Of a stretch of 64,000 nucleotides of DNA, positions 1 to 64,000 are shown one piece after another. This DNA comes from an uncultured Bacteroidales bacterium (GTDB lineage Bacteria; Bacteroidota; Bacteroidia; Bacteroidales; UBA932), in contig CAMZGD010000003.1 in assembly GCA_947306365.1 (NCBI GenBank), positions 1-64,000 of the forward strand, read 5' to 3'. The number at the start of each line of letters is the position of its first letter. Positions within the stretch are counted from its first letter, which is position 1. The notes beneath the pieces are model-generated. The model was not told the DNA's origin and searched no databases. It was given only the letters and a program-made list of their open reading frames with translations. The translations under genes were made by a program, and so were the position numbers.

Positions 1-761
1 TCGTCGCGGTCGAAGGTCAGGCGGAAGTTGCCGCTCCAGGCCAGGGCGCCGGCGACTACGTCGCCCGCCGTCTCGCTGAATTCGGCGGTGCCGAGGCTGA
101 GCAGGAAGGAAGGATTGCTGCTCTGCGTGGCCTGGACGCCGCGCCGCGACTCGATCACCTTGGTGTCGTGTCCCAGCAGCTCGCGGTCCGTCTGCATTTC
201 GCTGGCCCAGCCGCCCCAGGTGTGGGTGAGCAGGTACTGGTCGGATTCCAGGTGGAGGGCGGAAGAAGCGTAGTCCAGCAGTTCCACCGGGCGCTTGCCG
301 CCGTTGGTGATCTCCGTGTGGGCCACGATCACGTCTTCGTACGCGTAGGCGTCATAGACCAGCGCAACGGCCAGGGCGGTCACGGGGTCTTGCAGCCGGA
401 CGGTCGTCGTGACGACGTCGCCGCGGGACGTCGTTTCATGGCCGGCGTAGAAGAGTTCGGTATTGTGGTTGCCGTCGGCATAGCGGACGTGCAGGGCCGG
501 TGCGCCGAGGAAGGTGCCGCCGACGGTGGGGACCGTCATCGGTCCTTCGCCCGGGGCGAGCCGCCGGACATCTTCCATCGCGGCGAACTGCCCGGGATCG
601 AGGATGCGGGCGCCATAATGGCGGGTGCGGAGGTTTCCCTGCGCATCGACGGTGAGGATGAGCTGGGTATGGTCGGTTTCGACGATAATCGGGCTCCGCT
701 GTGCGGCGGAGAGGTTCAGGGCGCACAGGATGGCGCCGGCAAACAGGAGTAAACGTTTCAT
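1..761 (-). CDS. GH36-like alpha-galactosidase, N-terminal part (runs off window left edge)
   Basis: Open minus-strand frame from ATG at 761 with signal peptide MKRLLLFAGAILCALNLSAAQ; continues ELFYAGHETTSRGDVVTTTVRLQDPVTALAVALVYDAYAYEDVIVAHTEITNGG, resembling GH36 N-terminal domain. Absent from ORF track because it has no stop in the window. Confidence 0.75.
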   Translation of the reverse strand, partial: MKRLLLFAGAILCALNLSAAQRSPIIVETDHTQLILTVDAQGNLRTRHYGARILDPGQFAAMEDVRRLAPGEGPMTVPTVGGTFLGAPALHVRYADGNHNTELFYAGHETTSRGDVVTTTVRLQDPVTALAVALVYDAYAYEDVIVAHTEITNGGKRPVELLDYASSALHLESDQYLLTHTWGGWASEMQTDRELLGHDTKVIESRRGVQATQSSNPSFLLSLGTAEFSETAGDVVAGALAWSGNFRLTFDRD

Positions 762-799
762 CGGTATAGCTTTCCGGCCACAATTTACGCATTTTTTAG

Positions 800-807
800 T
801 AAATTTG
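800..807 (+). promoter_or_regulatory. Putative Bacteroidota -7 box TAAATTTG
   Basis: TAnnTTTG match 24 bp upstream of ATG at 831. Confidence 0.5.
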
Positions 808-830
808 CATGCTGACCAGCATAATACGGA

Positions 831-2579
831 ATGTCCAGACCCCAGAAGATCGCGGCAGTCGTGATGACGGTGCTTACGGGTATCGCCATCTATGGTTTCT
901 TTGCCTTCCGGTATCCGTACCATCTCCATTTCCAGGAACAGTACCAGTTGTTCGAATGGACGGGCGCCTATTTCGCACAGGTGGCCGGGGTGCCCGGCGG
1001 ACTGGCAGACTGGCTGGGTCGCTGCCTCACCCAGTTTTTCTATTACGCCCCGCTGGGGGCTGCCCTGACGGCCCTGCTGCTCTGTGGCGTGCAGTTGCTT
1101 ACCTGGGCGGTTTCCGCCCGAAGGTCGCTGATGCTGTATGCGCTCAGTTTCCTCCCCGCACTGCTGCTGGCTGCGTTCTGCTGCGATGAGAACGCCCTGT
1201 TGGGGCCGGTCGTGGCCGTGGCGCTGTCGCTCGGTGCGGCGGCCCTGTGCCGGCGCGTCGTTCCGCAGAAAGGGCGCCGGCTGCTGGAACTGCTGCTGGT
1301 CCCGGTGCTGTATCTGGCCTGCGGACCGGTCTGCCTGCTCTTCGTGCTGGTGTCGGTGTGTCAGGAATTCGCCGGCGGGGAAGGGAAGCCCTGGCTTTTT
1401 GCGGCGGGGATGCTGGCCGTCGCCGCGGCCTGCCCTCTGGTCGCCAGCCGCCTCTTCCCGTATCCGCTCCACCGGCTGGTGGAAGGCGTCCACTACTACC
1501 GTTTCCATAACATCCTGCCTGGCATGCTGTATGCCGCTGTCCTGGCCGCGCTGCTGGTGGTTGCGGTATCCTGCCTGAAGGTGCGCAAACCGCTGCGGAG
1601 CCTGGTTCCCGCCGTCATCCTGTATGTCGTGCTGCTGGCTGCCGGGACATTCCTGACGCTGCGCACAGCCGATCCGGTGAAGGAGGAGTGGATGCGCTAC
1701 GACTTCATGGTCCGGATGCAGATGTGGAACCGGATCATGACGGCCGCCGACCGGCGCAATCCCGACAATCCCAAGACCGTTTCGTGCCTGAACCTGGCCC
1801 TGGCCAGGACGGGCCGCCTCCCCGACAGCCAGTTCACGTATTTCCAGAACGGGCCGGAGGGGCTGCTGCCCACCTATGAGGGCGATTTCACCAATCCGGT
1901 GTCCACCGGGGAGATTTATTGGCACCTGGGGATGGTCAATACCGCCCAACGCTATGCCTTCGAGGCGCAGGAAGCCATCCCGGATTTCCAGAAAAGCGCC
2001 CGCTTTTACCGGCGCCTCGCGGAAACGAATCTCGTGAACGGCGATACGACCGTTGCGATGAAATACCTGAATGTCTTGCAGCACACCACGTTCTACCGTG
2101 CCTGGGCCCGGGAGACCGCGGCGCTCGTCTCGGAGGGAACGCTTTTCGAGAAGCGTCCGGAACTCGCCCGCGCCCGTACCCTTCGCCTGCGGGAGCACGA
2201 CTTCCTCTTCAGCGAGACGGAGATGGACTCCATGCTGGGGCTCCTGAACGTGGAGCATCCCGAAAACACAATGGCCGTCGATTACCTGATGGCCTGGTGC
2301 CTGCTCCGTAAGGACCTGAACCGCTTCGCGGAATGTCTCCCGATGGTGACGGCGTCGCCGCTGCCGCAGGCCTATCAGGAAGCGCTCCTGCTGCTGTGGT
2401 TCTTCACCCACGACGGCTACGACGGGCTGCCGGCCTCGATCGCGCCGGGCAACGTGCAGCGGTTGAACCGCTTCCTGGCCGATGTCGATGCCGGGAAAAG
2501 CCGGGCCGCGATGGAGGCCGTCTATGGCAAGACCTACTGGTTCTACTATGTGTATCGCTACCAAAACCGTCCCGAGTAA
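831..2579 (+). CDS. DUF6057-like polytopic membrane protein with C-terminal soluble repeat-like region (cassette 1)
   Basis: 582 aa, many hydrophobic segments; PGGLADWL motif shared with 10455-11903; C-terminus RRLAETNLVNGD...YGKTYWFYYVYRYQN shared with 7400-8464. Confidence 0.7.
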   Translation: MSRPQKIAAVVMTVLTGIAIYGFFAFRYPYHLHFQEQYQLFEWTGAYFAQVAGVPGGLADWLGRCLTQFFYYAPLGAALTALLLCGVQLLTWAVSARRSLMLYALSFLPALLLAAFCCDENALLGPVVAVALSLGAAALCRRVVPQKGRRLLELLLVPVLYLACGPVCLLFVLVSVCQEFAGGEGKPWLFAAGMLAVAAACPLVASRLFPYPLHRLVEGVHYYRFHNILPGMLYAAVLAALLVVAVSCLKVRKPLRSLVPAVILYVVLLAAGTFLTLRTADPVKEEWMRYDFMVRMQMWNRIMTAADRRNPDNPKTVSCLNLALARTGRLPDSQFTYFQNGPEGLLPTYEGDFTNPVSTGEIYWHLGMVNTAQRYAFEAQEAIPDFQKSARFYRRLAETNLVNGDTTVAMKYLNVLQHTTFYRAWARETAALVSEGTLFEKRPELARARTLRLREHDFLFSETEMDSMLGLLNVEHPENTMAVDYLMAWCLLRKDLNRFAECLPMVTASPLPQAYQEALLLLWFFTHDGYDGLPASIAPGNVQRLNRFLADVDAGKSRAAMEAVYGKTYWFYYVYRYQNRPE

Positions 2580-2585
2580 CCCGCT

Positions 2586-4040
2586 ATGAAAAGAATCCTG
2601 TGCTTTGTGACGGTGATGTCGATGCTGGCGGCGTGCAGCCCCCGGGCGCGGCAGGCGACCCCTGCCGGAAAGCTGCCCGACATCTGGCCCGACTATGTCG
2701 GCGTGACCGTGCCTGAGACCGTCGCACCCCTCGATTTTACCCTGCCGGACGCCGATGCGCTCGACGTGCTGCTGACCGCGCCGGATGGCACGACGCTCCG
2801 CAGCGGCGGCAGGACAGCCACCCGTTTCTCCGAAAAGAGCTGGAGGGCGCTGCTGCAACGCAGTGCGGGCGATTCCCTCACGGTGACCGTCTTCGGCCGT
2901 TTCGGCGGTGCCTGGCAGCGATTCGAACCCTTCCGGATCCATGTCTCGAAGGATGCCATCGACTACGGCCTGACCTTCCGCCTGATCGAGCCGGGCTATC
3001 AGATCTACAGCCATATGGGCGTCTACGAGCGCGAACTCGCGTCCTACCGCCAGCGTGCCCTGCTGGAGAACACCCAGTTCGACGGCTGCGTGAACTGCCA
3101 CGCTTCCCGGCGCGACGATCCGGGCAGCTGGACCCTGCACATCCGCGGCAGCCACGGCGCCACGCTCCTGCGGCTCGACGGGGAGATCAAGGCCTACGAC
3201 ACCAAGACCGATTCCACCCTCGGCTTCTGCGTCTATCCGTACTGGCATCCCTCGGGCCGGTACATCGCCTATTCCACTAACAATACGCGCCAGGGATTCC
3301 ATATGCAGGCCGACAAGCTCATCGAAGTGTTCGACCTCGATTCGGACATACAGGTCTATGACATCGCACGGAACAAGCTGATTACGACGCCGCAGGTCAA
3401 GCAGCCGGACATCTGGGAGACCTTCCCGGTGTTTTCGGCCGACGGCCGGACGCTCTATTTCACCGCTGCCGCCAAGGTGGAGATTCCCGGCGAACTGCCC
3501 CAGTCGCGCTACAACCTGATGAAGGTGGACTTCGATCCGGAGACCGGCACCATCGGTACGGACGTGGAACTGCTGGTCGACGCCGCGTCGCAGGGCAGGA
3601 GCCTCTGCTTCCCGCGGCCGTCCTATGACGGGAAATACCTGCTATACACGCTGTGCGACTACGGCACGTTCCCCATCTGGCACCACGAGGCCGACCTGTG
3701 GCTGCTTGACCTGGAAACGGGGGAGACCCGGCCCCTCGACGAAGTCAACAGCGATGATACCGAAAGCTTCCACAACTGGAGCTCGAACAGCCGTTGGGTC
3801 GTATTCTCAAGCCGTCGCGACGATGGCCTGTTCACGCGACTGTACATCGCCCACATCGACGAAAACGGCCGGGCCGGCAAGCCCTTCCTGCTGCCGCAGC
3901 GCGATCCGTGGCACTATTACGATGACCTCTTCCGCTCCTACAACGTCCCCGAATTCGTCACCGGTCCCGTCCCGTTTGAAAGCATCCGCGCCCAGCAAGC
4001 CATCAATGCCTCCGAGCGCGTCTCCTTCGATTATCGCTGA
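2586..4040 (+). CDS. PD40/TolB-like beta-propeller lipoprotein with single CxxCH motif (cassette 1)
   Basis: Lipobox MLAACS; CVNCH; repeated PVFSADGRTLYF / WSSNSRWVVFSSRRDDG blades; paralogous to 5944-7425 and 9007-10458. Confidence 0.8.
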   Translation: MKRILCFVTVMSMLAACSPRARQATPAGKLPDIWPDYVGVTVPETVAPLDFTLPDADALDVLLTAPDGTTLRSGGRTATRFSEKSWRALLQRSAGDSLTVTVFGRFGGAWQRFEPFRIHVSKDAIDYGLTFRLIEPGYQIYSHMGVYERELASYRQRALLENTQFDGCVNCHASRRDDPGSWTLHIRGSHGATLLRLDGEIKAYDTKTDSTLGFCVYPYWHPSGRYIAYSTNNTRQGFHMQADKLIEVFDLDSDIQVYDIARNKLITTPQVKQPDIWETFPVFSADGRTLYFTAAAKVEIPGELPQSRYNLMKVDFDPETGTIGTDVELLVDAASQGRSLCFPRPSYDGKYLLYTLCDYGTFPIWHHEADLWLLDLETGETRPLDEVNSDDTESFHNWSSNSRWVVFSSRRDDGLFTRLYIAHIDENGRAGKPFLLPQRDPWHYYDDLFRSYNVPEFVTGPVPFESIRAQQAINASERVSFDYR

Positions 4041-4057
4041 TAGCGATTTATTTTCGA

Positions 4058-4149
4058 CAGTATATGCCTTGAAAAACATTGGCGCCCACGCCACAGGGGG
4101 AGGGGCCCATGCGTCAGCATGGGAGGGTGGTTTTTCAAGGCATATACTG
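4058..4149. repeat. Hairpin element E1: 20-bp perfect inverted repeat flanking G-rich core
   Basis: Left arm 4058-4077 cagtatatgccttgaaaaac, right arm 4130-4149 gtttttcaaggcatatactg; core gcgcccacgc...gggaggggccc-atgcgtcagcat-gggaggg. Confidence 0.9.
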
Positions 4150-4160
4150 CGAGCTAAACG

Positions 4161-5930
4161 CTAAGGCGCTGCGTCGTAGATGCTTTGTAACGTGTAGTCG
4201 GGATTCTTGTCGGTCGCGGCCTTGACGATGCGGCCGATGGCCTGTTCCGCACTTTCGTCCAGGAACATTCCCGTACCGTGGTCGATGTAGCCGTGCTTCT
4301 CCGCACCGATGCCCGAAGCGCCGTTGTCCCAGAGGTACATCGGCAGCAGCCGGTCGGCGGCAGCCTTGCAGAAATACTCGAAATAGTACAGCTGATAGGG
4401 GAAGTCCTCGGCTTTATGCCGGGAACAGCCGAATTCGCCCAGGTAGACCGGGATGTCCTTGTCCAGATAGGCGGCTTTCAGCTGGTCGAAGACCCACACC
4501 ACATTCTCCTCGTCCTTGTCGCTGCAGCGCTTGGCGGGATCGGCCGTATGGCCCCACTGGGAAACCAGCGGGTCGTTGAGCGTGTAGTTGTACGGGTCGT
4601 AGTCGTGGACGGCCACGATCAGGCGGTTGGCGCCGGTGTAGTCTTTCGGAAGCACGAGGCCGGTGATGGTGAAACCCGGGCTGGCGGCATAGCCGGGCAC
4701 GCCTAGCCAGCGCGTGGCGTTGTTGCCGCCGGTGGTCCGGACAGCGTCGACGAACACCTGGTTCCATTCGTTGAGCACCCTGTACTGGGCATCGGGATTG
4801 GTCTTGAACGCATCGCTCCAGCCCCAGCCGCCGTCCTGGATCTCGTTGAACGACTCGAACACGAGCCATTCTCCCTTGTCCTTGAAGCGGTTGGCAATCT
4901 GGGTCCAGACGCAGAAGATCTCGTCTTTCACCTTTTCGTTCTGCGTTGCGTTGTTGTACGCCTTGGCGATGTCGAGCCAATAGGTCTCGTCGTGGTGGGT
5001 GTTCACGATGGCGACCAGGCCGGCTTTTTCCGCATAGCCGACGATCTCTTCGACGCGGGCGAGCCATTTCTCTTCCAGCAGGTAGCCCGGCGCATCGCCG
5101 ATATGGCCCTGCCAGGTGACGCAGATGCGTACGGCCTTGAATCCCGCCGCTTTCACGCCGTCGAAGGTGGCCTGGGTGCATTTCGCCTTGACCCAGATGG
5201 TTTCCGCCGAGACGCCGTTGCTGATGGCGTCCATATGGTTGCCCATATTCCAGCCCGGGGCCATCGCATTGAAGACCATTTCGGGGGTTAGGGCGGTGGT
5301 GCCGGCGGTGGGAATGTCGCTGAAGGCATCTTCGGTGATTTTGACGGAAAGCTTGTCGTTTCCGCACTGGATGGTGACCGTACCGCTATGGGCGTCCTTC
5401 GTGCGGTTGGCGCCGGCGAAGAGGGTGACGGCAGTCTGGTGGGCGCCGTCGATCGTGCCGGCCTTTACGCCGCACCAGGCGGCGTCGGTACTGACCGTGG
5501 GCTGCTGCGAGGAAGTGACGGTCAGGACTGTCTCGCCGCCGAAGCGGTCGAAGGTCACGCTGGTCTTGTCGACGGCGAGCGCGACTTGCGGGACTTGCTG
5601 GGTGACCGGAATCATCAGGCTCTGCTTCTCGCCGATCACGCGGATGCTGCCGGACCGGTTGTCGGTTCCGGTGTTCTCCTTCGCCGTGACGGAGATCTTG
5701 AGGGTGTTCGAAGCAAAGGCGCCTTCGGAAAGGCTCAGCCAGGACGCGTCTGTGCTGACCGTTGGCTTGATGCCGCTCGTGATGGTCAGCTCCTTGGTGC
5801 CGCCTTTGGCGTCGAAGACCAGTTCGGCCGGGTTGGACACCAGCGTTACGGGCACCGGCTCGACCGGTTCTCCGCAGGCGGAGAGAATCAGGGCGGCGAG
5901 GGCCGCAAACAGGAAATGGGTCATTTTCAT
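4161..5930 (-). CDS. GH5 endoglucanase-type lipoprotein with two N-terminal BACON domains
   Basis: Lipobox LILSACG; two BACON-like repeats (TVSTDASWLSLSEGAF, TVSTDAAWCGVKAGT); GH5 motifs GWNMGNHMD, SFNEIQ, VYLGEFGC. ATG at 5930 preferred over TTG at 5951. Confidence 0.85.
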   Translation of the reverse strand: MKMTHFLFAALAALILSACGEPVEPVPVTLVSNPAELVFDAKGGTKELTITSGIKPTVSTDASWLSLSEGAFASNTLKISVTAKENTGTDNRSGSIRVIGEKQSLMIPVTQQVPQVALAVDKTSVTFDRFGGETVLTVTSSQQPTVSTDAAWCGVKAGTIDGAHQTAVTLFAGANRTKDAHSGTVTIQCGNDKLSVKITEDAFSDIPTAGTTALTPEMVFNAMAPGWNMGNHMDAISNGVSAETIWVKAKCTQATFDGVKAAGFKAVRICVTWQGHIGDAPGYLLEEKWLARVEEIVGYAEKAGLVAIVNTHHDETYWLDIAKAYNNATQNEKVKDEIFCVWTQIANRFKDKGEWLVFESFNEIQDGGWGWSDAFKTNPDAQYRVLNEWNQVFVDAVRTTGGNNATRWLGVPGYAASPGFTITGLVLPKDYTGANRLIVAVHDYDPYNYTLNDPLVSQWGHTADPAKRCSDKDEENVVWVFDQLKAAYLDKDIPVYLGEFGCSRHKAEDFPYQLYYFEYFCKAAADRLLPMYLWDNGASGIGAEKHGYIDHGTGMFLDESAEQAIGRIVKAATDKNPDYTLQSIYDAAP

Positions 5931-5943
5931 AAGGCAGCAGGTA

Positions 5944-7425
5944 TCATTCAAAAGATTCGGCCGGCACTTCCTTCCAGATGCGGCCGATTTCGCGGGCGTC
6001 GAAGCCTACGGGCGCGTCGCCCAGGTCCGGCACGTTGAAGGAACGCAGCATTTTGTCGTAGTAGTGGGGGTCCTTCTGCGGTAGCAGGAAGGGCCGGGTC
6101 ACCGTCCCGTCGTCGGCAACGTGGCTGAAATAGGGCTTTCCGAACATACCGTCGCCCCGTTTGGAGGCGAATACGAACCACTTGGAATCGGACGACCAGC
6201 TGTGGTAGGTGTCCGACTTGTCGTCGTTCACGACGGTCATCGGAACGGTCTCTCCGGTGCGGAGGTCCAGCAGGCAGAGGTCGCATTCGCGGTGATTGAT
6301 GGGGAAGGTCCCGTAGGCCGCGACCGTGAACAGCAGCCAGCGGCCGTCGGGCGAAGCCTTGGGATGACAGGCCGATGCATCGTGGGCGGCGGCGCTCCAC
6401 AGGGTGTCGGCCGGAGTGCCGAGGGCGCCCGTCCGGTCGTCGAACGGAATCCGCACGAGCGAGTACCGCAGCTGTTCCACCCCGGCGGGCAGCGTCCGGG
6501 CCTGAGCCGTGCAGTAATAGACGGAATGTCCGTCGGCAGAGAAGACGGGGAAGGTCTCGAAGACATCGTCCCGCGCCGTTTCCGGGAAGGTCAGCATCCG
6601 GTTTTCGTCGAAGTCGGCCACGCAGAGGTCGGAGGCCGTATCGTAGACTTCCATCCGGCGCCCGCCGTACGAATGCATCGTAGGGACGATGATGTTGGTG
6701 GAGAATACGCCGAAACGGCCGCCCGGGTGGATCTCTCCATAGACGGTGGGGGAGATCATCGCCGAATCGCGGAGCGTGAGCTTGCGCAGCGTTCCGCCCC
6801 GGTTGAGGATGGCGCCGCCACCCTCGCCCCGGAGGTAGAACATCGACAGGTCGCCGCGCCCCTGGGCGTGGATATGGCAGTTCATGCAGTGGTTGCCGGC
6901 GTTTCGCCAGTCGGAGATGAGGCGGGTATCGTAGTTCTCCAGGTTCCGTTCCACGATCTCAAGGTCGTCCCAGACCTCGAAGCCGGGTTCGATGAGACGG
7001 TAGGTGAGGTACGGGTCGATCCGGTCGGGACTTACGTGGATGCACCAGCGGAAGGAGACCGGGATGTCCCCGTCGCGCCAGGCCGACACCACTTCGATGT
7101 CGCCCTCCACGGCAGCGGCGAGCAGCCGCGTCCAGTCTTTCTGCTTCCAGACGACGTCCCGTCCCTTGCGGGTGAAGGAAAGGCCGCCGGCGGAGAAAGT
7201 GGTGGTGAACCGCCTCCCGGCAGGGTCGGTGTAGTAGAAATTGAGGGGTGCGATATTGCAGGGGACGGTGACGTCCTGGTAGTTGGGGAAGATGACCGAC
7301 ATGCGGTCGGTTCCCGTCCCGGCGGGGCGTACGTCGTACGGCCTGTCGCAGGAGAGCAGCAGGAGGAGGACCAGGCCGAAAAGCCCGCCGCGCAGGAGGT
7401 CAGTGCTGTTCATTCCGTACCGCAT
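5944..7425 (-). CDS. PD40/TolB-like beta-propeller lipoprotein with single CxxCH motif (cassette 2)
   Basis: CMNCHIH; PVFSADGHSVYYC; WSSDSKWFVFASKRGDGM; LLPQKDPHYYDKMLRSFNVPD. Confidence 0.8.
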   Translation of the reverse strand: MRYGMNSTDLLRGGLFGLVLLLLLSCDRPYDVRPAGTGTDRMSVIFPNYQDVTVPCNIAPLNFYYTDPAGRRFTTTFSAGGLSFTRKGRDVVWKQKDWTRLLAAAVEGDIEVVSAWRDGDIPVSFRWCIHVSPDRIDPYLTYRLIEPGFEVWDDLEIVERNLENYDTRLISDWRNAGNHCMNCHIHAQGRGDLSMFYLRGEGGGAILNRGGTLRKLTLRDSAMISPTVYGEIHPGGRFGVFSTNIIVPTMHSYGGRRMEVYDTASDLCVADFDENRMLTFPETARDDVFETFPVFSADGHSVYYCTAQARTLPAGVEQLRYSLVRIPFDDRTGALGTPADTLWSAAAHDASACHPKASPDGRWLLFTVAAYGTFPINHRECDLCLLDLRTGETVPMTVVNDDKSDTYHSWSSDSKWFVFASKRGDGMFGKPYFSHVADDGTVTRPFLLPQKDPHYYDKMLRSFNVPDLGDAPVGFDAREIGRIWKEVPAESFE

Positions 7426-8464
7426 AATAGAAATAGTACCAGTAGCTCTTTCCGAATTCCCCGGTCAGGTTGCGGCCGGAGCCGTTGTCGCGCTTGTAGC
7501 CGGCGACGAATCGGTTGAAACGCTCGAAGGTCGCCGGGGAAATCCGGTAGTGGCGGAGGTTCTCCTCCGTCATGCCGCCCTTGGCGGCGAGGAAGATGAG
7601 CATCGCTTCCTCGTACAGGCGCGAGCCCGTCAGCGACGGGTCGTAGTCTTCCACGAAGGCGTCGAGGTCTTTGCCCAGCAGGTCGAGGCACAGCAGGTAG
7701 TCCAGCGCCATCTTGTTGGAAGGGTTGGAATTCAGCAGGACGTGGAGGATGACGCGGGTCTGGTCCATTCCGTGGACCACGTCGAACTGCGGCAGCAGGG
7801 CACGTTTTTCCGCGATGCGCTGCCGGTAGGCCGGACTCCAGGCATCGGGCATCCGCTCCAGGGCCCACGCCCTGTCGTCCGGGGAATTGAGCAGGATGCG
7901 CAGGTATTTGGCGGCCGCCTCGAAATCGCCGGAGACCAGGTTGGTCTCCGCCAGCCGGCGCAGGTAGCGTGAGCCGGTGTGGGCGGGGGAGAACAGCATC
8001 CCCAGCATCGCGTCGCGTTCGGCCAGCGGCATATAGCCCAGGGCGAACCAGACGTCGCCGGCGCAGGCGATCTTGAACGGCGTGGACTGTGCGCCGACCG
8101 GAAGGAACAGCCCGCGCTCGAAAGGCTGGTAGTAGTCCATCAGCCGGTCGGCGAGCTGCCCGTTCATCGCGTTGGACAGGTTGTAATAGTATGTTCCGAT
8201 CTCGGATTTCCGGTCTTCCGCCGCCAGGGCGGCGACGGCCGTCCAGTTCTCCAGGGCGGCTTCGACCGCGAGGCCCATCGCCACTTCCGAAAGCTTGTCG
8301 GGATGGCCCCAGGCTTTCCGTGCCTCGGCGAGGGAAAGGCCGTTCTGGGCGGCGTATTTACGGAAGTAGGGGTACCTGACACAGAACGCAAGCTGGCTGG
8401 CACCGGCCGCCAGCAGGACTGCGGCCAGTGAGATCCATACGATGCGCCGGGTCTTCGGAGACAT
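7400..8464 (-). CDS. DUF6057-related protein, short form with one N-terminal TM segment (cassette 2)
   Basis: 354 aa; YLRRLAETNLVSGDFEAAAKYLRIL and FGKSYWYYFYYAVRNEQ align with C-terminal half of 831-2579. Confidence 0.65.
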   Translation of the reverse strand: MSPKTRRIVWISLAAVLLAAGASQLAFCVRYPYFRKYAAQNGLSLAEARKAWGHPDKLSEVAMGLAVEAALENWTAVAALAAEDRKSEIGTYYYNLSNAMNGQLADRLMDYYQPFERGLFLPVGAQSTPFKIACAGDVWFALGYMPLAERDAMLGMLFSPAHTGSRYLRRLAETNLVSGDFEAAAKYLRILLNSPDDRAWALERMPDAWSPAYRQRIAEKRALLPQFDVVHGMDQTRVILHVLLNSNPSNKMALDYLLCLDLLGKDLDAFVEDYDPSLTGSRLYEEAMLIFLAAKGGMTEENLRHYRISPATFERFNRFVAGYKRDNGSGRNLTGEFGKSYWYYFYYAVRNEQH

Positions 8465-8467
8465 GCC

Positions 8468-9010
8468 TTACGGTTGCTGGGGCAGGGGATACATGCTGAG
8501 GAGAAACGCGCCGGCGATGCTTTCTTCGCCCAGCGCGAGGGCCATCGCCCGGGTGCGTTCCCGGTAAGCCGCCTGCAGGGAATCAGCCAGGTCCTTCCGG
8601 CCGGCTTCGTACAGTTCGCCGTAGCGCAGGTTCTTCTCGATGGTCAGGTCTTTCCACACCTGGAGGCTGTCGTTCTGGGGCGTGCCACCGCCCGTGCTGT
8701 TCGGTCCGATGGTCACATAGATGTCGCCGGGTTCGGTGGCCACGAGCAGGTTCTGGCCCTTGTCGCGGTGCAGCCGATGGAGCCGGATGGCGCACATCCG
8801 GTGCTTGTTTCCCTTGAAGGAAAACTCGTGGTTGTGGATTTCCAGGGAATCGACGTTCTCGGGTTCCTCGTGCCCGACAGGAACAAGGAAGACGCGCACG
8901 CCCTCCAGGTCGTTGGAGGTGACGCGGCCGTGGATGCGGTACTGGTCACGTCCGCAGGACGATAATACGGCAGCCGCGAGAAGGGCGGCCAGAATCAGGG
9001 TTCTTTTCAT
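8468..9010 (-). CDS. DUF4369-like lipoprotein
   Basis: Lipobox AVLSSCG; IHGRVTSNDLEGVRVFLVPVG...VDSLEIHNHEFSFKG pattern; ATGA overlap with upstream gene. Confidence 0.6.
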   Translation of the reverse strand: MKRTLILAALLAAAVLSSCGRDQYRIHGRVTSNDLEGVRVFLVPVGHEEPENVDSLEIHNHEFSFKGNKHRMCAIRLHRLHRDKGQNLLVATEPGDIYVTIGPNSTGGGTPQNDSLQVWKDLTIEKNLRYGELYEAGRKDLADSLQAAYRERTRAMALALGEESIAGAFLLSMYPLPQQP

Positions 9011-10458
9011 GGCTTGACACTTGCTTTGACACGCTCGTCGGAGAATACTTCCCGGTAGACGCCGTGGGTGTCGAACGGGATCTTTTCTTTGGTGAAGTCA
9101 GGAACGTTGAAGGAATAGAGCGTGTTGTGATAGTATTTCCGGGGATTCCGCTGCGGCAGGACAAACGGTTTGGTGCAGTGTCCGTCCGCGTCGATGGAAG
9201 AGAGATACACCTGCACGTAGAGGCCGTCGTCGCGCCGGCTGCAGAAGAGGAACCAGCGGCTGTCGGAGCTCCAGTTGTGGAAACTCTCGGAGAAGGGGCT
9301 GTTGACTTCGTCGATCGGCCGGGTTTCGCCGGTGGACAGGTCCAGGAGCCAGAGGTCCGATTCCTTGTGGTCGATGGGGAAGACGCTGAAATCAGCCTGG
9401 TTGTACATAAGCCAGCGCCCGTCGTATGAAGGGCGGGGGAAGCTGACGCTGTGTCCTTCGCCGGCGGCCGGGATGAGCGTTTCGATGTCGCCCAGGGCGC
9501 CGGTTCCGGCGTCGAAGGAGGCATAGACCAGGTCGTATCGCACGCTGTCGACCTGCGCGGGAACGTCGAAGGCTTTTGCCCGGCAGAAGTAGAGCGTCTT
9601 TCCGTCGGGACTGAAGGAAGGGGAGGTCTCGAGGTATTCTTTCGTCGTGAAACGCGGGTCAACCACGAGCGAATGGTCGTCCATGTCCATCACGACCACG
9701 TCGGACGCCAGGTCGAACACTTCGATGGTGCGCTGGTCACCCGTCCAGAAGCACTGGCGGACGGGATTGATGGAGCCGGCGAACCAGCGTCCGCCCGGAT
9801 GCCAGTAGGTGTAGGCGACGTTGCCGATGGTGCTGTCCGTCTTGGTGGTCAGCCATTCGCGCCGGCCGTCCTGCTGGACGAGCGTCGCGCCGTGCCTGCC
9901 GCGAAGATGGAACATATATTGGGCGGGGTCGGTGGCGTTGGCGGTATGGCAGCCGACGCACTGGCCCGGCGTAAGGGTGCTTTCGATGATGGGATCCTCG
10001 CGGAAGTCGTGGATATTCCGCTGGTAGAGACCGATCCGGCTGTAGGTGGTGTAGCCGGGGGCTATTTTTCGATAGACGATGCCGTAGTCCGTCAGGGGCG
10101 CGTCGCTGACATACAGGATGAAATCGCGCCATTGGGTCCAGCGGCCGTCCCGGCGGCCGAGTACGGTGAACTGGAGCGTTCCGCCGGCGTTCTGTTCCGT
10201 CAGGCGGTGCCATGCCTTGACCGGGAAGGCGGCCCAGCGGCCCTTGACCTTGAGTTCGCCGCCCTTGCTGCCGGTGACCCGTACCAGCACGCGGTCGAAA
10301 TCTTCGGGAATGTTGAAGTCCAGCGGCGCGATGCCGGCGGGGATAGTGACGCCGATGTAGTCGGGATAGATGTCCGGTAGCTCGTCTACGTAGGTGGTGG
10401 TCCCGGTGCAGGCGGCCGCCAGCAGGAGCGTCGCGAGGAGATACAGGTACTTTTTCAT
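9007..10458 (-). CDS. PD40/TolB-like beta-propeller lipoprotein with single CxxCH motif (cassette 3)
   Basis: Start MKKYLYLLATLLLAAACTG inside the longer ORF; CVGCHTANATDP; WSSDSRWFLFCSRRDDGL; VLPQRNPRKYYHNTLYSFNVPDF; start overlaps stop of upstream gene as ATGA. Confidence 0.8.
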   Translation of the reverse strand: MKKYLYLLATLLLAAACTGTTTYVDELPDIYPDYIGVTIPAGIAPLDFNIPEDFDRVLVRVTGSKGGELKVKGRWAAFPVKAWHRLTEQNAGGTLQFTVLGRRDGRWTQWRDFILYVSDAPLTDYGIVYRKIAPGYTTYSRIGLYQRNIHDFREDPIIESTLTPGQCVGCHTANATDPAQYMFHLRGRHGATLVQQDGRREWLTTKTDSTIGNVAYTYWHPGGRWFAGSINPVRQCFWTGDQRTIEVFDLASDVVVMDMDDHSLVVDPRFTTKEYLETSPSFSPDGKTLYFCRAKAFDVPAQVDSVRYDLVYASFDAGTGALGDIETLIPAAGEGHSVSFPRPSYDGRWLMYNQADFSVFPIDHKESDLWLLDLSTGETRPIDEVNSPFSESFHNWSSDSRWFLFCSRRDDGLYVQVYLSSIDADGHCTKPFVLPQRNPRKYYHNTLYSFNVPDFTKEKIPFDTHGVYREVFSDERVKASVKP

Positions 10459-11903
10459 TCCGCGTCCTCCATCTGTTCGAGTTGTCCGAGCCGCTGCCAG
10501 GCTTCGTAATACTGGGCCGCCATGAAGTTGTCCTTGTTCTGGTTGTAGAGGATGGCCATCATCAGGTCGAGCGTGTTGTAGTTGGTGATGAAGTCGTCTT
10601 TGAAACGCACGTGCCGGATGTAGGCATAGACCGGATCGGACGCCACCGACGCCTCGTCCCGGATCAGGGCTTTGCGCGATTGGGCCCATTTGCGGTAGAA
10701 AAGGCTGTGGGACAGCATATCCAGGTACTTTTCGGCCCGGTCGTACCAGCCGTTGACGATGTTGCATTCGGCGATCCGGGCCATGAAGCGGCCGCTCTTG
10801 CGCCCGTTCTGGATGGATTCCTGCAGGTCGAAGCAGTACTGCAGGGTGATGTTGGGCATCCCCATCATCCAGAGCAGTTCCGCAGAGGTGATGTCCGACA
10901 GGTTGTCGCGGATGGAAGGCAGGACAAGCCCTCCGGTACCGCATTGGTAAAAATCGGTCAGGCGGCTTTCCAGCTGGCCCTGGGTAAAGAGACAGAAGTT
11001 GACCGAGCAGGCGCTGACCGGATTGTGCGGCTGGTATTTCTCCGCCCGGCGGATGACGTCGGCATAGCGCTCGTGCCGGATGAGCCAGTCATAGGCCAGC
11101 GTCTCGTGCGTGTCTTTGTCATAGGTAGCGCGGACGCCGAAGAAAGTGCCGGCCGCCAGCAAAAGGACGGTGATGGCGCCGGAAATGACCGGGCGTGCGA
11201 GCCGGAAACGCAGGTGGCACGCCAGGATACAGAGGAAGGTGACGGCCGGAATGACGATCTGCAGGACCGGCAGCGTTTCCACGAGCCGGTAGTAATTGAT
11301 GCCGAACAGGGCGTCCCGCAGGGGATATTGCGGGGCCAGGAGCCGGTATTCGGCGTAGAAAGTGAGTGCGGTCCAGCCCAGCATCAGCAGGTCGGGGAGC
11401 TTGCGCCCATCCAGCACCGAAAGCAGGATGGGGATGACGATGACCGGGCCGGCCAGCCACCACCCCAGGGGAATGAGCCAGAGCCGGTGCCAGCCTGCTT
11501 TCAGGAACAGTGGACAGGCCCACACGGCAAGCAGGATGGCGACGGCGAAGCTGGGCAGCACGTCGACGTCGCCCTGATAGACCAGCAGGAGCAGGGAGGG
11601 GATGAGGGAAAAGACGTAAGCGCCTTTGCCCACACGCCAGACGGCGCGTTGCAGCAGGACGGCGAGCAGGGCCATCACCAGGGCTCCGGCCCAGCGGATG
11701 TCGAAGAACTGTACCAGGAATTCCGACAGCCAGTCGGCCAGGCCGCCCGGCAGCGCCAGACGCTCCAGGAGATAGTCCCAGGTAAAGAGGAACAGCTGGT
11801 TCTGCTCCTGATAGGACAGGTCCTGCGGGTACAGCCACATCCAGAAAGCAAAGACGAAGGCCCCCAGCAGGGTTGTCAGAAAGAACCGGTATCGTTTATC
11901 CAT
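10455..11903 (-). CDS. DUF6057-like polytopic membrane protein (cassette 3)
   Basis: YQEQNQLFLFTWDYLLERLALPGGLADWL matches 831-2579 N-terminus; IAECNIVNGWYDRAEKYLDMLSHSLFYRKWA matches its C-terminal region. Confidence 0.7.
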   Translation of the reverse strand: MDKRYRFFLTTLLGAFVFAFWMWLYPQDLSYQEQNQLFLFTWDYLLERLALPGGLADWLSEFLVQFFDIRWAGALVMALLAVLLQRAVWRVGKGAYVFSLIPSLLLLVYQGDVDVLPSFAVAILLAVWACPLFLKAGWHRLWLIPLGWWLAGPVIVIPILLSVLDGRKLPDLLMLGWTALTFYAEYRLLAPQYPLRDALFGINYYRLVETLPVLQIVIPAVTFLCILACHLRFRLARPVISGAITVLLLAAGTFFGVRATYDKDTHETLAYDWLIRHERYADVIRRAEKYQPHNPVSACSVNFCLFTQGQLESRLTDFYQCGTGGLVLPSIRDNLSDITSAELLWMMGMPNITLQYCFDLQESIQNGRKSGRFMARIAECNIVNGWYDRAEKYLDMLSHSLFYRKWAQSRKALIRDEASVASDPVYAYIRHVRFKDDFITNYNTLDLMMAILYNQNKDNFMAAQYYEAWQRLGQLEQMEDAE

Positions 11904-11924
11904 GCTGCAATGCTCCTTTTAAAA

Positions 11925-11956
11925 ATAAGGCAGCCGCCGAAAAGCGGCTGCCTTAT
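11925..11956 (-). terminator. Intrinsic terminator after the surface lipoprotein gene
   Basis: 13-bp perfect stem ataaggcagccgc/gcggctgccttat, 6-nt loop, followed on minus strand by tttttaaaa. Confidence 0.85.
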
Positions 11957-11971
11957 CAGTAGGAAAGAGGG

Positions 11972-13465
11972 TTAACGTTTCGGCTGGAATCTCCACCAGG
12001 TGGATTCAGCCCAACCCCATTCGCTGTTGCCGTTCCGGTCGATCAGCGTCAGGAGCTGGCCGTCCAGGTAGAGAATCTCGTAGTCGGTGACTTTCACGCC
12101 ACCGGCGTTGATTCTGAACGGGAACAGGATGCCGGGCTCGGCGCCGGTCGTCATGTCGCCCATCTTGTAGCCGCCGTTCTGGATCGAGAAGGCGTCGAAG
12201 TTCTCCACGGCATACGTGGAAGAAGCGATGGCGGTGCCGTCTCCCTTGTACGAGGTCACGGTGCCGTTGATCACGTCGAACACCATGTAGGCGTCGTCGC
12301 TGCCGTAGCCGTAGGCCACGCCGCCGGCGTGCTGGATCTGGCTGGTTTCCATGTCGGCCGGAGGGCAGCCCCACCAGCAGCCGGGGATCTCACCGGCCGC
12401 CACGTTGGCCTGTCCGCCGACACCGATGTAACCGCAGTTGCCCCAGGTGGCATCGACACCGGCGCTGGGCATGGTATTGTACGTCCAGGCACGGGTGGCG
12501 CCACCGGCGAGGGCGGCGTCCGGATCGGAGGCGTTCTTGAAGCGCCACCAGGTGGCTTCGCCCCAGCCCCATTCGGAATTGTCACCCTTGTAGATCAGCG
12601 ACATCATGTTCGGGTCGATGTAGATGACCTCGAACTCGTTGACACGCTGTCCGCCGGAGTTGATCTTGAACGGCATCAGGATCGGAGCGTCCGTGGTGAC
12701 GAGGGTACCGTAGAGATACTGCTCACCGGAAGGATCGTAGTCATTCAGGGAGTAGGAACCCTTGGCGATGACGGAACCGTCCGCCTTGTAGGAGATGCAC
12801 TCCATGTCTTCGTTGAAGACCATATAGGCGTTCTCGTCACCATAGCCGTAGACCGTGCCGCCGGTATGGGCGATCTGCTCGGTCTCAAGCTGGTCCGGGG
12901 TGCAGCCCCACCAGTAACCGGGGATTTCACCGGCCGCCACATTGGCCTGGCCGGGTACGCCGATGTAACCGCAGTTACCCCAGCAGGCGGTGCCGATGGT
13001 ATACCATTTCCAGGCCTTGGCGCCGGATTCGCCGGTGAGGACCTTCACGGCCGGATCGAGGTCGGCCGGTACATAGACATTGACCGTGCTCTCGAAAGAG
13101 ACGATCGATGCATCCTGGTTGATGGTGGCGACGGCGAAGGGCTGGTTCGGATCGGCACCGCGACGGGGCGTGATGTTGAACACGCCGGAAGCGCCGGTGT
13201 TGAGGATGTTCTTGGAACCGTCGGCCTTGTAGTTGTAGACCTGGACGGTCATGGCAGGTGACGTATGGTACTTGATGTAGTTACCGTCGGCCTTGGGCTC
13301 GGTGCAGGCGGCATCGGCGTACTGGCCGTCGATGTGGAAAGCGCTCTGAAGCTCGCTTGCGGCAACCGGAGCGTCGGCCTTGGGACCTTCGATGAGCACG
13401 GGCTCGCAGGAAGCGAGCAGTGCGCCTGCCACGGCAATAATTGCGAAGTAGAATATATTCTTCAT
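11972..13465 (-). CDS. Putative SusE-position surface glycan-binding lipoprotein with two tandem domains
   Basis: Lipobox ALLASCEP, downstream of SusD; internal duplication WGNCGYIGV.GQANVAAGEIPG.WWGC. Confidence 0.75.
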   Translation of the reverse strand: MKNIFYFAIIAVAGALLASCEPVLIEGPKADAPVAASELQSAFHIDGQYADAACTEPKADGNYIKYHTSPAMTVQVYNYKADGSKNILNTGASGVFNITPRRGADPNQPFAVATINQDASIVSFESTVNVYVPADLDPAVKVLTGESGAKAWKWYTIGTACWGNCGYIGVPGQANVAAGEIPGYWWGCTPDQLETEQIAHTGGTVYGYGDENAYMVFNEDMECISYKADGSVIAKGSYSLNDYDPSGEQYLYGTLVTTDAPILMPFKINSGGQRVNEFEVIYIDPNMMSLIYKGDNSEWGWGEATWWRFKNASDPDAALAGGATRAWTYNTMPSAGVDATWGNCGYIGVGGQANVAAGEIPGCWWGCPPADMETSQIQHAGGVAYGYGSDDAYMVFDVINGTVTSYKGDGTAIASSTYAVENFDAFSIQNGGYKMGDMTTGAEPGILFPFRINAGGVKVTDYEILYLDGQLLTLIDRNGNSEWGWAESTWWRFQPKR

Positions 13466-13490
13466 AATTGTATCATTTTAGTGGGTGTCA

Positions 13491-15290
13491 TCATTGCCAG
13501 CCCGAGAAATCAAACTGGGAACCCCAGCCCTCGTTCTGTTTGAACTTGTATTCTTCGCCGGCACCGGCAGACAGGGAAATCTGGCTGCTCGGAATCGCGA
13601 TGAAGCCCTTGGTCGCCCGATAGCGTTCACCATAGCCGCCATTGTACTTGGAAGCCGTGTTGGTGTCTTCCACGCCGAGATTCCAGATCCTGACGCCTTC
13701 CTGCTTGTCCAGGGCCGCCACCGCATAGCTTTCGCCATAACGGCGCATGTCGTCGAAGCGGACACCCTCGAAGTTGAGCTCCCAGCGGCGCTCGTTGCGG
13801 ATGTTCTCGTCGTTGAGCGGACGGCTCGGCAGGCCGGCGCGGGCGCGGACCCTGTCGAACGATGCCTGGCTGCCGTTGATTTCGGCATCCATCAGCAGCA
13901 CCTCGGCGAAGCGGATCAGGATCATGTCGTTGACGCTGTTGATCTGATAGTTGTCATCGTTCCCTTCAGCCCAGGAAAGGCCCGGGAACATGACGTTGGT
14001 GAAGGACTTCATATACTTGCCCTTCTCCTCGCTCCAGGCCATCACCGGCATATTCTTGGTGTGGTAGTAGCCGGTCTCCTGGATGAACGCGTCGCCACCA
14101 TACACATACGGGCCGGCGAATTTGGTGACCTCGATGATGGATGCGTCACGGCGTGCGTCGTTCGGCTCGATGGCTTTCCAGTCGTCGACGAACGAAGGGT
14201 TGACCGGACACATGCCCCAGCCCTGGCCGAACGGCATCATCTGGCCGTCGTCGAACGACTGTTCGCGGACGCCCATGAAGAGGGCCGTCTGGTTGGAGTA
14301 GCCGATGGTGGTGCCCCAGGAAGGCTGGGTATTGAACTTGATGACGAACATCGCCTCGGGGTTGCGGGCGCCGTCGTCTTCCACCCACTTGTAGCCCTTG
14401 CCGTACCACGGGTTCTTCGGATCGCTGATGGAGCAGCGGTTCGTGTAGGCCCAGAGGTTGTGGTAGTCGTCCACGAGGGTGTAGCCGGAATTCTGGACGC
14501 AGTCGGTGATGTATTTTCCGACATCGGCCTTGGACAGTTTCGTCCCTTCGGCGATGCTCACGCCGATGGCTTCGTTCTCATAGGCCGGAAGGGTTACGTC
14601 GCTCAGGCCGTAGAAACCGGTGGCAAACAGCCAGACGCGGCCCAGAAGGGCTTCAGCGGCATATTTGTCCACGTGGCCGTCGCCGATGGACTGCCTGGCG
14701 GGCATGATGTCGGCTGCAATCTTGCAGTCCTCGACAATCTGGCCCCAGAGGGCTTCACCGCTGATCTGCGGCTGCGTAGCGTCTGCCTGGGTGGTGACGG
14801 GGCAGGGGATGTTTCCGAACATCGACGCCAGTTCGTAGTAGTACCATGCGCGGAGGAAGAAAGCCTCGCCCATATACTGTTTCAGGTCGGACACGCCGCA
14901 GTTGGGAAGGGCCTCGATCGCCGCGTTAGCGCGCGCGATGCCTTTGTAACGGGTCACATAGAAGCCGTCGTACATATCGGCACCGACATTCAGGATAAGG
15001 TCTTCGGCCTGGAACTGGGGGTCGTTCTGTCCGCCGCCGCCGAGTGCGTCGTCGGAAGAGGCGATGGACCACAGGAAGTGGTCGTGGCCCACGTTGCCGC
15101 CGTCGTTGGCGCCGATGGCGGCGCTCAGGTTGTTGTAGATGCCTGCGAGCATCTGCTCGGCATCGGTGGCGTTCACCGGGAAGTTGCTGCTGTCTTTCGA
15201 CCAGTAGTTGGTGGTGTCAAGGAACGACTCGCAGGACGCAAACGAAAGGGCAAGGGCGGCAATGACCGCGATTTTCAATATGTTTTTCAT
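13491..15290 (-). CDS. SusD/RagB family nutrient-binding lipoprotein
   Basis: MKNILKIAVIAALALSFASCESFLDTTNYW; SusD-type C-terminus RNERRWELNFEGVRFDDMRRYG. Confidence 0.9.
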   Translation of the reverse strand: MKNILKIAVIAALALSFASCESFLDTTNYWSKDSSNFPVNATDAEQMLAGIYNNLSAAIGANDGGNVGHDHFLWSIASSDDALGGGGQNDPQFQAEDLILNVGADMYDGFYVTRYKGIARANAAIEALPNCGVSDLKQYMGEAFFLRAWYYYELASMFGNIPCPVTTQADATQPQISGEALWGQIVEDCKIAADIMPARQSIGDGHVDKYAAEALLGRVWLFATGFYGLSDVTLPAYENEAIGVSIAEGTKLSKADVGKYITDCVQNSGYTLVDDYHNLWAYTNRCSISDPKNPWYGKGYKWVEDDGARNPEAMFVIKFNTQPSWGTTIGYSNQTALFMGVREQSFDDGQMMPFGQGWGMCPVNPSFVDDWKAIEPNDARRDASIIEVTKFAGPYVYGGDAFIQETGYYHTKNMPVMAWSEEKGKYMKSFTNVMFPGLSWAEGNDDNYQINSVNDMILIRFAEVLLMDAEINGSQASFDRVRARAGLPSRPLNDENIRNERRWELNFEGVRFDDMRRYGESYAVAALDKQEGVRIWNLGVEDTNTASKYNGGYGERYRATKGFIAIPSSQISLSAGAGEEYKFKQNEGWGSQFDFSGWQ

Positions 15291-15307
15291 AATGCTTTCG
15301 TTTTTGA

Positions 15308-18300
15308 TTATTTGACAATACATACAGCGACGCGGTTCGACTCGGGGCTGCGGGAAGCATCCCGGTCGCCGGCGACGGACTTGCTGATAATCCGGCTGGC
15401 GGCGATGCCGGCCTTCTTGAGCATGTCGACCACGACATTGGCGCGCTGCTGGGAGAGATCATGGTTGATGGCGTTGGTGCCCGTTCCGCTGTCGGCGTAG
15501 CCGGTGACGGTAATCGAAGCATCCGGGTTGTCTTTCAGGATCTGGGCGATCTGTCCCAGCTTGAAGGCTTCATCCGGACGGATCTCGGACTTGCCGATGA
15601 CGAAGTAGAGGTCGTCGGAGTAGGGACCGGAGAATTCGGAACCGGAAGCGACTTTGACTTCCTTGATCACTTCCTTGACCACTTCCACGGGAACTTCGCG
15701 GACGACTTCCTTCTCAACCACCTTTTCGACCACCTTCGGGATGTAGGTGTCGACGTGGGCCGGTGCAGCATTGCTGGTCCGTGCGCCGCCGAACGCGAGG
15801 TTCATGCCGACCAGGAAGGTCTTGGCCTGCGGGTAGTAACCCAGGTCGATGCCCTTGGTCCAGCTGCTGAAGCCGGAAGAGGAACCGACCTCAGGATCGA
15901 GGCCCTTGTAGCCGGTGAAGCAGAACGGGTTCTGGGCCTGGAAATAGATGCGGCACTGGTTGAACGGAGCGTTTTTCCAGAGACGCTTGAAGTCATAGCC
16001 GAAGGTAATCGTCTGGATGCGGAAGAAGTCGGCATCCTCGATGAAGATGTCCGTGTTGTTGATATAGTTGTAGTTGGTACCGGCAACGAGGCGGGGATAG
16101 TGGTTGGAGGTGCCTTCGCCGTGCCAGTAGTTGTATACCTCGGTGGTGTAGTTGTTCCACTGGCTGTCGGTATAGCGACGGTAGGCGCGGAACACCTGCT
16201 GGCCGAACATGCCGTAACCGCTCAGGCCGAAATCAAAGCCGCGGTAGTTGAACGACAGGTTGAGGCCGAGGTTGAAGTCCGGGTTGGGATCGCCGGTCAT
16301 CGTCTTGTCGAGGTCGTTGATGACGCCGTCCTTGTTCTGGTCGATGAACTTCAGGTCGCCGGGGACTACGTTGTCCACGATGGTGCCGAGGCCCTGTGCC
16401 TTCCAGGCGTCGATCTCAGCCTGGTTCTGGAAGATGCCGTCGGTGGCATAGGTCCAGAAATAGCCGATCGGGTAGCCGACCTGGGCACGGTACATTTCAG
16501 CGATGCCCTGGACGACGTTGGTGCCGCCGTGGATGATGCCTTCATCGTTGGCAATCCGGGTGACGCGGTTCTTGTTGTAAGCACCGCTTACGCCGATGCT
16601 GTAGGAGAAGTCCGGCCCGTGGAAATCATTCCAGGTGAGGGCGAGCTCCACACCGCTGTTGCGGACGTCACCGCCGTTGATGTACGGGGCGTTGGCGCCG
16701 AAGTGTCCCATGATCGGGGCGTTGACCAGCCAGTCTTTGGTGTCCTTGCGATACCAGTCGAACGCGATGCCGAGCCGGCTGTTGAACAGGCGGGCGTCGA
16801 AACCGAGGTCGAGCTGCTGGGAAGTCTCCCAGGTGATGTCGGGATTGGCCAGCTTGTCGGCGTAGGCGCCGGTTCCGGAGTTCTGGGAAGTCGGGCCCGT
16901 ATAGAACGAATAGCCGCCGTCGGCCGCACCCACCGAAATCGTGGAGAGGTACTGGAAGTTGTCGATGTTGCAGTTACCGTTCTGGCCCCAGCTGCCGCGC
17001 AGCTTCAGGAAGTTGATGGCCCTGAGGTCCCACCAGTCTTCGTTGGTGAGCACCCAGCCTGCGGAGACGGAGGGGAAGGTGCCCCAGCGGTGACCGCGCA
17101 TGAAGTTGGAGGAACCGTCGTGACGGAGGATCAGGGAGAGCATGTAGCGCTCGTCATAGTTGTAGTTGACACGGCCGAAGAAGGAAACCAGGCCGCTGTC
17201 GCCCCAGGTCGATCCGGAGATGTCGCCCAGGGTCGGGGCGCCGGAAGTGTTGCTCACATAGGCGTACCGCCAGTCGTTGGGCCAGTTGGAGGTGGTGTTG
17301 GCCGCACCGACGCTTTCGCCGAAGCCGCTGTGCTGGAGTGTGTTACCAATCAGGGCGTCGAAGTGGTGCTTGCCGTTGATGTCAAATATGTAGTTGACGG
17401 TGTTTTCCCAGGACCAGTCCCATCCGGCATAGGCGCTCTGGCTGACAGCATCCGTATCACGGAACGACTGGTCAGTCAGCTTGTAGATGAGGCTGTACTG
17501 GCGGTAGGTGCCGGAGCTGAGGCCGTAGTTGAACTGGCTCTTCCACGTCAGGCCCTTGATGGGCTGGACGCGCAGGTTGGCCGACATTCTCAGGCCGTAG
17601 TCGTTGCTCTGGTTGTTGCCGCGGGAAGAATACGTCATTTCGGCGATCGGGTTGGTGATCGTGGACACCAGGTTCCAGATGCCGCTGTTCTTGAGCCAGT
17701 CGTATTCGGTATAGGAACCGTCGGCCTGGTAGATGGGAACGAGCGGGTTGGCGGAGAGCATGTTGAAGATATCGTTCCAGTAGGTGTTGCCCGTACCGAT
17801 GCCGCTGTTCCGCGACTGGGTGAAGGTCAGGTTCTCGCCGAAGGAGATGATGTCCAGGTCACCCTTGCGCCACAGCACGTGGTCGGAGTTCAGGCGGACG
17901 GTCATACGCTTGTAGTTGGAAGCGACCGGCTTGCCGAAGATACCTTCCTGGTTGGCGTAGCTGACGCCGATCGAGAATTTCGAGAGGTCGGAACCGCCGA
18001 CGATGTTGACGGCGTGGTTCTGGTTCGGGGCGTTGACGTTCCGGATGGCGTCGAGCCAGTTCGTGCCGACGAAGGAACCGTCCTTGATGCTGTTGTAAAG
18101 CGAAGGATTCAGGATGCCGGCCCAGTCGACGACGGGCTTGCCCATGTTGAAGTTCACCTGGTCCTGGATGTCCATGTACTGCTGGGCATTGAGGAATTCG
18201 GGCATCTTCTGCACGTTCTGGATGCCGTAGAAGCCGTCGTAGGTGACGTTCAAGGTACCGGCCTTGCCCTGCTTGGTCGTGACGAGGATGACACCGTTCG

Positions 18301-18940
18301 CACCGCGGGCGCCGTAGATGGCGCAGGAGGCGGCGTCCTTCAGGACGTCGATGCTCTCGATGTCGGACGCGTTGAGGGAACTGATGCTCCCGCCCGCGAC
18401 GCCGTCGATCACGTACAGCGGTTCGTAGGAACCGATGGTACCCATACCGCGGATGTTCACGTTGTAACCCGAACCGGGCTGTCCGGATTTGCTCATGATG
18501 CTGACGCCCGGGGAGGAGGACTGCATTGCGCCCAGTGCGTTGACCGAGTTCAGCTTGGCCAGTTCCTCGCCCTTGACCTGTACGGTGGAACCGGTCACGA
18601 GCTTCTTTTTCTGGACGCCGTAACCGACCACCACGGTTTCTTCGAGAAACTCGGCGTCTTCCTCCAGGAACACGTCGAAGGCCGTGCGGTCTCCGATCGG
18701 GATCACCTGGGTCTTGTAGCCGATGGATGAAATCTCGATCGTCGCGCCCGGTTTGACGTTCAGGACGAAATTACCATCCACGTCTGTAGAGGCACCGTTC
18801 TGGGTGCCGCTTTCAATGACGCTTGCTCCGATGACGGGACCGTAACTGTCGGTGACCGTACCGGTGATCCGGACGGTCTGCGCCAGTGCGGCCACGCCGA
18901 TGAACAGGAGCGTCAAGGAAGCAAATAACTTGCTTTTCAT
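15308..18940 (-). CDS. SusC/RagA TonB-dependent receptor with fused C-terminal OmpA-like domain
   Basis: Carboxypeptidase-like N-term ITGTVTDSYGPVIGASV, plug IRGMGTIGSYEPLYVIDGV; C-terminus VVEKVVEKEVVREVPVEVVKEV then OmpA-like YADSGTGTNAINHDLSQQRANVV..SRI..NRV. Confidence 0.92.
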   Translation of the reverse strand: MKSKLFASLTLLFIGVAALAQTVRITGTVTDSYGPVIGASVIESGTQNGASTDVDGNFVLNVKPGATIEISSIGYKTQVIPIGDRTAFDVFLEEDAEFLEETVVVGYGVQKKKLVTGSTVQVKGEELAKLNSVNALGAMQSSSPGVSIMSKSGQPGSGYNVNIRGMGTIGSYEPLYVIDGVAGGSISSLNASDIESIDVLKDAASCAIYGARGANGVILVTTKQGKAGTLNVTYDGFYGIQNVQKMPEFLNAQQYMDIQDQVNFNMGKPVVDWAGILNPSLYNSIKDGSFVGTNWLDAIRNVNAPNQNHAVNIVGGSDLSKFSIGVSYANQEGIFGKPVASNYKRMTVRLNSDHVLWRKGDLDIISFGENLTFTQSRNSGIGTGNTYWNDIFNMLSANPLVPIYQADGSYTEYDWLKNSGIWNLVSTITNPIAEMTYSSRGNNQSNDYGLRMSANLRVQPIKGLTWKSQFNYGLSSGTYRQYSLIYKLTDQSFRDTDAVSQSAYAGWDWSWENTVNYIFDINGKHHFDALIGNTLQHSGFGESVGAANTTSNWPNDWRYAYVSNTSGAPTLGDISGSTWGDSGLVSFFGRVNYNYDERYMLSLILRHDGSSNFMRGHRWGTFPSVSAGWVLTNEDWWDLRAINFLKLRGSWGQNGNCNIDNFQYLSTISVGAADGGYSFYTGPTSQNSGTGAYADKLANPDITWETSQQLDLGFDARLFNSRLGIAFDWYRKDTKDWLVNAPIMGHFGANAPYINGGDVRNSGVELALTWNDFHGPDFSYSIGVSGAYNKNRVTRIANDEGIIHGGTNVVQGIAEMYRAQVGYPIGYFWTYATDGIFQNQAEIDAWKAQGLGTIVDNVVPGDLKFIDQNKDGVINDLDKTMTGDPNPDFNLGLNLSFNYRGFDFGLSGYGMFGQQVFRAYRRYTDSQWNNYTTEVYNYWHGEGTSNHYPRLVAGTNYNYINNTDIFIEDADFFRIQTITFGYDFKRLWKNAPFNQCRIYFQAQNPFCFTGYKGLDPEVGSSSGFSSWTKGIDLGYYPQAKTFLVGMNLAFGGARTSNAAPAHVDTYIPKVVEKVVEKEVVREVPVEVVKEVIKEVKVASGSEFSGPYSDDLYFVIGKSEIRPDEAFKLGQIAQILKDNPDASITVTGYADSGTGTNAINHDLSQQRANVVVDMLKKAGIAASRIISKSVAGDRDASRSPESNRVAVCIVK

Positions 18941-19085
18941 TGGTTAGAAGAGTTGGTTAATATTGAGTTATGTTAAAATTTGTTGTGTACCCATTTGTGC
19001 GCGCACGTATGTCCGCATAATAAAACACATAAAAGTAATCATTTTATTCCAAACTTCGAACGTTTATATATGTGTATGTTGAAAA

Positions 19086-19111
19086 AGTATCATCAATTGG
19101 GAGAATTGTAC
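19086..19111 (+). promoter_or_regulatory. Putative regulator operator A upstream of AraC gene
   Basis: AGTATCATCAATTGGGAGAATTGTAC; near-copy at 20031-20055. Confidence 0.5.
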
Positions 19112-19122
19112 AAATTATTACG

Positions 19123-19130
19123 TAACTTTG
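19123..19130 (+). promoter_or_regulatory. Putative -7 box TAACTTTG
   Basis: TAnnTTTG match just upstream of ATG 19138. Confidence 0.45.
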
Positions 19131-19137
19131 TGGCACT

Positions 19138-20016
19138 ATGGCAAACGTACTGCGGGAAATCACTTCCATTACCGACAAGGACTGCTTCTACATCGTGGAG
19201 CGGCACAAGAGCGAATTCACGTGGCCCATCCATTCCCACGAGGAATATGAGCTCAATTTCATCGAACGGGGCCGGGGTGTGCGTCGCGTGGTGGGTGACA
19301 GCATCGAGGAAATCGGGGACTATGAACTGACGCTCATCACGGGCGACGGCCTGGAGCACGCCTGGGAGCAGGGACGCTGTTCCGAGCCGGACATCCGGGA
19401 GGTCACCGTACAGTTCTCGCCGCGGCTGCTGGCTCCCGACCTCCTGGCACGCAATCAGTTCGCGTCGATCCGGAAGATGTTCGACCAGGCCCGGATGGGA
19501 CTGACCTTTTCGATGCCGGCCATCATGCGGGTCTACAACCTACTGGATACCCTGGCCTCCCGGGAGGAACGGATGGAGCAGTTCCTTGACATGCTGAAGA
19601 TCCTGTATGAGCTGTCGCTGGATACGGGTTCCCGTACCCTGGCGTCCCATTCCTTCGCCAAGACCGGCTACGACCTGGAGAGCCGCCGCGTCAACAAGGT
19701 GAAGGAGTACATCGCCCGTCACTACCGGGAGGAAATCAAGCTCGAGCAGCTCGCAGCCCTGGTAGCGATGGCCCCGTCCGCCTTCAGCCGCTTCTTCAAA
19801 CAGCGCACCGGCCGTGGTCCCGTCGACTATATCATCGATGTGCGGCTGGGGGTCGCGGCCCGGATGCTGGTTGATACAAGTACTTCAGTCAGTGAGATTT
19901 GCTATGCATGTGGCTTCAATAATCTCTCCAATTTCAACCGGACCTTCAAGGCACGCCGCGGCTATACGCCCCGCGACTTCCGGGCGCTGTTCACCAAGAA
20001 CCGCGTGTTCGTCTGA
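19138..20016 (+). CDS. AraC family transcriptional regulator (cupin + HTH)
   Basis: N-term cupin-like HSHEEYELNFIERGRG; C-term VSEICYACGFNNLSNFNRTFKARRGYTPRDFR. Confidence 0.93.
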   Translation: MANVLREITSITDKDCFYIVERHKSEFTWPIHSHEEYELNFIERGRGVRRVVGDSIEEIGDYELTLITGDGLEHAWEQGRCSEPDIREVTVQFSPRLLAPDLLARNQFASIRKMFDQARMGLTFSMPAIMRVYNLLDTLASREERMEQFLDMLKILYELSLDTGSRTLASHSFAKTGYDLESRRVNKVKEYIARHYREEIKLEQLAALVAMAPSAFSRFFKQRTGRGPVDYIIDVRLGVAARMLVDTSTSVSEICYACGFNNLSNFNRTFKARRGYTPRDFRALFTKNRVFV

Positions 20017-20030
20017 GGCTTTGTTAAAAT

Positions 20031-20055
20031 AGTATCATTTTTGGGTAATTATATG
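20031..20055 (+). promoter_or_regulatory. Putative regulator operator B upstream of mannanase operon
   Basis: AGTATCATTTTTGGGTAATTATATG, matches operator A at AGTATCAT, TTGGG, AATT. Confidence 0.5.
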
Positions 20056-20079
20056 TTGGTGAACGCCGTGAAAATGATA

Positions 20080-20087
20080 TAAATTTG
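20080..20087 (+). promoter_or_regulatory. Putative -7 box TAAATTTG
   Basis: TAnnTTTG match upstream of ATG 20110. Confidence 0.55.
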
Positions 20088-20109
20088 CATACGCCTTATT
20101 TATATCATC

Positions 20110-22350
20110 ATGACAATCGTTCGCAAAGCTCTGGTCTGGACCGTGCTGGCCCTGCTGCTGGCGGGGTGCTCGCCGAAAAGTCCTTTCGTCACCGTCAGGG
20201 ACGGCCGTTTCGTCCGCGACGGGAAGCCTTACACCTACGTCGGCACCAATTTCTGGTATGGCCCTATCCTGGCCTCGGAAGGGCGGGGCGGGAATATGCA
20301 GCGCCTGCGGCGTGAGCTCGACACGCTCAAGGCCCTGGGGATTGAGAATCTCCGCGTGCTGGTCGGCGGCGATGGTGCCGACGGTGTGTATTCGCGCGTG
20401 GAACCCACGCTCCAGACCGCTCCGGGTGTCTATAACGATACGCTTCTGGTCGGCCTCGACCGCTTCCTTGTCGAGTTGGGGAAGCGCGGCATGCAGGCTG
20501 TCCTGTATGTCAACAACTCCTGGGAATGGACTGGCGGCTACGGCCAGTACCTGGAGTGGGCGACGGGCGAGAAGACCCTCATCCCCCTTGTGGACGGCTA
20601 CTGGCCCTTCATGCAACAGATGCGGAAGTTCCAGACCAGCACGGCGGCGCAGCAACTGTATTTCGACCACTTGCGGAGCATCGTCTCGCGCGTGAATTCC
20701 ATCACGGGAAAGCCGTATAAGGACGACCCGGCCATCTTCGCCTGGCAGCTCGGCAACGAGCCGCGCTGTTTCTCCGACGACCCGGAGGTCCGCGCGGGCT
20801 TCATCGGCTGGATGACGGAGGCCGCCCGCATCATCAAGGAAATCGACGGGAACCATCTGCTTTCCACGGGCAACGAAGGCTTGATGGGTTGCGAAGAGGA
20901 TCCGGAACTCGTCCGGGCCGTGAACGAGATTCCCGGCATCGACTATATGACCATCCACATCTGGCCCTACAACTGGAGCTGGGTGCGTCCCGACGCACTG
21001 ACGGAAGACCTGGATGCCGCCATTGCCAAAACCGGCGATTACCTGGCTTTCCACAAGGCGCTGGCCTCGGAGCTGGGCCTGCCCGTCGTGGCGGAGGAAT
21101 TCGGTTTTCCGCGCGACGGTTTCCAGTCGTGGATGGGAGCGCCCACCACGGCACGTGACGCGTATTATGCGTATGTGTTCTCGCGGGTCGGCGCGGAACT
21201 GGACGGCGCGAACTTCTGGGGCTGGAGCGGATTCGCCGTCCCGCTGCACGAGCAGTGGGAAAGCGGTGACCCTTATACCGCCGATCCTTCGCAGGAGGCA
21301 CAGGGCCTGAACGGCGTCTATGTGTCCGACAGCACGGTCGACATCATTGCGGCGGCCAACGGAAAGCCGTGCGCCGAAGCTGACGGCAAGATCCTGTACG
21401 GCCACCAGGACGACCTCTCCTACGGCCACGCCTGGGTGGTGACCGATGTGGAGAACGACCCGCTCACGCGTTCCGACGTCAAGGACGTGACCGGGCATTA
21501 TCCGGCCGTACTGGGTTTTGACCTGGGCGGCATCGAACGCGGCGATTCCTGCAATCTCGACGGCGTTCCCTTCGACCTGATCCGCAAGGCCGCCCTGACG
21601 CACATCGGACGCGGCGGCGTGGTGACTTTTTCGTGGCATCCGCGCAATCCGCTGACCGGCGGCGATGCCTGGGACATTTCTTCTGCGGCGGTCGTCGCCT
21701 CCGTCCTGCCGGGCGGTTCGCAGCACGACAAGTTCATGAAATGGCTGGATTGGGCCGGCGACTTCCTGGCCGGCCTTGACGGCGCCCCGGCCATTTTCCG
21801 TCCCTGGCACGAGAACATCGGCAGTTGGTTCTGGTGGGGAGGAAAGCTCTGTACGGCAGAAGAATACAAGGCGTTGTTCCGGATGACGCACGATTATCTG
21901 GTGAAAGAACGGGGCCTGACCAACCTTTCGTGGTGCTATTCCCCGAACGGCCCCGTCAGCCCAGAGGACTATCTGTCGCGCTATCCGGGTGACGATTGTG
22001 TGGACCTGCTGGGCACGGACATCTATGAATATGTGGGCCCCGGCGGCCTGGAAGCCGCCGGCAGGCGCTTCGTCTCCCAGGTGCGGGGGATGCTGCTCAC
22101 GCTGCAGGACATCGCCGCGGAGCACGGCAAGCGGACCTGTCTCTCCGAGACCGGGCTGGAAGGCCTGAAGGATCCGCACTGGTGGAGCGAAGTGCTCTAT
22201 CCCGCCATCCGGGGAACCGGCATCGAATACGTGCTGACCTGGCGCAACGCGCACGACAAGCCGGGGCACTTCTATGCGCCCTGGAAAGGATTTGAAAATG
22301 AGGAAGACTTCCGGCAGTTCGCCGGCAAAGAAGATATCGTACTGTTATGA
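20110..22350 (+). CDS. Two-catalytic-domain mannanase lipoprotein: GH5 (mannanase-like) + GH26
   Basis: Lipobox LLLAGCS; GH5 mannanase-like [28 protein letters not shown]; then GH26-like [38 protein letters not shown]. Confidence 0.88.
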
Positions 22351-23504
22351 CCTATGATGAAAGACTGGCCTGGCTGCGCGTGGCGCACCGGCAACTGATC
22401 GAACTGCCGAACGCCCCCGTGGAGGGGAATGGCGTATATGCGCGGTACAGGCATCCTGTGCTCACGGCGAAGCATGCCCCGCTGGAATGGCGCTACGACC
22501 TGCACCCGGATACGAATCCCTATTTGATGGAGCGTTTCGGCATCCACGCCGTGCTGAACGCCGGCGCGATCAAGTGGCAGGGAAAATACGTCGTGGTCGC
22601 CCGGGTGGAAGGCGCCGACCGCAAGTCGTTCTTCGCGGTGGCGGAAAGCCCCAACGGCGTGGACCATTTCCGCTTCTGGCCGCGTCCGATAACCCTGCCC
22701 GAATACGGCGAGCCCGCCACAAACGTCTATGACATGCGCCTGACCGCGCACGAGGACGGCTGGATCTACGGCATCTTCTGCGTGGAGCGCAAGGATCCGG
22801 CCGCGCCCGCCGGCGACCTCTCGTCCGCCGTGGCGGCGGCCGGCATCGCCCGCACGCACGACCTGGTCAACTGGGAACGCCTGCCCGACCTCGTGTCGAA
22901 GAGCCAGCAGCGCAACGTGGTGCTGCACCCCGAATTCGTGGACGGCAAGTATGCGCTGTACACGCGCCCGCAGGACGGATTCATCGACGCGGGAAGCGGC
23001 GGCGGCATCGGCTGGGCCCTGGTGGACAGCATGGAGCACGCCGTCGTGACGGACGAAAAGATCATCAACTTCCGTCATTATCACACGGTCAAGGAGGTGA
23101 AGAACGGGGAGGGACCGCATCCCATCCGTACGCCGCAGGGCTGGCTGCACCTGGCCCACGGCGTGCGCGGCTGCGCCAGCGGCCTCCGCTATGTGCTGTA
23201 TCTCTATATGACCGCGCTGGACGATCCGGCACGCGTCATCGCCGAGCCGGCCGGCTTCTTCATGGCGCCGGAAGGCCCCGAATACATCGGCGACGTGATG
23301 AACGTCCTCTTCTCGAACGGCTGGATCTGCGATCCGGACGGCAGTGTGTTCATCTACTACGCCTCTTCCGACACCCGCCTGCACGTGGCCACTTCCACGG
23401 TCGACCGGCTGGTGGACTACTGCCTGCATACGGCGCCGGACGGCCTCCGCACGGGCCTGTCCGTTGAAACCTTGAACAAACTGATCGACCGAAACCAGCA
23501 ATAA
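22347..23504 (+). CDS. GH130 mannosylglucose phosphorylase-like
   Basis: [59 protein letters not shown] overlap with mannanase. Confidence 0.9.
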
Positions 23505-23506
23505 CC

Positions 23507-24952
23507 ATGAAAAAACTTATCCTTCTCGGTATTTTCCTGTCGCTCGCATCGCTGCTCCAGGCGCAGCCGTTGCAGCTGGCACATCTGTTTTCCGACCATA
23601 TGGTGCTGCAGCAGCAGACCTCCGCTCCGGTTTGGGGCTGGGGCGCGCCCGGCAAGACCGTGACCGTCCGGACATCCTGGAACGGCGCGACCGTCCGGAC
23701 GAAAGTCGCGGATGACGGTTTCTGGCGGGTGAACGTCGCTACCGGCGCGGCCGGCGGGCCCTATCGGCTCATCGTCCGCTGCGGCAGTGAAACGCTGGCT
23801 GTCGAAGACGTCGCGCTCGGTGAAGTCTGGGTGTGCAGCGGCCAGTCGAATATGGAAATGCCGATGCGCGGCTTCGGCTTCCAGGAAATCGAAGGCTTTC
23901 GCGAAAACCTGCTCGAAGCGGGGGAATATGCGTCCCGCATCCGTCTGTTCGACGTCAAGTCCGACACCACGCACGTGGTGCAGGCCGATGTGGCCAACGG
24001 ATGGGAGCCGACCGTCCCGTCGGTTTATTGCAAGACATCCGCAGTGGCGTATCTGTTCGCCAAGCGGATCACCCGCAACCTCGGCGTGCCCGTGGGCATC
24101 ATCGTGAACGCCTGGGGCGGCAGCCGCATCGAACCCTGGATGACGATGGAATCCGTGGAGAATGCCGGGATCCCGGCGGAAGAACTGGCCCGGATCAAGG
24201 AACTGCACGAGATTGCGGGGCTGTGGCCCAACGGCGTGGCGACCTGCTGGAACGGCCGTGTCGCGCCGGTTGCCGGCTATGCAGCCAGGGGCTTCCTGTG
24301 GTATCAGGGCTGCTCCAACCTGGGACAGGCCTGCTATGACAAGCTGCAGGCCGCCATGGTGAAACTGTGGCGCGAGGCCTGGGGGCAGGGCGACCTGCCG
24401 TTCATCTATGCGCTGCTGGCACCGCACGACTACGGCAATGCCGACGGCCGGCAGCGTCCGGCCTTCGTGGAAACGCAGATGCACGTCCAGGAACTCGTCC
24501 CGAACTGCTATGCCGTGTGCCTGGAGACGCTGGGTGCGAAGCACACCATCCATCCCAACCGCAAGCAGGAAGTGGCCGATATGATGGCGCTCCGGGCGCT
24601 CAGCGCGGCTTACGGGCAGGATCCGGGCGTGGTGATCGACTATCCGACGCCGCGCTCCATCGAATACCTCGACGACGGCCGCGTGAAGATCCTATTCAAC
24701 AACGTATGGTCGAACCTGCAGTCGATCGAGAACCGCACGATTACGGGCTTCGAGCTGGCCGGTGAGGACCGCGTGTTCCACCTGGCCGAAGCCGAGGTGG
24801 ACTGGGACGGCCAGAGCGTCTATGTCCGGTGCCCCGATGTGCCGCATCCCGTGGCGGTCCGGTACAGCTACCGCAACCTGATGGACACCAACCTGAAGAC
24901 TTCCTACGGCATTCCCGCCCCGCCGTTCCGGAGCGACGACTGGCCCCTGTAA
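23507..24952 (+). CDS. Sialate O-acetylesterase-like (SASA) carbohydrate esterase
   Basis: LFSDHMVLQQQTSAPVWGWGAPG; GEVWVCSGQSNMEMPM; GFLWYQGCSN. Confidence 0.88.
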   Translation: MKKLILLGIFLSLASLLQAQPLQLAHLFSDHMVLQQQTSAPVWGWGAPGKTVTVRTSWNGATVRTKVADDGFWRVNVATGAAGGPYRLIVRCGSETLAVEDVALGEVWVCSGQSNMEMPMRGFGFQEIEGFRENLLEAGEYASRIRLFDVKSDTTHVVQADVANGWEPTVPSVYCKTSAVAYLFAKRITRNLGVPVGIIVNAWGGSRIEPWMTMESVENAGIPAEELARIKELHEIAGLWPNGVATCWNGRVAPVAGYAARGFLWYQGCSNLGQACYDKLQAAMVKLWREAWGQGDLPFIYALLAPHDYGNADGRQRPAFVETQMHVQELVPNCYAVCLETLGAKHTIHPNRKQEVADMMALRALSAAYGQDPGVVIDYPTPRSIEYLDDGRVKILFNNVWSNLQSIENRTITGFELAGEDRVFHLAEAEVDWDGQSVYVRCPDVPHPVAVRYSYRNLMDTNLKTSYGIPAPPFRSDDWPL

Positions 24953-24974
24953 TATCTACTAAAACCAAGTAACC

Positions 24975-27758
24975 ATGAAAAGAGTTCTCTTGCTGCTGCT
25001 TCCCTTTCTGCTGGCCGCCTGTGGCCGCGACTATGCCGTGAAAGGCAGCCGGGTGACGGTTCCCTGCGATGCGCTCACCGTCCGGCTGGAAGTCGTGTCG
25101 CCCGACATCATCCGTGTTTCCGCCGTGCCGGACGGATCGTTCACGGACCGGAAGAGCCTGGCCGTGGTGCCGCAGCCGGGCTGCCGGGATTTCCGCGTGA
25201 AGGCTTCCGGCGGCCGGGTGACCGTTTCGACCGACCGGCTCTCCGCCGTGGTCGACAAGGCGGCCGGAACGGTGGCTTTCCTCCGCACCGACGGCACGCC
25301 GTATCTGCAGGGCGGTCATTTCGCCTTCACGCCCATCGAAGTGGAGGAAAAGCGGGCCTGGTCGGTGCAGACGGCGTTCGACGCGCCTGCGGACGATTCA
25401 TTCTATGGCCTGGGACAGCACCAGGCCGGCGAGTTCGACCACCGGGGGCGCAGTGAGGAACTCTTTCAGTACAACACCAAGGTGAGCGTGCCGATGGTGG
25501 TTTCGACGGGCGGCTACGGCCTGCTGTTCGACGCCTATTCGCTGAGCCGCTGGGGCAATCCCGAGCCGTACCGGCAACTGGGCGAGATGCTGCGTCTCTA
25601 CGACAGGGACGGGGTGGAAGGCGCCCTGACCGGTACGTATGCGCCGGCGACGGGCCGGCCCGTCGTACAGAGAGAGGACAGCCTCTACTACGAAAACGAG
25701 TTTCTGGTGAAGAACCTGCCGGCTATCGGGCTCAACGGCGCGAAGGTGGTCTATGAGGGCTTCGTGGAGGCCCCCGAGACGGCGGACTACCATTTCATCC
25801 AGTATTATGCGGGCTTCCAGCGTACGCTGCTCGACGGACGGGAGGTGATGTCGCGCCGCTGGCGGCCGGCCTGGAATCCCAACAGCTACAAGTTCGTCGC
25901 GCATCTGGAGAAGGGCGTGAAGACGCCCGTCCGCATCGAGTGGGAGCCCGACGGCGACGTATCGTACATCGGCCTGCGCGTGGCGCCGCTCCGGCCGGCC
26001 GGGGAAGAAGCCGGCATTCGTTTCTGGTCGGAGTTCGAGCCGCAGGCGGATTTCTATTTCATCGCGGGGAACGACTTCGACGGGGTGATCCGCGGTTATC
26101 GGACGCTCACGGGCAAGGCGCCCGTGATGCCGAAGTGGGTGATGGGCTTCTGGCAGAGCCGGGAGCGCTACGCCACGCAGGAAGAACTGGTGAACACCCT
26201 GGCCGAATTCCGCCGCAGGCACATTCCCGTGGACAACATCGTCCAGGACTGGCACTATTGGAAGGAGGACCAGTGGGGAAGCCACGCCTTCGACGAGACG
26301 CGTTATCCCGATCCGGAAAAGATGCTCGACGATGTCCACGCGATGCACGGCCGCTTCATGATCAGCGTCTGGCCGAAGTTCTATACCAATACGGACCATT
26401 ACAAGGAACTCAAGGCGGCCGGCTACGCCTACACGCACGCGGAGGACACCGGTCTGGTGGACTGGCTGGGCCATCAGCAGAGTTTCTATGACGCATACGC
26501 CGAAGGCGGCCGGAAGATGTTCTGGCGCCAGATCGACGAAAGCCTCTACACGCGGTACGGCCGCAAGATCGACGCCTGGTGGATGGACGCCAGCGAGCCG
26601 AACCTGCGCGACTGCCTGCCGATGGACTATTTCAAGTGGCTCATCTCGCCCACGGCGCTGGGCCCTTCGACCGAATACCTGAACGCCTATTCCATCGTCA
26701 ATGCCGACGCCATCTACAACGGCCAGCGGGCCGTGGATCCCGACAAACGGGTGTTCCTGCTCACGCGCAGCGGCTTCGCAGGCCTGCAGCGCTACAGCAC
26801 GGCCACCTGGAGCGGCGACATCGGCACGTCGTGGACCGACATGCGGATGCAGATGGCCGCCGGCCTGAGCTATTCGATGAGCGGCATCCCGTTCTGGGGG
26901 ATGGACATCGGCGGCTTCTCGGTGATGGGCAAGTTCCAGGATCCGGCCAACCGGCGCGAGTGGCAGGAACTGCAGACGCGCTGGCACCAGTTCGGCACGT
27001 TCGTGCCGTTGTTCCGTACGCACGGGCAGTGGCCGCAGCGGGAGCTCTGGAACATCGCCCCCGCGGGTTCGCCGGCATACGAGAGCATCCTGTGGTATAT
27101 GCAGCTGCGCTACCGGCTGATGCCGTATCTGTATTCGCTGGCCGGCGCCGTGGCGTTCGACGACTACACGCTGATGCGCGGCCTGCCGATGGACTATCCC
27201 GACGACCCCGAAGTGCGTGACCTGTCCGACCAGTGGCTGTTCGGCCCGGCGCTGATGCCGTGTCCGGTCTCGGACTACCAGGCCCGCAGCCGGAGCGTGT
27301 ATTTCCCGGCCGGCGGCTGGTATGACTTCTATTCCGGCACGTATTACGACGGCGGCCGCCGCCGTTCGATGCCTGCGCCTTACGAGCGGATGCCGCTTTT
27401 CGTGCGGGCCGGTTCGATCGTTCCGTTCGGTCCGGCGATGGAGTGGTCCGACGAGAAGCCGGCCGACGCCATCCGGCTCTATGTGTATGCGGGCGCCGAT
27501 GCGGATTTCACGCTCTATGAAGACGACGGGCTGACCTATGCCTATGAGAAGGGGGCTTATGCCACCATTCCGCTGCATTGGGACGAGGCCGCCCGCACCC
27601 TGACGGTCGGCGACCGGGCCGGGTCGTTCCCGGAGATGCTGGCGTCGCGCGCTTTCCACGTGATCGTGGTAGACCCGGCGCATCCGCACGGCTATGATCC
27701 CGATGCCGAAGGCACGAAGTGCGAATATCAGGGGAAATCGGTAACTTTACATTTTTAA
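24975..27758 (+). CDS. GH31 alpha-xylosidase-like with inserted PA14 domain
   Basis: PVMPKWVMGFWQSRERY, IDAWWMDASEPNL; PA14-like YEGFVEAPETADYHFIQYYAGFQRTLLDG. Confidence 0.88.
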   Translation: MKRVLLLLLPFLLAACGRDYAVKGSRVTVPCDALTVRLEVVSPDIIRVSAVPDGSFTDRKSLAVVPQPGCRDFRVKASGGRVTVSTDRLSAVVDKAAGTVAFLRTDGTPYLQGGHFAFTPIEVEEKRAWSVQTAFDAPADDSFYGLGQHQAGEFDHRGRSEELFQYNTKVSVPMVVSTGGYGLLFDAYSLSRWGNPEPYRQLGEMLRLYDRDGVEGALTGTYAPATGRPVVQREDSLYYENEFLVKNLPAIGLNGAKVVYEGFVEAPETADYHFIQYYAGFQRTLLDGREVMSRRWRPAWNPNSYKFVAHLEKGVKTPVRIEWEPDGDVSYIGLRVAPLRPAGEEAGIRFWSEFEPQADFYFIAGNDFDGVIRGYRTLTGKAPVMPKWVMGFWQSRERYATQEELVNTLAEFRRRHIPVDNIVQDWHYWKEDQWGSHAFDETRYPDPEKMLDDVHAMHGRFMISVWPKFYTNTDHYKELKAAGYAYTHAEDTGLVDWLGHQQSFYDAYAEGGRKMFWRQIDESLYTRYGRKIDAWWMDASEPNLRDCLPMDYFKWLISPTALGPSTEYLNAYSIVNADAIYNGQRAVDPDKRVFLLTRSGFAGLQRYSTATWSGDIGTSWTDMRMQMAAGLSYSMSGIPFWGMDIGGFSVMGKFQDPANRREWQELQTRWHQFGTFVPLFRTHGQWPQRELWNIAPAGSPAYESILWYMQLRYRLMPYLYSLAGAVAFDDYTLMRGLPMDYPDDPEVRDLSDQWLFGPALMPCPVSDYQARSRSVYFPAGGWYDFYSGTYYDGGRRRSMPAPYERMPLFVRAGSIVPFGPAMEWSDEKPADAIRLYVYAGADADFTLYEDDGLTYAYEKGAYATIPLHWDEAARTLTVGDRAGSFPEMLASRAFHVIVVDPAHPHGYDPDAEGTKCEYQGKSVTLHF

Positions 27759-27767
27759 TTCTATGAC

Positions 27768-27907
27768 GAAGGAAGCGTTGTTTCCATTTCAAGACTACGG
27801 ACCCTATGGGTCCTATCCCTCCCAAAACCGGCGAACCGGTTTCGGGCCCCTCCCACTCACGGCTGCGTGGGCGCAGACGGTCTTGAAATGGAAACAACGC
27901 TTCCTTC
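27768..27907. repeat. Hairpin element E2: 28-bp perfect inverted repeat flanking G-rich core
   Basis: Left arm 27768-27795 gaaggaagcgttgtttccatttcaagac; right arm 27880-27907 its exact reverse complement; core (minus strand) gcgcccacgc...gggaggggccc-gaaaccggttcgccggtttt-gggaggg. Confidence 0.92.
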
Positions 27908-29997
27908 TGGCCATTTTGCTTATCTTTCCACTGCCGGCACTGGCGCAGGAGATGCTGTTCGACGACGGCTGGAAGTTCGCGTTCGGCGACGCCGCTTCAC
28001 CGGAAAAGGATTTCGGCAGGGGGACGGAATATTTCAACTATCTCACAAAAGCGGCGTCGATCCATAACGAGGGACCGTATGCCGTAAAGTTCGACGATTC
28101 GGCCTGGAAGCCGGTGCAGCTGCCGCACGACTGGGTGGTGGACCTGCCGTTTTCGCCGGAAGCTTCGCACAGCCACGGTTACAAGACGGTGGGCTGGCGC
28201 TGGCCGGCGACCAGCGTGGGCTGGTACCGGAAGCATTTCACGGTGCCGGCCGATGCGCTCGGGAAACCGGTCTCGCTCCGGTTCGACGGCATCTTCCGCG
28301 ATTCGGACATCTGGGTGAACGGCTTCTGGCTGGGCGGCGAGCGCAGCGGTTACACGTCGGCCACCTACGCCATCGCCGAATACCTGAATTATGGCGGCGA
28401 CAATGTGGTCGTTGTCCGGGCCGACGCCTCATTCGAGGAGGGCTGGTTCTACGAAGGGGCCGGCATCTACCGCCACGTCTGGCTTACGGTCGGCGACGAG
28501 CCCGAAAAACCGCAGCGGCCGCTGCCGAAGATCGAAATCGATCCCGACCGCGGTATCCTCCTGGACGGCCAGCCCATCCGCATCCACGGCGCGAACGTCC
28601 ACCAGGACCACGCCGGCGTGGGCGCGGCCATCCCAGACGCGCTGTATGTCTGGCGCATCAAACAATTGAAAGCATACGGTTTCAACGCCATCCGGACCGC
28701 CCACAACCCCGCGTCACCCGCGCTGCTCGACATCTGCGACAGCCTGGGGATGTACGTGCTGGAGGAGACACGCCTGATGGGCGTGAACGAGGCACAGCTC
28801 GCGCCGCTCCGCAAGATGATCGAACGCGACCGGCATCATCCCTGCATCATCCTGTGGGGCATCGGCAACGAGGAGTGGGGCATCGAATGGAACGATAAGG
28901 GCGAACGCATCGCCCGTACGATGACGGAATACTGCCACGCCATCGACCCGACGCGGCCGGTGTTGGTCGCAACCAGCAGCGGCCCGGAAGTGATCAAGGG
29001 CGCCGACGTGGCCGGTTACAACTATATCCTGCAGAATCCGGTGGACCGGCACCGGGCCGATTATCCCGACCGCGTGGCCGTCGGCACGGAGGAGACCTCC
29101 GGCTGCGGCACCCGCGGCGTGTATTTCGACGATCCGGCGAACGGGCGGATGGCGGCCCTCAACCGCAGCCCCCAGGGACCGGACAGCCTGTACAACTGCA
29201 TCGAACGGGGCTGGCAGTTCTATGAAGCCCGCCCCTGGCTGGCGGGCCTGTTCTACTGGACGGGCTTCGACTACCGGGGCGAGCCGAATCCGCTGGTCTA
29301 TCCTGCAACGGGCTCCGAATTCGGCATCTTCGACTATTGCGGCTTTCCCAAGGACGAGGCGTATTACCTGAAGGCCTGGTGGACGGACGAGCCGCTCGTG
29401 CACATCCTGCCGCACTGGAACCTCGAAGGCCACGAAGGGGAGGAAGTCTCCGTGTGGGTGTACGGCAACTGCGAAGAGGTGGCGCTTTCCGTCAACGGGC
29501 GGAACCTGGGCCGGAAGCGGATGCCCCGCGGCGGTCACCTGGAATGGACGGCGGTCTACAGGCCCGGACGTGTCCGGGCGGTGGGCTACCGGAATGGCCG
29601 GAAGGTCTGTGAGGAGACCGTCTGGACGGCCGGTTCTCCCGAACGCCTGCAGGCGGCGGCCGACCGGACGCTGCTCCGGGCGGACGGGCACGACGTGGCG
29701 GTGGTGAACCTTTCCGTGCGGGATGGCCGCGACCGCTTCGTCCCGACGGCCTGTCTGCCCGTGCAGGTGACGGTGGAGGGCCCTGCCCGGATCCTGGGCG
29801 CCGGCAACGGCGATCCGGCCTTCCGCGCCGCCGAGCGTCCCGCGGATCCCGCCGACCGGACTTTCTGCATCGATACCTTCAACGGACTGGCCCAGGTGCT
29901 CATCCAGGGAACCGGCGAAGCGGGGGAGGCCAGGGTCCTGCTTGCTGGTCCCGGCATTCCCGAAAACGTGGTGCCCCTCCGTTTTGCCAACGAATGA
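27883..29997 (+). CDS. GH2 beta-galactosidase-like glycosidase
   Basis: GH2 motifs IHGANVHQDHAGVG, NAIRTAHNPASPALLDICDSLGMYVLEET, GIGNEEW. In-frame TTG 27883 gives signal peptide MKWKQRFLLAILLIFPLPALAQ; ORF-track start is ATG 27763. Confidence 0.85.
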   Translation: MKWKQRFLLAILLIFPLPALAQEMLFDDGWKFAFGDAASPEKDFGRGTEYFNYLTKAASIHNEGPYAVKFDDSAWKPVQLPHDWVVDLPFSPEASHSHGYKTVGWRWPATSVGWYRKHFTVPADALGKPVSLRFDGIFRDSDIWVNGFWLGGERSGYTSATYAIAEYLNYGGDNVVVVRADASFEEGWFYEGAGIYRHVWLTVGDEPEKPQRPLPKIEIDPDRGILLDGQPIRIHGANVHQDHAGVGAAIPDALYVWRIKQLKAYGFNAIRTAHNPASPALLDICDSLGMYVLEETRLMGVNEAQLAPLRKMIERDRHHPCIILWGIGNEEWGIEWNDKGERIARTMTEYCHAIDPTRPVLVATSSGPEVIKGADVAGYNYILQNPVDRHRADYPDRVAVGTEETSGCGTRGVYFDDPANGRMAALNRSPQGPDSLYNCIERGWQFYEARPWLAGLFYWTGFDYRGEPNPLVYPATGSEFGIFDYCGFPKDEAYYLKAWWTDEPLVHILPHWNLEGHEGEEVSVWVYGNCEEVALSVNGRNLGRKRMPRGGHLEWTAVYRPGRVRAVGYRNGRKVCEETVWTAGSPERLQAAADRTLLRADGHDVAVVNLSVRDGRDRFVPTACLPVQVTVEGPARILGAGNGDPAFRAAERPADPADRTFCIDTFNGLAQVLIQGTGEAGEARVLLAGPGIPENVVPLRFANE

Positions 29998-30001
29998 CGC
30001 T

Positions 30002-31468
30002 ATGTATTTACTCGGTTACGATATCGGCAGTTCTTCCGTGAAAGCCTCCCTGGTGGAGGCCGCCACGGGGAAGTGTGCCGCCGCGGCGTTCTTCCCGGAA
30101 CAGGAAGCGCCCATCCTTTCCGAACGCCCCGGCTGGGCGGAACAGGATCCCGCAAGCTGGTGGGCGTATCTGAAGCAGGCCACGGCGTCCGTGCTGTCGC
30201 AGGCCCGTTGTGCCGCCGCCGACATCAAGGCGATCGGCATCTCCTACCAGATGCACGGACTGGTGTGTGTGGACAGGGACCGGCAGGTCCTGCGTCCTTC
30301 CATCATCTGGTGCGATTCGCGCGCCGTACCCTACGGACAGCGCGCGTTCGAGGCGCTGGGGGAGGAATGGTGCCTGCAGCACCTGCTCAACGCGCCCGGC
30401 AATTTTACGGCTGCCAAGCTGGCCTGGGTGAAGGAAAACGAACCGGCCGTGTTCGACCGGATCTGGAAAGTGATGCTGCCGGGCGACTACATCGCCCTGC
30501 GCCTCACGGGTGAGGCGGCTACGACGGTGAGCGGCCTGTCGGAAGGCATCTTCTGGGATTTCGTGGAAAACGCCCCTTCCCGGCTGCTGCTGGACTGCTT
30601 CGGCTTCGACGCCTCGGTGCTGGCACCGGTGGTGCCCACCTTCGGCGAGCAGGGACGGCTGACCGCGGAAGCGGCGCGGGAACTCGGACTCGCGGCCGGG
30701 ACCCCGGTGACCTACCGGGCCGGCGACCAGCCCAACAATGCACTGAGCCTGAATGTGCTGAATCCGGGCGAAATCGCCTCCACGGCCGGTACGTCCGGCG
30801 TGGTGTACGGCGTCATCGGACAGGTGGCCTACGATCCGCTTTCCAGGGTGAACCCGTTCGCCCACGTGAACCATACGGCGGCGGCTCCCCGGCTGGGCGT
30901 CCTGCTCTGCATCAACGGTACGGGCATCCTGAATGCCTGGATGCGCCGCACCGTGGCGGAAGCGGGCATGTCCTACGCCGAAATGAACGGACTGGCCGCC
31001 CGCATTCCTGTCGGCAGCGACGGCGTGTCCATCCTGCCGTTCGGCAACGGCGCGGAACGGATGCTGCAGAACCGCGATGCGGGCTGCAGCGTCCACGGCG
31101 TCAACTTCAACCGGCACGGAAAGGCGCACTTGCTCCGCGCCGCCCAGGAAGGCATCGTCTTCTCTTTCTGCTATGGCATTGAAATCATGCAGCAGATGGG
31201 GCTCCGGGTGGACAGGATTCACGCGGGCAAGGCCAATATGTTCCTTTCGCCGATTTTCCGGGATACGCTTGCTGCGGTTTCCGGAGCGGTCATCGAACTC
31301 TACGACACGGACGGTTCGGTGGGCGCGGCCCGCGGTGCGGGCATCGGCGCTGGCATATACCGTACGTCGGCGGAGGCTTTCGCGACGCTGGCGCGGCTCG
31401 ACAGGATCGAACCGGGCCGCCAGGCGGAATGCCGGGCCGCCTATGAACGTTGGAAATCATATTTATAA
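30002..31468 (+). CDS. xylB: Xylulokinase (FGGY family)
   Basis: LLGYDIGSSSVKASLVEAATG; next to xylose isomerase; GDQPNNALSLNVLNPGEIASTAGTSGVVYGV. Confidence 0.9.
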   Translation: MYLLGYDIGSSSVKASLVEAATGKCAAAAFFPEQEAPILSERPGWAEQDPASWWAYLKQATASVLSQARCAAADIKAIGISYQMHGLVCVDRDRQVLRPSIIWCDSRAVPYGQRAFEALGEEWCLQHLLNAPGNFTAAKLAWVKENEPAVFDRIWKVMLPGDYIALRLTGEAATTVSGLSEGIFWDFVENAPSRLLLDCFGFDASVLAPVVPTFGEQGRLTAEAARELGLAAGTPVTYRAGDQPNNALSLNVLNPGEIASTAGTSGVVYGVIGQVAYDPLSRVNPFAHVNHTAAAPRLGVLLCINGTGILNAWMRRTVAEAGMSYAEMNGLAARIPVGSDGVSILPFGNGAERMLQNRDAGCSVHGVNFNRHGKAHLLRAAQEGIVFSFCYGIEIMQQMGLRVDRIHAGKANMFLSPIFRDTLAAVSGAVIELYDTDGSVGAARGAGIGAGIYRTSAEAFATLARLDRIEPGRQAECRAAYERWKSYL

Positions 31469-31480
31469 TTGCATAACATC

Positions 31481-32797
31481 ATGACCAAAGAGTATTTCCC
31501 TACCATCGGAAAGATCCCTTTCGAGGGACCCGAAAGCAAGAACCCCCTGGCATTCCACTATTATGATGCGGACCGTGTCGTCGCGGGCAAGAAGATGAAG
31601 GACTGGTTCAAGTTCGCCATGGCCTGGTGGCACTCGCTGGGCCAGGCTTCCGGCGACCCGTTCGGCGGCCAGACCCGCAGCTATGAATGGGACAAGGGCG
31701 AATGCCCGTATGCCCGTGCCAGGGCGAAGGCCGATGCCGGCTTCGAGCTGATGCAGAAGCTGGGCATCGAGTATTTCTGCTTCCACGACATCGACCTCGT
31801 GGAAGACTGCGAGGACATCGTCGAGTATGAAGCCCGGATGAAGGACATTACGGACTATCTCCTGGAGAAGATGAAGGCGACGGGGATCAGGAACCTCTGG
31901 GGTACGGCCAACGTGTTCGGACACAAGCGTTATATGAACGGCGCCGCCACCAACCCGCAGTTCGGCATCGTAGCCCGTGCGGCCGTGCAGATCAAGAACG
32001 CCATCGACGCCACCATCAAGCTGGGCGGTACCGGCTATGTGTTCTGGGGCGGCCGCGAAGGCTATTACACCCTGCTGAACACGCAGATGCAGCGTGAGAA
32101 GGACCATCTGGCCCGGATGCTCACCGCGGCCCGCGACTATGGCCGCGCGAAGGGATTCAAAGGAACTTTCTTCATCGAGCCCAAGCCGATGGAGCCCACC
32201 AAGCACCAGTATGACGTCGACACGGAGACCGTGATCGGATTCCTCCGTGCCAACGGCCTCGACAAGGACTTCAAGGTGAACATCGAGGTGAACCACGCCA
32301 CCCTGGCCGGTCACACCTTCGAGCACGAGCTTACCGTCGCCGTGGACAACGGCCTGCTGGGCAGCATCGACGCCAACCGCGGCGACGCCCAGAACGGCTG
32401 GGATACGGACCAGTTCCCGGTGGACCCGTACGACCTTACCCAGGCCATGATGCAGATTCTCCGCAACGGCGGCTTCAAGGACGGCGGTACGAACTTCGAC
32501 GCCAAGCTGCGCCGCAGTTCCACCGATCCGGAAGACATCTTCATCGCCCACATCAGCGCGATGGACGCGATGGCGCACGCCCTGCTGAATGCCGCTGCCG
32601 TTCTGGAGGAAAGTCCGATTCTCCAGATGGTCGCGGAAAGGTATGCTTCCTTCGACAGCGGTCTCGGGAAGAAGTTCGAGGAAGGCGGGGCCACCCTGGA
32701 AGAACTCTACGACTACGCCAGGTCCCACGCTACGCCCGAGGCGGCTTCCGGCAAGCAGGAGCTTTACGAAACCCTCTTGAACCTCTACGCCAGGTAA
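31481..32797 (+). CDS. xylA: Xylose isomerase
   Basis: [68 protein letters not shown]. Confidence 0.97.
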
Positions 32798-32799
32798 AG

Positions 32800-34248
32800 A
32801 TGGGAGCGAACAGAAAGCAAGGCAGTTCCAGGTATCTCATCAGCATCGTGCTCGTGGCGGTGCTGGGCGGACTGCTCTTCGGATACGACACGGCGGTGAT
32901 TTCCGGCGCGGAGAAGGGGCTCCAGGCCTTCTTCCAGGGAGCGGCGGATTTCACGTATACCGACGGCCTGCACGGCTTCACGACCTCCAGCGCCCTGATC
33001 GGCTGCGTGATCGGTGCGCTGCTCTCCGGCCTGTTCTCTTCCCGGATCGGAAGGCGCAGGACGCTGCTGATCGCCGGCATTCTCTTTTTCCTGAGCGCCC
33101 TGGGTTCGTATTGCCCGGAGTTTCTCTTCTTCCGCCACGGCGTGGCGAGCCGGGGCGTCCTGGCGGCGTTCATCCTGTATCGGATCCTGGGCGGCATCGG
33201 CGTGGGACTGGCCTCCGCCATCTGCCCGATGTACATTGCGGAGGTTGCTCCGGCCAACCAGCGCGGCAAGCTCGTCTCGTGGAACCAGTTTGCCATCATC
33301 TTCGGCCAGCTGGTCGTCTATTTCGTCAACTTCCTCATCATCCAGTCGCATAAGAATGATCCGCAGCTCGTGGAATGGACCAATACGGTCGGCTGGCGCA
33401 ACATGTTCGTCTCCGAGGCGTTTCCGGCCGGTCTTTTCGCGCTGCTCATCCTCCTGGTGCCCGAGTCGCCCCGCCATCTCGTGATGCGCGGCCTCGACCA
33501 GAACGCCTTCCGGATCCTCGCCCGCATCAACGGGGAGGAGAAGGCCCGGACGATCCTGCAGGAGATCAAGGATACCGTCGTCGAAAAGCGGGAAAGGCTC
33601 TTCGCATACGGCTTCCTGGTGATCTTCATCGGCTGCATGCTCTCCGTGTTCCAGCAGGTGATCGGCATCAACGCCGTGCTGTATTTCGCGCCGCGCATCT
33701 TCGAATCCATGGGCGTGAGCAACAATATGCTCTTTACCGTCATCATGGGCGTCATCAACATCAGTTTCACCCTGCTGGCGGTCTTTACCGTGGAGAAACT
33801 GGGCCGCAAGCCGTTGCTGATCAGCGGTTCCATCGGCATGGCGGTCGGCGCGCTGGGCGTCGCCCTGTCGAATGTCGTGACACTGCCGGCCTGGGTGCCG
33901 GTCATCAGCATCATGGTCTACAGCGCCTGCTTCATGTTCAGCTGGGGGCCGATCTGCTGGGTGTACATCGCCGAGATCTTCCCCAACACCATCCGCAGCC
34001 AGGCGACGGCCTGGGCCGTGGCGTTCCAGTGGATCTTCAACTTCATCGTGAGTTCCACGTTCGTGCCGATGTACAATATGCAGCTCGGTGCGATGGGCGA
34101 CCGTTTCGGCCACTTCTTCGCCTATGCGCTTTACGGCGTGATCTGCCTGGTCGCCGCGCTCTTTGTCTGGCGGCTTGTGCCGGAGACCAAGGGAAAGACC
34201 CTCGAAGAGATGACCGCGCTGTGGCGGTCCCGTTCCAGAAAGAAATAA
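32800..34248 (+). CDS. MFS sugar porter, xylose/H+ symporter-like
   Basis: GGLLFGYDTAVISGAEKGL; sugar-porter motifs; next to xylA. Confidence 0.9.
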   Translation: MGANRKQGSSRYLISIVLVAVLGGLLFGYDTAVISGAEKGLQAFFQGAADFTYTDGLHGFTTSSALIGCVIGALLSGLFSSRIGRRRTLLIAGILFFLSALGSYCPEFLFFRHGVASRGVLAAFILYRILGGIGVGLASAICPMYIAEVAPANQRGKLVSWNQFAIIFGQLVVYFVNFLIIQSHKNDPQLVEWTNTVGWRNMFVSEAFPAGLFALLILLVPESPRHLVMRGLDQNAFRILARINGEEKARTILQEIKDTVVEKRERLFAYGFLVIFIGCMLSVFQQVIGINAVLYFAPRIFESMGVSNNMLFTVIMGVINISFTLLAVFTVEKLGRKPLLISGSIGMAVGALGVALSNVVTLPAWVPVISIMVYSACFMFSWGPICWVYIAEIFPNTIRSQATAWAVAFQWIFNFIVSSTFVPMYNMQLGAMGDRFGHFFAYALYGVICLVAALFVWRLVPETKGKTLEEMTALWRSRSRKK

Positions 34249-34275
34249 ATCCTTAACACTGTTGCATAGTTGTAT

Positions 34276-36603
34276 ATGAACCGATTCAAATCCATTGTCC
34301 AAATCATATCGTTCGCTGCGACGGCCTTCGCGGTATGTGCCTGCGCTTCGCGGCCGGCCGTCAAGCCGGCCATCCCGCGTGACGCCGCGGTGGAAGCCAA
34401 GGTGGAGAAAGTGCTGAAAGGCATGACCCTCAAGGAGAAGGCCGGCCAGCTGGTCCAGCTTTCCATCATGGTCATCGAGGACGACACCCACGAAGCCATC
34501 GATCCGGCCAAGCTCGACAAGATCATCGGCGAATACAAGGTGGGCTCCATCCTCAACGTGATGCACGACGCGGCGCATACGCGTGAGCAGACGGCCGCCA
34601 TGATCCGGCAGATCCAGGACAAGTCGATGGAGGTGCTGGGCATCCCGTGCATCTACGGCCTCGACATGATCCACGGCGCTTCCTATCTGATCGAGGGTTC
34701 GCTCTATCCGCAGGAAATCAACCTGGGCGCCACTTTCAACCGGGAATACGCCTTCGCGATGGGCCGGGCGATGGCCTATGAGACGCGTGCGGCGCAGTGC
34801 CCGTGGGTGTTCTCGCCCGTGATGGACCTGGGCCGCGACCCGCGCTGGCCGCGCATCTGGGAGAGCTGGGGCGAAGATCCCTATCTCCAGGCGGAAATGG
34901 CGCGCACCGAGACCCTCGGCATCCAGGGCGCCGACCCGAACCACATTGGGCCGGAGAATGCGGCCGTGAGCTTGAAGCACTATATGGGTTACGGCGTACC
35001 GCTTTCCGGGAAAGACCGGACGCCTGCCTACATTGCTGAAAACGATCTGCGCGAGAAATACTTCCGGCCGTTCAAGGAATGTGTCGAGGCGGGGGCGCTG
35101 ACCATCATGGTGAATTCCGCTTCCATCAACGGCGTTCCCACCCACGCCAACAAGACGCTGCTGACCGGATGGCTCAAGGAGGAACTCGGCTGGGACGGCA
35201 TGCTGGTCACCGACTGGGCGGACATCGACAATCTCTATACGCGCGACCACGTGGCGGCCGACAAGCGCGAGGCCGTGGCGCAGGGCATCAACGCCGGCAT
35301 CGACATGATCATGGATCCCTACGATCCGGAATGCGTGAACGTGATCGTGGACCTGGCCGAAAGCGGCGGGATCCCGATGAGCCGCATCGATGACGCCGTG
35401 CGCCGGGTGCTGCGCCTCAAGGTGCGTCTGGGTCTCTTCGACAATCCGACCTGGACGTACGATTATCCGGACTTCGCGTGCGAACGCTTTGCGAAGGAGT
35501 CGTATGACGCCGCCGTGGAGTCGGAGGTGCTGCTGAAGAACGAAGGCGGCCTGCTGCCGCTCAATGGCAGCGAGCGGATCCTGGTCTGCGGTCCCAACGC
35601 CAATACGCTCCGTGCGCTGAACGGGGGCTGGTCATACCGCTGGCAGGGTTCTGCCGACGAATTCGTCCCGCAGTACAATACGATCCTGGAAGCGATCCAG
35701 CAGCGTTTCTCGCGTGTGACGTACGTTCCGGGCGTAGAGTATGTGGAAATCCCGTATGCCTGGATGATCGACAATCCGACGGGCATTGCAAAGGCCGTGG
35801 CGGCCGCCCGTGCCGCCGACGTGGTCGTCTGCTGTGTGGGTGAGAATTCCTACTGCGAGACGCCGGGCAACATGGACGACCTGAACCTTTCGGCCAACCA
35901 GAAGGAACTGGTCCGGGCGGTGGCCGCTACCGGAAAGCCCGTGGTGCTGGTGCTCAACGAGGGCCGTCCGCGCATCATCGGCGACATCGAGCCGCTGGCG
36001 AAGGCGGTGATCGACGTGATGCTGCCTTCGAACTACGGCGGCGACGCCCTGGCGGCGCTGCTCGCCGGCGACGAGAATTTCTCCGGCAAGCTGCCGTTCA
36101 CCTATTCGAAGCACATCAATTCGCTGCACACGTACGACTACAAGGTTTCCGAGCACCGCGAGGTGATGGAGGGATCCTACAACTACGACGCCGTGATGGA
36201 CGTGCAGTGGCCTTTCGGCTTCGGTCTCAGCTACACGACGTTCGCCTACAGCGATTTCGTCTGTGACCGGGAATCGTTCAAGGCCGGCGATGTGCTGAAG
36301 GTTTCCGTGACGGTGACCAACACCGGCGACCGTGCCGGCAAGGAGGCGGTGCTGCTCTACAGTTCCGACCTGGTGGCGTCGCTGATTCCCGACGTGAAGC
36401 GTCTCCGCGGCTTCGAAAAGATCGAGCTTCAGCCCGGTGAATCGAAGGTAGTGACGTTCGAGCTGCCGGCTCCCGAACTGGCGTTCGTGGGCGCGGACGG
36501 CAGATGGCGTCTGGAGGAAGGCGACTTCCGTCTGGCCTGCGGCGGCCTCGGCCTGCTGGTCCACTGCACGGAAACGAAAGTCTGGGATACGCCGAATAGA
36601 TGA
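34276..36603 (+). CDS. GH3 beta-glucosidase-like
   Basis: MLVTDWADIDNL nucleophile region, YGLDMIHGA, C-terminal FnIII-like domain. Confidence 0.92.
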   Translation: MNRFKSIVQIISFAATAFAVCACASRPAVKPAIPRDAAVEAKVEKVLKGMTLKEKAGQLVQLSIMVIEDDTHEAIDPAKLDKIIGEYKVGSILNVMHDAAHTREQTAAMIRQIQDKSMEVLGIPCIYGLDMIHGASYLIEGSLYPQEINLGATFNREYAFAMGRAMAYETRAAQCPWVFSPVMDLGRDPRWPRIWESWGEDPYLQAEMARTETLGIQGADPNHIGPENAAVSLKHYMGYGVPLSGKDRTPAYIAENDLREKYFRPFKECVEAGALTIMVNSASINGVPTHANKTLLTGWLKEELGWDGMLVTDWADIDNLYTRDHVAADKREAVAQGINAGIDMIMDPYDPECVNVIVDLAESGGIPMSRIDDAVRRVLRLKVRLGLFDNPTWTYDYPDFACERFAKESYDAAVESEVLLKNEGGLLPLNGSERILVCGPNANTLRALNGGWSYRWQGSADEFVPQYNTILEAIQQRFSRVTYVPGVEYVEIPYAWMIDNPTGIAKAVAAARAADVVVCCVGENSYCETPGNMDDLNLSANQKELVRAVAATGKPVVLVLNEGRPRIIGDIEPLAKAVIDVMLPSNYGGDALAALLAGDENFSGKLPFTYSKHINSLHTYDYKVSEHREVMEGSYNYDAVMDVQWPFGFGLSYTTFAYSDFVCDRESFKAGDVLKVSVTVTNTGDRAGKEAVLLYSSDLVASLIPDVKRLRGFEKIELQPGESKVVTFELPAPELAFVGADGRWRLEEGDFRLACGGLGLLVHCTETKVWDTPNR

Positions 36604-36688
36604 TCATTGCTCCGCTGCTCTGGGTTTTCGTTCCGCTCGCAGAAAAATGCTCGCTGCCCGAAAACCCGCCCGCAGCTACGAAAAGAAC

Positions 36689-36710
36689 GGTCATTTTGAG
36701 CGAAGAGAAG
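36689..36710. repeat. Fragment resembling the common GTCATTyTGAGCGAAGCGAAGAA dispersed repeat of Bacteroidota
   Basis: ggtcattttgagcgaagagaag in the GH3/epimerase intergenic region. Confidence 0.4.
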
Positions 36711-36726
36711 AAGCTGAATAACTAGA

Positions 36727-37908
36727 ATGGAAACAAGAACGGATATATTCCTGCGTGAAATTACCGACGTTCTGGAGCATAATATCCTGGACTATTGGCT
36801 GACGCTGCGGGACCCGGGCGGCGGCTTCTACGGCGAAGTCCTTTCCGACGGAACCGTGCTGCCGGAGGCGCCGCGCGGCGTCATCCTGAACGCCCGCATC
36901 ATCTGGGCGTTCTCGGCGGCCTTTGCCGTGCTGCCCAGGCCGGAATACCTGGCGGCGGCCGTAACGGCCAAAGACTGGTTCCTGACGCATTTCGTCGATC
37001 CGGATCACGGCGGCGTCTATTGGAGCGTGACGGCGGCAGGGGAGCGGCTTGACGACAAGAAGCAGCTGTATGCCCAGGGCTTCGCCATCTACGGGCTCAG
37101 CGAATGCTATAAGGCGACGCGCGACGTGAAGGTCCTTGCGGCGGCCGCCGCGCTGTTCCGCACGGTGGAAGACCATTTCGCCGATCCGGAGCACGGCGGG
37201 TACATCGAGGCGCTTGCGCGCGACTTCTCGCCGCTGGAAGACATGTCGCTCTCGGCGCACGACATCAATGCCGACAAGACGATGAATTCGCACCTCCACA
37301 TCCTGGAGGCCTACGCGAATCTCTACGCCGTCTGGCCGGATCCTTCGCTCAGGGCGGCGCTGGTCCGGCTGCTCGACCTCACGTGCACGCGCATTATGGG
37401 TCCCGACGGACATCTGCAGCTTTATTTCCGGCGGGACTGGCGCGTCCTGCCCGGTGCCGTTTCCTACGGTCACGACATCGAGACATCGTGGCTGCTGCTG
37501 GAGTGCGCCCTGGCGACGCACGACCTCGACGTGGTGAGCCGTGTCCGTCCGTATGCGGCCGCGCTGGGCCGCGCCGGCAACGAGGGCCTGCTGCCCGACG
37601 GTTCGATGCTGTATGAGAAACTGCCCGACGGTTCCTTCGATGAATCCCGCCAATGGTGGGTGCAGGCCGAGACGGTCGTAGGCAACCTCTGGCTGTGGAA
37701 GTTCCACGGGGACGATGCCGGTGCCGACCGGGCGCTGGCCTGCTGGGCGTTCATCCGCGACCGGCTGGTGGACCGCGCCGGCGGCGACTGGTACTGGGCG
37801 GTCCTGCCCGACGGCTCGCGCGACCTGGCCCAGCCAAAGGCCGGCTTCTGGAAATGTCCCTACCACAATGTCCGGATGTGTCTTGAAATACTGAAACTGT
37901 TTGGATAA
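36727..37908 (+). CDS. AGE-family epimerase, cellobiose/mannobiose 2-epimerase-like
   Basis: AGE signatures DPDHGGVYWSVTAAG, GHDIETSWLLLE, QWWVQAETVVG; adjacent mannan genes. Confidence 0.88.
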   Translation: METRTDIFLREITDVLEHNILDYWLTLRDPGGGFYGEVLSDGTVLPEAPRGVILNARIIWAFSAAFAVLPRPEYLAAAVTAKDWFLTHFVDPDHGGVYWSVTAAGERLDDKKQLYAQGFAIYGLSECYKATRDVKVLAAAAALFRTVEDHFADPEHGGYIEALARDFSPLEDMSLSAHDINADKTMNSHLHILEAYANLYAVWPDPSLRAALVRLLDLTCTRIMGPDGHLQLYFRRDWRVLPGAVSYGHDIETSWLLLECALATHDLDVVSRVRPYAAALGRAGNEGLLPDGSMLYEKLPDGSFDESRQWWVQAETVVGNLWLWKFHGDDAGADRALACWAFIRDRLVDRAGGDWYWAVLPDGSRDLAQPKAGFWKCPYHNVRMCLEILKLFG

Positions 37909-37909
37909 T

Positions 37910-39253
37910 ATGGCAAAACTCTCTGAAAAATTGGGCTATGCGCTGGGTGATGCCGCCGCCGGCGGCATCACGTGGAAGGTGATGTCCATCGCATTTCCCT
38001 TGTTCTTCACCAACATCTTCGGCCTTACCGTGGCCGATACGGCGGCCCTGATGCTGGTGGCGCGCCTGTTTGACGTCATCACCGATCCGCTGATGGGAGC
38101 CATCGCCGACCGGACGCAATCACGCTGGGGCACCTACCGGCCCTGGCTCATTTTCGGCGCCATTCCGCTGGGCGTTGTGTTCGCCCTGCTGCTCTACACG
38201 CCCGAACTGGGCCCTGTCGGCAAGCGCATCTACGCCTATTCGTTCTATCTGTTGATGATGGTCGTCTATACGGCCGTGAACGTGCCTTACGGCTCGTTGC
38301 TGGGCGTGATGACCGACGACGACAATGAGAAGAACCAGTTCTCCTCGTACCGGATGGTGGGCGCCTATGCGATGGGCTTCGTCACCCTGCTGTCCTTCCC
38401 GTATCTGCAGAAACTGGTGGGCGGTTCCGAAGCGCACCAGTATGCCGTGCTGGGCGCGATCCTGGGCGGCCTTGCCGCATTGGGAACGCTGGCCTGCGGC
38501 CTGCTCACGAAAGAGCGCATCAAGCCCGTCCGTGCCGAGAAATTCTCGTTCAAGCCTTTCGCCGACCTGTTCCGCAACAAGCCGTGGATCTACCTGACGC
38601 TCGTGGGCATCTGCACCAATTTCTTCAACGGTTTCCGCTATGCCGTGGCCGGCTACCTGCTGGAATACTGCCTGCACGGGGATGTTACCGTTTCGGGCCT
38701 GATCATCAACTACACGGTGTTCATGACCTTCGGCGAAGTGACGTGCATGATCTTCGGCGGCCTGTCGCCGCGGTTTACGAAGTGGGTGGGATCCAAGAAG
38801 AAAGCCTTTATGTGGGCGGCCGTCATCTGCGCCGTGACCTCGATCGCCTTCTTCTTCATCCCGATGGACCCGAAATACATCTGGGTGATGGTCGCGACGG
38901 TCATCCTCACGTCCATCGGCATCGGCCTCTATTCGCCGCTGCTCTGGTCGATGTATGCCGATGTGGCAGATTATGCCACGGAAAAGAACGGGACTTCCTC
39001 GACGGGCCTGATCTTCTCGTCAGGCACGATGGCGCAGAAGTTCGGTTCGGCCATCTCGGGGGCGCTGGTGGCGATGCTCCTGGGCCTCGCCGGCTTCGTG
39101 TCCGGCACCGATCCCGTTACGGACCAGACTGTGGTCACCATTACGAACGAGGCGGCGGTACAGCAGATGATCTGGTCGATCTTCTCGCTTTTCCCGGCCG
39201 CCATCGCCCTGCTGATCATCCTCCTGCTGAAACTCTATCCCATCCGGAAATAG
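37910..39253 (+). CDS. GPH-family (glycoside-pentoside-hexuronide):cation symporter
   Basis: MAKLSEKLGYALGDAAAGGITWKVMS; DPLMGAIADRTQSRWGTYRPWL. Confidence 0.9.
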   Translation: MAKLSEKLGYALGDAAAGGITWKVMSIAFPLFFTNIFGLTVADTAALMLVARLFDVITDPLMGAIADRTQSRWGTYRPWLIFGAIPLGVVFALLLYTPELGPVGKRIYAYSFYLLMMVVYTAVNVPYGSLLGVMTDDDNEKNQFSSYRMVGAYAMGFVTLLSFPYLQKLVGGSEAHQYAVLGAILGGLAALGTLACGLLTKERIKPVRAEKFSFKPFADLFRNKPWIYLTLVGICTNFFNGFRYAVAGYLLEYCLHGDVTVSGLIINYTVFMTFGEVTCMIFGGLSPRFTKWVGSKKKAFMWAAVICAVTSIAFFFIPMDPKYIWVMVATVILTSIGIGLYSPLLWSMYADVADYATEKNGTSSTGLIFSSGTMAQKFGSAISGALVAMLLGLAGFVSGTDPVTDQTVVTITNEAAVQQMIWSIFSLFPAAIALLIILLLKLYPIRK

Positions 39254-39262
39254 CGTCAGCCG

Positions 39263-39328
39263 TCAGATAAGGCCCAAAGCCAGCAGGATCATCGTAATAA
39301 GGAGCAGAATTGTGCTGAATGTTTCCAT
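39263..39328 (-). CDS. Candidate 21-aa hydrophobic micropeptide METFSTILLLITMILLALGLI
   Basis: ATG at 39328, TGA at 39263-39265; almost entirely hydrophobic single-TM-like peptide; below the ORF-track size cut-off. Confidence 0.35.
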   Translation of the reverse strand: METFSTILLLITMILLALGLI

Positions 39329-39372
39329 TTTATGCTGATTTAAAGATTATAGACGTTTAGCCAAGCGCTCGC

Positions 39373-39954
39373 TTAGGCATCCCGGCGGAGCTCCTCGATC
39401 TGGTCGAGAAGCTCGTCGGAGCCGTTAAGGATGTCTCTGCGATTCTTGAGGCCGAAGGCGCCGCCAATCAAAAGACCTATGACAGCCCCACCAATGAATC
39501 CGTAGAGATTCTCCCTGCCGAGCTGGATGTTCTTAGCCACATCCCAGACCAGCATCCCCAGCCAGACCACGAGGCAGGGAATACCATACTTGATCCAGTC
39601 GGCATTGATCTTCCGGAAGGTGGTGATCTCCGATGCGGCAGTAACAAGGTCTTTATCTAAACTGGGGATGTGTCTCCTGGTCAACAGCATGGCGACGATT
39701 GCCGCCAGAAGCATCACGTCTGTAAAAATCAGGAAGTACCAGGAGAATCCCAGGTATCGGAGGAGCGGGAAGAAAGCCAGCGCTGCACAGGCCATTGCAA
39801 TAGGCAAAGACGTCTTGGTTTTGAGCTGGTTGACCGTTTTGCGGAAGGAGGTGCGGAGCATCCTGTCGTTCACGATCTTCTCGTTGGCAAGTTTTTCGCG
39901 CAGCTGCTGCATCTGCTGCTGCATTTCGCGGAGGGTGTTATCGGTGTTTTCCAT
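39373..39954 (-). CDS. Membrane protein downstream of ECF sigma factor
   Basis: MENTDNTLREMQQQMQQLREKLANEK coiled coil then TM segments; abuts sigma gene. Confidence 0.7.
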   Translation of the reverse strand: MENTDNTLREMQQQMQQLREKLANEKIVNDRMLRTSFRKTVNQLKTKTSLPIAMACAALAFFPLLRYLGFSWYFLIFTDVMLLAAIVAMLLTRRHIPSLDKDLVTAASEITTFRKINADWIKYGIPCLVVWLGMLVWDVAKNIQLGRENLYGFIGGAVIGLLIGGAFGLKNRRDILNGSDELLDQIEELRRDA

Positions 39955-39955
39955 T

Positions 39956-40426
39956 TTACTGCATCTTTTTAAGTTGTTCCTTGATTCGTACAAGCCGCAC
40001 GGAGACATTCTTTGGCGTGATGCCGACGATCTGTCCGATCTCCTCGTAGGAGAGGTTCTCCAGCCAGAGGAGGACGATGGCCCGGTCGAAAGGCCCCAGC
40101 TTGCCGATCCGCTCTCGCAGGAGCCCGATCTGCCGGGTTTCCTCGTCCCGGTCTTCGAACAGGTCGATGTCGAGCGAAAGCGGCTCGGTCCTTGGCCCGC
40201 GCTTCTTCTTCCGGTCGAAGGAGATGCAGGTGTTCAGGCTGACTTTCCAGATCCAGGTGTTCAGCGCGCTTTCACCCCGGAAGGTTCCGGATCCCTGCCA
40301 GAGGTGGATGAGGATTTCCTGGAAAAGGTCGGCCACTTCGTCGCGGTCGGTCGAGAACATATAGCAGACGGTGTAGATCGTCCCCTTGTGTTCCCGGATC
40401 ATTTTTTCGAATTCACGTTCGGTCAT
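39956..40426 (-). CDS. ECF-type RNA polymerase sigma factor
   Basis: DEVADLFQEILIHLWQG region 2; YEEIGQIVGITPKNVSVRLVRIKEQLKK region 4. Confidence 0.92.
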   Translation of the reverse strand: MTEREFEKMIREHKGTIYTVCYMFSTDRDEVADLFQEILIHLWQGSGTFRGESALNTWIWKVSLNTCISFDRKKKRGPRTEPLSLDIDLFEDRDEETRQIGLLRERIGKLGPFDRAIVLLWLENLSYEEIGQIVGITPKNVSVRLVRIKEQLKKMQ

Positions 40427-40507
40427 AGTCTCGCAACTTGTTTTGCCCATTGGACGCGGCAATGCTTCGAAAACTACACGATTATTGATTTTTTTTCGCG
40501 GAAGATG

Positions 40508-40993
40508 CTATAATGGATAGATTTCGGCTCCGATGAAACCGATCAGGTCCTGCGGGGAGAGCTTCAGCTGCAGGCCGCGGATACCTGCGCTTACATAGAT
40601 GTAATCGTAGAGCAGGGCGCTTTCGTGGATGAAGGTAGGGAAGGGTTTCTTCATGCCGATGGGCGAACAGCCGCCCCGGATGTAGCCGGTGGTGGGCAGG
40701 AGTTCCTTCACGTGCAGCATCTCGCAGTTCTTGTTGCCGGAGATCTGCGCCGCCACTTTCAGGTCCACCTCGAAGTTGCCCGGGATCACGCACACGAAAT
40801 AGCCGTTCCGGTCGCCGCGCAGCACCAGGGTCTTGAACACCTGCTCGATGTCCTCGCCCAGCTGGTCGGCGACATGCCGGGCGGCCAGGTCCGACTCGTC
40901 CACCTCGTAGGGGACGAGTTCATAAGCGATGCCGGCCGCGTCGAGCAGCCGGGCCGCATTGGTCTTGGCCGGGTTGTTATCCTTCTTCGCCAT
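40508..40993 (-). CDS. YbaK/EbsC-type Cys-tRNA(Pro) deacylase-like protein
   Basis: GEDIEQVFKTLVLRGDRNGYFVCVIPGNFEVDLKVAAQISGNKN; TGYIRGGCSPIGMKK. Confidence 0.9.
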   Translation of the reverse strand: MAKKDNNPAKTNAARLLDAAGIAYELVPYEVDESDLAARHVADQLGEDIEQVFKTLVLRGDRNGYFVCVIPGNFEVDLKVAAQISGNKNCEMLHVKELLPTTGYIRGGCSPIGMKKPFPTFIHESALLYDYIYVSAGIRGLQLKLSPQDLIGFIGAEIYPL

Positions 40994-42008
40994 CTTCGTG
41001 ACCGTGCAGGTCTGAAAAAGTCAGGACGAGCCGGAGTACCTGGCCGTAGTTTCGGGTGCCGTCGGCAATCCGGTTGGTCTTGAGGAATCGGTCGTAGAGC
41101 TTGCGCTGGGCCCGGGAAAGGGTGGGTGAGCGCAGTTCCTGCCAGTGCTGGCGGGCGAATTCGAGGTCGGCGGCGACTTCGGGGATGAGCCGGTCGGCCC
41201 ACGCCTGATAGGCTTCGTCGCCCAGCAGCGAATGGATGTTGCCGGCGGTGTAGTTGAGCAGCATGTACCAGGCGCTGTAGCGGATGGCCGGATCCTCGCT
41301 GTGCCGGCAGTTCTCAAAGGCCCAGAAATTGGCTTCCGCCTCGTTGCTGACGCCCAGCACGTGGGAATACTCGTGTGCGTAGATGAACGGATACTCCAGC
41401 GCCGAGACATCGTGGTTGACCTGCAGCTCGTCGAAGAAAGGACCGATGAATCCCAGCACGCCTACAGCTGAGTAGAGCCGGTTGAATGCCAGTCGCTTGG
41501 GATGCTGCCAGCTTTGGGGTTCCGCCAGTCCCGTTTCCGGCGGGAGGGCGGCATACCAGGCCTTGACGTGCGCGGCGACAGCTTCCTTGTCGATGGTTTC
41601 CACATCCCGCCACTGGGTGTTGAGCTGTTCGGCGAATTCCGTCAGGAACGACTGGAATTCTTCCTCCTCATAGGGCATCGGGGTGGATCCGGTCCGGGCA
41701 TAGATGTCGCTCCGGTAGTAGTTGATGCCCCAGGCCGCGTAGAACCATACGTAGATCCAGACCAGCAGCCGGACGGCCCGCCAGAGGTATCTGCCCCGAC
41801 GTTCTTTCACCCGGAAGACCTTGACGAGCCGGACGAGAAAGAGCAGGGCCAGCAGGACGGCGACGATTTCCGTGACCGAGCATCCGAAAGGAGCGGCCAG
41901 CCAGCTGAGCGTCTTCGAGATGCCCGGATACAGGTGCAGTGCATACCAGTCGGCCGCCGTTACGGAAAACCGGCACCACAGGACCAGGATGAGCAGGATG
42001 AAGACCAT
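40977..42008 (-). CDS. DUF3810 family protein
   Basis: N-terminal TM, YAHEYSHVLGVSNEAEANFWAF metal-peptidase-like HExxH. Confidence 0.8.
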   Translation of the reverse strand: MVFILLILVLWCRFSVTAADWYALHLYPGISKTLSWLAAPFGCSVTEIVAVLLALLFLVRLVKVFRVKERRGRYLWRAVRLLVWIYVWFYAAWGINYYRSDIYARTGSTPMPYEEEEFQSFLTEFAEQLNTQWRDVETIDKEAVAAHVKAWYAALPPETGLAEPQSWQHPKRLAFNRLYSAVGVLGFIGPFFDELQVNHDVSALEYPFIYAHEYSHVLGVSNEAEANFWAFENCRHSEDPAIRYSAWYMLLNYTAGNIHSLLGDEAYQAWADRLIPEVAADLEFARQHWQELRSPTLSRAQRKLYDRFLKTNRIADGTRNYGQVLRLVLTFSDLHGHEDGEEG

Positions 42009-43661
42009 CTATTTGAAGATGCTCTTCAGAATCTCGGTCGTCACCTTGCGGGCGGCGGTATTGACGGCTTTCTTCGTGGCCGTACCGGTCTTCGACGTCG
42101 TTTTTCCGGACGTGGTCTTCTTGGCGGTGGAGGTGCTCTTCTTTGCCGTCGAGGTGCTCTTCTTCGTGCTGCCGCCGATGCTCTTGCCGATACGGGTGCC
42201 GGCGCTGCGGGCGAAGCTCGTGGCTGCGGCGGCGATCATCGTGCCGAGGATGGTCCGGCCGATGCCGCTTTTCTTCGTCCTGGACGATCCGGACGACTTC
42301 TTCTCCTTTTCACGGGCCTGTTTCTCCTTCTCTTTCTCAAGGGCTTTCCGTTCCTTTTCCTTCTGCTCCTCGGCCTTCTTGTTCGCTTCGGTCAGCACTT
42401 CGTAGGCGCTTTCCCGGTCGAAGTATTTCTCGTAGTTCTTCAGTTTGGCGGGTGCGGCGGCCTGGATGTCGAAGCGCTGGCCGGCGGTGATGGCGCCGAT
42501 CTGGCTCAGCGGGAAGAGGATCTTGGCGCGCTCCACGATGCTCGGGGCGCCTTTCTCGTCGAGGAACGACACGAGGGCTTCGCCGGTGCCGAGGTCGAGG
42601 ATGGCGTCTTCGGTCTTGAAGGCGGGGTTGGTGCGGAAGGTCTGGGCTGCGGCGCGCACGGCCTTCTGGTCCTGCGGCGTGTAGGCGCGCAGGGCGTGCT
42701 GGACGCGGTTGCTCAGCTGGGCCAGGACGTTGACGGGCACGTCGCTCGGGACCTGGGTGATGAAGTAGATGCCCACGCCCTTGGAACGGATGAGGCGGAT
42801 CACCTGCTCGATCTTGTCCACGAGCGCCTTGGACGTGCCGTCGAAGAGCATGTGGGCTTCGTCGAAGAAGAAAACGAACTTCGGAAGGTCCAGGTCGCCG
42901 ACCTCGGGCAGCCGGGCGTAGAGTTCGGTGATCAGCCACAGCAGGTAGGTGGAGTAGAGTTTCGGATTGAGCATCAGCTTGTCGGCGGCCAGCACGTTCA
43001 TCACGCCGCGGCCGTTCTCGACGGCGAAGAGGTCTTCGACGTTGAAGGCGGGTTCCCCGAAGAACTTGTCGCCGCCTTCGCTTTCGATCTGCAGCACGGA
43101 GCGCTGGATGGCGCCGATGCTGGCCGGGGCGATGTTGCCGTATTCGGTGGTGAAGTCGGCGGCGTTCTTGCCGACGAAGTCGAGCATCAGCTTGAGGTCC
43201 TTCAGGTCGATGAGCAGCAGGTTGTTGTCGTCGGCGATGCGGAACACGGCGTTGAGCACGCCGGCCTGGACTTCGGTGAGTTCCATCAGGCGGGCGAGGA
43301 GTTGCGGCCCCATGGCCGATACGGTGGCGCGCATCGGGAATCCCTGTTCGCCGAACACGTCGAAGAAGCGGGTGGGGCAGCCGGCGAACTGCGGGTCCTC
43401 GATGCCGAATTCGGGCATCCGTTTCTCGATGAAGCCGCTCAGCCGGCCGGGCTGGCTGATGCCGGAAAGGTCGCCCTTCATGTCGGCCATGAAACAGGGG
43501 ACGCCGGCCTGGGAGAAGGTTTCGGCGAGGACCTGCAGGGTGACGGTCTTGCCGGTACCCGTGGCTCCGGCGATCAAACCGTGCCGGTTGGCCATATTGC
43601 CGATCAGGTTTATGTTTCCGTTGTCGCTGTGCGCGATGTAAAGTTGTCCGTCTTTAAGCAT
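42009..43661 (-). CDS. HerA-like/DUF853 ATPase with Lys/Ser/Thr-rich tail
   Basis: GLIAGATGTGKTVTLQVLAE Walker A, FFFDEAHMLF Walker B; tail GGSTKKSTSTAKKSTSTAKKTTSGKTTSK. Confidence 0.9.
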   Translation of the reverse strand: MLKDGQLYIAHSDNGNINLIGNMANRHGLIAGATGTGKTVTLQVLAETFSQAGVPCFMADMKGDLSGISQPGRLSGFIEKRMPEFGIEDPQFAGCPTRFFDVFGEQGFPMRATVSAMGPQLLARLMELTEVQAGVLNAVFRIADDNNLLLIDLKDLKLMLDFVGKNAADFTTEYGNIAPASIGAIQRSVLQIESEGGDKFFGEPAFNVEDLFAVENGRGVMNVLAADKLMLNPKLYSTYLLWLITELYARLPEVGDLDLPKFVFFFDEAHMLFDGTSKALVDKIEQVIRLIRSKGVGIYFITQVPSDVPVNVLAQLSNRVQHALRAYTPQDQKAVRAAAQTFRTNPAFKTEDAILDLGTGEALVSFLDEKGAPSIVERAKILFPLSQIGAITAGQRFDIQAAAPAKLKNYEKYFDRESAYEVLTEANKKAEEQKEKERKALEKEKEKQAREKEKKSSGSSRTKKSGIGRTILGTMIAAAATSFARSAGTRIGKSIGGSTKKSTSTAKKSTSTAKKTTSGKTTSKTGTATKKAVNTAARKVTTEILKSIFK

Positions 43662-43690
43662 ATCTGTTGTATTTTATTGTCCTATTATTA

Positions 43691-43773
43691 TCGGCCACAT
43701 TTCAGGGCAGTTTCGTGGCCCACGCACGTTAAAGGCCCCAATGGGCCACGCTTTCGGCCGGATCCGTGGCCGA
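43691..43773. repeat. Four nested inverted GGCCAC/GTGGCC half-sites
   Basis: tcggccac 43691-43698, gtggccca 43715-43722, tgggccac 43742-43749, gtggccga 43766-43773. Confidence 0.7.
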
Positions 43774-44694
43774 CTAGCCGTTGTCGAACGCCAGCAGGCC
43801 GCCGTCGGGGGTGACGTCGAGGGTGACTTCCCGGCCGAGGTAGAGGCTGTAGTTGGGGTGTTCGTGGCCGCAGTCGAAGCCGAACAGGACAGGCTTGTCG
43901 AGCGGGGCCATGTATTCGTTCACGAGGTCGATGGCCGTACGCTGCCATTCGTCCTCGCCGGAGGTGTCGGTAAACTGGCCGATCACGATGCCGCGGGCGC
44001 GGTCGAAGGCGCCGCCCTGCTGGAGGGTGAGCAGCATCCGGTCGAGATTGTACATCCGTTCGTCGACGTCTTCGATGAAGAGGATGCTGTCTTCTTCCAG
44101 ACGATGCGCCCACGGTGTGCCGAGGCACGATACGATGAGGCTCAGGTTTCCGCCTACGAGCCGGCCGCGCGCCTGTCCGGGCTTGCTGAACGGGTGCGGC
44201 GAGGTGCGGTAGGAACGGATCTCTCCGAAGAGGGCCTTGCGGAGCGATTCCTCGCTCACGGCGGAATCTTCGCCGACGGTCGACGGCATCGCCCCGAGGA
44301 TCGATTCGATGCCCAGGCTTTGCAGCACGGCGTGGAAGACCGTGATGTCGCTGAAGCCCACCAGCCATTTCGGATGCGCCGTGAAAAGCCGCTGGTCGAG
44401 TGCGCGTACGGTGCGCATCGAACCATAGCCGCCCCGGAAGGAAATGATGGCCTTAACCTCCGGGTCGAGGAGCATTTCCGTCAGGTCGGCGGCCCGGTCT
44501 GCGTCGCTGCCGGCGAATTCGCCGGGAATGCTGTCGTACAGGTGCCTGCCGGTTTTTACGCGGAGTCCCCACGATTCGAGCATCGCTTTCCAATAAAGGG
44601 TCTGGCGGCTTTTTTCGCTGAGCGCGGAGGCCATCGCCACGACCGCCACGGTATCGCCGGGCTTCAGGTATGCCGGACGGATGTATTGTTTCAT
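43774..44694 (-). CDS. LD-carboxypeptidase (S66 family)
   Basis: MKQYIRPAYLKPGDTVAVVAMAS; IISFRGGYGSMR; WLVGFSDITVFHAVL. Confidence 0.92.
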   Translation of the reverse strand: MKQYIRPAYLKPGDTVAVVAMASALSEKSRQTLYWKAMLESWGLRVKTGRHLYDSIPGEFAGSDADRAADLTEMLLDPEVKAIISFRGGYGSMRTVRALDQRLFTAHPKWLVGFSDITVFHAVLQSLGIESILGAMPSTVGEDSAVSEESLRKALFGEIRSYRTSPHPFSKPGQARGRLVGGNLSLIVSCLGTPWAHRLEEDSILFIEDVDERMYNLDRMLLTLQQGGAFDRARGIVIGQFTDTSGEDEWQRTAIDLVNEYMAPLDKPVLFGFDCGHEHPNYSLYLGREVTLDVTPDGGLLAFDNG

Positions 44695-44733
44695 TATCAA
44701 AGGTTCAATTTTCAAAGATAAACAATAATTTGG

Positions 44734-44741
44734 TATATTTG
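44734..44741 (+). promoter_or_regulatory. Putative -7 box TATATTTG
   Basis: TAnnTTTG match 22 bp upstream of ATG 44764. Confidence 0.55.
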
Positions 44742-44763
44742 TCAGAAATTGACCGTATTCCCG

Positions 44764-45600
44764 ATGAAGACGCTGAAGAAACTGCTTGCCCCCGTAATCC
44801 TCCTGCTCGCCATCTTTGTCTACTGGCTCTGGAACGGCGCGCAATCGGCTCCGGACTCCGATCCTGCGGAAGTCCCGCTCCCCACCGCCGCACCGGAGGA
44901 ACTATCCTCCCTGATGGAAATCCCGGCCCTGACGGACGACGGGCGGCTCGTGCGGCACCAGGCCTTCGTGACCTCGTACAACACAGAAACGTTGATTCCG
45001 AACTGGGTGGCCTATGAACTGACGGCCGAGGAGACGGGCGGCACGCATACGCGTGAGGGCATCGAGTTCCGGATGGACCCGGACCTGAAAGGCTGCACGC
45101 AGGCGATGCGGGAAGACTATTCCGGATCCGGCTGGACCAAGGGCCATCTGATGCCCGCTGCCGACGCCGCCTTCAGCAACGGCACGATGGGGGAGACGTT
45201 CTATTTCACCAACATCTGTCCGCAGGATGAGACGCTCAACGCCGGCGACTGGCAGTACCTGGAAAAGCGGGTGCGGCAGTGGGCGAACCGCTATGGGAGC
45301 GTCTGGGTGGTGACCGGCCCCATCGTTGGCGAGAACCGCTACGGTACCATCGGCGACCGCGACGTCGTCGTGCCGGATTCCTTCTTCAAGGCCCTGCTGG
45401 TAAGGAAGAAGAACGGCTCTTACAGCGCCATCGCCTTCGTGATGGACAACGACGACGAGCGTTACTATCTCCGCGACTGCTCGATGAGCGTCAACGACCT
45501 GGAAGCGCTCACGGGCTTCGATTTCTTCCCGGCCCTGGACGACCTGGTCGAAGAGAAGGTGGAAGGGACCGTCCGCCTGTCCGACTGGGGCATCAAATGA
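44764..45600 (+). CDS. DNA/RNA non-specific endonuclease (NUC1-type)
   Basis: GWTKGHLMPAADAAFSNGTMGETFYFTNICPQDETLNAGDWQYLE. Confidence 0.92.
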   Translation: MKTLKKLLAPVILLLAIFVYWLWNGAQSAPDSDPAEVPLPTAAPEELSSLMEIPALTDDGRLVRHQAFVTSYNTETLIPNWVAYELTAEETGGTHTREGIEFRMDPDLKGCTQAMREDYSGSGWTKGHLMPAADAAFSNGTMGETFYFTNICPQDETLNAGDWQYLEKRVRQWANRYGSVWVVTGPIVGENRYGTIGDRDVVVPDSFFKALLVRKKNGSYSAIAFVMDNDDERYYLRDCSMSVNDLEALTGFDFFPALDDLVEEKVEGTVRLSDWGIK

Positions 45601-45611
45601 GAAAAAAACAC

Positions 45612-45619
45612 TATATTTG
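45612..45619 (+). promoter_or_regulatory. Putative -7 box TATATTTG upstream of eno
   Basis: TAnnTTTG match followed by short gcccctcaggggc palindrome. Confidence 0.5.
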
Positions 45620-45665
45620 CGCTTTAGCCCCTCAGGGGCAGTCAATCCGATTGTTTACATCATAA

Positions 45666-48084
<2,419 letters not shown>

Positions 48085-48088
<4 letters not shown>

Positions 48089-49218
48089 CGGTCGGACAGG
48101 TTCTTGGTATAGCAGCGGGCGCGCTTGTGAAGCCGGTTCTCAAACCGGTTCCACATGTTCTGCACGCCGTTGTTGTCTTCCAGTTCGCGGGTGGTCTCCA
48201 GATATTTGATGCCATAGCGCCTGACCGCCGGGGCGATCTTGTCGAAGATCATGGCGTTGACACCCTTTCCCTTGTATTCGTCCACGATGCCGATCAACAG
48301 CAGGTCGAGCGTGTCGTTGTGCCGGATGGCGTGGAGGATGTGCAGGAACCCGAAGGGGAACAGTTTCCCGTGGCAGCGCTGCATCGCCTTCGAGAGCGAC
48401 GGCATGCTGATGCCGAAGGCCACGACCGAGTCGTTCCGGTCGAGGATCACCGACACGAAATCGGTGTTGAGGTTGGGGACGAACTGCTTCATCAGGTCGT
48501 CGACCTGGCCCTTCGACAGTTCCGAGAACCCGTGGATGTTCCGATAGGTCTCGTTGAGCACCCGGGCGCATTCGGGGAAATAGGAAACCATCTTCTTCTT
48601 GGTACCGATGTCCGCCTGGTGCAGGCCGTAGCGTGCCTCCACCAACCGGGCCGGACGGCCGAACCATTCCGTGATGTCTTCGGGCATCGTCACGCTGTAT
48701 TCCACCCAGTCGGTGTCTTTCGTATAGCCCCTGCGCAGCAGTTGAGGCTCGTAATAGGGATAATTGTACTTGCCGTAGGCCGTGGGCAGTTCGTCGAAGC
48801 CAGCGACCAGCACGCCCGACGCGTCGAATTCCAGGAAACCGAGCGGCCCGTTCATCACTTTCATCCCTTTCCCGCGGGCCCACTCCTCGACCGTGTCGAA
48901 CAGCGCGTCCACCACCGTATCGTCGTCGATGAAGTCCATGAATCCGAAGCGGGCGTAGTCGACGCCCGTCTTTTCGTTATACCGGTGGTTGATGATGCCG
49001 GCGATGCGGCCGACTATAGCGCCCTTCTCATCGCGGGCGAGCCAGTATTTGCCTTCGCAGAATTCGAAGGCGTGATTCTTTTTCGGATCGATCGCATCGA
49101 GGTCGCCGCGCTCCAGCGTCGGGACATAGTAGGGATTGTCCCTGTAGAGTTCGTTCGGATAACGGACGAAGGCCTTGCGCTCCTTTTTCGTAACCACTTC
49201 CTTGACCGTAACTTTCAT
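48085..49218 (-). CDS. GNAT-like acetyltransferase family protein
   Basis: RDNPYYVPTLERGDLDAIDPKKNHAFEFCEGKYWLARDEKGAIVGRIAGIIN. Confidence 0.75.
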
Positions 49219-49243
49219 AGGTTTCAGTATTGTATGTTCATCA

Positions 49244-52021
49244 TTACATTTCATCACGCAACGCACGCCCGGTCCAGGTGTCCGCTTTCGCGAGGTCTTC
49301 CGGCGTGCCTGCAAACACGACCTCCCCGCCGTCGGCGCCGGCGTCCGGCCCCATGTCGATCACCCAGTCGGCCGCGCGGATCACGTCGAGGTTGTGTTCC
49401 ACGACCACGATCGAGTGGCCGCGATCCACCAGCGCGTTGAACGCACCCAGCAGCTTCTCGATGTCGTGGAAATGCAGGCCGGTGGTCGGTTCGTCGAAGA
49501 CGAAGAGGATGGAGCCGCGGGCGTCGAAATCCTTCCCCAGGAAGGAGGCCAGCTTGATTCGCTGGCATTCGCCGCCGCTGAGCGAGCTGCTGCGCTGTCC
49601 GAGGCTCAGGTAGGAGAGCCCGACGTCCACCAGCGGCTGCAGGCGCTCGGCGATGCGCCGGGCAAGCGGTTCCTGCTGGCTTCCGAAGAAGCCGATGGCT
49701 TCCGCCACGCTCATGTCGAGCACGTCGCTGATGTTGCGGCCCTGGTAGGTGACTTCCAGGATGTCGCGCTGGAACCGTTTCCCGCCGCAGGCCTCGCAGA
49801 CCATCTCCACGTCGGCCATGAACTGCATCGGGATGCGGATCGTGCCTTCGCCCAGGCATTCGGGACAGCGTCCCCCGTCGATGTTGAACGAGAAGTGGGA
49901 GTGTCCGTAGCCGTTCATCTTCGCATAGGGCTGCTCGGAGAAGAGACGGCGGATGTCGTCGTATACTTTCAGGTAGGTGACCGGGTTCGAGCGGGTGCTC
50001 TTCCCGATGGGATTCTGGTCGATGTATTCCACGGAGGCGACCTTGCCCAGGTCGCCCCGGAGTTCCTTGTAGATGCCCGGCTTGCTGCCGATCTGGTTGA
50101 GGCGGCGGTACAGGGCCGGATAGAGGATGTCGCCCACCAGCGAGCTCTTGCCGCTGCCGCTCACGCCCGTGACCACGGTCAGGCAGCGGAGCGGGAAGGT
50201 GACGTCGATGTTCTTGAGGTTGTTCTCGCGGGCGCCGACCAGTTCGACGGCGTATTTCCAGCCGCGCTTCTTCCGGGGCGGCGCGATGGTCCGCGCGCCT
50301 GACAGGTAGTCGAGCGTGAGGGAGCGGCACCCCTGCCGGATGCCGTCGGCGATCGTACCCTGGTAGACGATCCGTCCGCCGTTCACGCCGGCGAGGGGGC
50401 CGATGTCGATCAGCTGGTCGGCGGCCTCGATGATGTGCCGGTCGTGCTCCACCACGATGACGGTGTTGCCCAGGTCGCGGAGCCGCTGCAGCACGCCGAT
50501 GAGCCGGCCCGTGTCGCGTTCGTGCAGCCCGATGCTGGGTTCGTCGAGGATGTACATCGATCCGACCAGGTTGTTGCCCAGCGAGCTGACCAGGTTGATG
50601 CGCTGGCTTTCGCCGCCGCTGAGGGTGTTGGAGGCCCGGCTGAGGGTGAGGTAGGAGAGTCCTACGTCGCAGATGTACTGCAGCCGCGAACGGATTTCGC
50701 GCAGCGGCCGCTCGGCGACGGTCCGGTCGTAGTCGTCGAGCGCGAGCGTGTCGAAGAAGCGCGTCAGCTCGTCGATCGGCATCGTCATCAGCTCGTGGAT
50801 GTTGCGCCCGCCCACTTTCACGTAGAGGGCTTCGGGGCGCAGCCGGGAACCACCGCAGGCGTGGCAGGTCGTCTTGCCGGAGTAGCGGCTCAGCATATAC
50901 TTGTACTGGATCTTGTAGCGCTGGCTCTCCACCCATTTGAAGAACGGCGTGATGCCGGTGAAGTATTCGTTGCCGTCCCAGAGGAGCTTTTTCTGTTCGG
51001 GCGAAAGCTCGATGTAGGGCTTGTGGACCGGGAAGCCGCATTTGTAGGCGTTCATCACCAGCTCGTCGTTGAGCTGCTTCATCACCTCGCCGCGCCAGCA
51101 GGCGACGGCGCCCTGGTAGACGCTCAGCGTGGGGTCGGGGATCACGAGGCTTTCGTCGATGCCGATGGTCTTGCCGTAGCCGCCGCAGACGGGGCAGGCG
51201 CCGAGCGGGCTGTTGTAGCTGAACAGGTGTTCGGAGGGTGTCTCGAAGCGGATGCCGTCGGCTTCGAACAGGTTGGAGAACGTGCGGGCGCCGGCGGCTT
51301 CGTTCCAGATGCAGAGGTGCCCGTCGCCCTTGGCGAAGGCCGTCTGTACCGAGTCTAGCGCGCGTCCCACGGTATCCTCGTCGTCGTCGACCGTGAGGCG
51401 GTCGACCAGGAGCAGCCATTCGTCGCCGAAATCCCCGATCTGCTGCAATGCCGCTTCCATCTTTGCGATCCGTCCGTCGCGCGTGGCCAGGCGGGTGAAG
51501 CCTTCTTCCTTGAGGTTCAGGATCTTTTCGACCTTGTCGTCTTCCTGCCAGCGGATGTCGGCCAGGATGAGGGCCGTGGAGCCCTTCTGCAGGGAACAGA
51601 GATATGCCACGACGCTCCGCGCCGTATCGCACCGGACTTCCCGGCCCGAAACCGGCGAGAAGGTCTTGCCGATGCGGGCGAAGAGCAGCCGGAGATGGTC
51701 GTAGATCTCCGTGCTGGTGCCCACGGTGGAGCGCGGGTTGCGCGTGCCCGTCTTCTGTTCGATGGCGATGGCCGGCGGGATGCCGGAGATCAGGTCCACG
51801 TCGGGCTTGTTCATCCGGCCCAGGAACTGGCGGGCGAACGAGGAGAGGCTTTCCGCAAAGCGGCGCTGCCCCTCCGCGAAGAGCGTGTCGAACGCCAGCG
51901 AACTCTTTCCGCTGCCCGAGATGCCCGTGATGACCACCAGCTTCCCGAGCGGAATGTCCAGGTCGATGTTCTGCAGGTTGTTAACCCTGGCGCCTCTTAT
52001 GTGGATCTCTTTTTTCTCCAT
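49244..52021 (-). CDS. uvrA: Excinuclease ABC subunit A
   Basis: GISGSGKSSLAFDTLFAEGQRRFAESLSSFARQFLGRM; second Walker A GVSGSGKSSLVGD; LSGGECQRIKLASFL. Confidence 0.96.
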   Translation of the reverse strand: MEKKEIHIRGARVNNLQNIDLDIPLGKLVVITGISGSGKSSLAFDTLFAEGQRRFAESLSSFARQFLGRMNKPDVDLISGIPPAIAIEQKTGTRNPRSTVGTSTEIYDHLRLLFARIGKTFSPVSGREVRCDTARSVVAYLCSLQKGSTALILADIRWQEDDKVEKILNLKEEGFTRLATRDGRIAKMEAALQQIGDFGDEWLLLVDRLTVDDDEDTVGRALDSVQTAFAKGDGHLCIWNEAAGARTFSNLFEADGIRFETPSEHLFSYNSPLGACPVCGGYGKTIGIDESLVIPDPTLSVYQGAVACWRGEVMKQLNDELVMNAYKCGFPVHKPYIELSPEQKKLLWDGNEYFTGITPFFKWVESQRYKIQYKYMLSRYSGKTTCHACGGSRLRPEALYVKVGGRNIHELMTMPIDELTRFFDTLALDDYDRTVAERPLREIRSRLQYICDVGLSYLTLSRASNTLSGGESQRINLVSSLGNNLVGSMYILDEPSIGLHERDTGRLIGVLQRLRDLGNTVIVVEHDRHIIEAADQLIDIGPLAGVNGGRIVYQGTIADGIRQGCRSLTLDYLSGARTIAPPRKKRGWKYAVELVGARENNLKNIDVTFPLRCLTVVTGVSGSGKSSLVGDILYPALYRRLNQIGSKPGIYKELRGDLGKVASVEYIDQNPIGKSTRSNPVTYLKVYDDIRRLFSEQPYAKMNGYGHSHFSFNIDGGRCPECLGEGTIRIPMQFMADVEMVCEACGGKRFQRDILEVTYQGRNISDVLDMSVAEAIGFFGSQQEPLARRIAERLQPLVDVGLSYLSLGQRSSSLSGGECQRIKLASFLGKDFDARGSILFVFDEPTTGLHFHDIEKLLGAFNALVDRGHSIVVVEHNLDVIRAADWVIDMGPDAGADGGEVVFAGTPEDLAKADTWTGRALRDEM

Positions 52022-53981
52022 CTTTCAGTTTAGGTTCCTTCGCGTCGTGGCGCGGTTTCCACCGGACTTCGATCACGCGGTAAGGGTAGTTGCCGAGCAG
52101 GCGGGCGGCGTTGGGACAGTCCTTGCGGTGGATCTTGATGCCGTCGCGGATGGTGACGAACCCGAAGATCGGGTCGCCCCAGGCGGGCTGGCAGCATTTG
52201 GCCGGCTTGAGGTCCACGCCCTTGAGTTTGCGGTCGATGATGAAGTCGCCGCTGTCCACGCCGTTGAACGCCGTTTTATCGGGCTGGCCGGCGCCGGGGG
52301 CTTTCGCCTCTGCGGCCGTCTCGCCTTCGAGCTTGTGCTGCAGGTATTCCTTGACGACGGCCACGTCGAACTGTCCGTTGCCGAGGGCGCCGAAAAACTC
52401 GTTCAGGCTGCCGAACCGGTAGCGTTTGGCCAGCACGTGCAGTTCGGCGTCGGTGATTACCAGCTTCCAGTTCTTGAGGCGTCGCGCCAGCAGCTCCTTG
52501 CCGACGGCGGCGCGGGCGTTTTCCTCTTCCTTGAGCTTCTGCTTGATCTTGTACCGGGCTTTCGTCGAGACCACGTAGTTGAGCCAGTCGGGGGTCGGCT
52601 TCTGGTTCTTGTTGCTGATGATCTCGACCACGTCGCCGGTATGGAGCTTCTCCCGGATCGAGCACATCTTCCCGTTGACCCGGGCGCCGGAACAGCGCAG
52701 GCCGAGGTTCGAGTGGATCTCGAAAGCAAAGTCGAGCACGGTGCTGCCGGCGCGCAGCTGCCGCAGGTCGCCGGTTGGGGTATAGACCAGCAGCTCATTG
52801 AGCGCGATCGAGGCGTGCTCGTATTTCTCTTCTTCGTCGCTCTGCATCAGGTCGCGGACTTTCCCCAGCCAGTCGGTGAGGTGGTCGCTTCCGCCCTTGA
52901 TGCCCTTGTAGGACCAGTGTGCGGCGCCGCCCTGTTCGGCGATGTAGTCCATCCGGATGGTGCGGATCTGCACCTCCACGGCCATGCCTTCGGCCGTCTT
53001 GACGGTGGTGTGGAGCGACTCGTAGCCGTTGTCGCGCGGTTTCGAGATCCAGTCGCGCAGGCGGCTGGTGTCGGGCTCGTATTCTTCGGTGACCAGCGAA
53101 TAGACTTTCCAGCAGAGCGCTTCCTCTACGGCGTGGTCGGGTTCGCATTCGATGATGAACCGCATCGCGAAGAGGTCGTAGACCTTGTCGAAGGTGATCT
53201 GCTGGGCCTGCATCTTCCGCCAGATCGAATACGGGCTCTTGGTGCGGGCTTTCAGCGTGTAGCGGATGCCTTCGCGGTCGAGCTTGTCCCGGAGCGGGTT
53301 GATGAAACTCCGCACCAGGGCCTCGCGCTGCGGTTCGGTGTCCTTGATCCTGCGGACGATCTCCTTGTAGCGCTCGGGCTCGGTGTACTTGAGGAAGATG
53401 TCTTCCAGTTCGCTCTTGAGCCGGTAGAGGCCGAGCTGGTGGGCGAGGGGAATGTACAGCATCATCGTCTCCATCAGCTTCTTGGTCCGCTTTGCGGGCG
53501 GCAGGATGCTGATGCTGCGCATCACTTCGAGCCGGTCGGCCAGCTTGATCAGGATGACGCGCGGGTCGGTGGAATAGGAGATGATGAGCTTGCGGTAGCG
53601 CTCCTCGTCGAGGTTCGCCTCCTGCAGCTGGATGTTCGAGATGTTGTTGAGTCCTTCCACGATCTCGATGATGCCCGCGGGATACTCGGCGCGGAACGAT
53701 TCCAGGAGCGGCGTATGGTTGAGGTCGCCCGGGCGGCTCGCCTGGAAGCGGTTCGCCTCGTGGAGCAGCGTGGCCGCAACGGCATCGCCGCGCAGGCCGA
53801 TTTCTTTCCACACGATGTGGGCGACGGCGAGCGGATGCTCGATGAAGGGATGGCTGTTGCTGCGCATCTTGCCCGCCAGCGCTTCTTCCGCCGCTTCGTA
53901 GGCAGAGAGCACCAGGGCTTTCTCGCGGTCCTGGAAGTCGGACAGCATCTCCTGCAGTTTTCGGGGCGTATTCGTTTTCAT
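51981..53981 (-). CDS. RelA/SpoT-homolog (RSH) with degenerate hydrolase motif and no ACT domain
   Basis: Synthetase motifs TKSPYSIWRKMQ, YDLFAMRFI, VEVQIRTIRMDYIAEQGGAAHW; TGS and C-terminal Cys domain KCCQPAWGDPIFGFVT. Confidence 0.93.
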   Translation of the reverse strand: MKTNTPRKLQEMLSDFQDREKALVLSAYEAAEEALAGKMRSNSHPFIEHPLAVAHIVWKEIGLRGDAVAATLLHEANRFQASRPGDLNHTPLLESFRAEYPAGIIEIVEGLNNISNIQLQEANLDEERYRKLIISYSTDPRVILIKLADRLEVMRSISILPPAKRTKKLMETMMLYIPLAHQLGLYRLKSELEDIFLKYTEPERYKEIVRRIKDTEPQREALVRSFINPLRDKLDREGIRYTLKARTKSPYSIWRKMQAQQITFDKVYDLFAMRFIIECEPDHAVEEALCWKVYSLVTEEYEPDTSRLRDWISKPRDNGYESLHTTVKTAEGMAVEVQIRTIRMDYIAEQGGAAHWSYKGIKGGSDHLTDWLGKVRDLMQSDEEEKYEHASIALNELLVYTPTGDLRQLRAGSTVLDFAFEIHSNLGLRCSGARVNGKMCSIREKLHTGDVVEIISNKNQKPTPDWLNYVVSTKARYKIKQKLKEEENARAAVGKELLARRLKNWKLVITDAELHVLAKRYRFGSLNEFFGALGNGQFDVAVVKEYLQHKLEGETAAEAKAPGAGQPDKTAFNGVDSGDFIIDRKLKGVDLKPAKCCQPAWGDPIFGFVTIRDGIKIHRKDCPNAARLLGNYPYRVIEVRWKPRHDAKEPKLKDGEKRDPHKRRQG

Positions 53982-55978
53982 CGTTTTCCAGCCAAAGTTT
54001 CAAGGGCTCTCATTTCATCGCGCCAATGTGCGGCGTCCAGGAAGTCCAGCTGCGCCGCGGCGGCTTCCATCTTCCGGCGTGCAGCCTCGACGGCCGTCTT
54101 GATTTCGGCAGGGCTCATCCGGGCGATGACCGGGTCTTCCGCGAGGAAGCGGACCTTGTCGTCCATCGGTTCGTAGCCGGCGTTCCTGGCCTGTACGGCG
54201 CTCCGGGCCGTCGCGCCCACCTGCGTGGGTACGATGCCGTTCGCCTCGTTGTAGGCCATCTGCTTGGCCCGGCGCCGGTTGGTGCCGTCGATGGTCGCCT
54301 GCATCGACTCAGTGATCCTGTCGGCGTACATGATTACGCGCCCGTTGACATTGCGCGCGGCGCGGCCGGCCGTCTGCGTGAGGCTCCGGTCGGAGCGCAG
54401 GAAGCCCTCCTTGTCTGCATCGAGAATCGCCACGAGCGATACGGTGGGCAGGTCGAGGCCCTCGCGCAGCAGGTTCACGCCCACGAGCACGTCGAAGCGT
54501 CCCGCCTTGAAATCATCGAGAATCTCCACGCGTTCCAGCGTGTCCACGTCGGAGTGGATGTAGCGTGTGCGGATGTCGAGCCGGGTCAGGTATTTCTCCA
54601 GTTCTTCGGCCATCCGCTTGGTGAGCGTGGTGACCAGCACCCGCTCGTCCTTTTCCGCCCGGGCCTGGATTTCCTCCAGCAGGTCGTCGATCTGGTTCTG
54701 GATGGGCCGCACCTCGATGGGCGGGTCGAGCAGGCCCGTCGGACGCACCACTTGTTCCACCACCACGCCGGCGGACTGTTCCAGCTCGTAGTCGCCGGGG
54801 GTGGCGCTCACGTAGAGCCGCTGTCCGGTCAGCGCCTCGAACTCGTCGAACCGCAGCGGCCGGTTGTCGGCGGCGGCGGGAAGCCGGAACCCGTAGTCGA
54901 TGAGCGTCTGCTTGCGGCTGCGGTCGCCGCCCGACATCGCGCGGATCTGCGGGATCGTGACGTGGCTTTCGTCGATGAACGTCAGGAAGTCGTCCGGGAA
55001 ATAGTCGATCAGGCAGAAGGGCCGCATGCCGGCGCTCCGGCCGTCGAAGTAGCGGGAGTAGTTCTCGATGCCGGGGCAGTAGCCCACTTCCCGGATCATC
55101 TCCAGGTCATACTCCACGCGTGTCTTGAGGCGCTTGGCCTCAAGGTGCTTGCCGATCTCCTCGAACCAGGCGCACTGCGCCATCATATCGTCCTGGATGA
55201 CGGCGATGGCGTTGCGCGTGCGTTCCTTCGTGGTGACGAAGTTGTTGGCGGGGTAGATGGCGATGTCGTCCAGGAACTCGAGCGTGGCGCCGCTGACGAC
55301 ATCGATGCGTTCGATGGATTCGACCTCGTCGCCGAAGAAGACCACGCGGCAGCCGTAGTCGCCGTAGGCCAGGTAGATGTCGACGCTGTCGCCCTTCACG
55401 CGGAAGGTGCCCCGCTTGAATTCCGCCTCGTTGCGCGAATAGAGCGCGTCGACCAGCGCGTACAGGAATTTCTGGCGGCTGAGTTTCTGGCCGGTTTCCA
55501 CGCGGACGGTGGTCTCGTGGAAGTCGTCGGGGTTGCCGATGCCGTAGAGGCAGGAGACCGACGAGACGACCACCACGTCGCGCCGTCCGGACAGGAGGGC
55601 GGACGTGGCGCTCAGGCGCAGTTTTTCTATTTCGTCGTTGATGCTCAGGTCCTTCTCGATGTAGGTGTCCGTGGTGGGAAGGTAGGCTTCGGGCTGGTAG
55701 TAATCGTAGTAGGAAACGAAATACTCCACCAGGTTCTTCGGGAAGAAACCCTTGAATTCGCTGTACAGCTGGGCGGCCAGGGTCTTGTTGTGGCTCAGGA
55801 TGAGGGTGGGACGGTTGAGCTGGGCGATGACGTTCGCCATCGTGAAGGTCTTGCCCGAGCCCGTCACGCCGAGCAGCGTGGTGGCCGGGTTGCCTTCCCG
55901 GATGGAGGCGACGATCTCCCGGATGGCGGAAGGCTGGTCGCCTGTCGGTCGATAGGGGGCTGTCAGCTCAAAGTCCAT
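53978..55978 (-). CDS. uvrB: Excinuclease ABC subunit B
   Basis: GVTGSGKTFTMANVIAQLNRPTLILSHNKTLAAQLY; YYDYYQPEAYLPTTDTYIEKD. Confidence 0.98.
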   Translation of the reverse strand: MDFELTAPYRPTGDQPSAIREIVASIREGNPATTLLGVTGSGKTFTMANVIAQLNRPTLILSHNKTLAAQLYSEFKGFFPKNLVEYFVSYYDYYQPEAYLPTTDTYIEKDLSINDEIEKLRLSATSALLSGRRDVVVVSSVSCLYGIGNPDDFHETTVRVETGQKLSRQKFLYALVDALYSRNEAEFKRGTFRVKGDSVDIYLAYGDYGCRVVFFGDEVESIERIDVVSGATLEFLDDIAIYPANNFVTTKERTRNAIAVIQDDMMAQCAWFEEIGKHLEAKRLKTRVEYDLEMIREVGYCPGIENYSRYFDGRSAGMRPFCLIDYFPDDFLTFIDESHVTIPQIRAMSGGDRSRKQTLIDYGFRLPAAADNRPLRFDEFEALTGQRLYVSATPGDYELEQSAGVVVEQVVRPTGLLDPPIEVRPIQNQIDDLLEEIQARAEKDERVLVTTLTKRMAEELEKYLTRLDIRTRYIHSDVDTLERVEILDDFKAGRFDVLVGVNLLREGLDLPTVSLVAILDADKEGFLRSDRSLTQTAGRAARNVNGRVIMYADRITESMQATIDGTNRRRAKQMAYNEANGIVPTQVGATARSAVQARNAGYEPMDDKVRFLAEDPVIARMSPAEIKTAVEAARRKMEAAAAQLDFLDAAHWRDEMRALETLAGKR

Positions 55979-56005
55979 ATTCTTTCGTCCGGCTGGGCCG
56001 TGCTG

Positions 56006-56920
56006 TCAGAAGAGACGGTCGTTGTCGCTGACGGCGACCAGGGTTTCGCCGGCCTTGAACGCCCGGTCGATATCCGCTTCTCCGCTGGAGACGGTGCAGC
56101 GGCAGCTTTCGCGGCCGGTGACTTCGCGGGCTTTCACTTTGCCGAGTTTCTTCATCGATTCGACGCCGTCGATCAGGGAGACGGAGTAGATGTGGAACAC
56201 GTCGCCGCGCTCGACGTCGATGTCGCTTCCGCAGCTCAGGTAGAGATCCTGGAGCTTTCCACGGCGGTTGTATTCGCCGAGCTTGATCACGGAAGCCTTG
56301 TAGCGGAAGAAGTCGGTGACGAACGAACGGGCTTTCTGCGACAGGTAGGAAATGACATGCTGTTCGGCATGTGCCGGGTCATGGCCGCCCGTGTACGTGC
56401 TCTTCCAGTGGATGGGGCCCGTCCCCTCCTGTGTCTCCATGTCGAACAGGTAGATGTCGGCTTCGACTTCGGCGGTGAAGTCCGTCCTGACGACGGGTTT
56501 TCCGTCCTTGTCCTTGCTCTGGTGGTCGACAGGGTGGTTGTGGATGCGGGAAATGTAGGCGGTCAGGTACCAGCGCACCTCGGGATAATCGTTCATCAGG
56601 CGTGCCACCCGGTTGATGTCGAAGGGATGGCCGGCGCCGGCGTTGGCGAATTCGGGGGCAGGGTAGACGATGTCTGGCCGCCCGTAGCCGTCCTGTTCCA
56701 CGTCGATCACGTTGATGCGCCGGTAGGAAAGCCCTTCAAGTATGCATTGGCGGGCATATTGGTAAAAGCCGAGCGTCAGGTTCGGAACGGCCGTGAAATT
56801 GTCGACCACGACGGTCTCTTTTTCCGGAATGATGGGGGCATCATTTGCCACGGGCGTTTTCTGCGCATATGCCGCAGTCGCGGCAGCCAGCAATACGATC
56901 AGTAAGCAGAATCGTTTCAT
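56006..56920 (-). CDS. Secreted hypothetical protein
   Basis: Signal peptide MKRFCLLIVLLAAATAAYAQ; no recognised domain. Confidence 0.7.
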   Translation of the reverse strand: MKRFCLLIVLLAAATAAYAQKTPVANDAPIIPEKETVVVDNFTAVPNLTLGFYQYARQCILEGLSYRRINVIDVEQDGYGRPDIVYPAPEFANAGAGHPFDINRVARLMNDYPEVRWYLTAYISRIHNHPVDHQSKDKDGKPVVRTDFTAEVEADIYLFDMETQEGTGPIHWKSTYTGGHDPAHAEQHVISYLSQKARSFVTDFFRYKASVIKLGEYNRRGKLQDLYLSCGSDIDVERGDVFHIYSVSLIDGVESMKKLGKVKAREVTGRESCRCTVSSGEADIDRAFKAGETLVAVSDNDRLF

Positions 56921-56981
56921 ATTGAGTAGCATTTAACTCTCAAAGATACAAAAAAGAACTTTTCTTCGTAACTTTACGGCC

Positions 56982-57758
56982 ATGAACAGACGATCGATGC
57001 TGAAAGCGGCGGGAAGCGCCGCCGCGCTGACCATACTGGGCGGCATCCCGCTGGATGCCGCGGGTGCCGGGGTTCCGGCGGAGGCCGGGATGACGCCGGT
57101 TGGCAAACGGAAAGACCGGAAGAAGATTCTCGTGATCGGGGCGCATCCCGACGATCCCGAGACGGCGGCGGGCGGGACCATCTGCCTGCTCACGGACGCC
57201 GGCCACGAGGTGGTCTGCGTCTATCTCACGCGGGGGGAAGCCGGCATTCCCGGCAAGAGCCACGCCGAGGCGGCGGCCATCCGTGTGAAAGAGGCGGAAG
57301 CGGCCTGCGCGGCCACGGGCGCGCGGCCGTTGTTCATGGACCAGGTGGACGGTGCCACGGAGGTGAATCTGATGCGCTATCGGGAGATGCGCGACCTGCT
57401 GGACCGCGAGAAGCCCGATGTGGTAATTACGCACTGGCCCATCGACGGGCATCGCGACCACGCAATCTGCGGCATCCTGGTGCTGGACGCCTGGCGCCGG
57501 CTGGAACGCCGCTTCGAACTGTATTACTTCGAGGTGATGAGCGGCACGCAGACGCAGATGTTCCATCCCTCGGACTGGGTGGACATCACCGCGACACGTG
57601 CACGCAAATACAAGGCCTGCTACTGCCACGAGAGCCAGAACCTGGGCGACGTAATGAACGAATGGCACGACGCGATGGAACGCTTCCGCGGCATCGAATG
57701 CCGCTGCACCGCCGCCGAAGCCTTCCTCCATCACGTCGAACCCGTTTCACTGCTATAA
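56982..57758 (+). CDS. PIG-L/LmbE family deacetylase with Tat-like signal
   Basis: MNRRSMLKAAGSAAALTILGG; VIGAHPDDPETAAGGTI; HWPIDGHRDH. Confidence 0.92.
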   Translation: MNRRSMLKAAGSAAALTILGGIPLDAAGAGVPAEAGMTPVGKRKDRKKILVIGAHPDDPETAAGGTICLLTDAGHEVVCVYLTRGEAGIPGKSHAEAAAIRVKEAEAACAATGARPLFMDQVDGATEVNLMRYREMRDLLDREKPDVVITHWPIDGHRDHAICGILVLDAWRRLERRFELYYFEVMSGTQTQMFHPSDWVDITATRARKYKACYCHESQNLGDVMNEWHDAMERFRGIECRCTAAEAFLHHVEPVSLL

Positions 57759-57759
57759 G

Positions 57760-58275
57760 ATGATCAAGGATATCTATCTGGCGGGCGGCTGCTTCTGGGG
57801 TACGGAGCATTTCTTCCAGCAGATCGCAGGCGTCGTCCTGACGGAAGTCGGCTTTGCCAACGGGCATACGCCGGACCCGACGTACAAGGAAGTCTATACC
57901 GACACCACCGGCTATGCGGAAACGGTCCACGTGCGTTACGATACCGGCCGCGTAGGGCTGAAATTCCTGCTGCGGATGTACTTCAAGGCCATCGATCCGA
58001 CTTCGGTCGACAAGCAGGGCGAAGACGAAGGGACCCGCTATCGGACCGGCATCTATTACACGGATGCAGCCGACCTGCCGAAGATCCGCAGCGTCTTCGA
58101 CGAAGTGCAGCGCCAGGTTGCCGCACCCGTCGTCGTCGAAGTCGGGCCGTTGCAGAACTTCTATCGCGCCGAAGAATACCATCAGGACTACCTGGAAAAG
58201 AACCCCGACGGCTACTGCCACCTCCCGCTCGAACTTTTCCGTTTCGCCCGGGAAGCCAGTCCCGAACGCGATTGA
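57760..58275 (+). CDS. msrA: Peptide-methionine (S)-S-oxide reductase
   Basis: YLAGGCFWGTEHFFQQIAGV; FANGHTPDPTYKEVYTDTTGYAETVHVRYD. Confidence 0.95.
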   Translation: MIKDIYLAGGCFWGTEHFFQQIAGVVLTEVGFANGHTPDPTYKEVYTDTTGYAETVHVRYDTGRVGLKFLLRMYFKAIDPTSVDKQGEDEGTRYRTGIYYTDAADLPKIRSVFDEVQRQVAAPVVVEVGPLQNFYRAEEYHQDYLEKNPDGYCHLPLELFRFAREASPERD

Positions 58276-58772
58276 TCAGAATGCGTAGCGGAGGCCGACG
58301 CCGAAACAGGCGTCAAAGTGGTCGTACAAAAACCAGTTCCAGGTAGGGCGGACGTCTATCGACAGTTGGAGCGGACCGTCGAAATACCAGTCGAATCCGG
58401 TCTGCACCCCGATACCCAGTCCATAGTCCGGCCTTCCGAACTGTACGGCTGGTCCGGCATAAAAGCCAGCCCTGCGTCCCATCGGCCATCGCCATTGGAA
58501 GCTTGTCGCAAGCATTGCGTCTGGATGGACCTTGCGCTGTCCGGGCAAGTAGTCGTGGATCCTCGCGCCGAGATCGATTTCGATGCGGGTCCCGGGACCG
58601 AAGAAGTGCTGGTAGGACAGTTCTGCGCCGGCCCCCGGGCTATCGATGGCCGCATTGATGTTGCCCGTAATCCGGACACCGAGCGCATCGGCCGGCTGTG
58701 CTGCCGCCCCGGCCGGACGGGCGGACAGGAGAACCAGCACGAGGATGGCGGGAAGGAGCGTTCGTGACGGTT

Positions 58773-58776
<4 letters not shown>
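58276..58776 (-). CDS. Small outer-membrane beta-barrel-like protein
   Basis: Signal peptide MKPSRTLLPAILVLVLLSARPAGAAAQ; amphipathic strands ending in CFGVGLRYAF; ATGA overlap with GH2. Confidence 0.65.
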
Positions 58777-62195
<3,419 letters not shown>

Positions 62196-62221
62196 ATTTG
62201 CGAAGTTAGCAAAAAAATGTC

Positions 62222-62229
62222 TATATTTG
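62222..62229 (+). promoter_or_regulatory. Putative -7 box TATATTTG
   Basis: TAnnTTTG match 23 bp upstream of ATG 62253. Confidence 0.5.
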
Positions 62230-62252
62230 AAGATTATAATGAATTCTGTAAC

Positions 62253-63398
62253 ATGAAAGGACTGAAGCTGTTCCTGAAGGTGCTGCTGGCGGTGGTCGTA
62301 TTGCTGCTGCTGGCGGTCGCACTGGTCTGGCAGGGCGAGATCCGCACCCTTTCCACCGTCAGGCAGGTGGAAGGCAATCCCTATCTCTATACGATGGAGT
62401 ACAAGGCCGCGTACGACCTGGACGATGTGGTCGAGAAGGACGCCGACACCAATGCCGAGCTGCTGGATTATGTGATCACCCGCGTGGGGAAAGGCTTGCC
62501 AATCAAAATCCAAAGTTCTCAAGTAGCAGATGAGAACGGTGAGCTCAAGACATTCAATTGCACGAGTTTCCAGGCGAAACAGGCTGAAGGCGACGGCTAC
62601 TGGTACGGCCGTAACTACGACTATTACAAGAACCCGACCCTGGTGACGATCTCCCATCCGAAAAAGGGCTACGCCTCCATCGGCGTGAGCGACATGTCGC
62701 ACATCGGCTACGGGCTCGACAAGCTGCCGGTGAAGTTCCTTTCGCGCATCAACTGCCTAGCGGCCATCTATGCGCCGGTCGACGGCATCAACGAGAAGGG
62801 CCTCTGCACCTCCATCATGGCACTGCCCAGACAGGCCTCGCAGCAGGATACCGAAAAGCACGACGTCGGCACGTCGATGATCATGCGCCTGTGGCTCGAC
62901 CGCTGCGCGACGGTGGAAGAGGCGCTGGCCCTGCTGGAAACCGTGGACGTCCGGCACGACGCCCTCGTGGGCGCCGGCTACCATTATATGGTCGCCGACG
63001 CGACGGGCGCCTGCGTGGTCGTGGAGTTCGACAAGGACGACGCCTGGAAGACGATCGTCGTGCGCAAGGACCCCGCGGAACACGCGATGCTGGTGACCAA
63101 CCACCTGCTCAATCCGAAACACTATACCACGGAACCCGACATCGCCGTCGGCAACCCGCACAGCCGCAGCTGGTGGCGTTACGAGACGGCAGGGGCGTAT
63201 CTTCGCGACCACGACGGCATCCTGACGCTGGAGCAGGCGCAGGAATGCCTCGCGCTGGTGCACTGGGTGGATCTCCCGATTCCCGGAGACGAGGTCGAGG
63301 ACACGCAGTACAGCAACGTGTACGACCAGCGGAACCTTACGCTGTCGCTCCGCAACTGGAACGACTACGGTACGACGCACACCTTCGTGCTGAAATGA
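62253..63398 (+). CDS. Ntn-type linear amide C-N hydrolase (choloylglycine hydrolase/acyltransferase-like)
   Basis: NCTSFQAKQAEGDGYWYGRNYDYYKNPTLV; INEKGLCTSIM; C-terminal Asn/Arg motif RNLTLSLRNWNDY. Confidence 0.8.
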   Translation: MKGLKLFLKVLLAVVVLLLLAVALVWQGEIRTLSTVRQVEGNPYLYTMEYKAAYDLDDVVEKDADTNAELLDYVITRVGKGLPIKIQSSQVADENGELKTFNCTSFQAKQAEGDGYWYGRNYDYYKNPTLVTISHPKKGYASIGVSDMSHIGYGLDKLPVKFLSRINCLAAIYAPVDGINEKGLCTSIMALPRQASQQDTEKHDVGTSMIMRLWLDRCATVEEALALLETVDVRHDALVGAGYHYMVADATGACVVVEFDKDDAWKTIVVRKDPAEHAMLVTNHLLNPKHYTTEPDIAVGNPHSRSWWRYETAGAYLRDHDGILTLEQAQECLALVHWVDLPIPGDEVEDTQYSNVYDQRNLTLSLRNWNDYGTTHTFVLK

Positions 63399-63430
63399 CA
63401 CAGACAACTGATACATATCCAATCAAGTAA

Positions 63431-64000
63431 ATGAAAAAGATGATTTTCCTGCTGGCTGCAGCGGGGCTCGTGGTGGCCTCCTGCGGCACGAAGCCGGCCA
63501 AGTATGCCGGTATCAACTATGATTACATGGACACGGAGGTCCGTCCCGGCGACGACTTCGCGAAGTACGCGACGGGCCACTGGGGCGATTTCAATCCCCA
63601 GCCGCCGGAGTATCCCCAGTGGGGCGCCTTCACGAAACTCGCCGACGAGAATACCAAGACCCTGGCCAGCCTGATCCAGGAAATCGCGGCCAAGGACAAT
63701 GAAAAGGGGAGCATCGCCCAGAAGATCGGCGACCTCTACAACATGGCCATGGACTCGGTGCGCCTGAACGCCGACGGTGCGGCGCCGCTGAAGGCCCACC
63801 TGGCCGAGATCGACGCGCTGGACAGCCGGGAGGCGCTTCTGCACCATTGCGCCGTCGAGCACGACAACATCCTCTTCGGCATGTATGTCGCTGCCGACGA
63901 GAAGGACTCCGACAACAACATCGTTTCCATCGGCCAGGGCGGCCTGACCCTGCGCAACAAGGAGTATTATTCTTCCCAGGATCCCCAGAACGTGATGGTC
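63431..64000 (+). CDS. M13 family metallopeptidase, N-terminal part (runs off right edge)
   Basis: Lipobox LVVASCG; DTEVRPGDDFAKYATGHWGDFNPQPPEYPQWGAFTKLADEN; absent from ORF track because open at the edge. Confidence 0.85.
   Translation, partial: MKKMIFLLAAAGLVVASCGTKPAKYAGINYDYMDTEVRPGDDFAKYATGHWGDFNPQPPEYPQWGAFTKLADENTKTLASLIQEIAAKDNEKGSIAQKIGDLYNMAMDSVRLNADGAAPLKAHLAEIDALDSREALLHHCAVEHDNILFGMYVAADEKDSDNNIVSIGQGGLTLRNKEYYSSQDPQNVMV

Follow-up and report, generated by a model that had tools for sequence, protein, structure and literature searches.

Gene pairs in the hemicellulose locus

The window, that is, the whole stretch of 64,000 nucleotides that was analyzed, comes from an uncultured Bacteroidales bacterium whose genome (2.14 Mb in 34 contigs) is 87% complete. 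An initial annotation had placed in it three cassettes, each composed of a gene for a DUF6057-like protein (D) and a gene for a CxxCH-containing propeller lipoprotein (P), and the corresponding open reading frames are present at 831-4040 (cassette A), 5944-8464 (cassette B), and 9007-11903 (cassette C). D lies 5′ of P in the direction of transcription in all three. Cassette A, on the forward strand, encodes a D protein of 582 aa (831..2579; 562.6 bits against PF19529; AF2 pLDDT 92.8) and a clade 3 P protein of 484 aa (2586..4040), with its lipobox Cys at C17 and its CVNCH motif at residues 168-172. Cassettes B and C are on the reverse strand. D of cassette B (7400..8464; 354 aa; 292.0 bits) lacks the membrane bundle and consists of a single N-terminal anchor and the TPR part, matching profile positions 235-569; the start of its propeller gene (5944..7425; CMNCH; assigned to clade 2 by motif and alignment) overlaps the end of the D gene by 26 nt. 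D of cassette C (10455..11903; 482 aa; 358.3 bits) matches profile positions 8-477 of 569 and is thus without the C-terminal ~90 positions, and its gene overlaps that of the clade 3 propeller (9007..10458; CVGCH) by 4 nt. All three D proteins score above the PF19529 cut-off of 29.8 bits, which places them in the DUF6057 family.

The three propellers have PD40 matches with E values of 1e-9 to 7e-13, and copies B and C are, respectively, 37% and 46% identical to copy A. The motifs initially reported for them were all recovered, namely one CxxCH each, a (H/Y)(I/L)RG element, a WSS(N/D)S(R/K)W blade, and an LPQ...S(Y/F)NVP tail. The elements said to be shared by the partners are less uniform, as the third partner has RIAECNIVNG rather than the RLAE form, and PGGLADWL is missing from the middle partner together with the entire membrane bundle. 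Three features had been overlooked. A GH5 lipoprotein with two BACON domains is encoded between cassettes A and B (4161..5951, reverse strand; PF00150, 1.4e-51), and a DUF4369 lipoprotein (PF14289), which recurs next to cassettes in 18 of 82 loci, is encoded between B and C (8468..9010, reverse strand). Another contig (C7) holds a fourth cassette, with P before D, which adjoins purA and is not in a PUL.

The window cassettes are part of a β-mannan-type PUL reaching ~39 kb. Its core, on the reverse strand, comprises genes for a lipoprotein (11972-13465), SusD (13491-15323), and SusC (15308-18940). This SusC carries a C-terminal peptidoglycan-binding OmpA domain (PF00691) after a KVVEKEVVREVPVEVV linker, and similar SusC-OmpA fusions were seen in three other loci (L025, L081, and L070). 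The remainder of the hemicellulose locus (19138..39253, forward strand) encodes an AraC regulator, a GH5-like+GH26 protein, GH130, a SASA esterase, GH31, GH2, xylulokinase, xylose isomerase, a symporter, GH3, an AGE epimerase, and an MFS protein; GH2, the kinase, the isomerase, the symporter, and the MFS protein were identified by reading the sequence. The GH5-like+GH26 protein (20110-22350, forward strand) is a bimodular mannanase in which a GH5-like first half without a Pfam call precedes GH26. The xylulokinase, xylose isomerase, and sugar symporter genes (29942-34248, forward strand) lie with GH31 and GH3 amid the mannan-type run, which suggests joint use of mannan and xyloglucan.

Pairing of D and P across genomes

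Eighty other loci were gathered by similarity to the propeller, a set that is biased towards close relatives. Considering only genes away from contig ends, a D on the same strand lay within 300 nt of 154 of 157 propellers, and an adjacent same-strand P was present for 152 of 153 DUF6057 genes. D preceded P in 158 of 160 pairs, and 152 of 159 pairs overlapped or were separated by at most 40 nt, with 50 showing a 4-nt overlap. Because of the bias in these loci, we also searched 150 Bacteroidaceae genomes that had been chosen independently of them. P was found in 79 genomes and a strong D (E < 1e-30, a threshold fixed after the scores had been seen) in 79; 78 had both, one had P alone, one had D alone, and 70 had neither (Fisher p = 7e-41). 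Those weaker D matches that were checked belong to a form of DUF6057 that is solitary and short (~385 aa). The sole strong D without P (genome G259; locus L117, 9622-11436) is full-length and directly follows glgB, the gene for glycogen branching enzyme.

Outside Bacteroidaceae, only four of 296 other genomes of the phylum had a match at E ≤ 1e-12, and in two of these a different PD40 protein was matched, and only in part. The module is therefore widespread in Bacteroidaceae and rare elsewhere in the phylum. Recurrence in 80 other loci and in two genomes of other Bacteroidota classes puts the pairing far beyond chance. D and P are a real unit, inherited as a fixed pair, in gut and rumen Bacteroidales.

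Co-inheritance and mixed sets of modules

Sequence distances between propellers were correlated with those between their partners (r = 0.96), whereas swapping partners within loci gave at most 0.44. Since physical linkage by itself could produce such a correlation, and neighboring genes co-inherit without binding, this result speaks for a stable module and not for binding. Clades 1, 2, and 3 of P matched those of D nearly one to one, with two to three mismatches among 160. The initial proposal of a fixed two-protein module is thus upheld by adjacency, co-occurrence in genomes, co-inheritance, and gene spacing.

A clade 3 module was combined with a clade 1 or clade 2 module in 64 of 77 loci; the window has two clade 3 modules and one of clade 2. 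Most loci thus pair two unlike modules, and the copies belong to separate old clades, which rules out recent tandem duplication. The module had been called duplicated, and this holds in the deep sense that old, distinct clades are kept as sets. Deployment of unlike modules together points to a possible mixed complex containing two or more heme-type propellers.

Predicted architecture and location

The AF2 model of D from cassette A has eight or nine predicted N-terminal membrane helices followed by a C-terminal TPR-like helical array, and the best 50 Foldseek matches were mostly TPR proteins, with E > 0.04. Many clade 2 D proteins are only ~352 aa long and have no membrane bundle, an indication that the propeller may need just the TPR part. 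The bundle itself might be a GT-C-like transferase whose substrate is recognized by the propeller. Between TM1 and TM2 it has a structured loop with helices predicted at residues 29-37, 45-52, and 57-71, in which P55 and Q68 are invariant and E36 is conserved in most members. This explanation is improbable, as conservation of the acidic position does not extend to clade 1 in that column, no Pfam GT-C profile matched any of 26 DUF6057 members, no GT-C protein was among the best 50 Foldseek matches, and copy B is still paired although it has no bundle.

A lipobox Cys is present in 99% of propellers. At least two acidic residues at positions +2 to +5, the lipoprotein export signal, were found in 2% of 167 propellers versus 84% of 49 SusD proteins from the same loci. 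Display of the propeller at the surface, one of the locations first suggested, is therefore unlikely, and a role as a surface glycan-binding protein of the SusE/F or SGBP kind is not supported on the same grounds. KTRR precedes the single anchor of D in cassette B, and by the positive-inside rule its TPR part would then be outside, in the periplasm.

TolB-type blades in the propeller, the TPR part of its partner, and SusCD neighbors together recall TolB and TPR scaffolds, and by analogy the pair could help PUL lipoproteins or SusCD to assemble, fold, or be exported. We consider this little more probable than a transferase. About half of the sampled Bacteroidaceae genomes do without the propeller, such a function leaves the CxxCH motif and the Ccs association unexplained, and the propellers scored 20.7-24.0 bits against the TolB profile (TIGR02800), far from its equivalog cut-off of 343, so membership in TolB was rejected. 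No relative of solved structure was found by sequence for D, and none beyond TolB-like blades for P. Foldseek matches of the propeller were only general propellers, S9 peptidases, and cytochrome cd1, with TM-scores below 0.5 to the query. A role in anti-phage defense was also rejected, with zero PADLOC families for the five proteins searched.

Association with polysaccharide loci

For 57-58 of 82 loci, the retrieved stretch encoded SusC or SusD, and cassettes are often within hemicellulose (e.g., mannan) gene clusters; the proposed attachment to a polysaccharide locus is borne out by these neighbors. Prevotella strains usually have the order SusC-SusD-small lipoprotein-D-P-D-P. In Bacteroides muris, another Bacteroides, and a Parabacteroides, a DUF4369 gene and D-P-D-P are followed by GH26-GH130-MFS-epimerase, and another Bacteroidaceae genome has the same mannan arrangement plus GH3, SusC, and SusD. 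In a Prevotella aff. ruminicola locus (L061), the D-P-D-P block is followed by genes for an ABC exporter of the peptidase type and an HlyD-like protein (12274-15781).

The GH26-GH130-MFS-epimerase genes are those of the mannobiose/mannosylglucose route of B. fragilis, whose BfMan26 and mannosylglucose phosphorylase pathway is cited in the study of the B. ovatus BoManPUL (PMC5217682). This route was tested in Segatella copri (PMC12704710), and PUL32 of B. cellulosilyticus is a β-mannan PUL (PMC13357471). The portions of PMC5217682 and PMC13357471 available to us do not mention the propeller/DUF6057 pair, nor was it found by keyword in the available text of mannan and Segatella PUL papers. β-Mannan is the best-documented substrate, in some lineages only.

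These neighbors also fit another explanation, in which the propeller would bind or hand over oligosaccharides in the periplasm near an inner-membrane importer, held there by D, and would have a structural (disulfide or metal), heme-free CxxCH. The SusC/SusD context and the adjoining mannan steps in Bacteroides and Parabacteroides favor it, and sets of paralogues could fit different oligosaccharides. The cassette beside purA, outside any PUL, argues against it, and no carbohydrate-binding family was matched.

The CxxCH motif and cytochrome c synthases

All 171 intact full-length propellers contain CxxCH, and the four matches that lack it are fragments no longer than 148 aa. The motif is also present in the homologues from two other classes, and its His is as invariant as both Cys. 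A distant PD40 protein of 702 aa with CANCH and no DUF6057 neighbor (L139, 1609-3717) possibly represents a broader family that gave rise to the propellers.

Among the 150 genomes, PF01578 (CcsA/ResC) was detected above its cut-off in 77 of 79 propeller carriers versus 52 of 71 non-carriers (p = 2e-5, uncorrected for kinship). One of the two exceptions (G154) has ResB, bringing the carriers with a synthase to 78 of 79; some of the non-carriers without PF01578 may be rescued by ResB in the same way. In the other exception (G168), which has four propellers, neither PF01578 nor ResB was found. Across the order, PF01578 was present in all 14 genomes with DUF6057 above the cut-off and in 97 of 117 overall. 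It was found in 27 of 30 genomes of the fetched loci, mostly MAGs, and ResB was likewise not found in the other three. The source genome has two cytochrome c maturation loci. G259, the genome with a strong D alone, has no detectable cytochrome c synthase; it has kept DUF6057 and lacks the propeller. The short solitary DUF6057 form occurs in many Bacteroidaceae (L090-L103 and others), including genomes without a cytochrome c synthase. The heme-type motif that was first noticed in three proteins is therefore invariant, and its carriers more often have cytochrome c maturation. The initial proposal thus withstood both checks made of it here, on adjacency of the two genes and on conservation of CxxCH.

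In the AF2 model of the cassette A propeller (mean pLDDT 92.1), residues 168-175, which include CxxCH, are in a β-strand, with pLDDT of 84-91 there. The CxxCH of heme c is usually in a helical turn, and the predicted strand favors a heme-free handover protein. An invariant His points the other way, as a plain disulfide has no need of it, and so does the association with cytochrome c synthase. Overall, a heme-free handover protein is a possible but distinctly less favored explanation. No distal ligand was identified; H221 and H366 are ~99% conserved among the propellers but could serve otherwise. No redox partner enzyme was seen in the locus. On these sequence features, we judge the odds slightly in favor of heme binding by the propeller.

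A model for the D/P module

The reading that we prefer starts from the fixed pairing, the co-inheritance, the invariant CxxCH, the Ccs association, and the PUL context of most sampled loci. D would sit in the inner membrane and present its TPR-like domain to the periplasm, where it would hold the propeller lipoprotein. The propeller probably carries one covalent heme c on CxxCH, which the CcsBA (System II) synthase would attach. Two or more unlike modules per locus, one of clade 3 with one of clade 1 or 2, would form a mixed complex. Within PULs, this complex could act on or sense a periplasmic hemicellulose step, most likely by redox chemistry or redox sensing, a role that is speculative. We assign a probability of roughly 0.5 to this model of an inner-membrane TPR scaffold with a periplasm-facing, probably heme-c propeller, working as unlike pairs. 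Its boldest extension is doubtful: a periplasmic redox or heme-sensing complex of a new class, in which TPR membrane anchors carry unlike pairs of heme-c propeller lipoproteins. Such a complex would link the uptake of hemicellulose to redox state or perform an undescribed oligosaccharide oxidation or reduction in anaerobes.

In the current view, a PUL consists of import proteins and enzymes that cleave sugars. With a widespread, strictly paired component bearing a heme-type motif in about half of the 150 Bacteroidaceae genomes, current models of glycan use by gut and rumen bacteria would be missing a part. Should the propeller be heme-free, the pair would still be an unexplained conserved component of hemicellulose loci. 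The original observation is confirmed, and in a stronger form than first stated. We found no paper naming DUF6057 and, in the literature on PULs, propellers, and cytochromes, nothing on the pair, which is undescribed in the literature searched.

Comparison with known systems

The propeller shares with TolB its PD40 blades, an N-terminal domain followed by a propeller, and a periplasm-facing side; it differs from TolB in being a lipoprotein, in having CxxCH, and in not being part of a tol operon. It has CxxCH in common with cytochrome cd1 nitrite reductase and other c-type cytochromes, and the cd1 propeller is similar at low score. Unlike c-type cytochromes, it has no separate helical cytochrome domain, and its motif is in a predicted strand of the first blade. 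The membrane partners in the window are clear members of DUF6057 (PF19529; 292-563 bits), and their pairing sets them apart from the short relatives of ~385 aa, which are solitary. The closest parallel to the surroundings of the module is with Bacteroides β-mannan PULs, whose GH26, GH130, epimerase, and MFS genes also lie beside cassettes in the window and in four other loci (L079, L084, L085, and L126).
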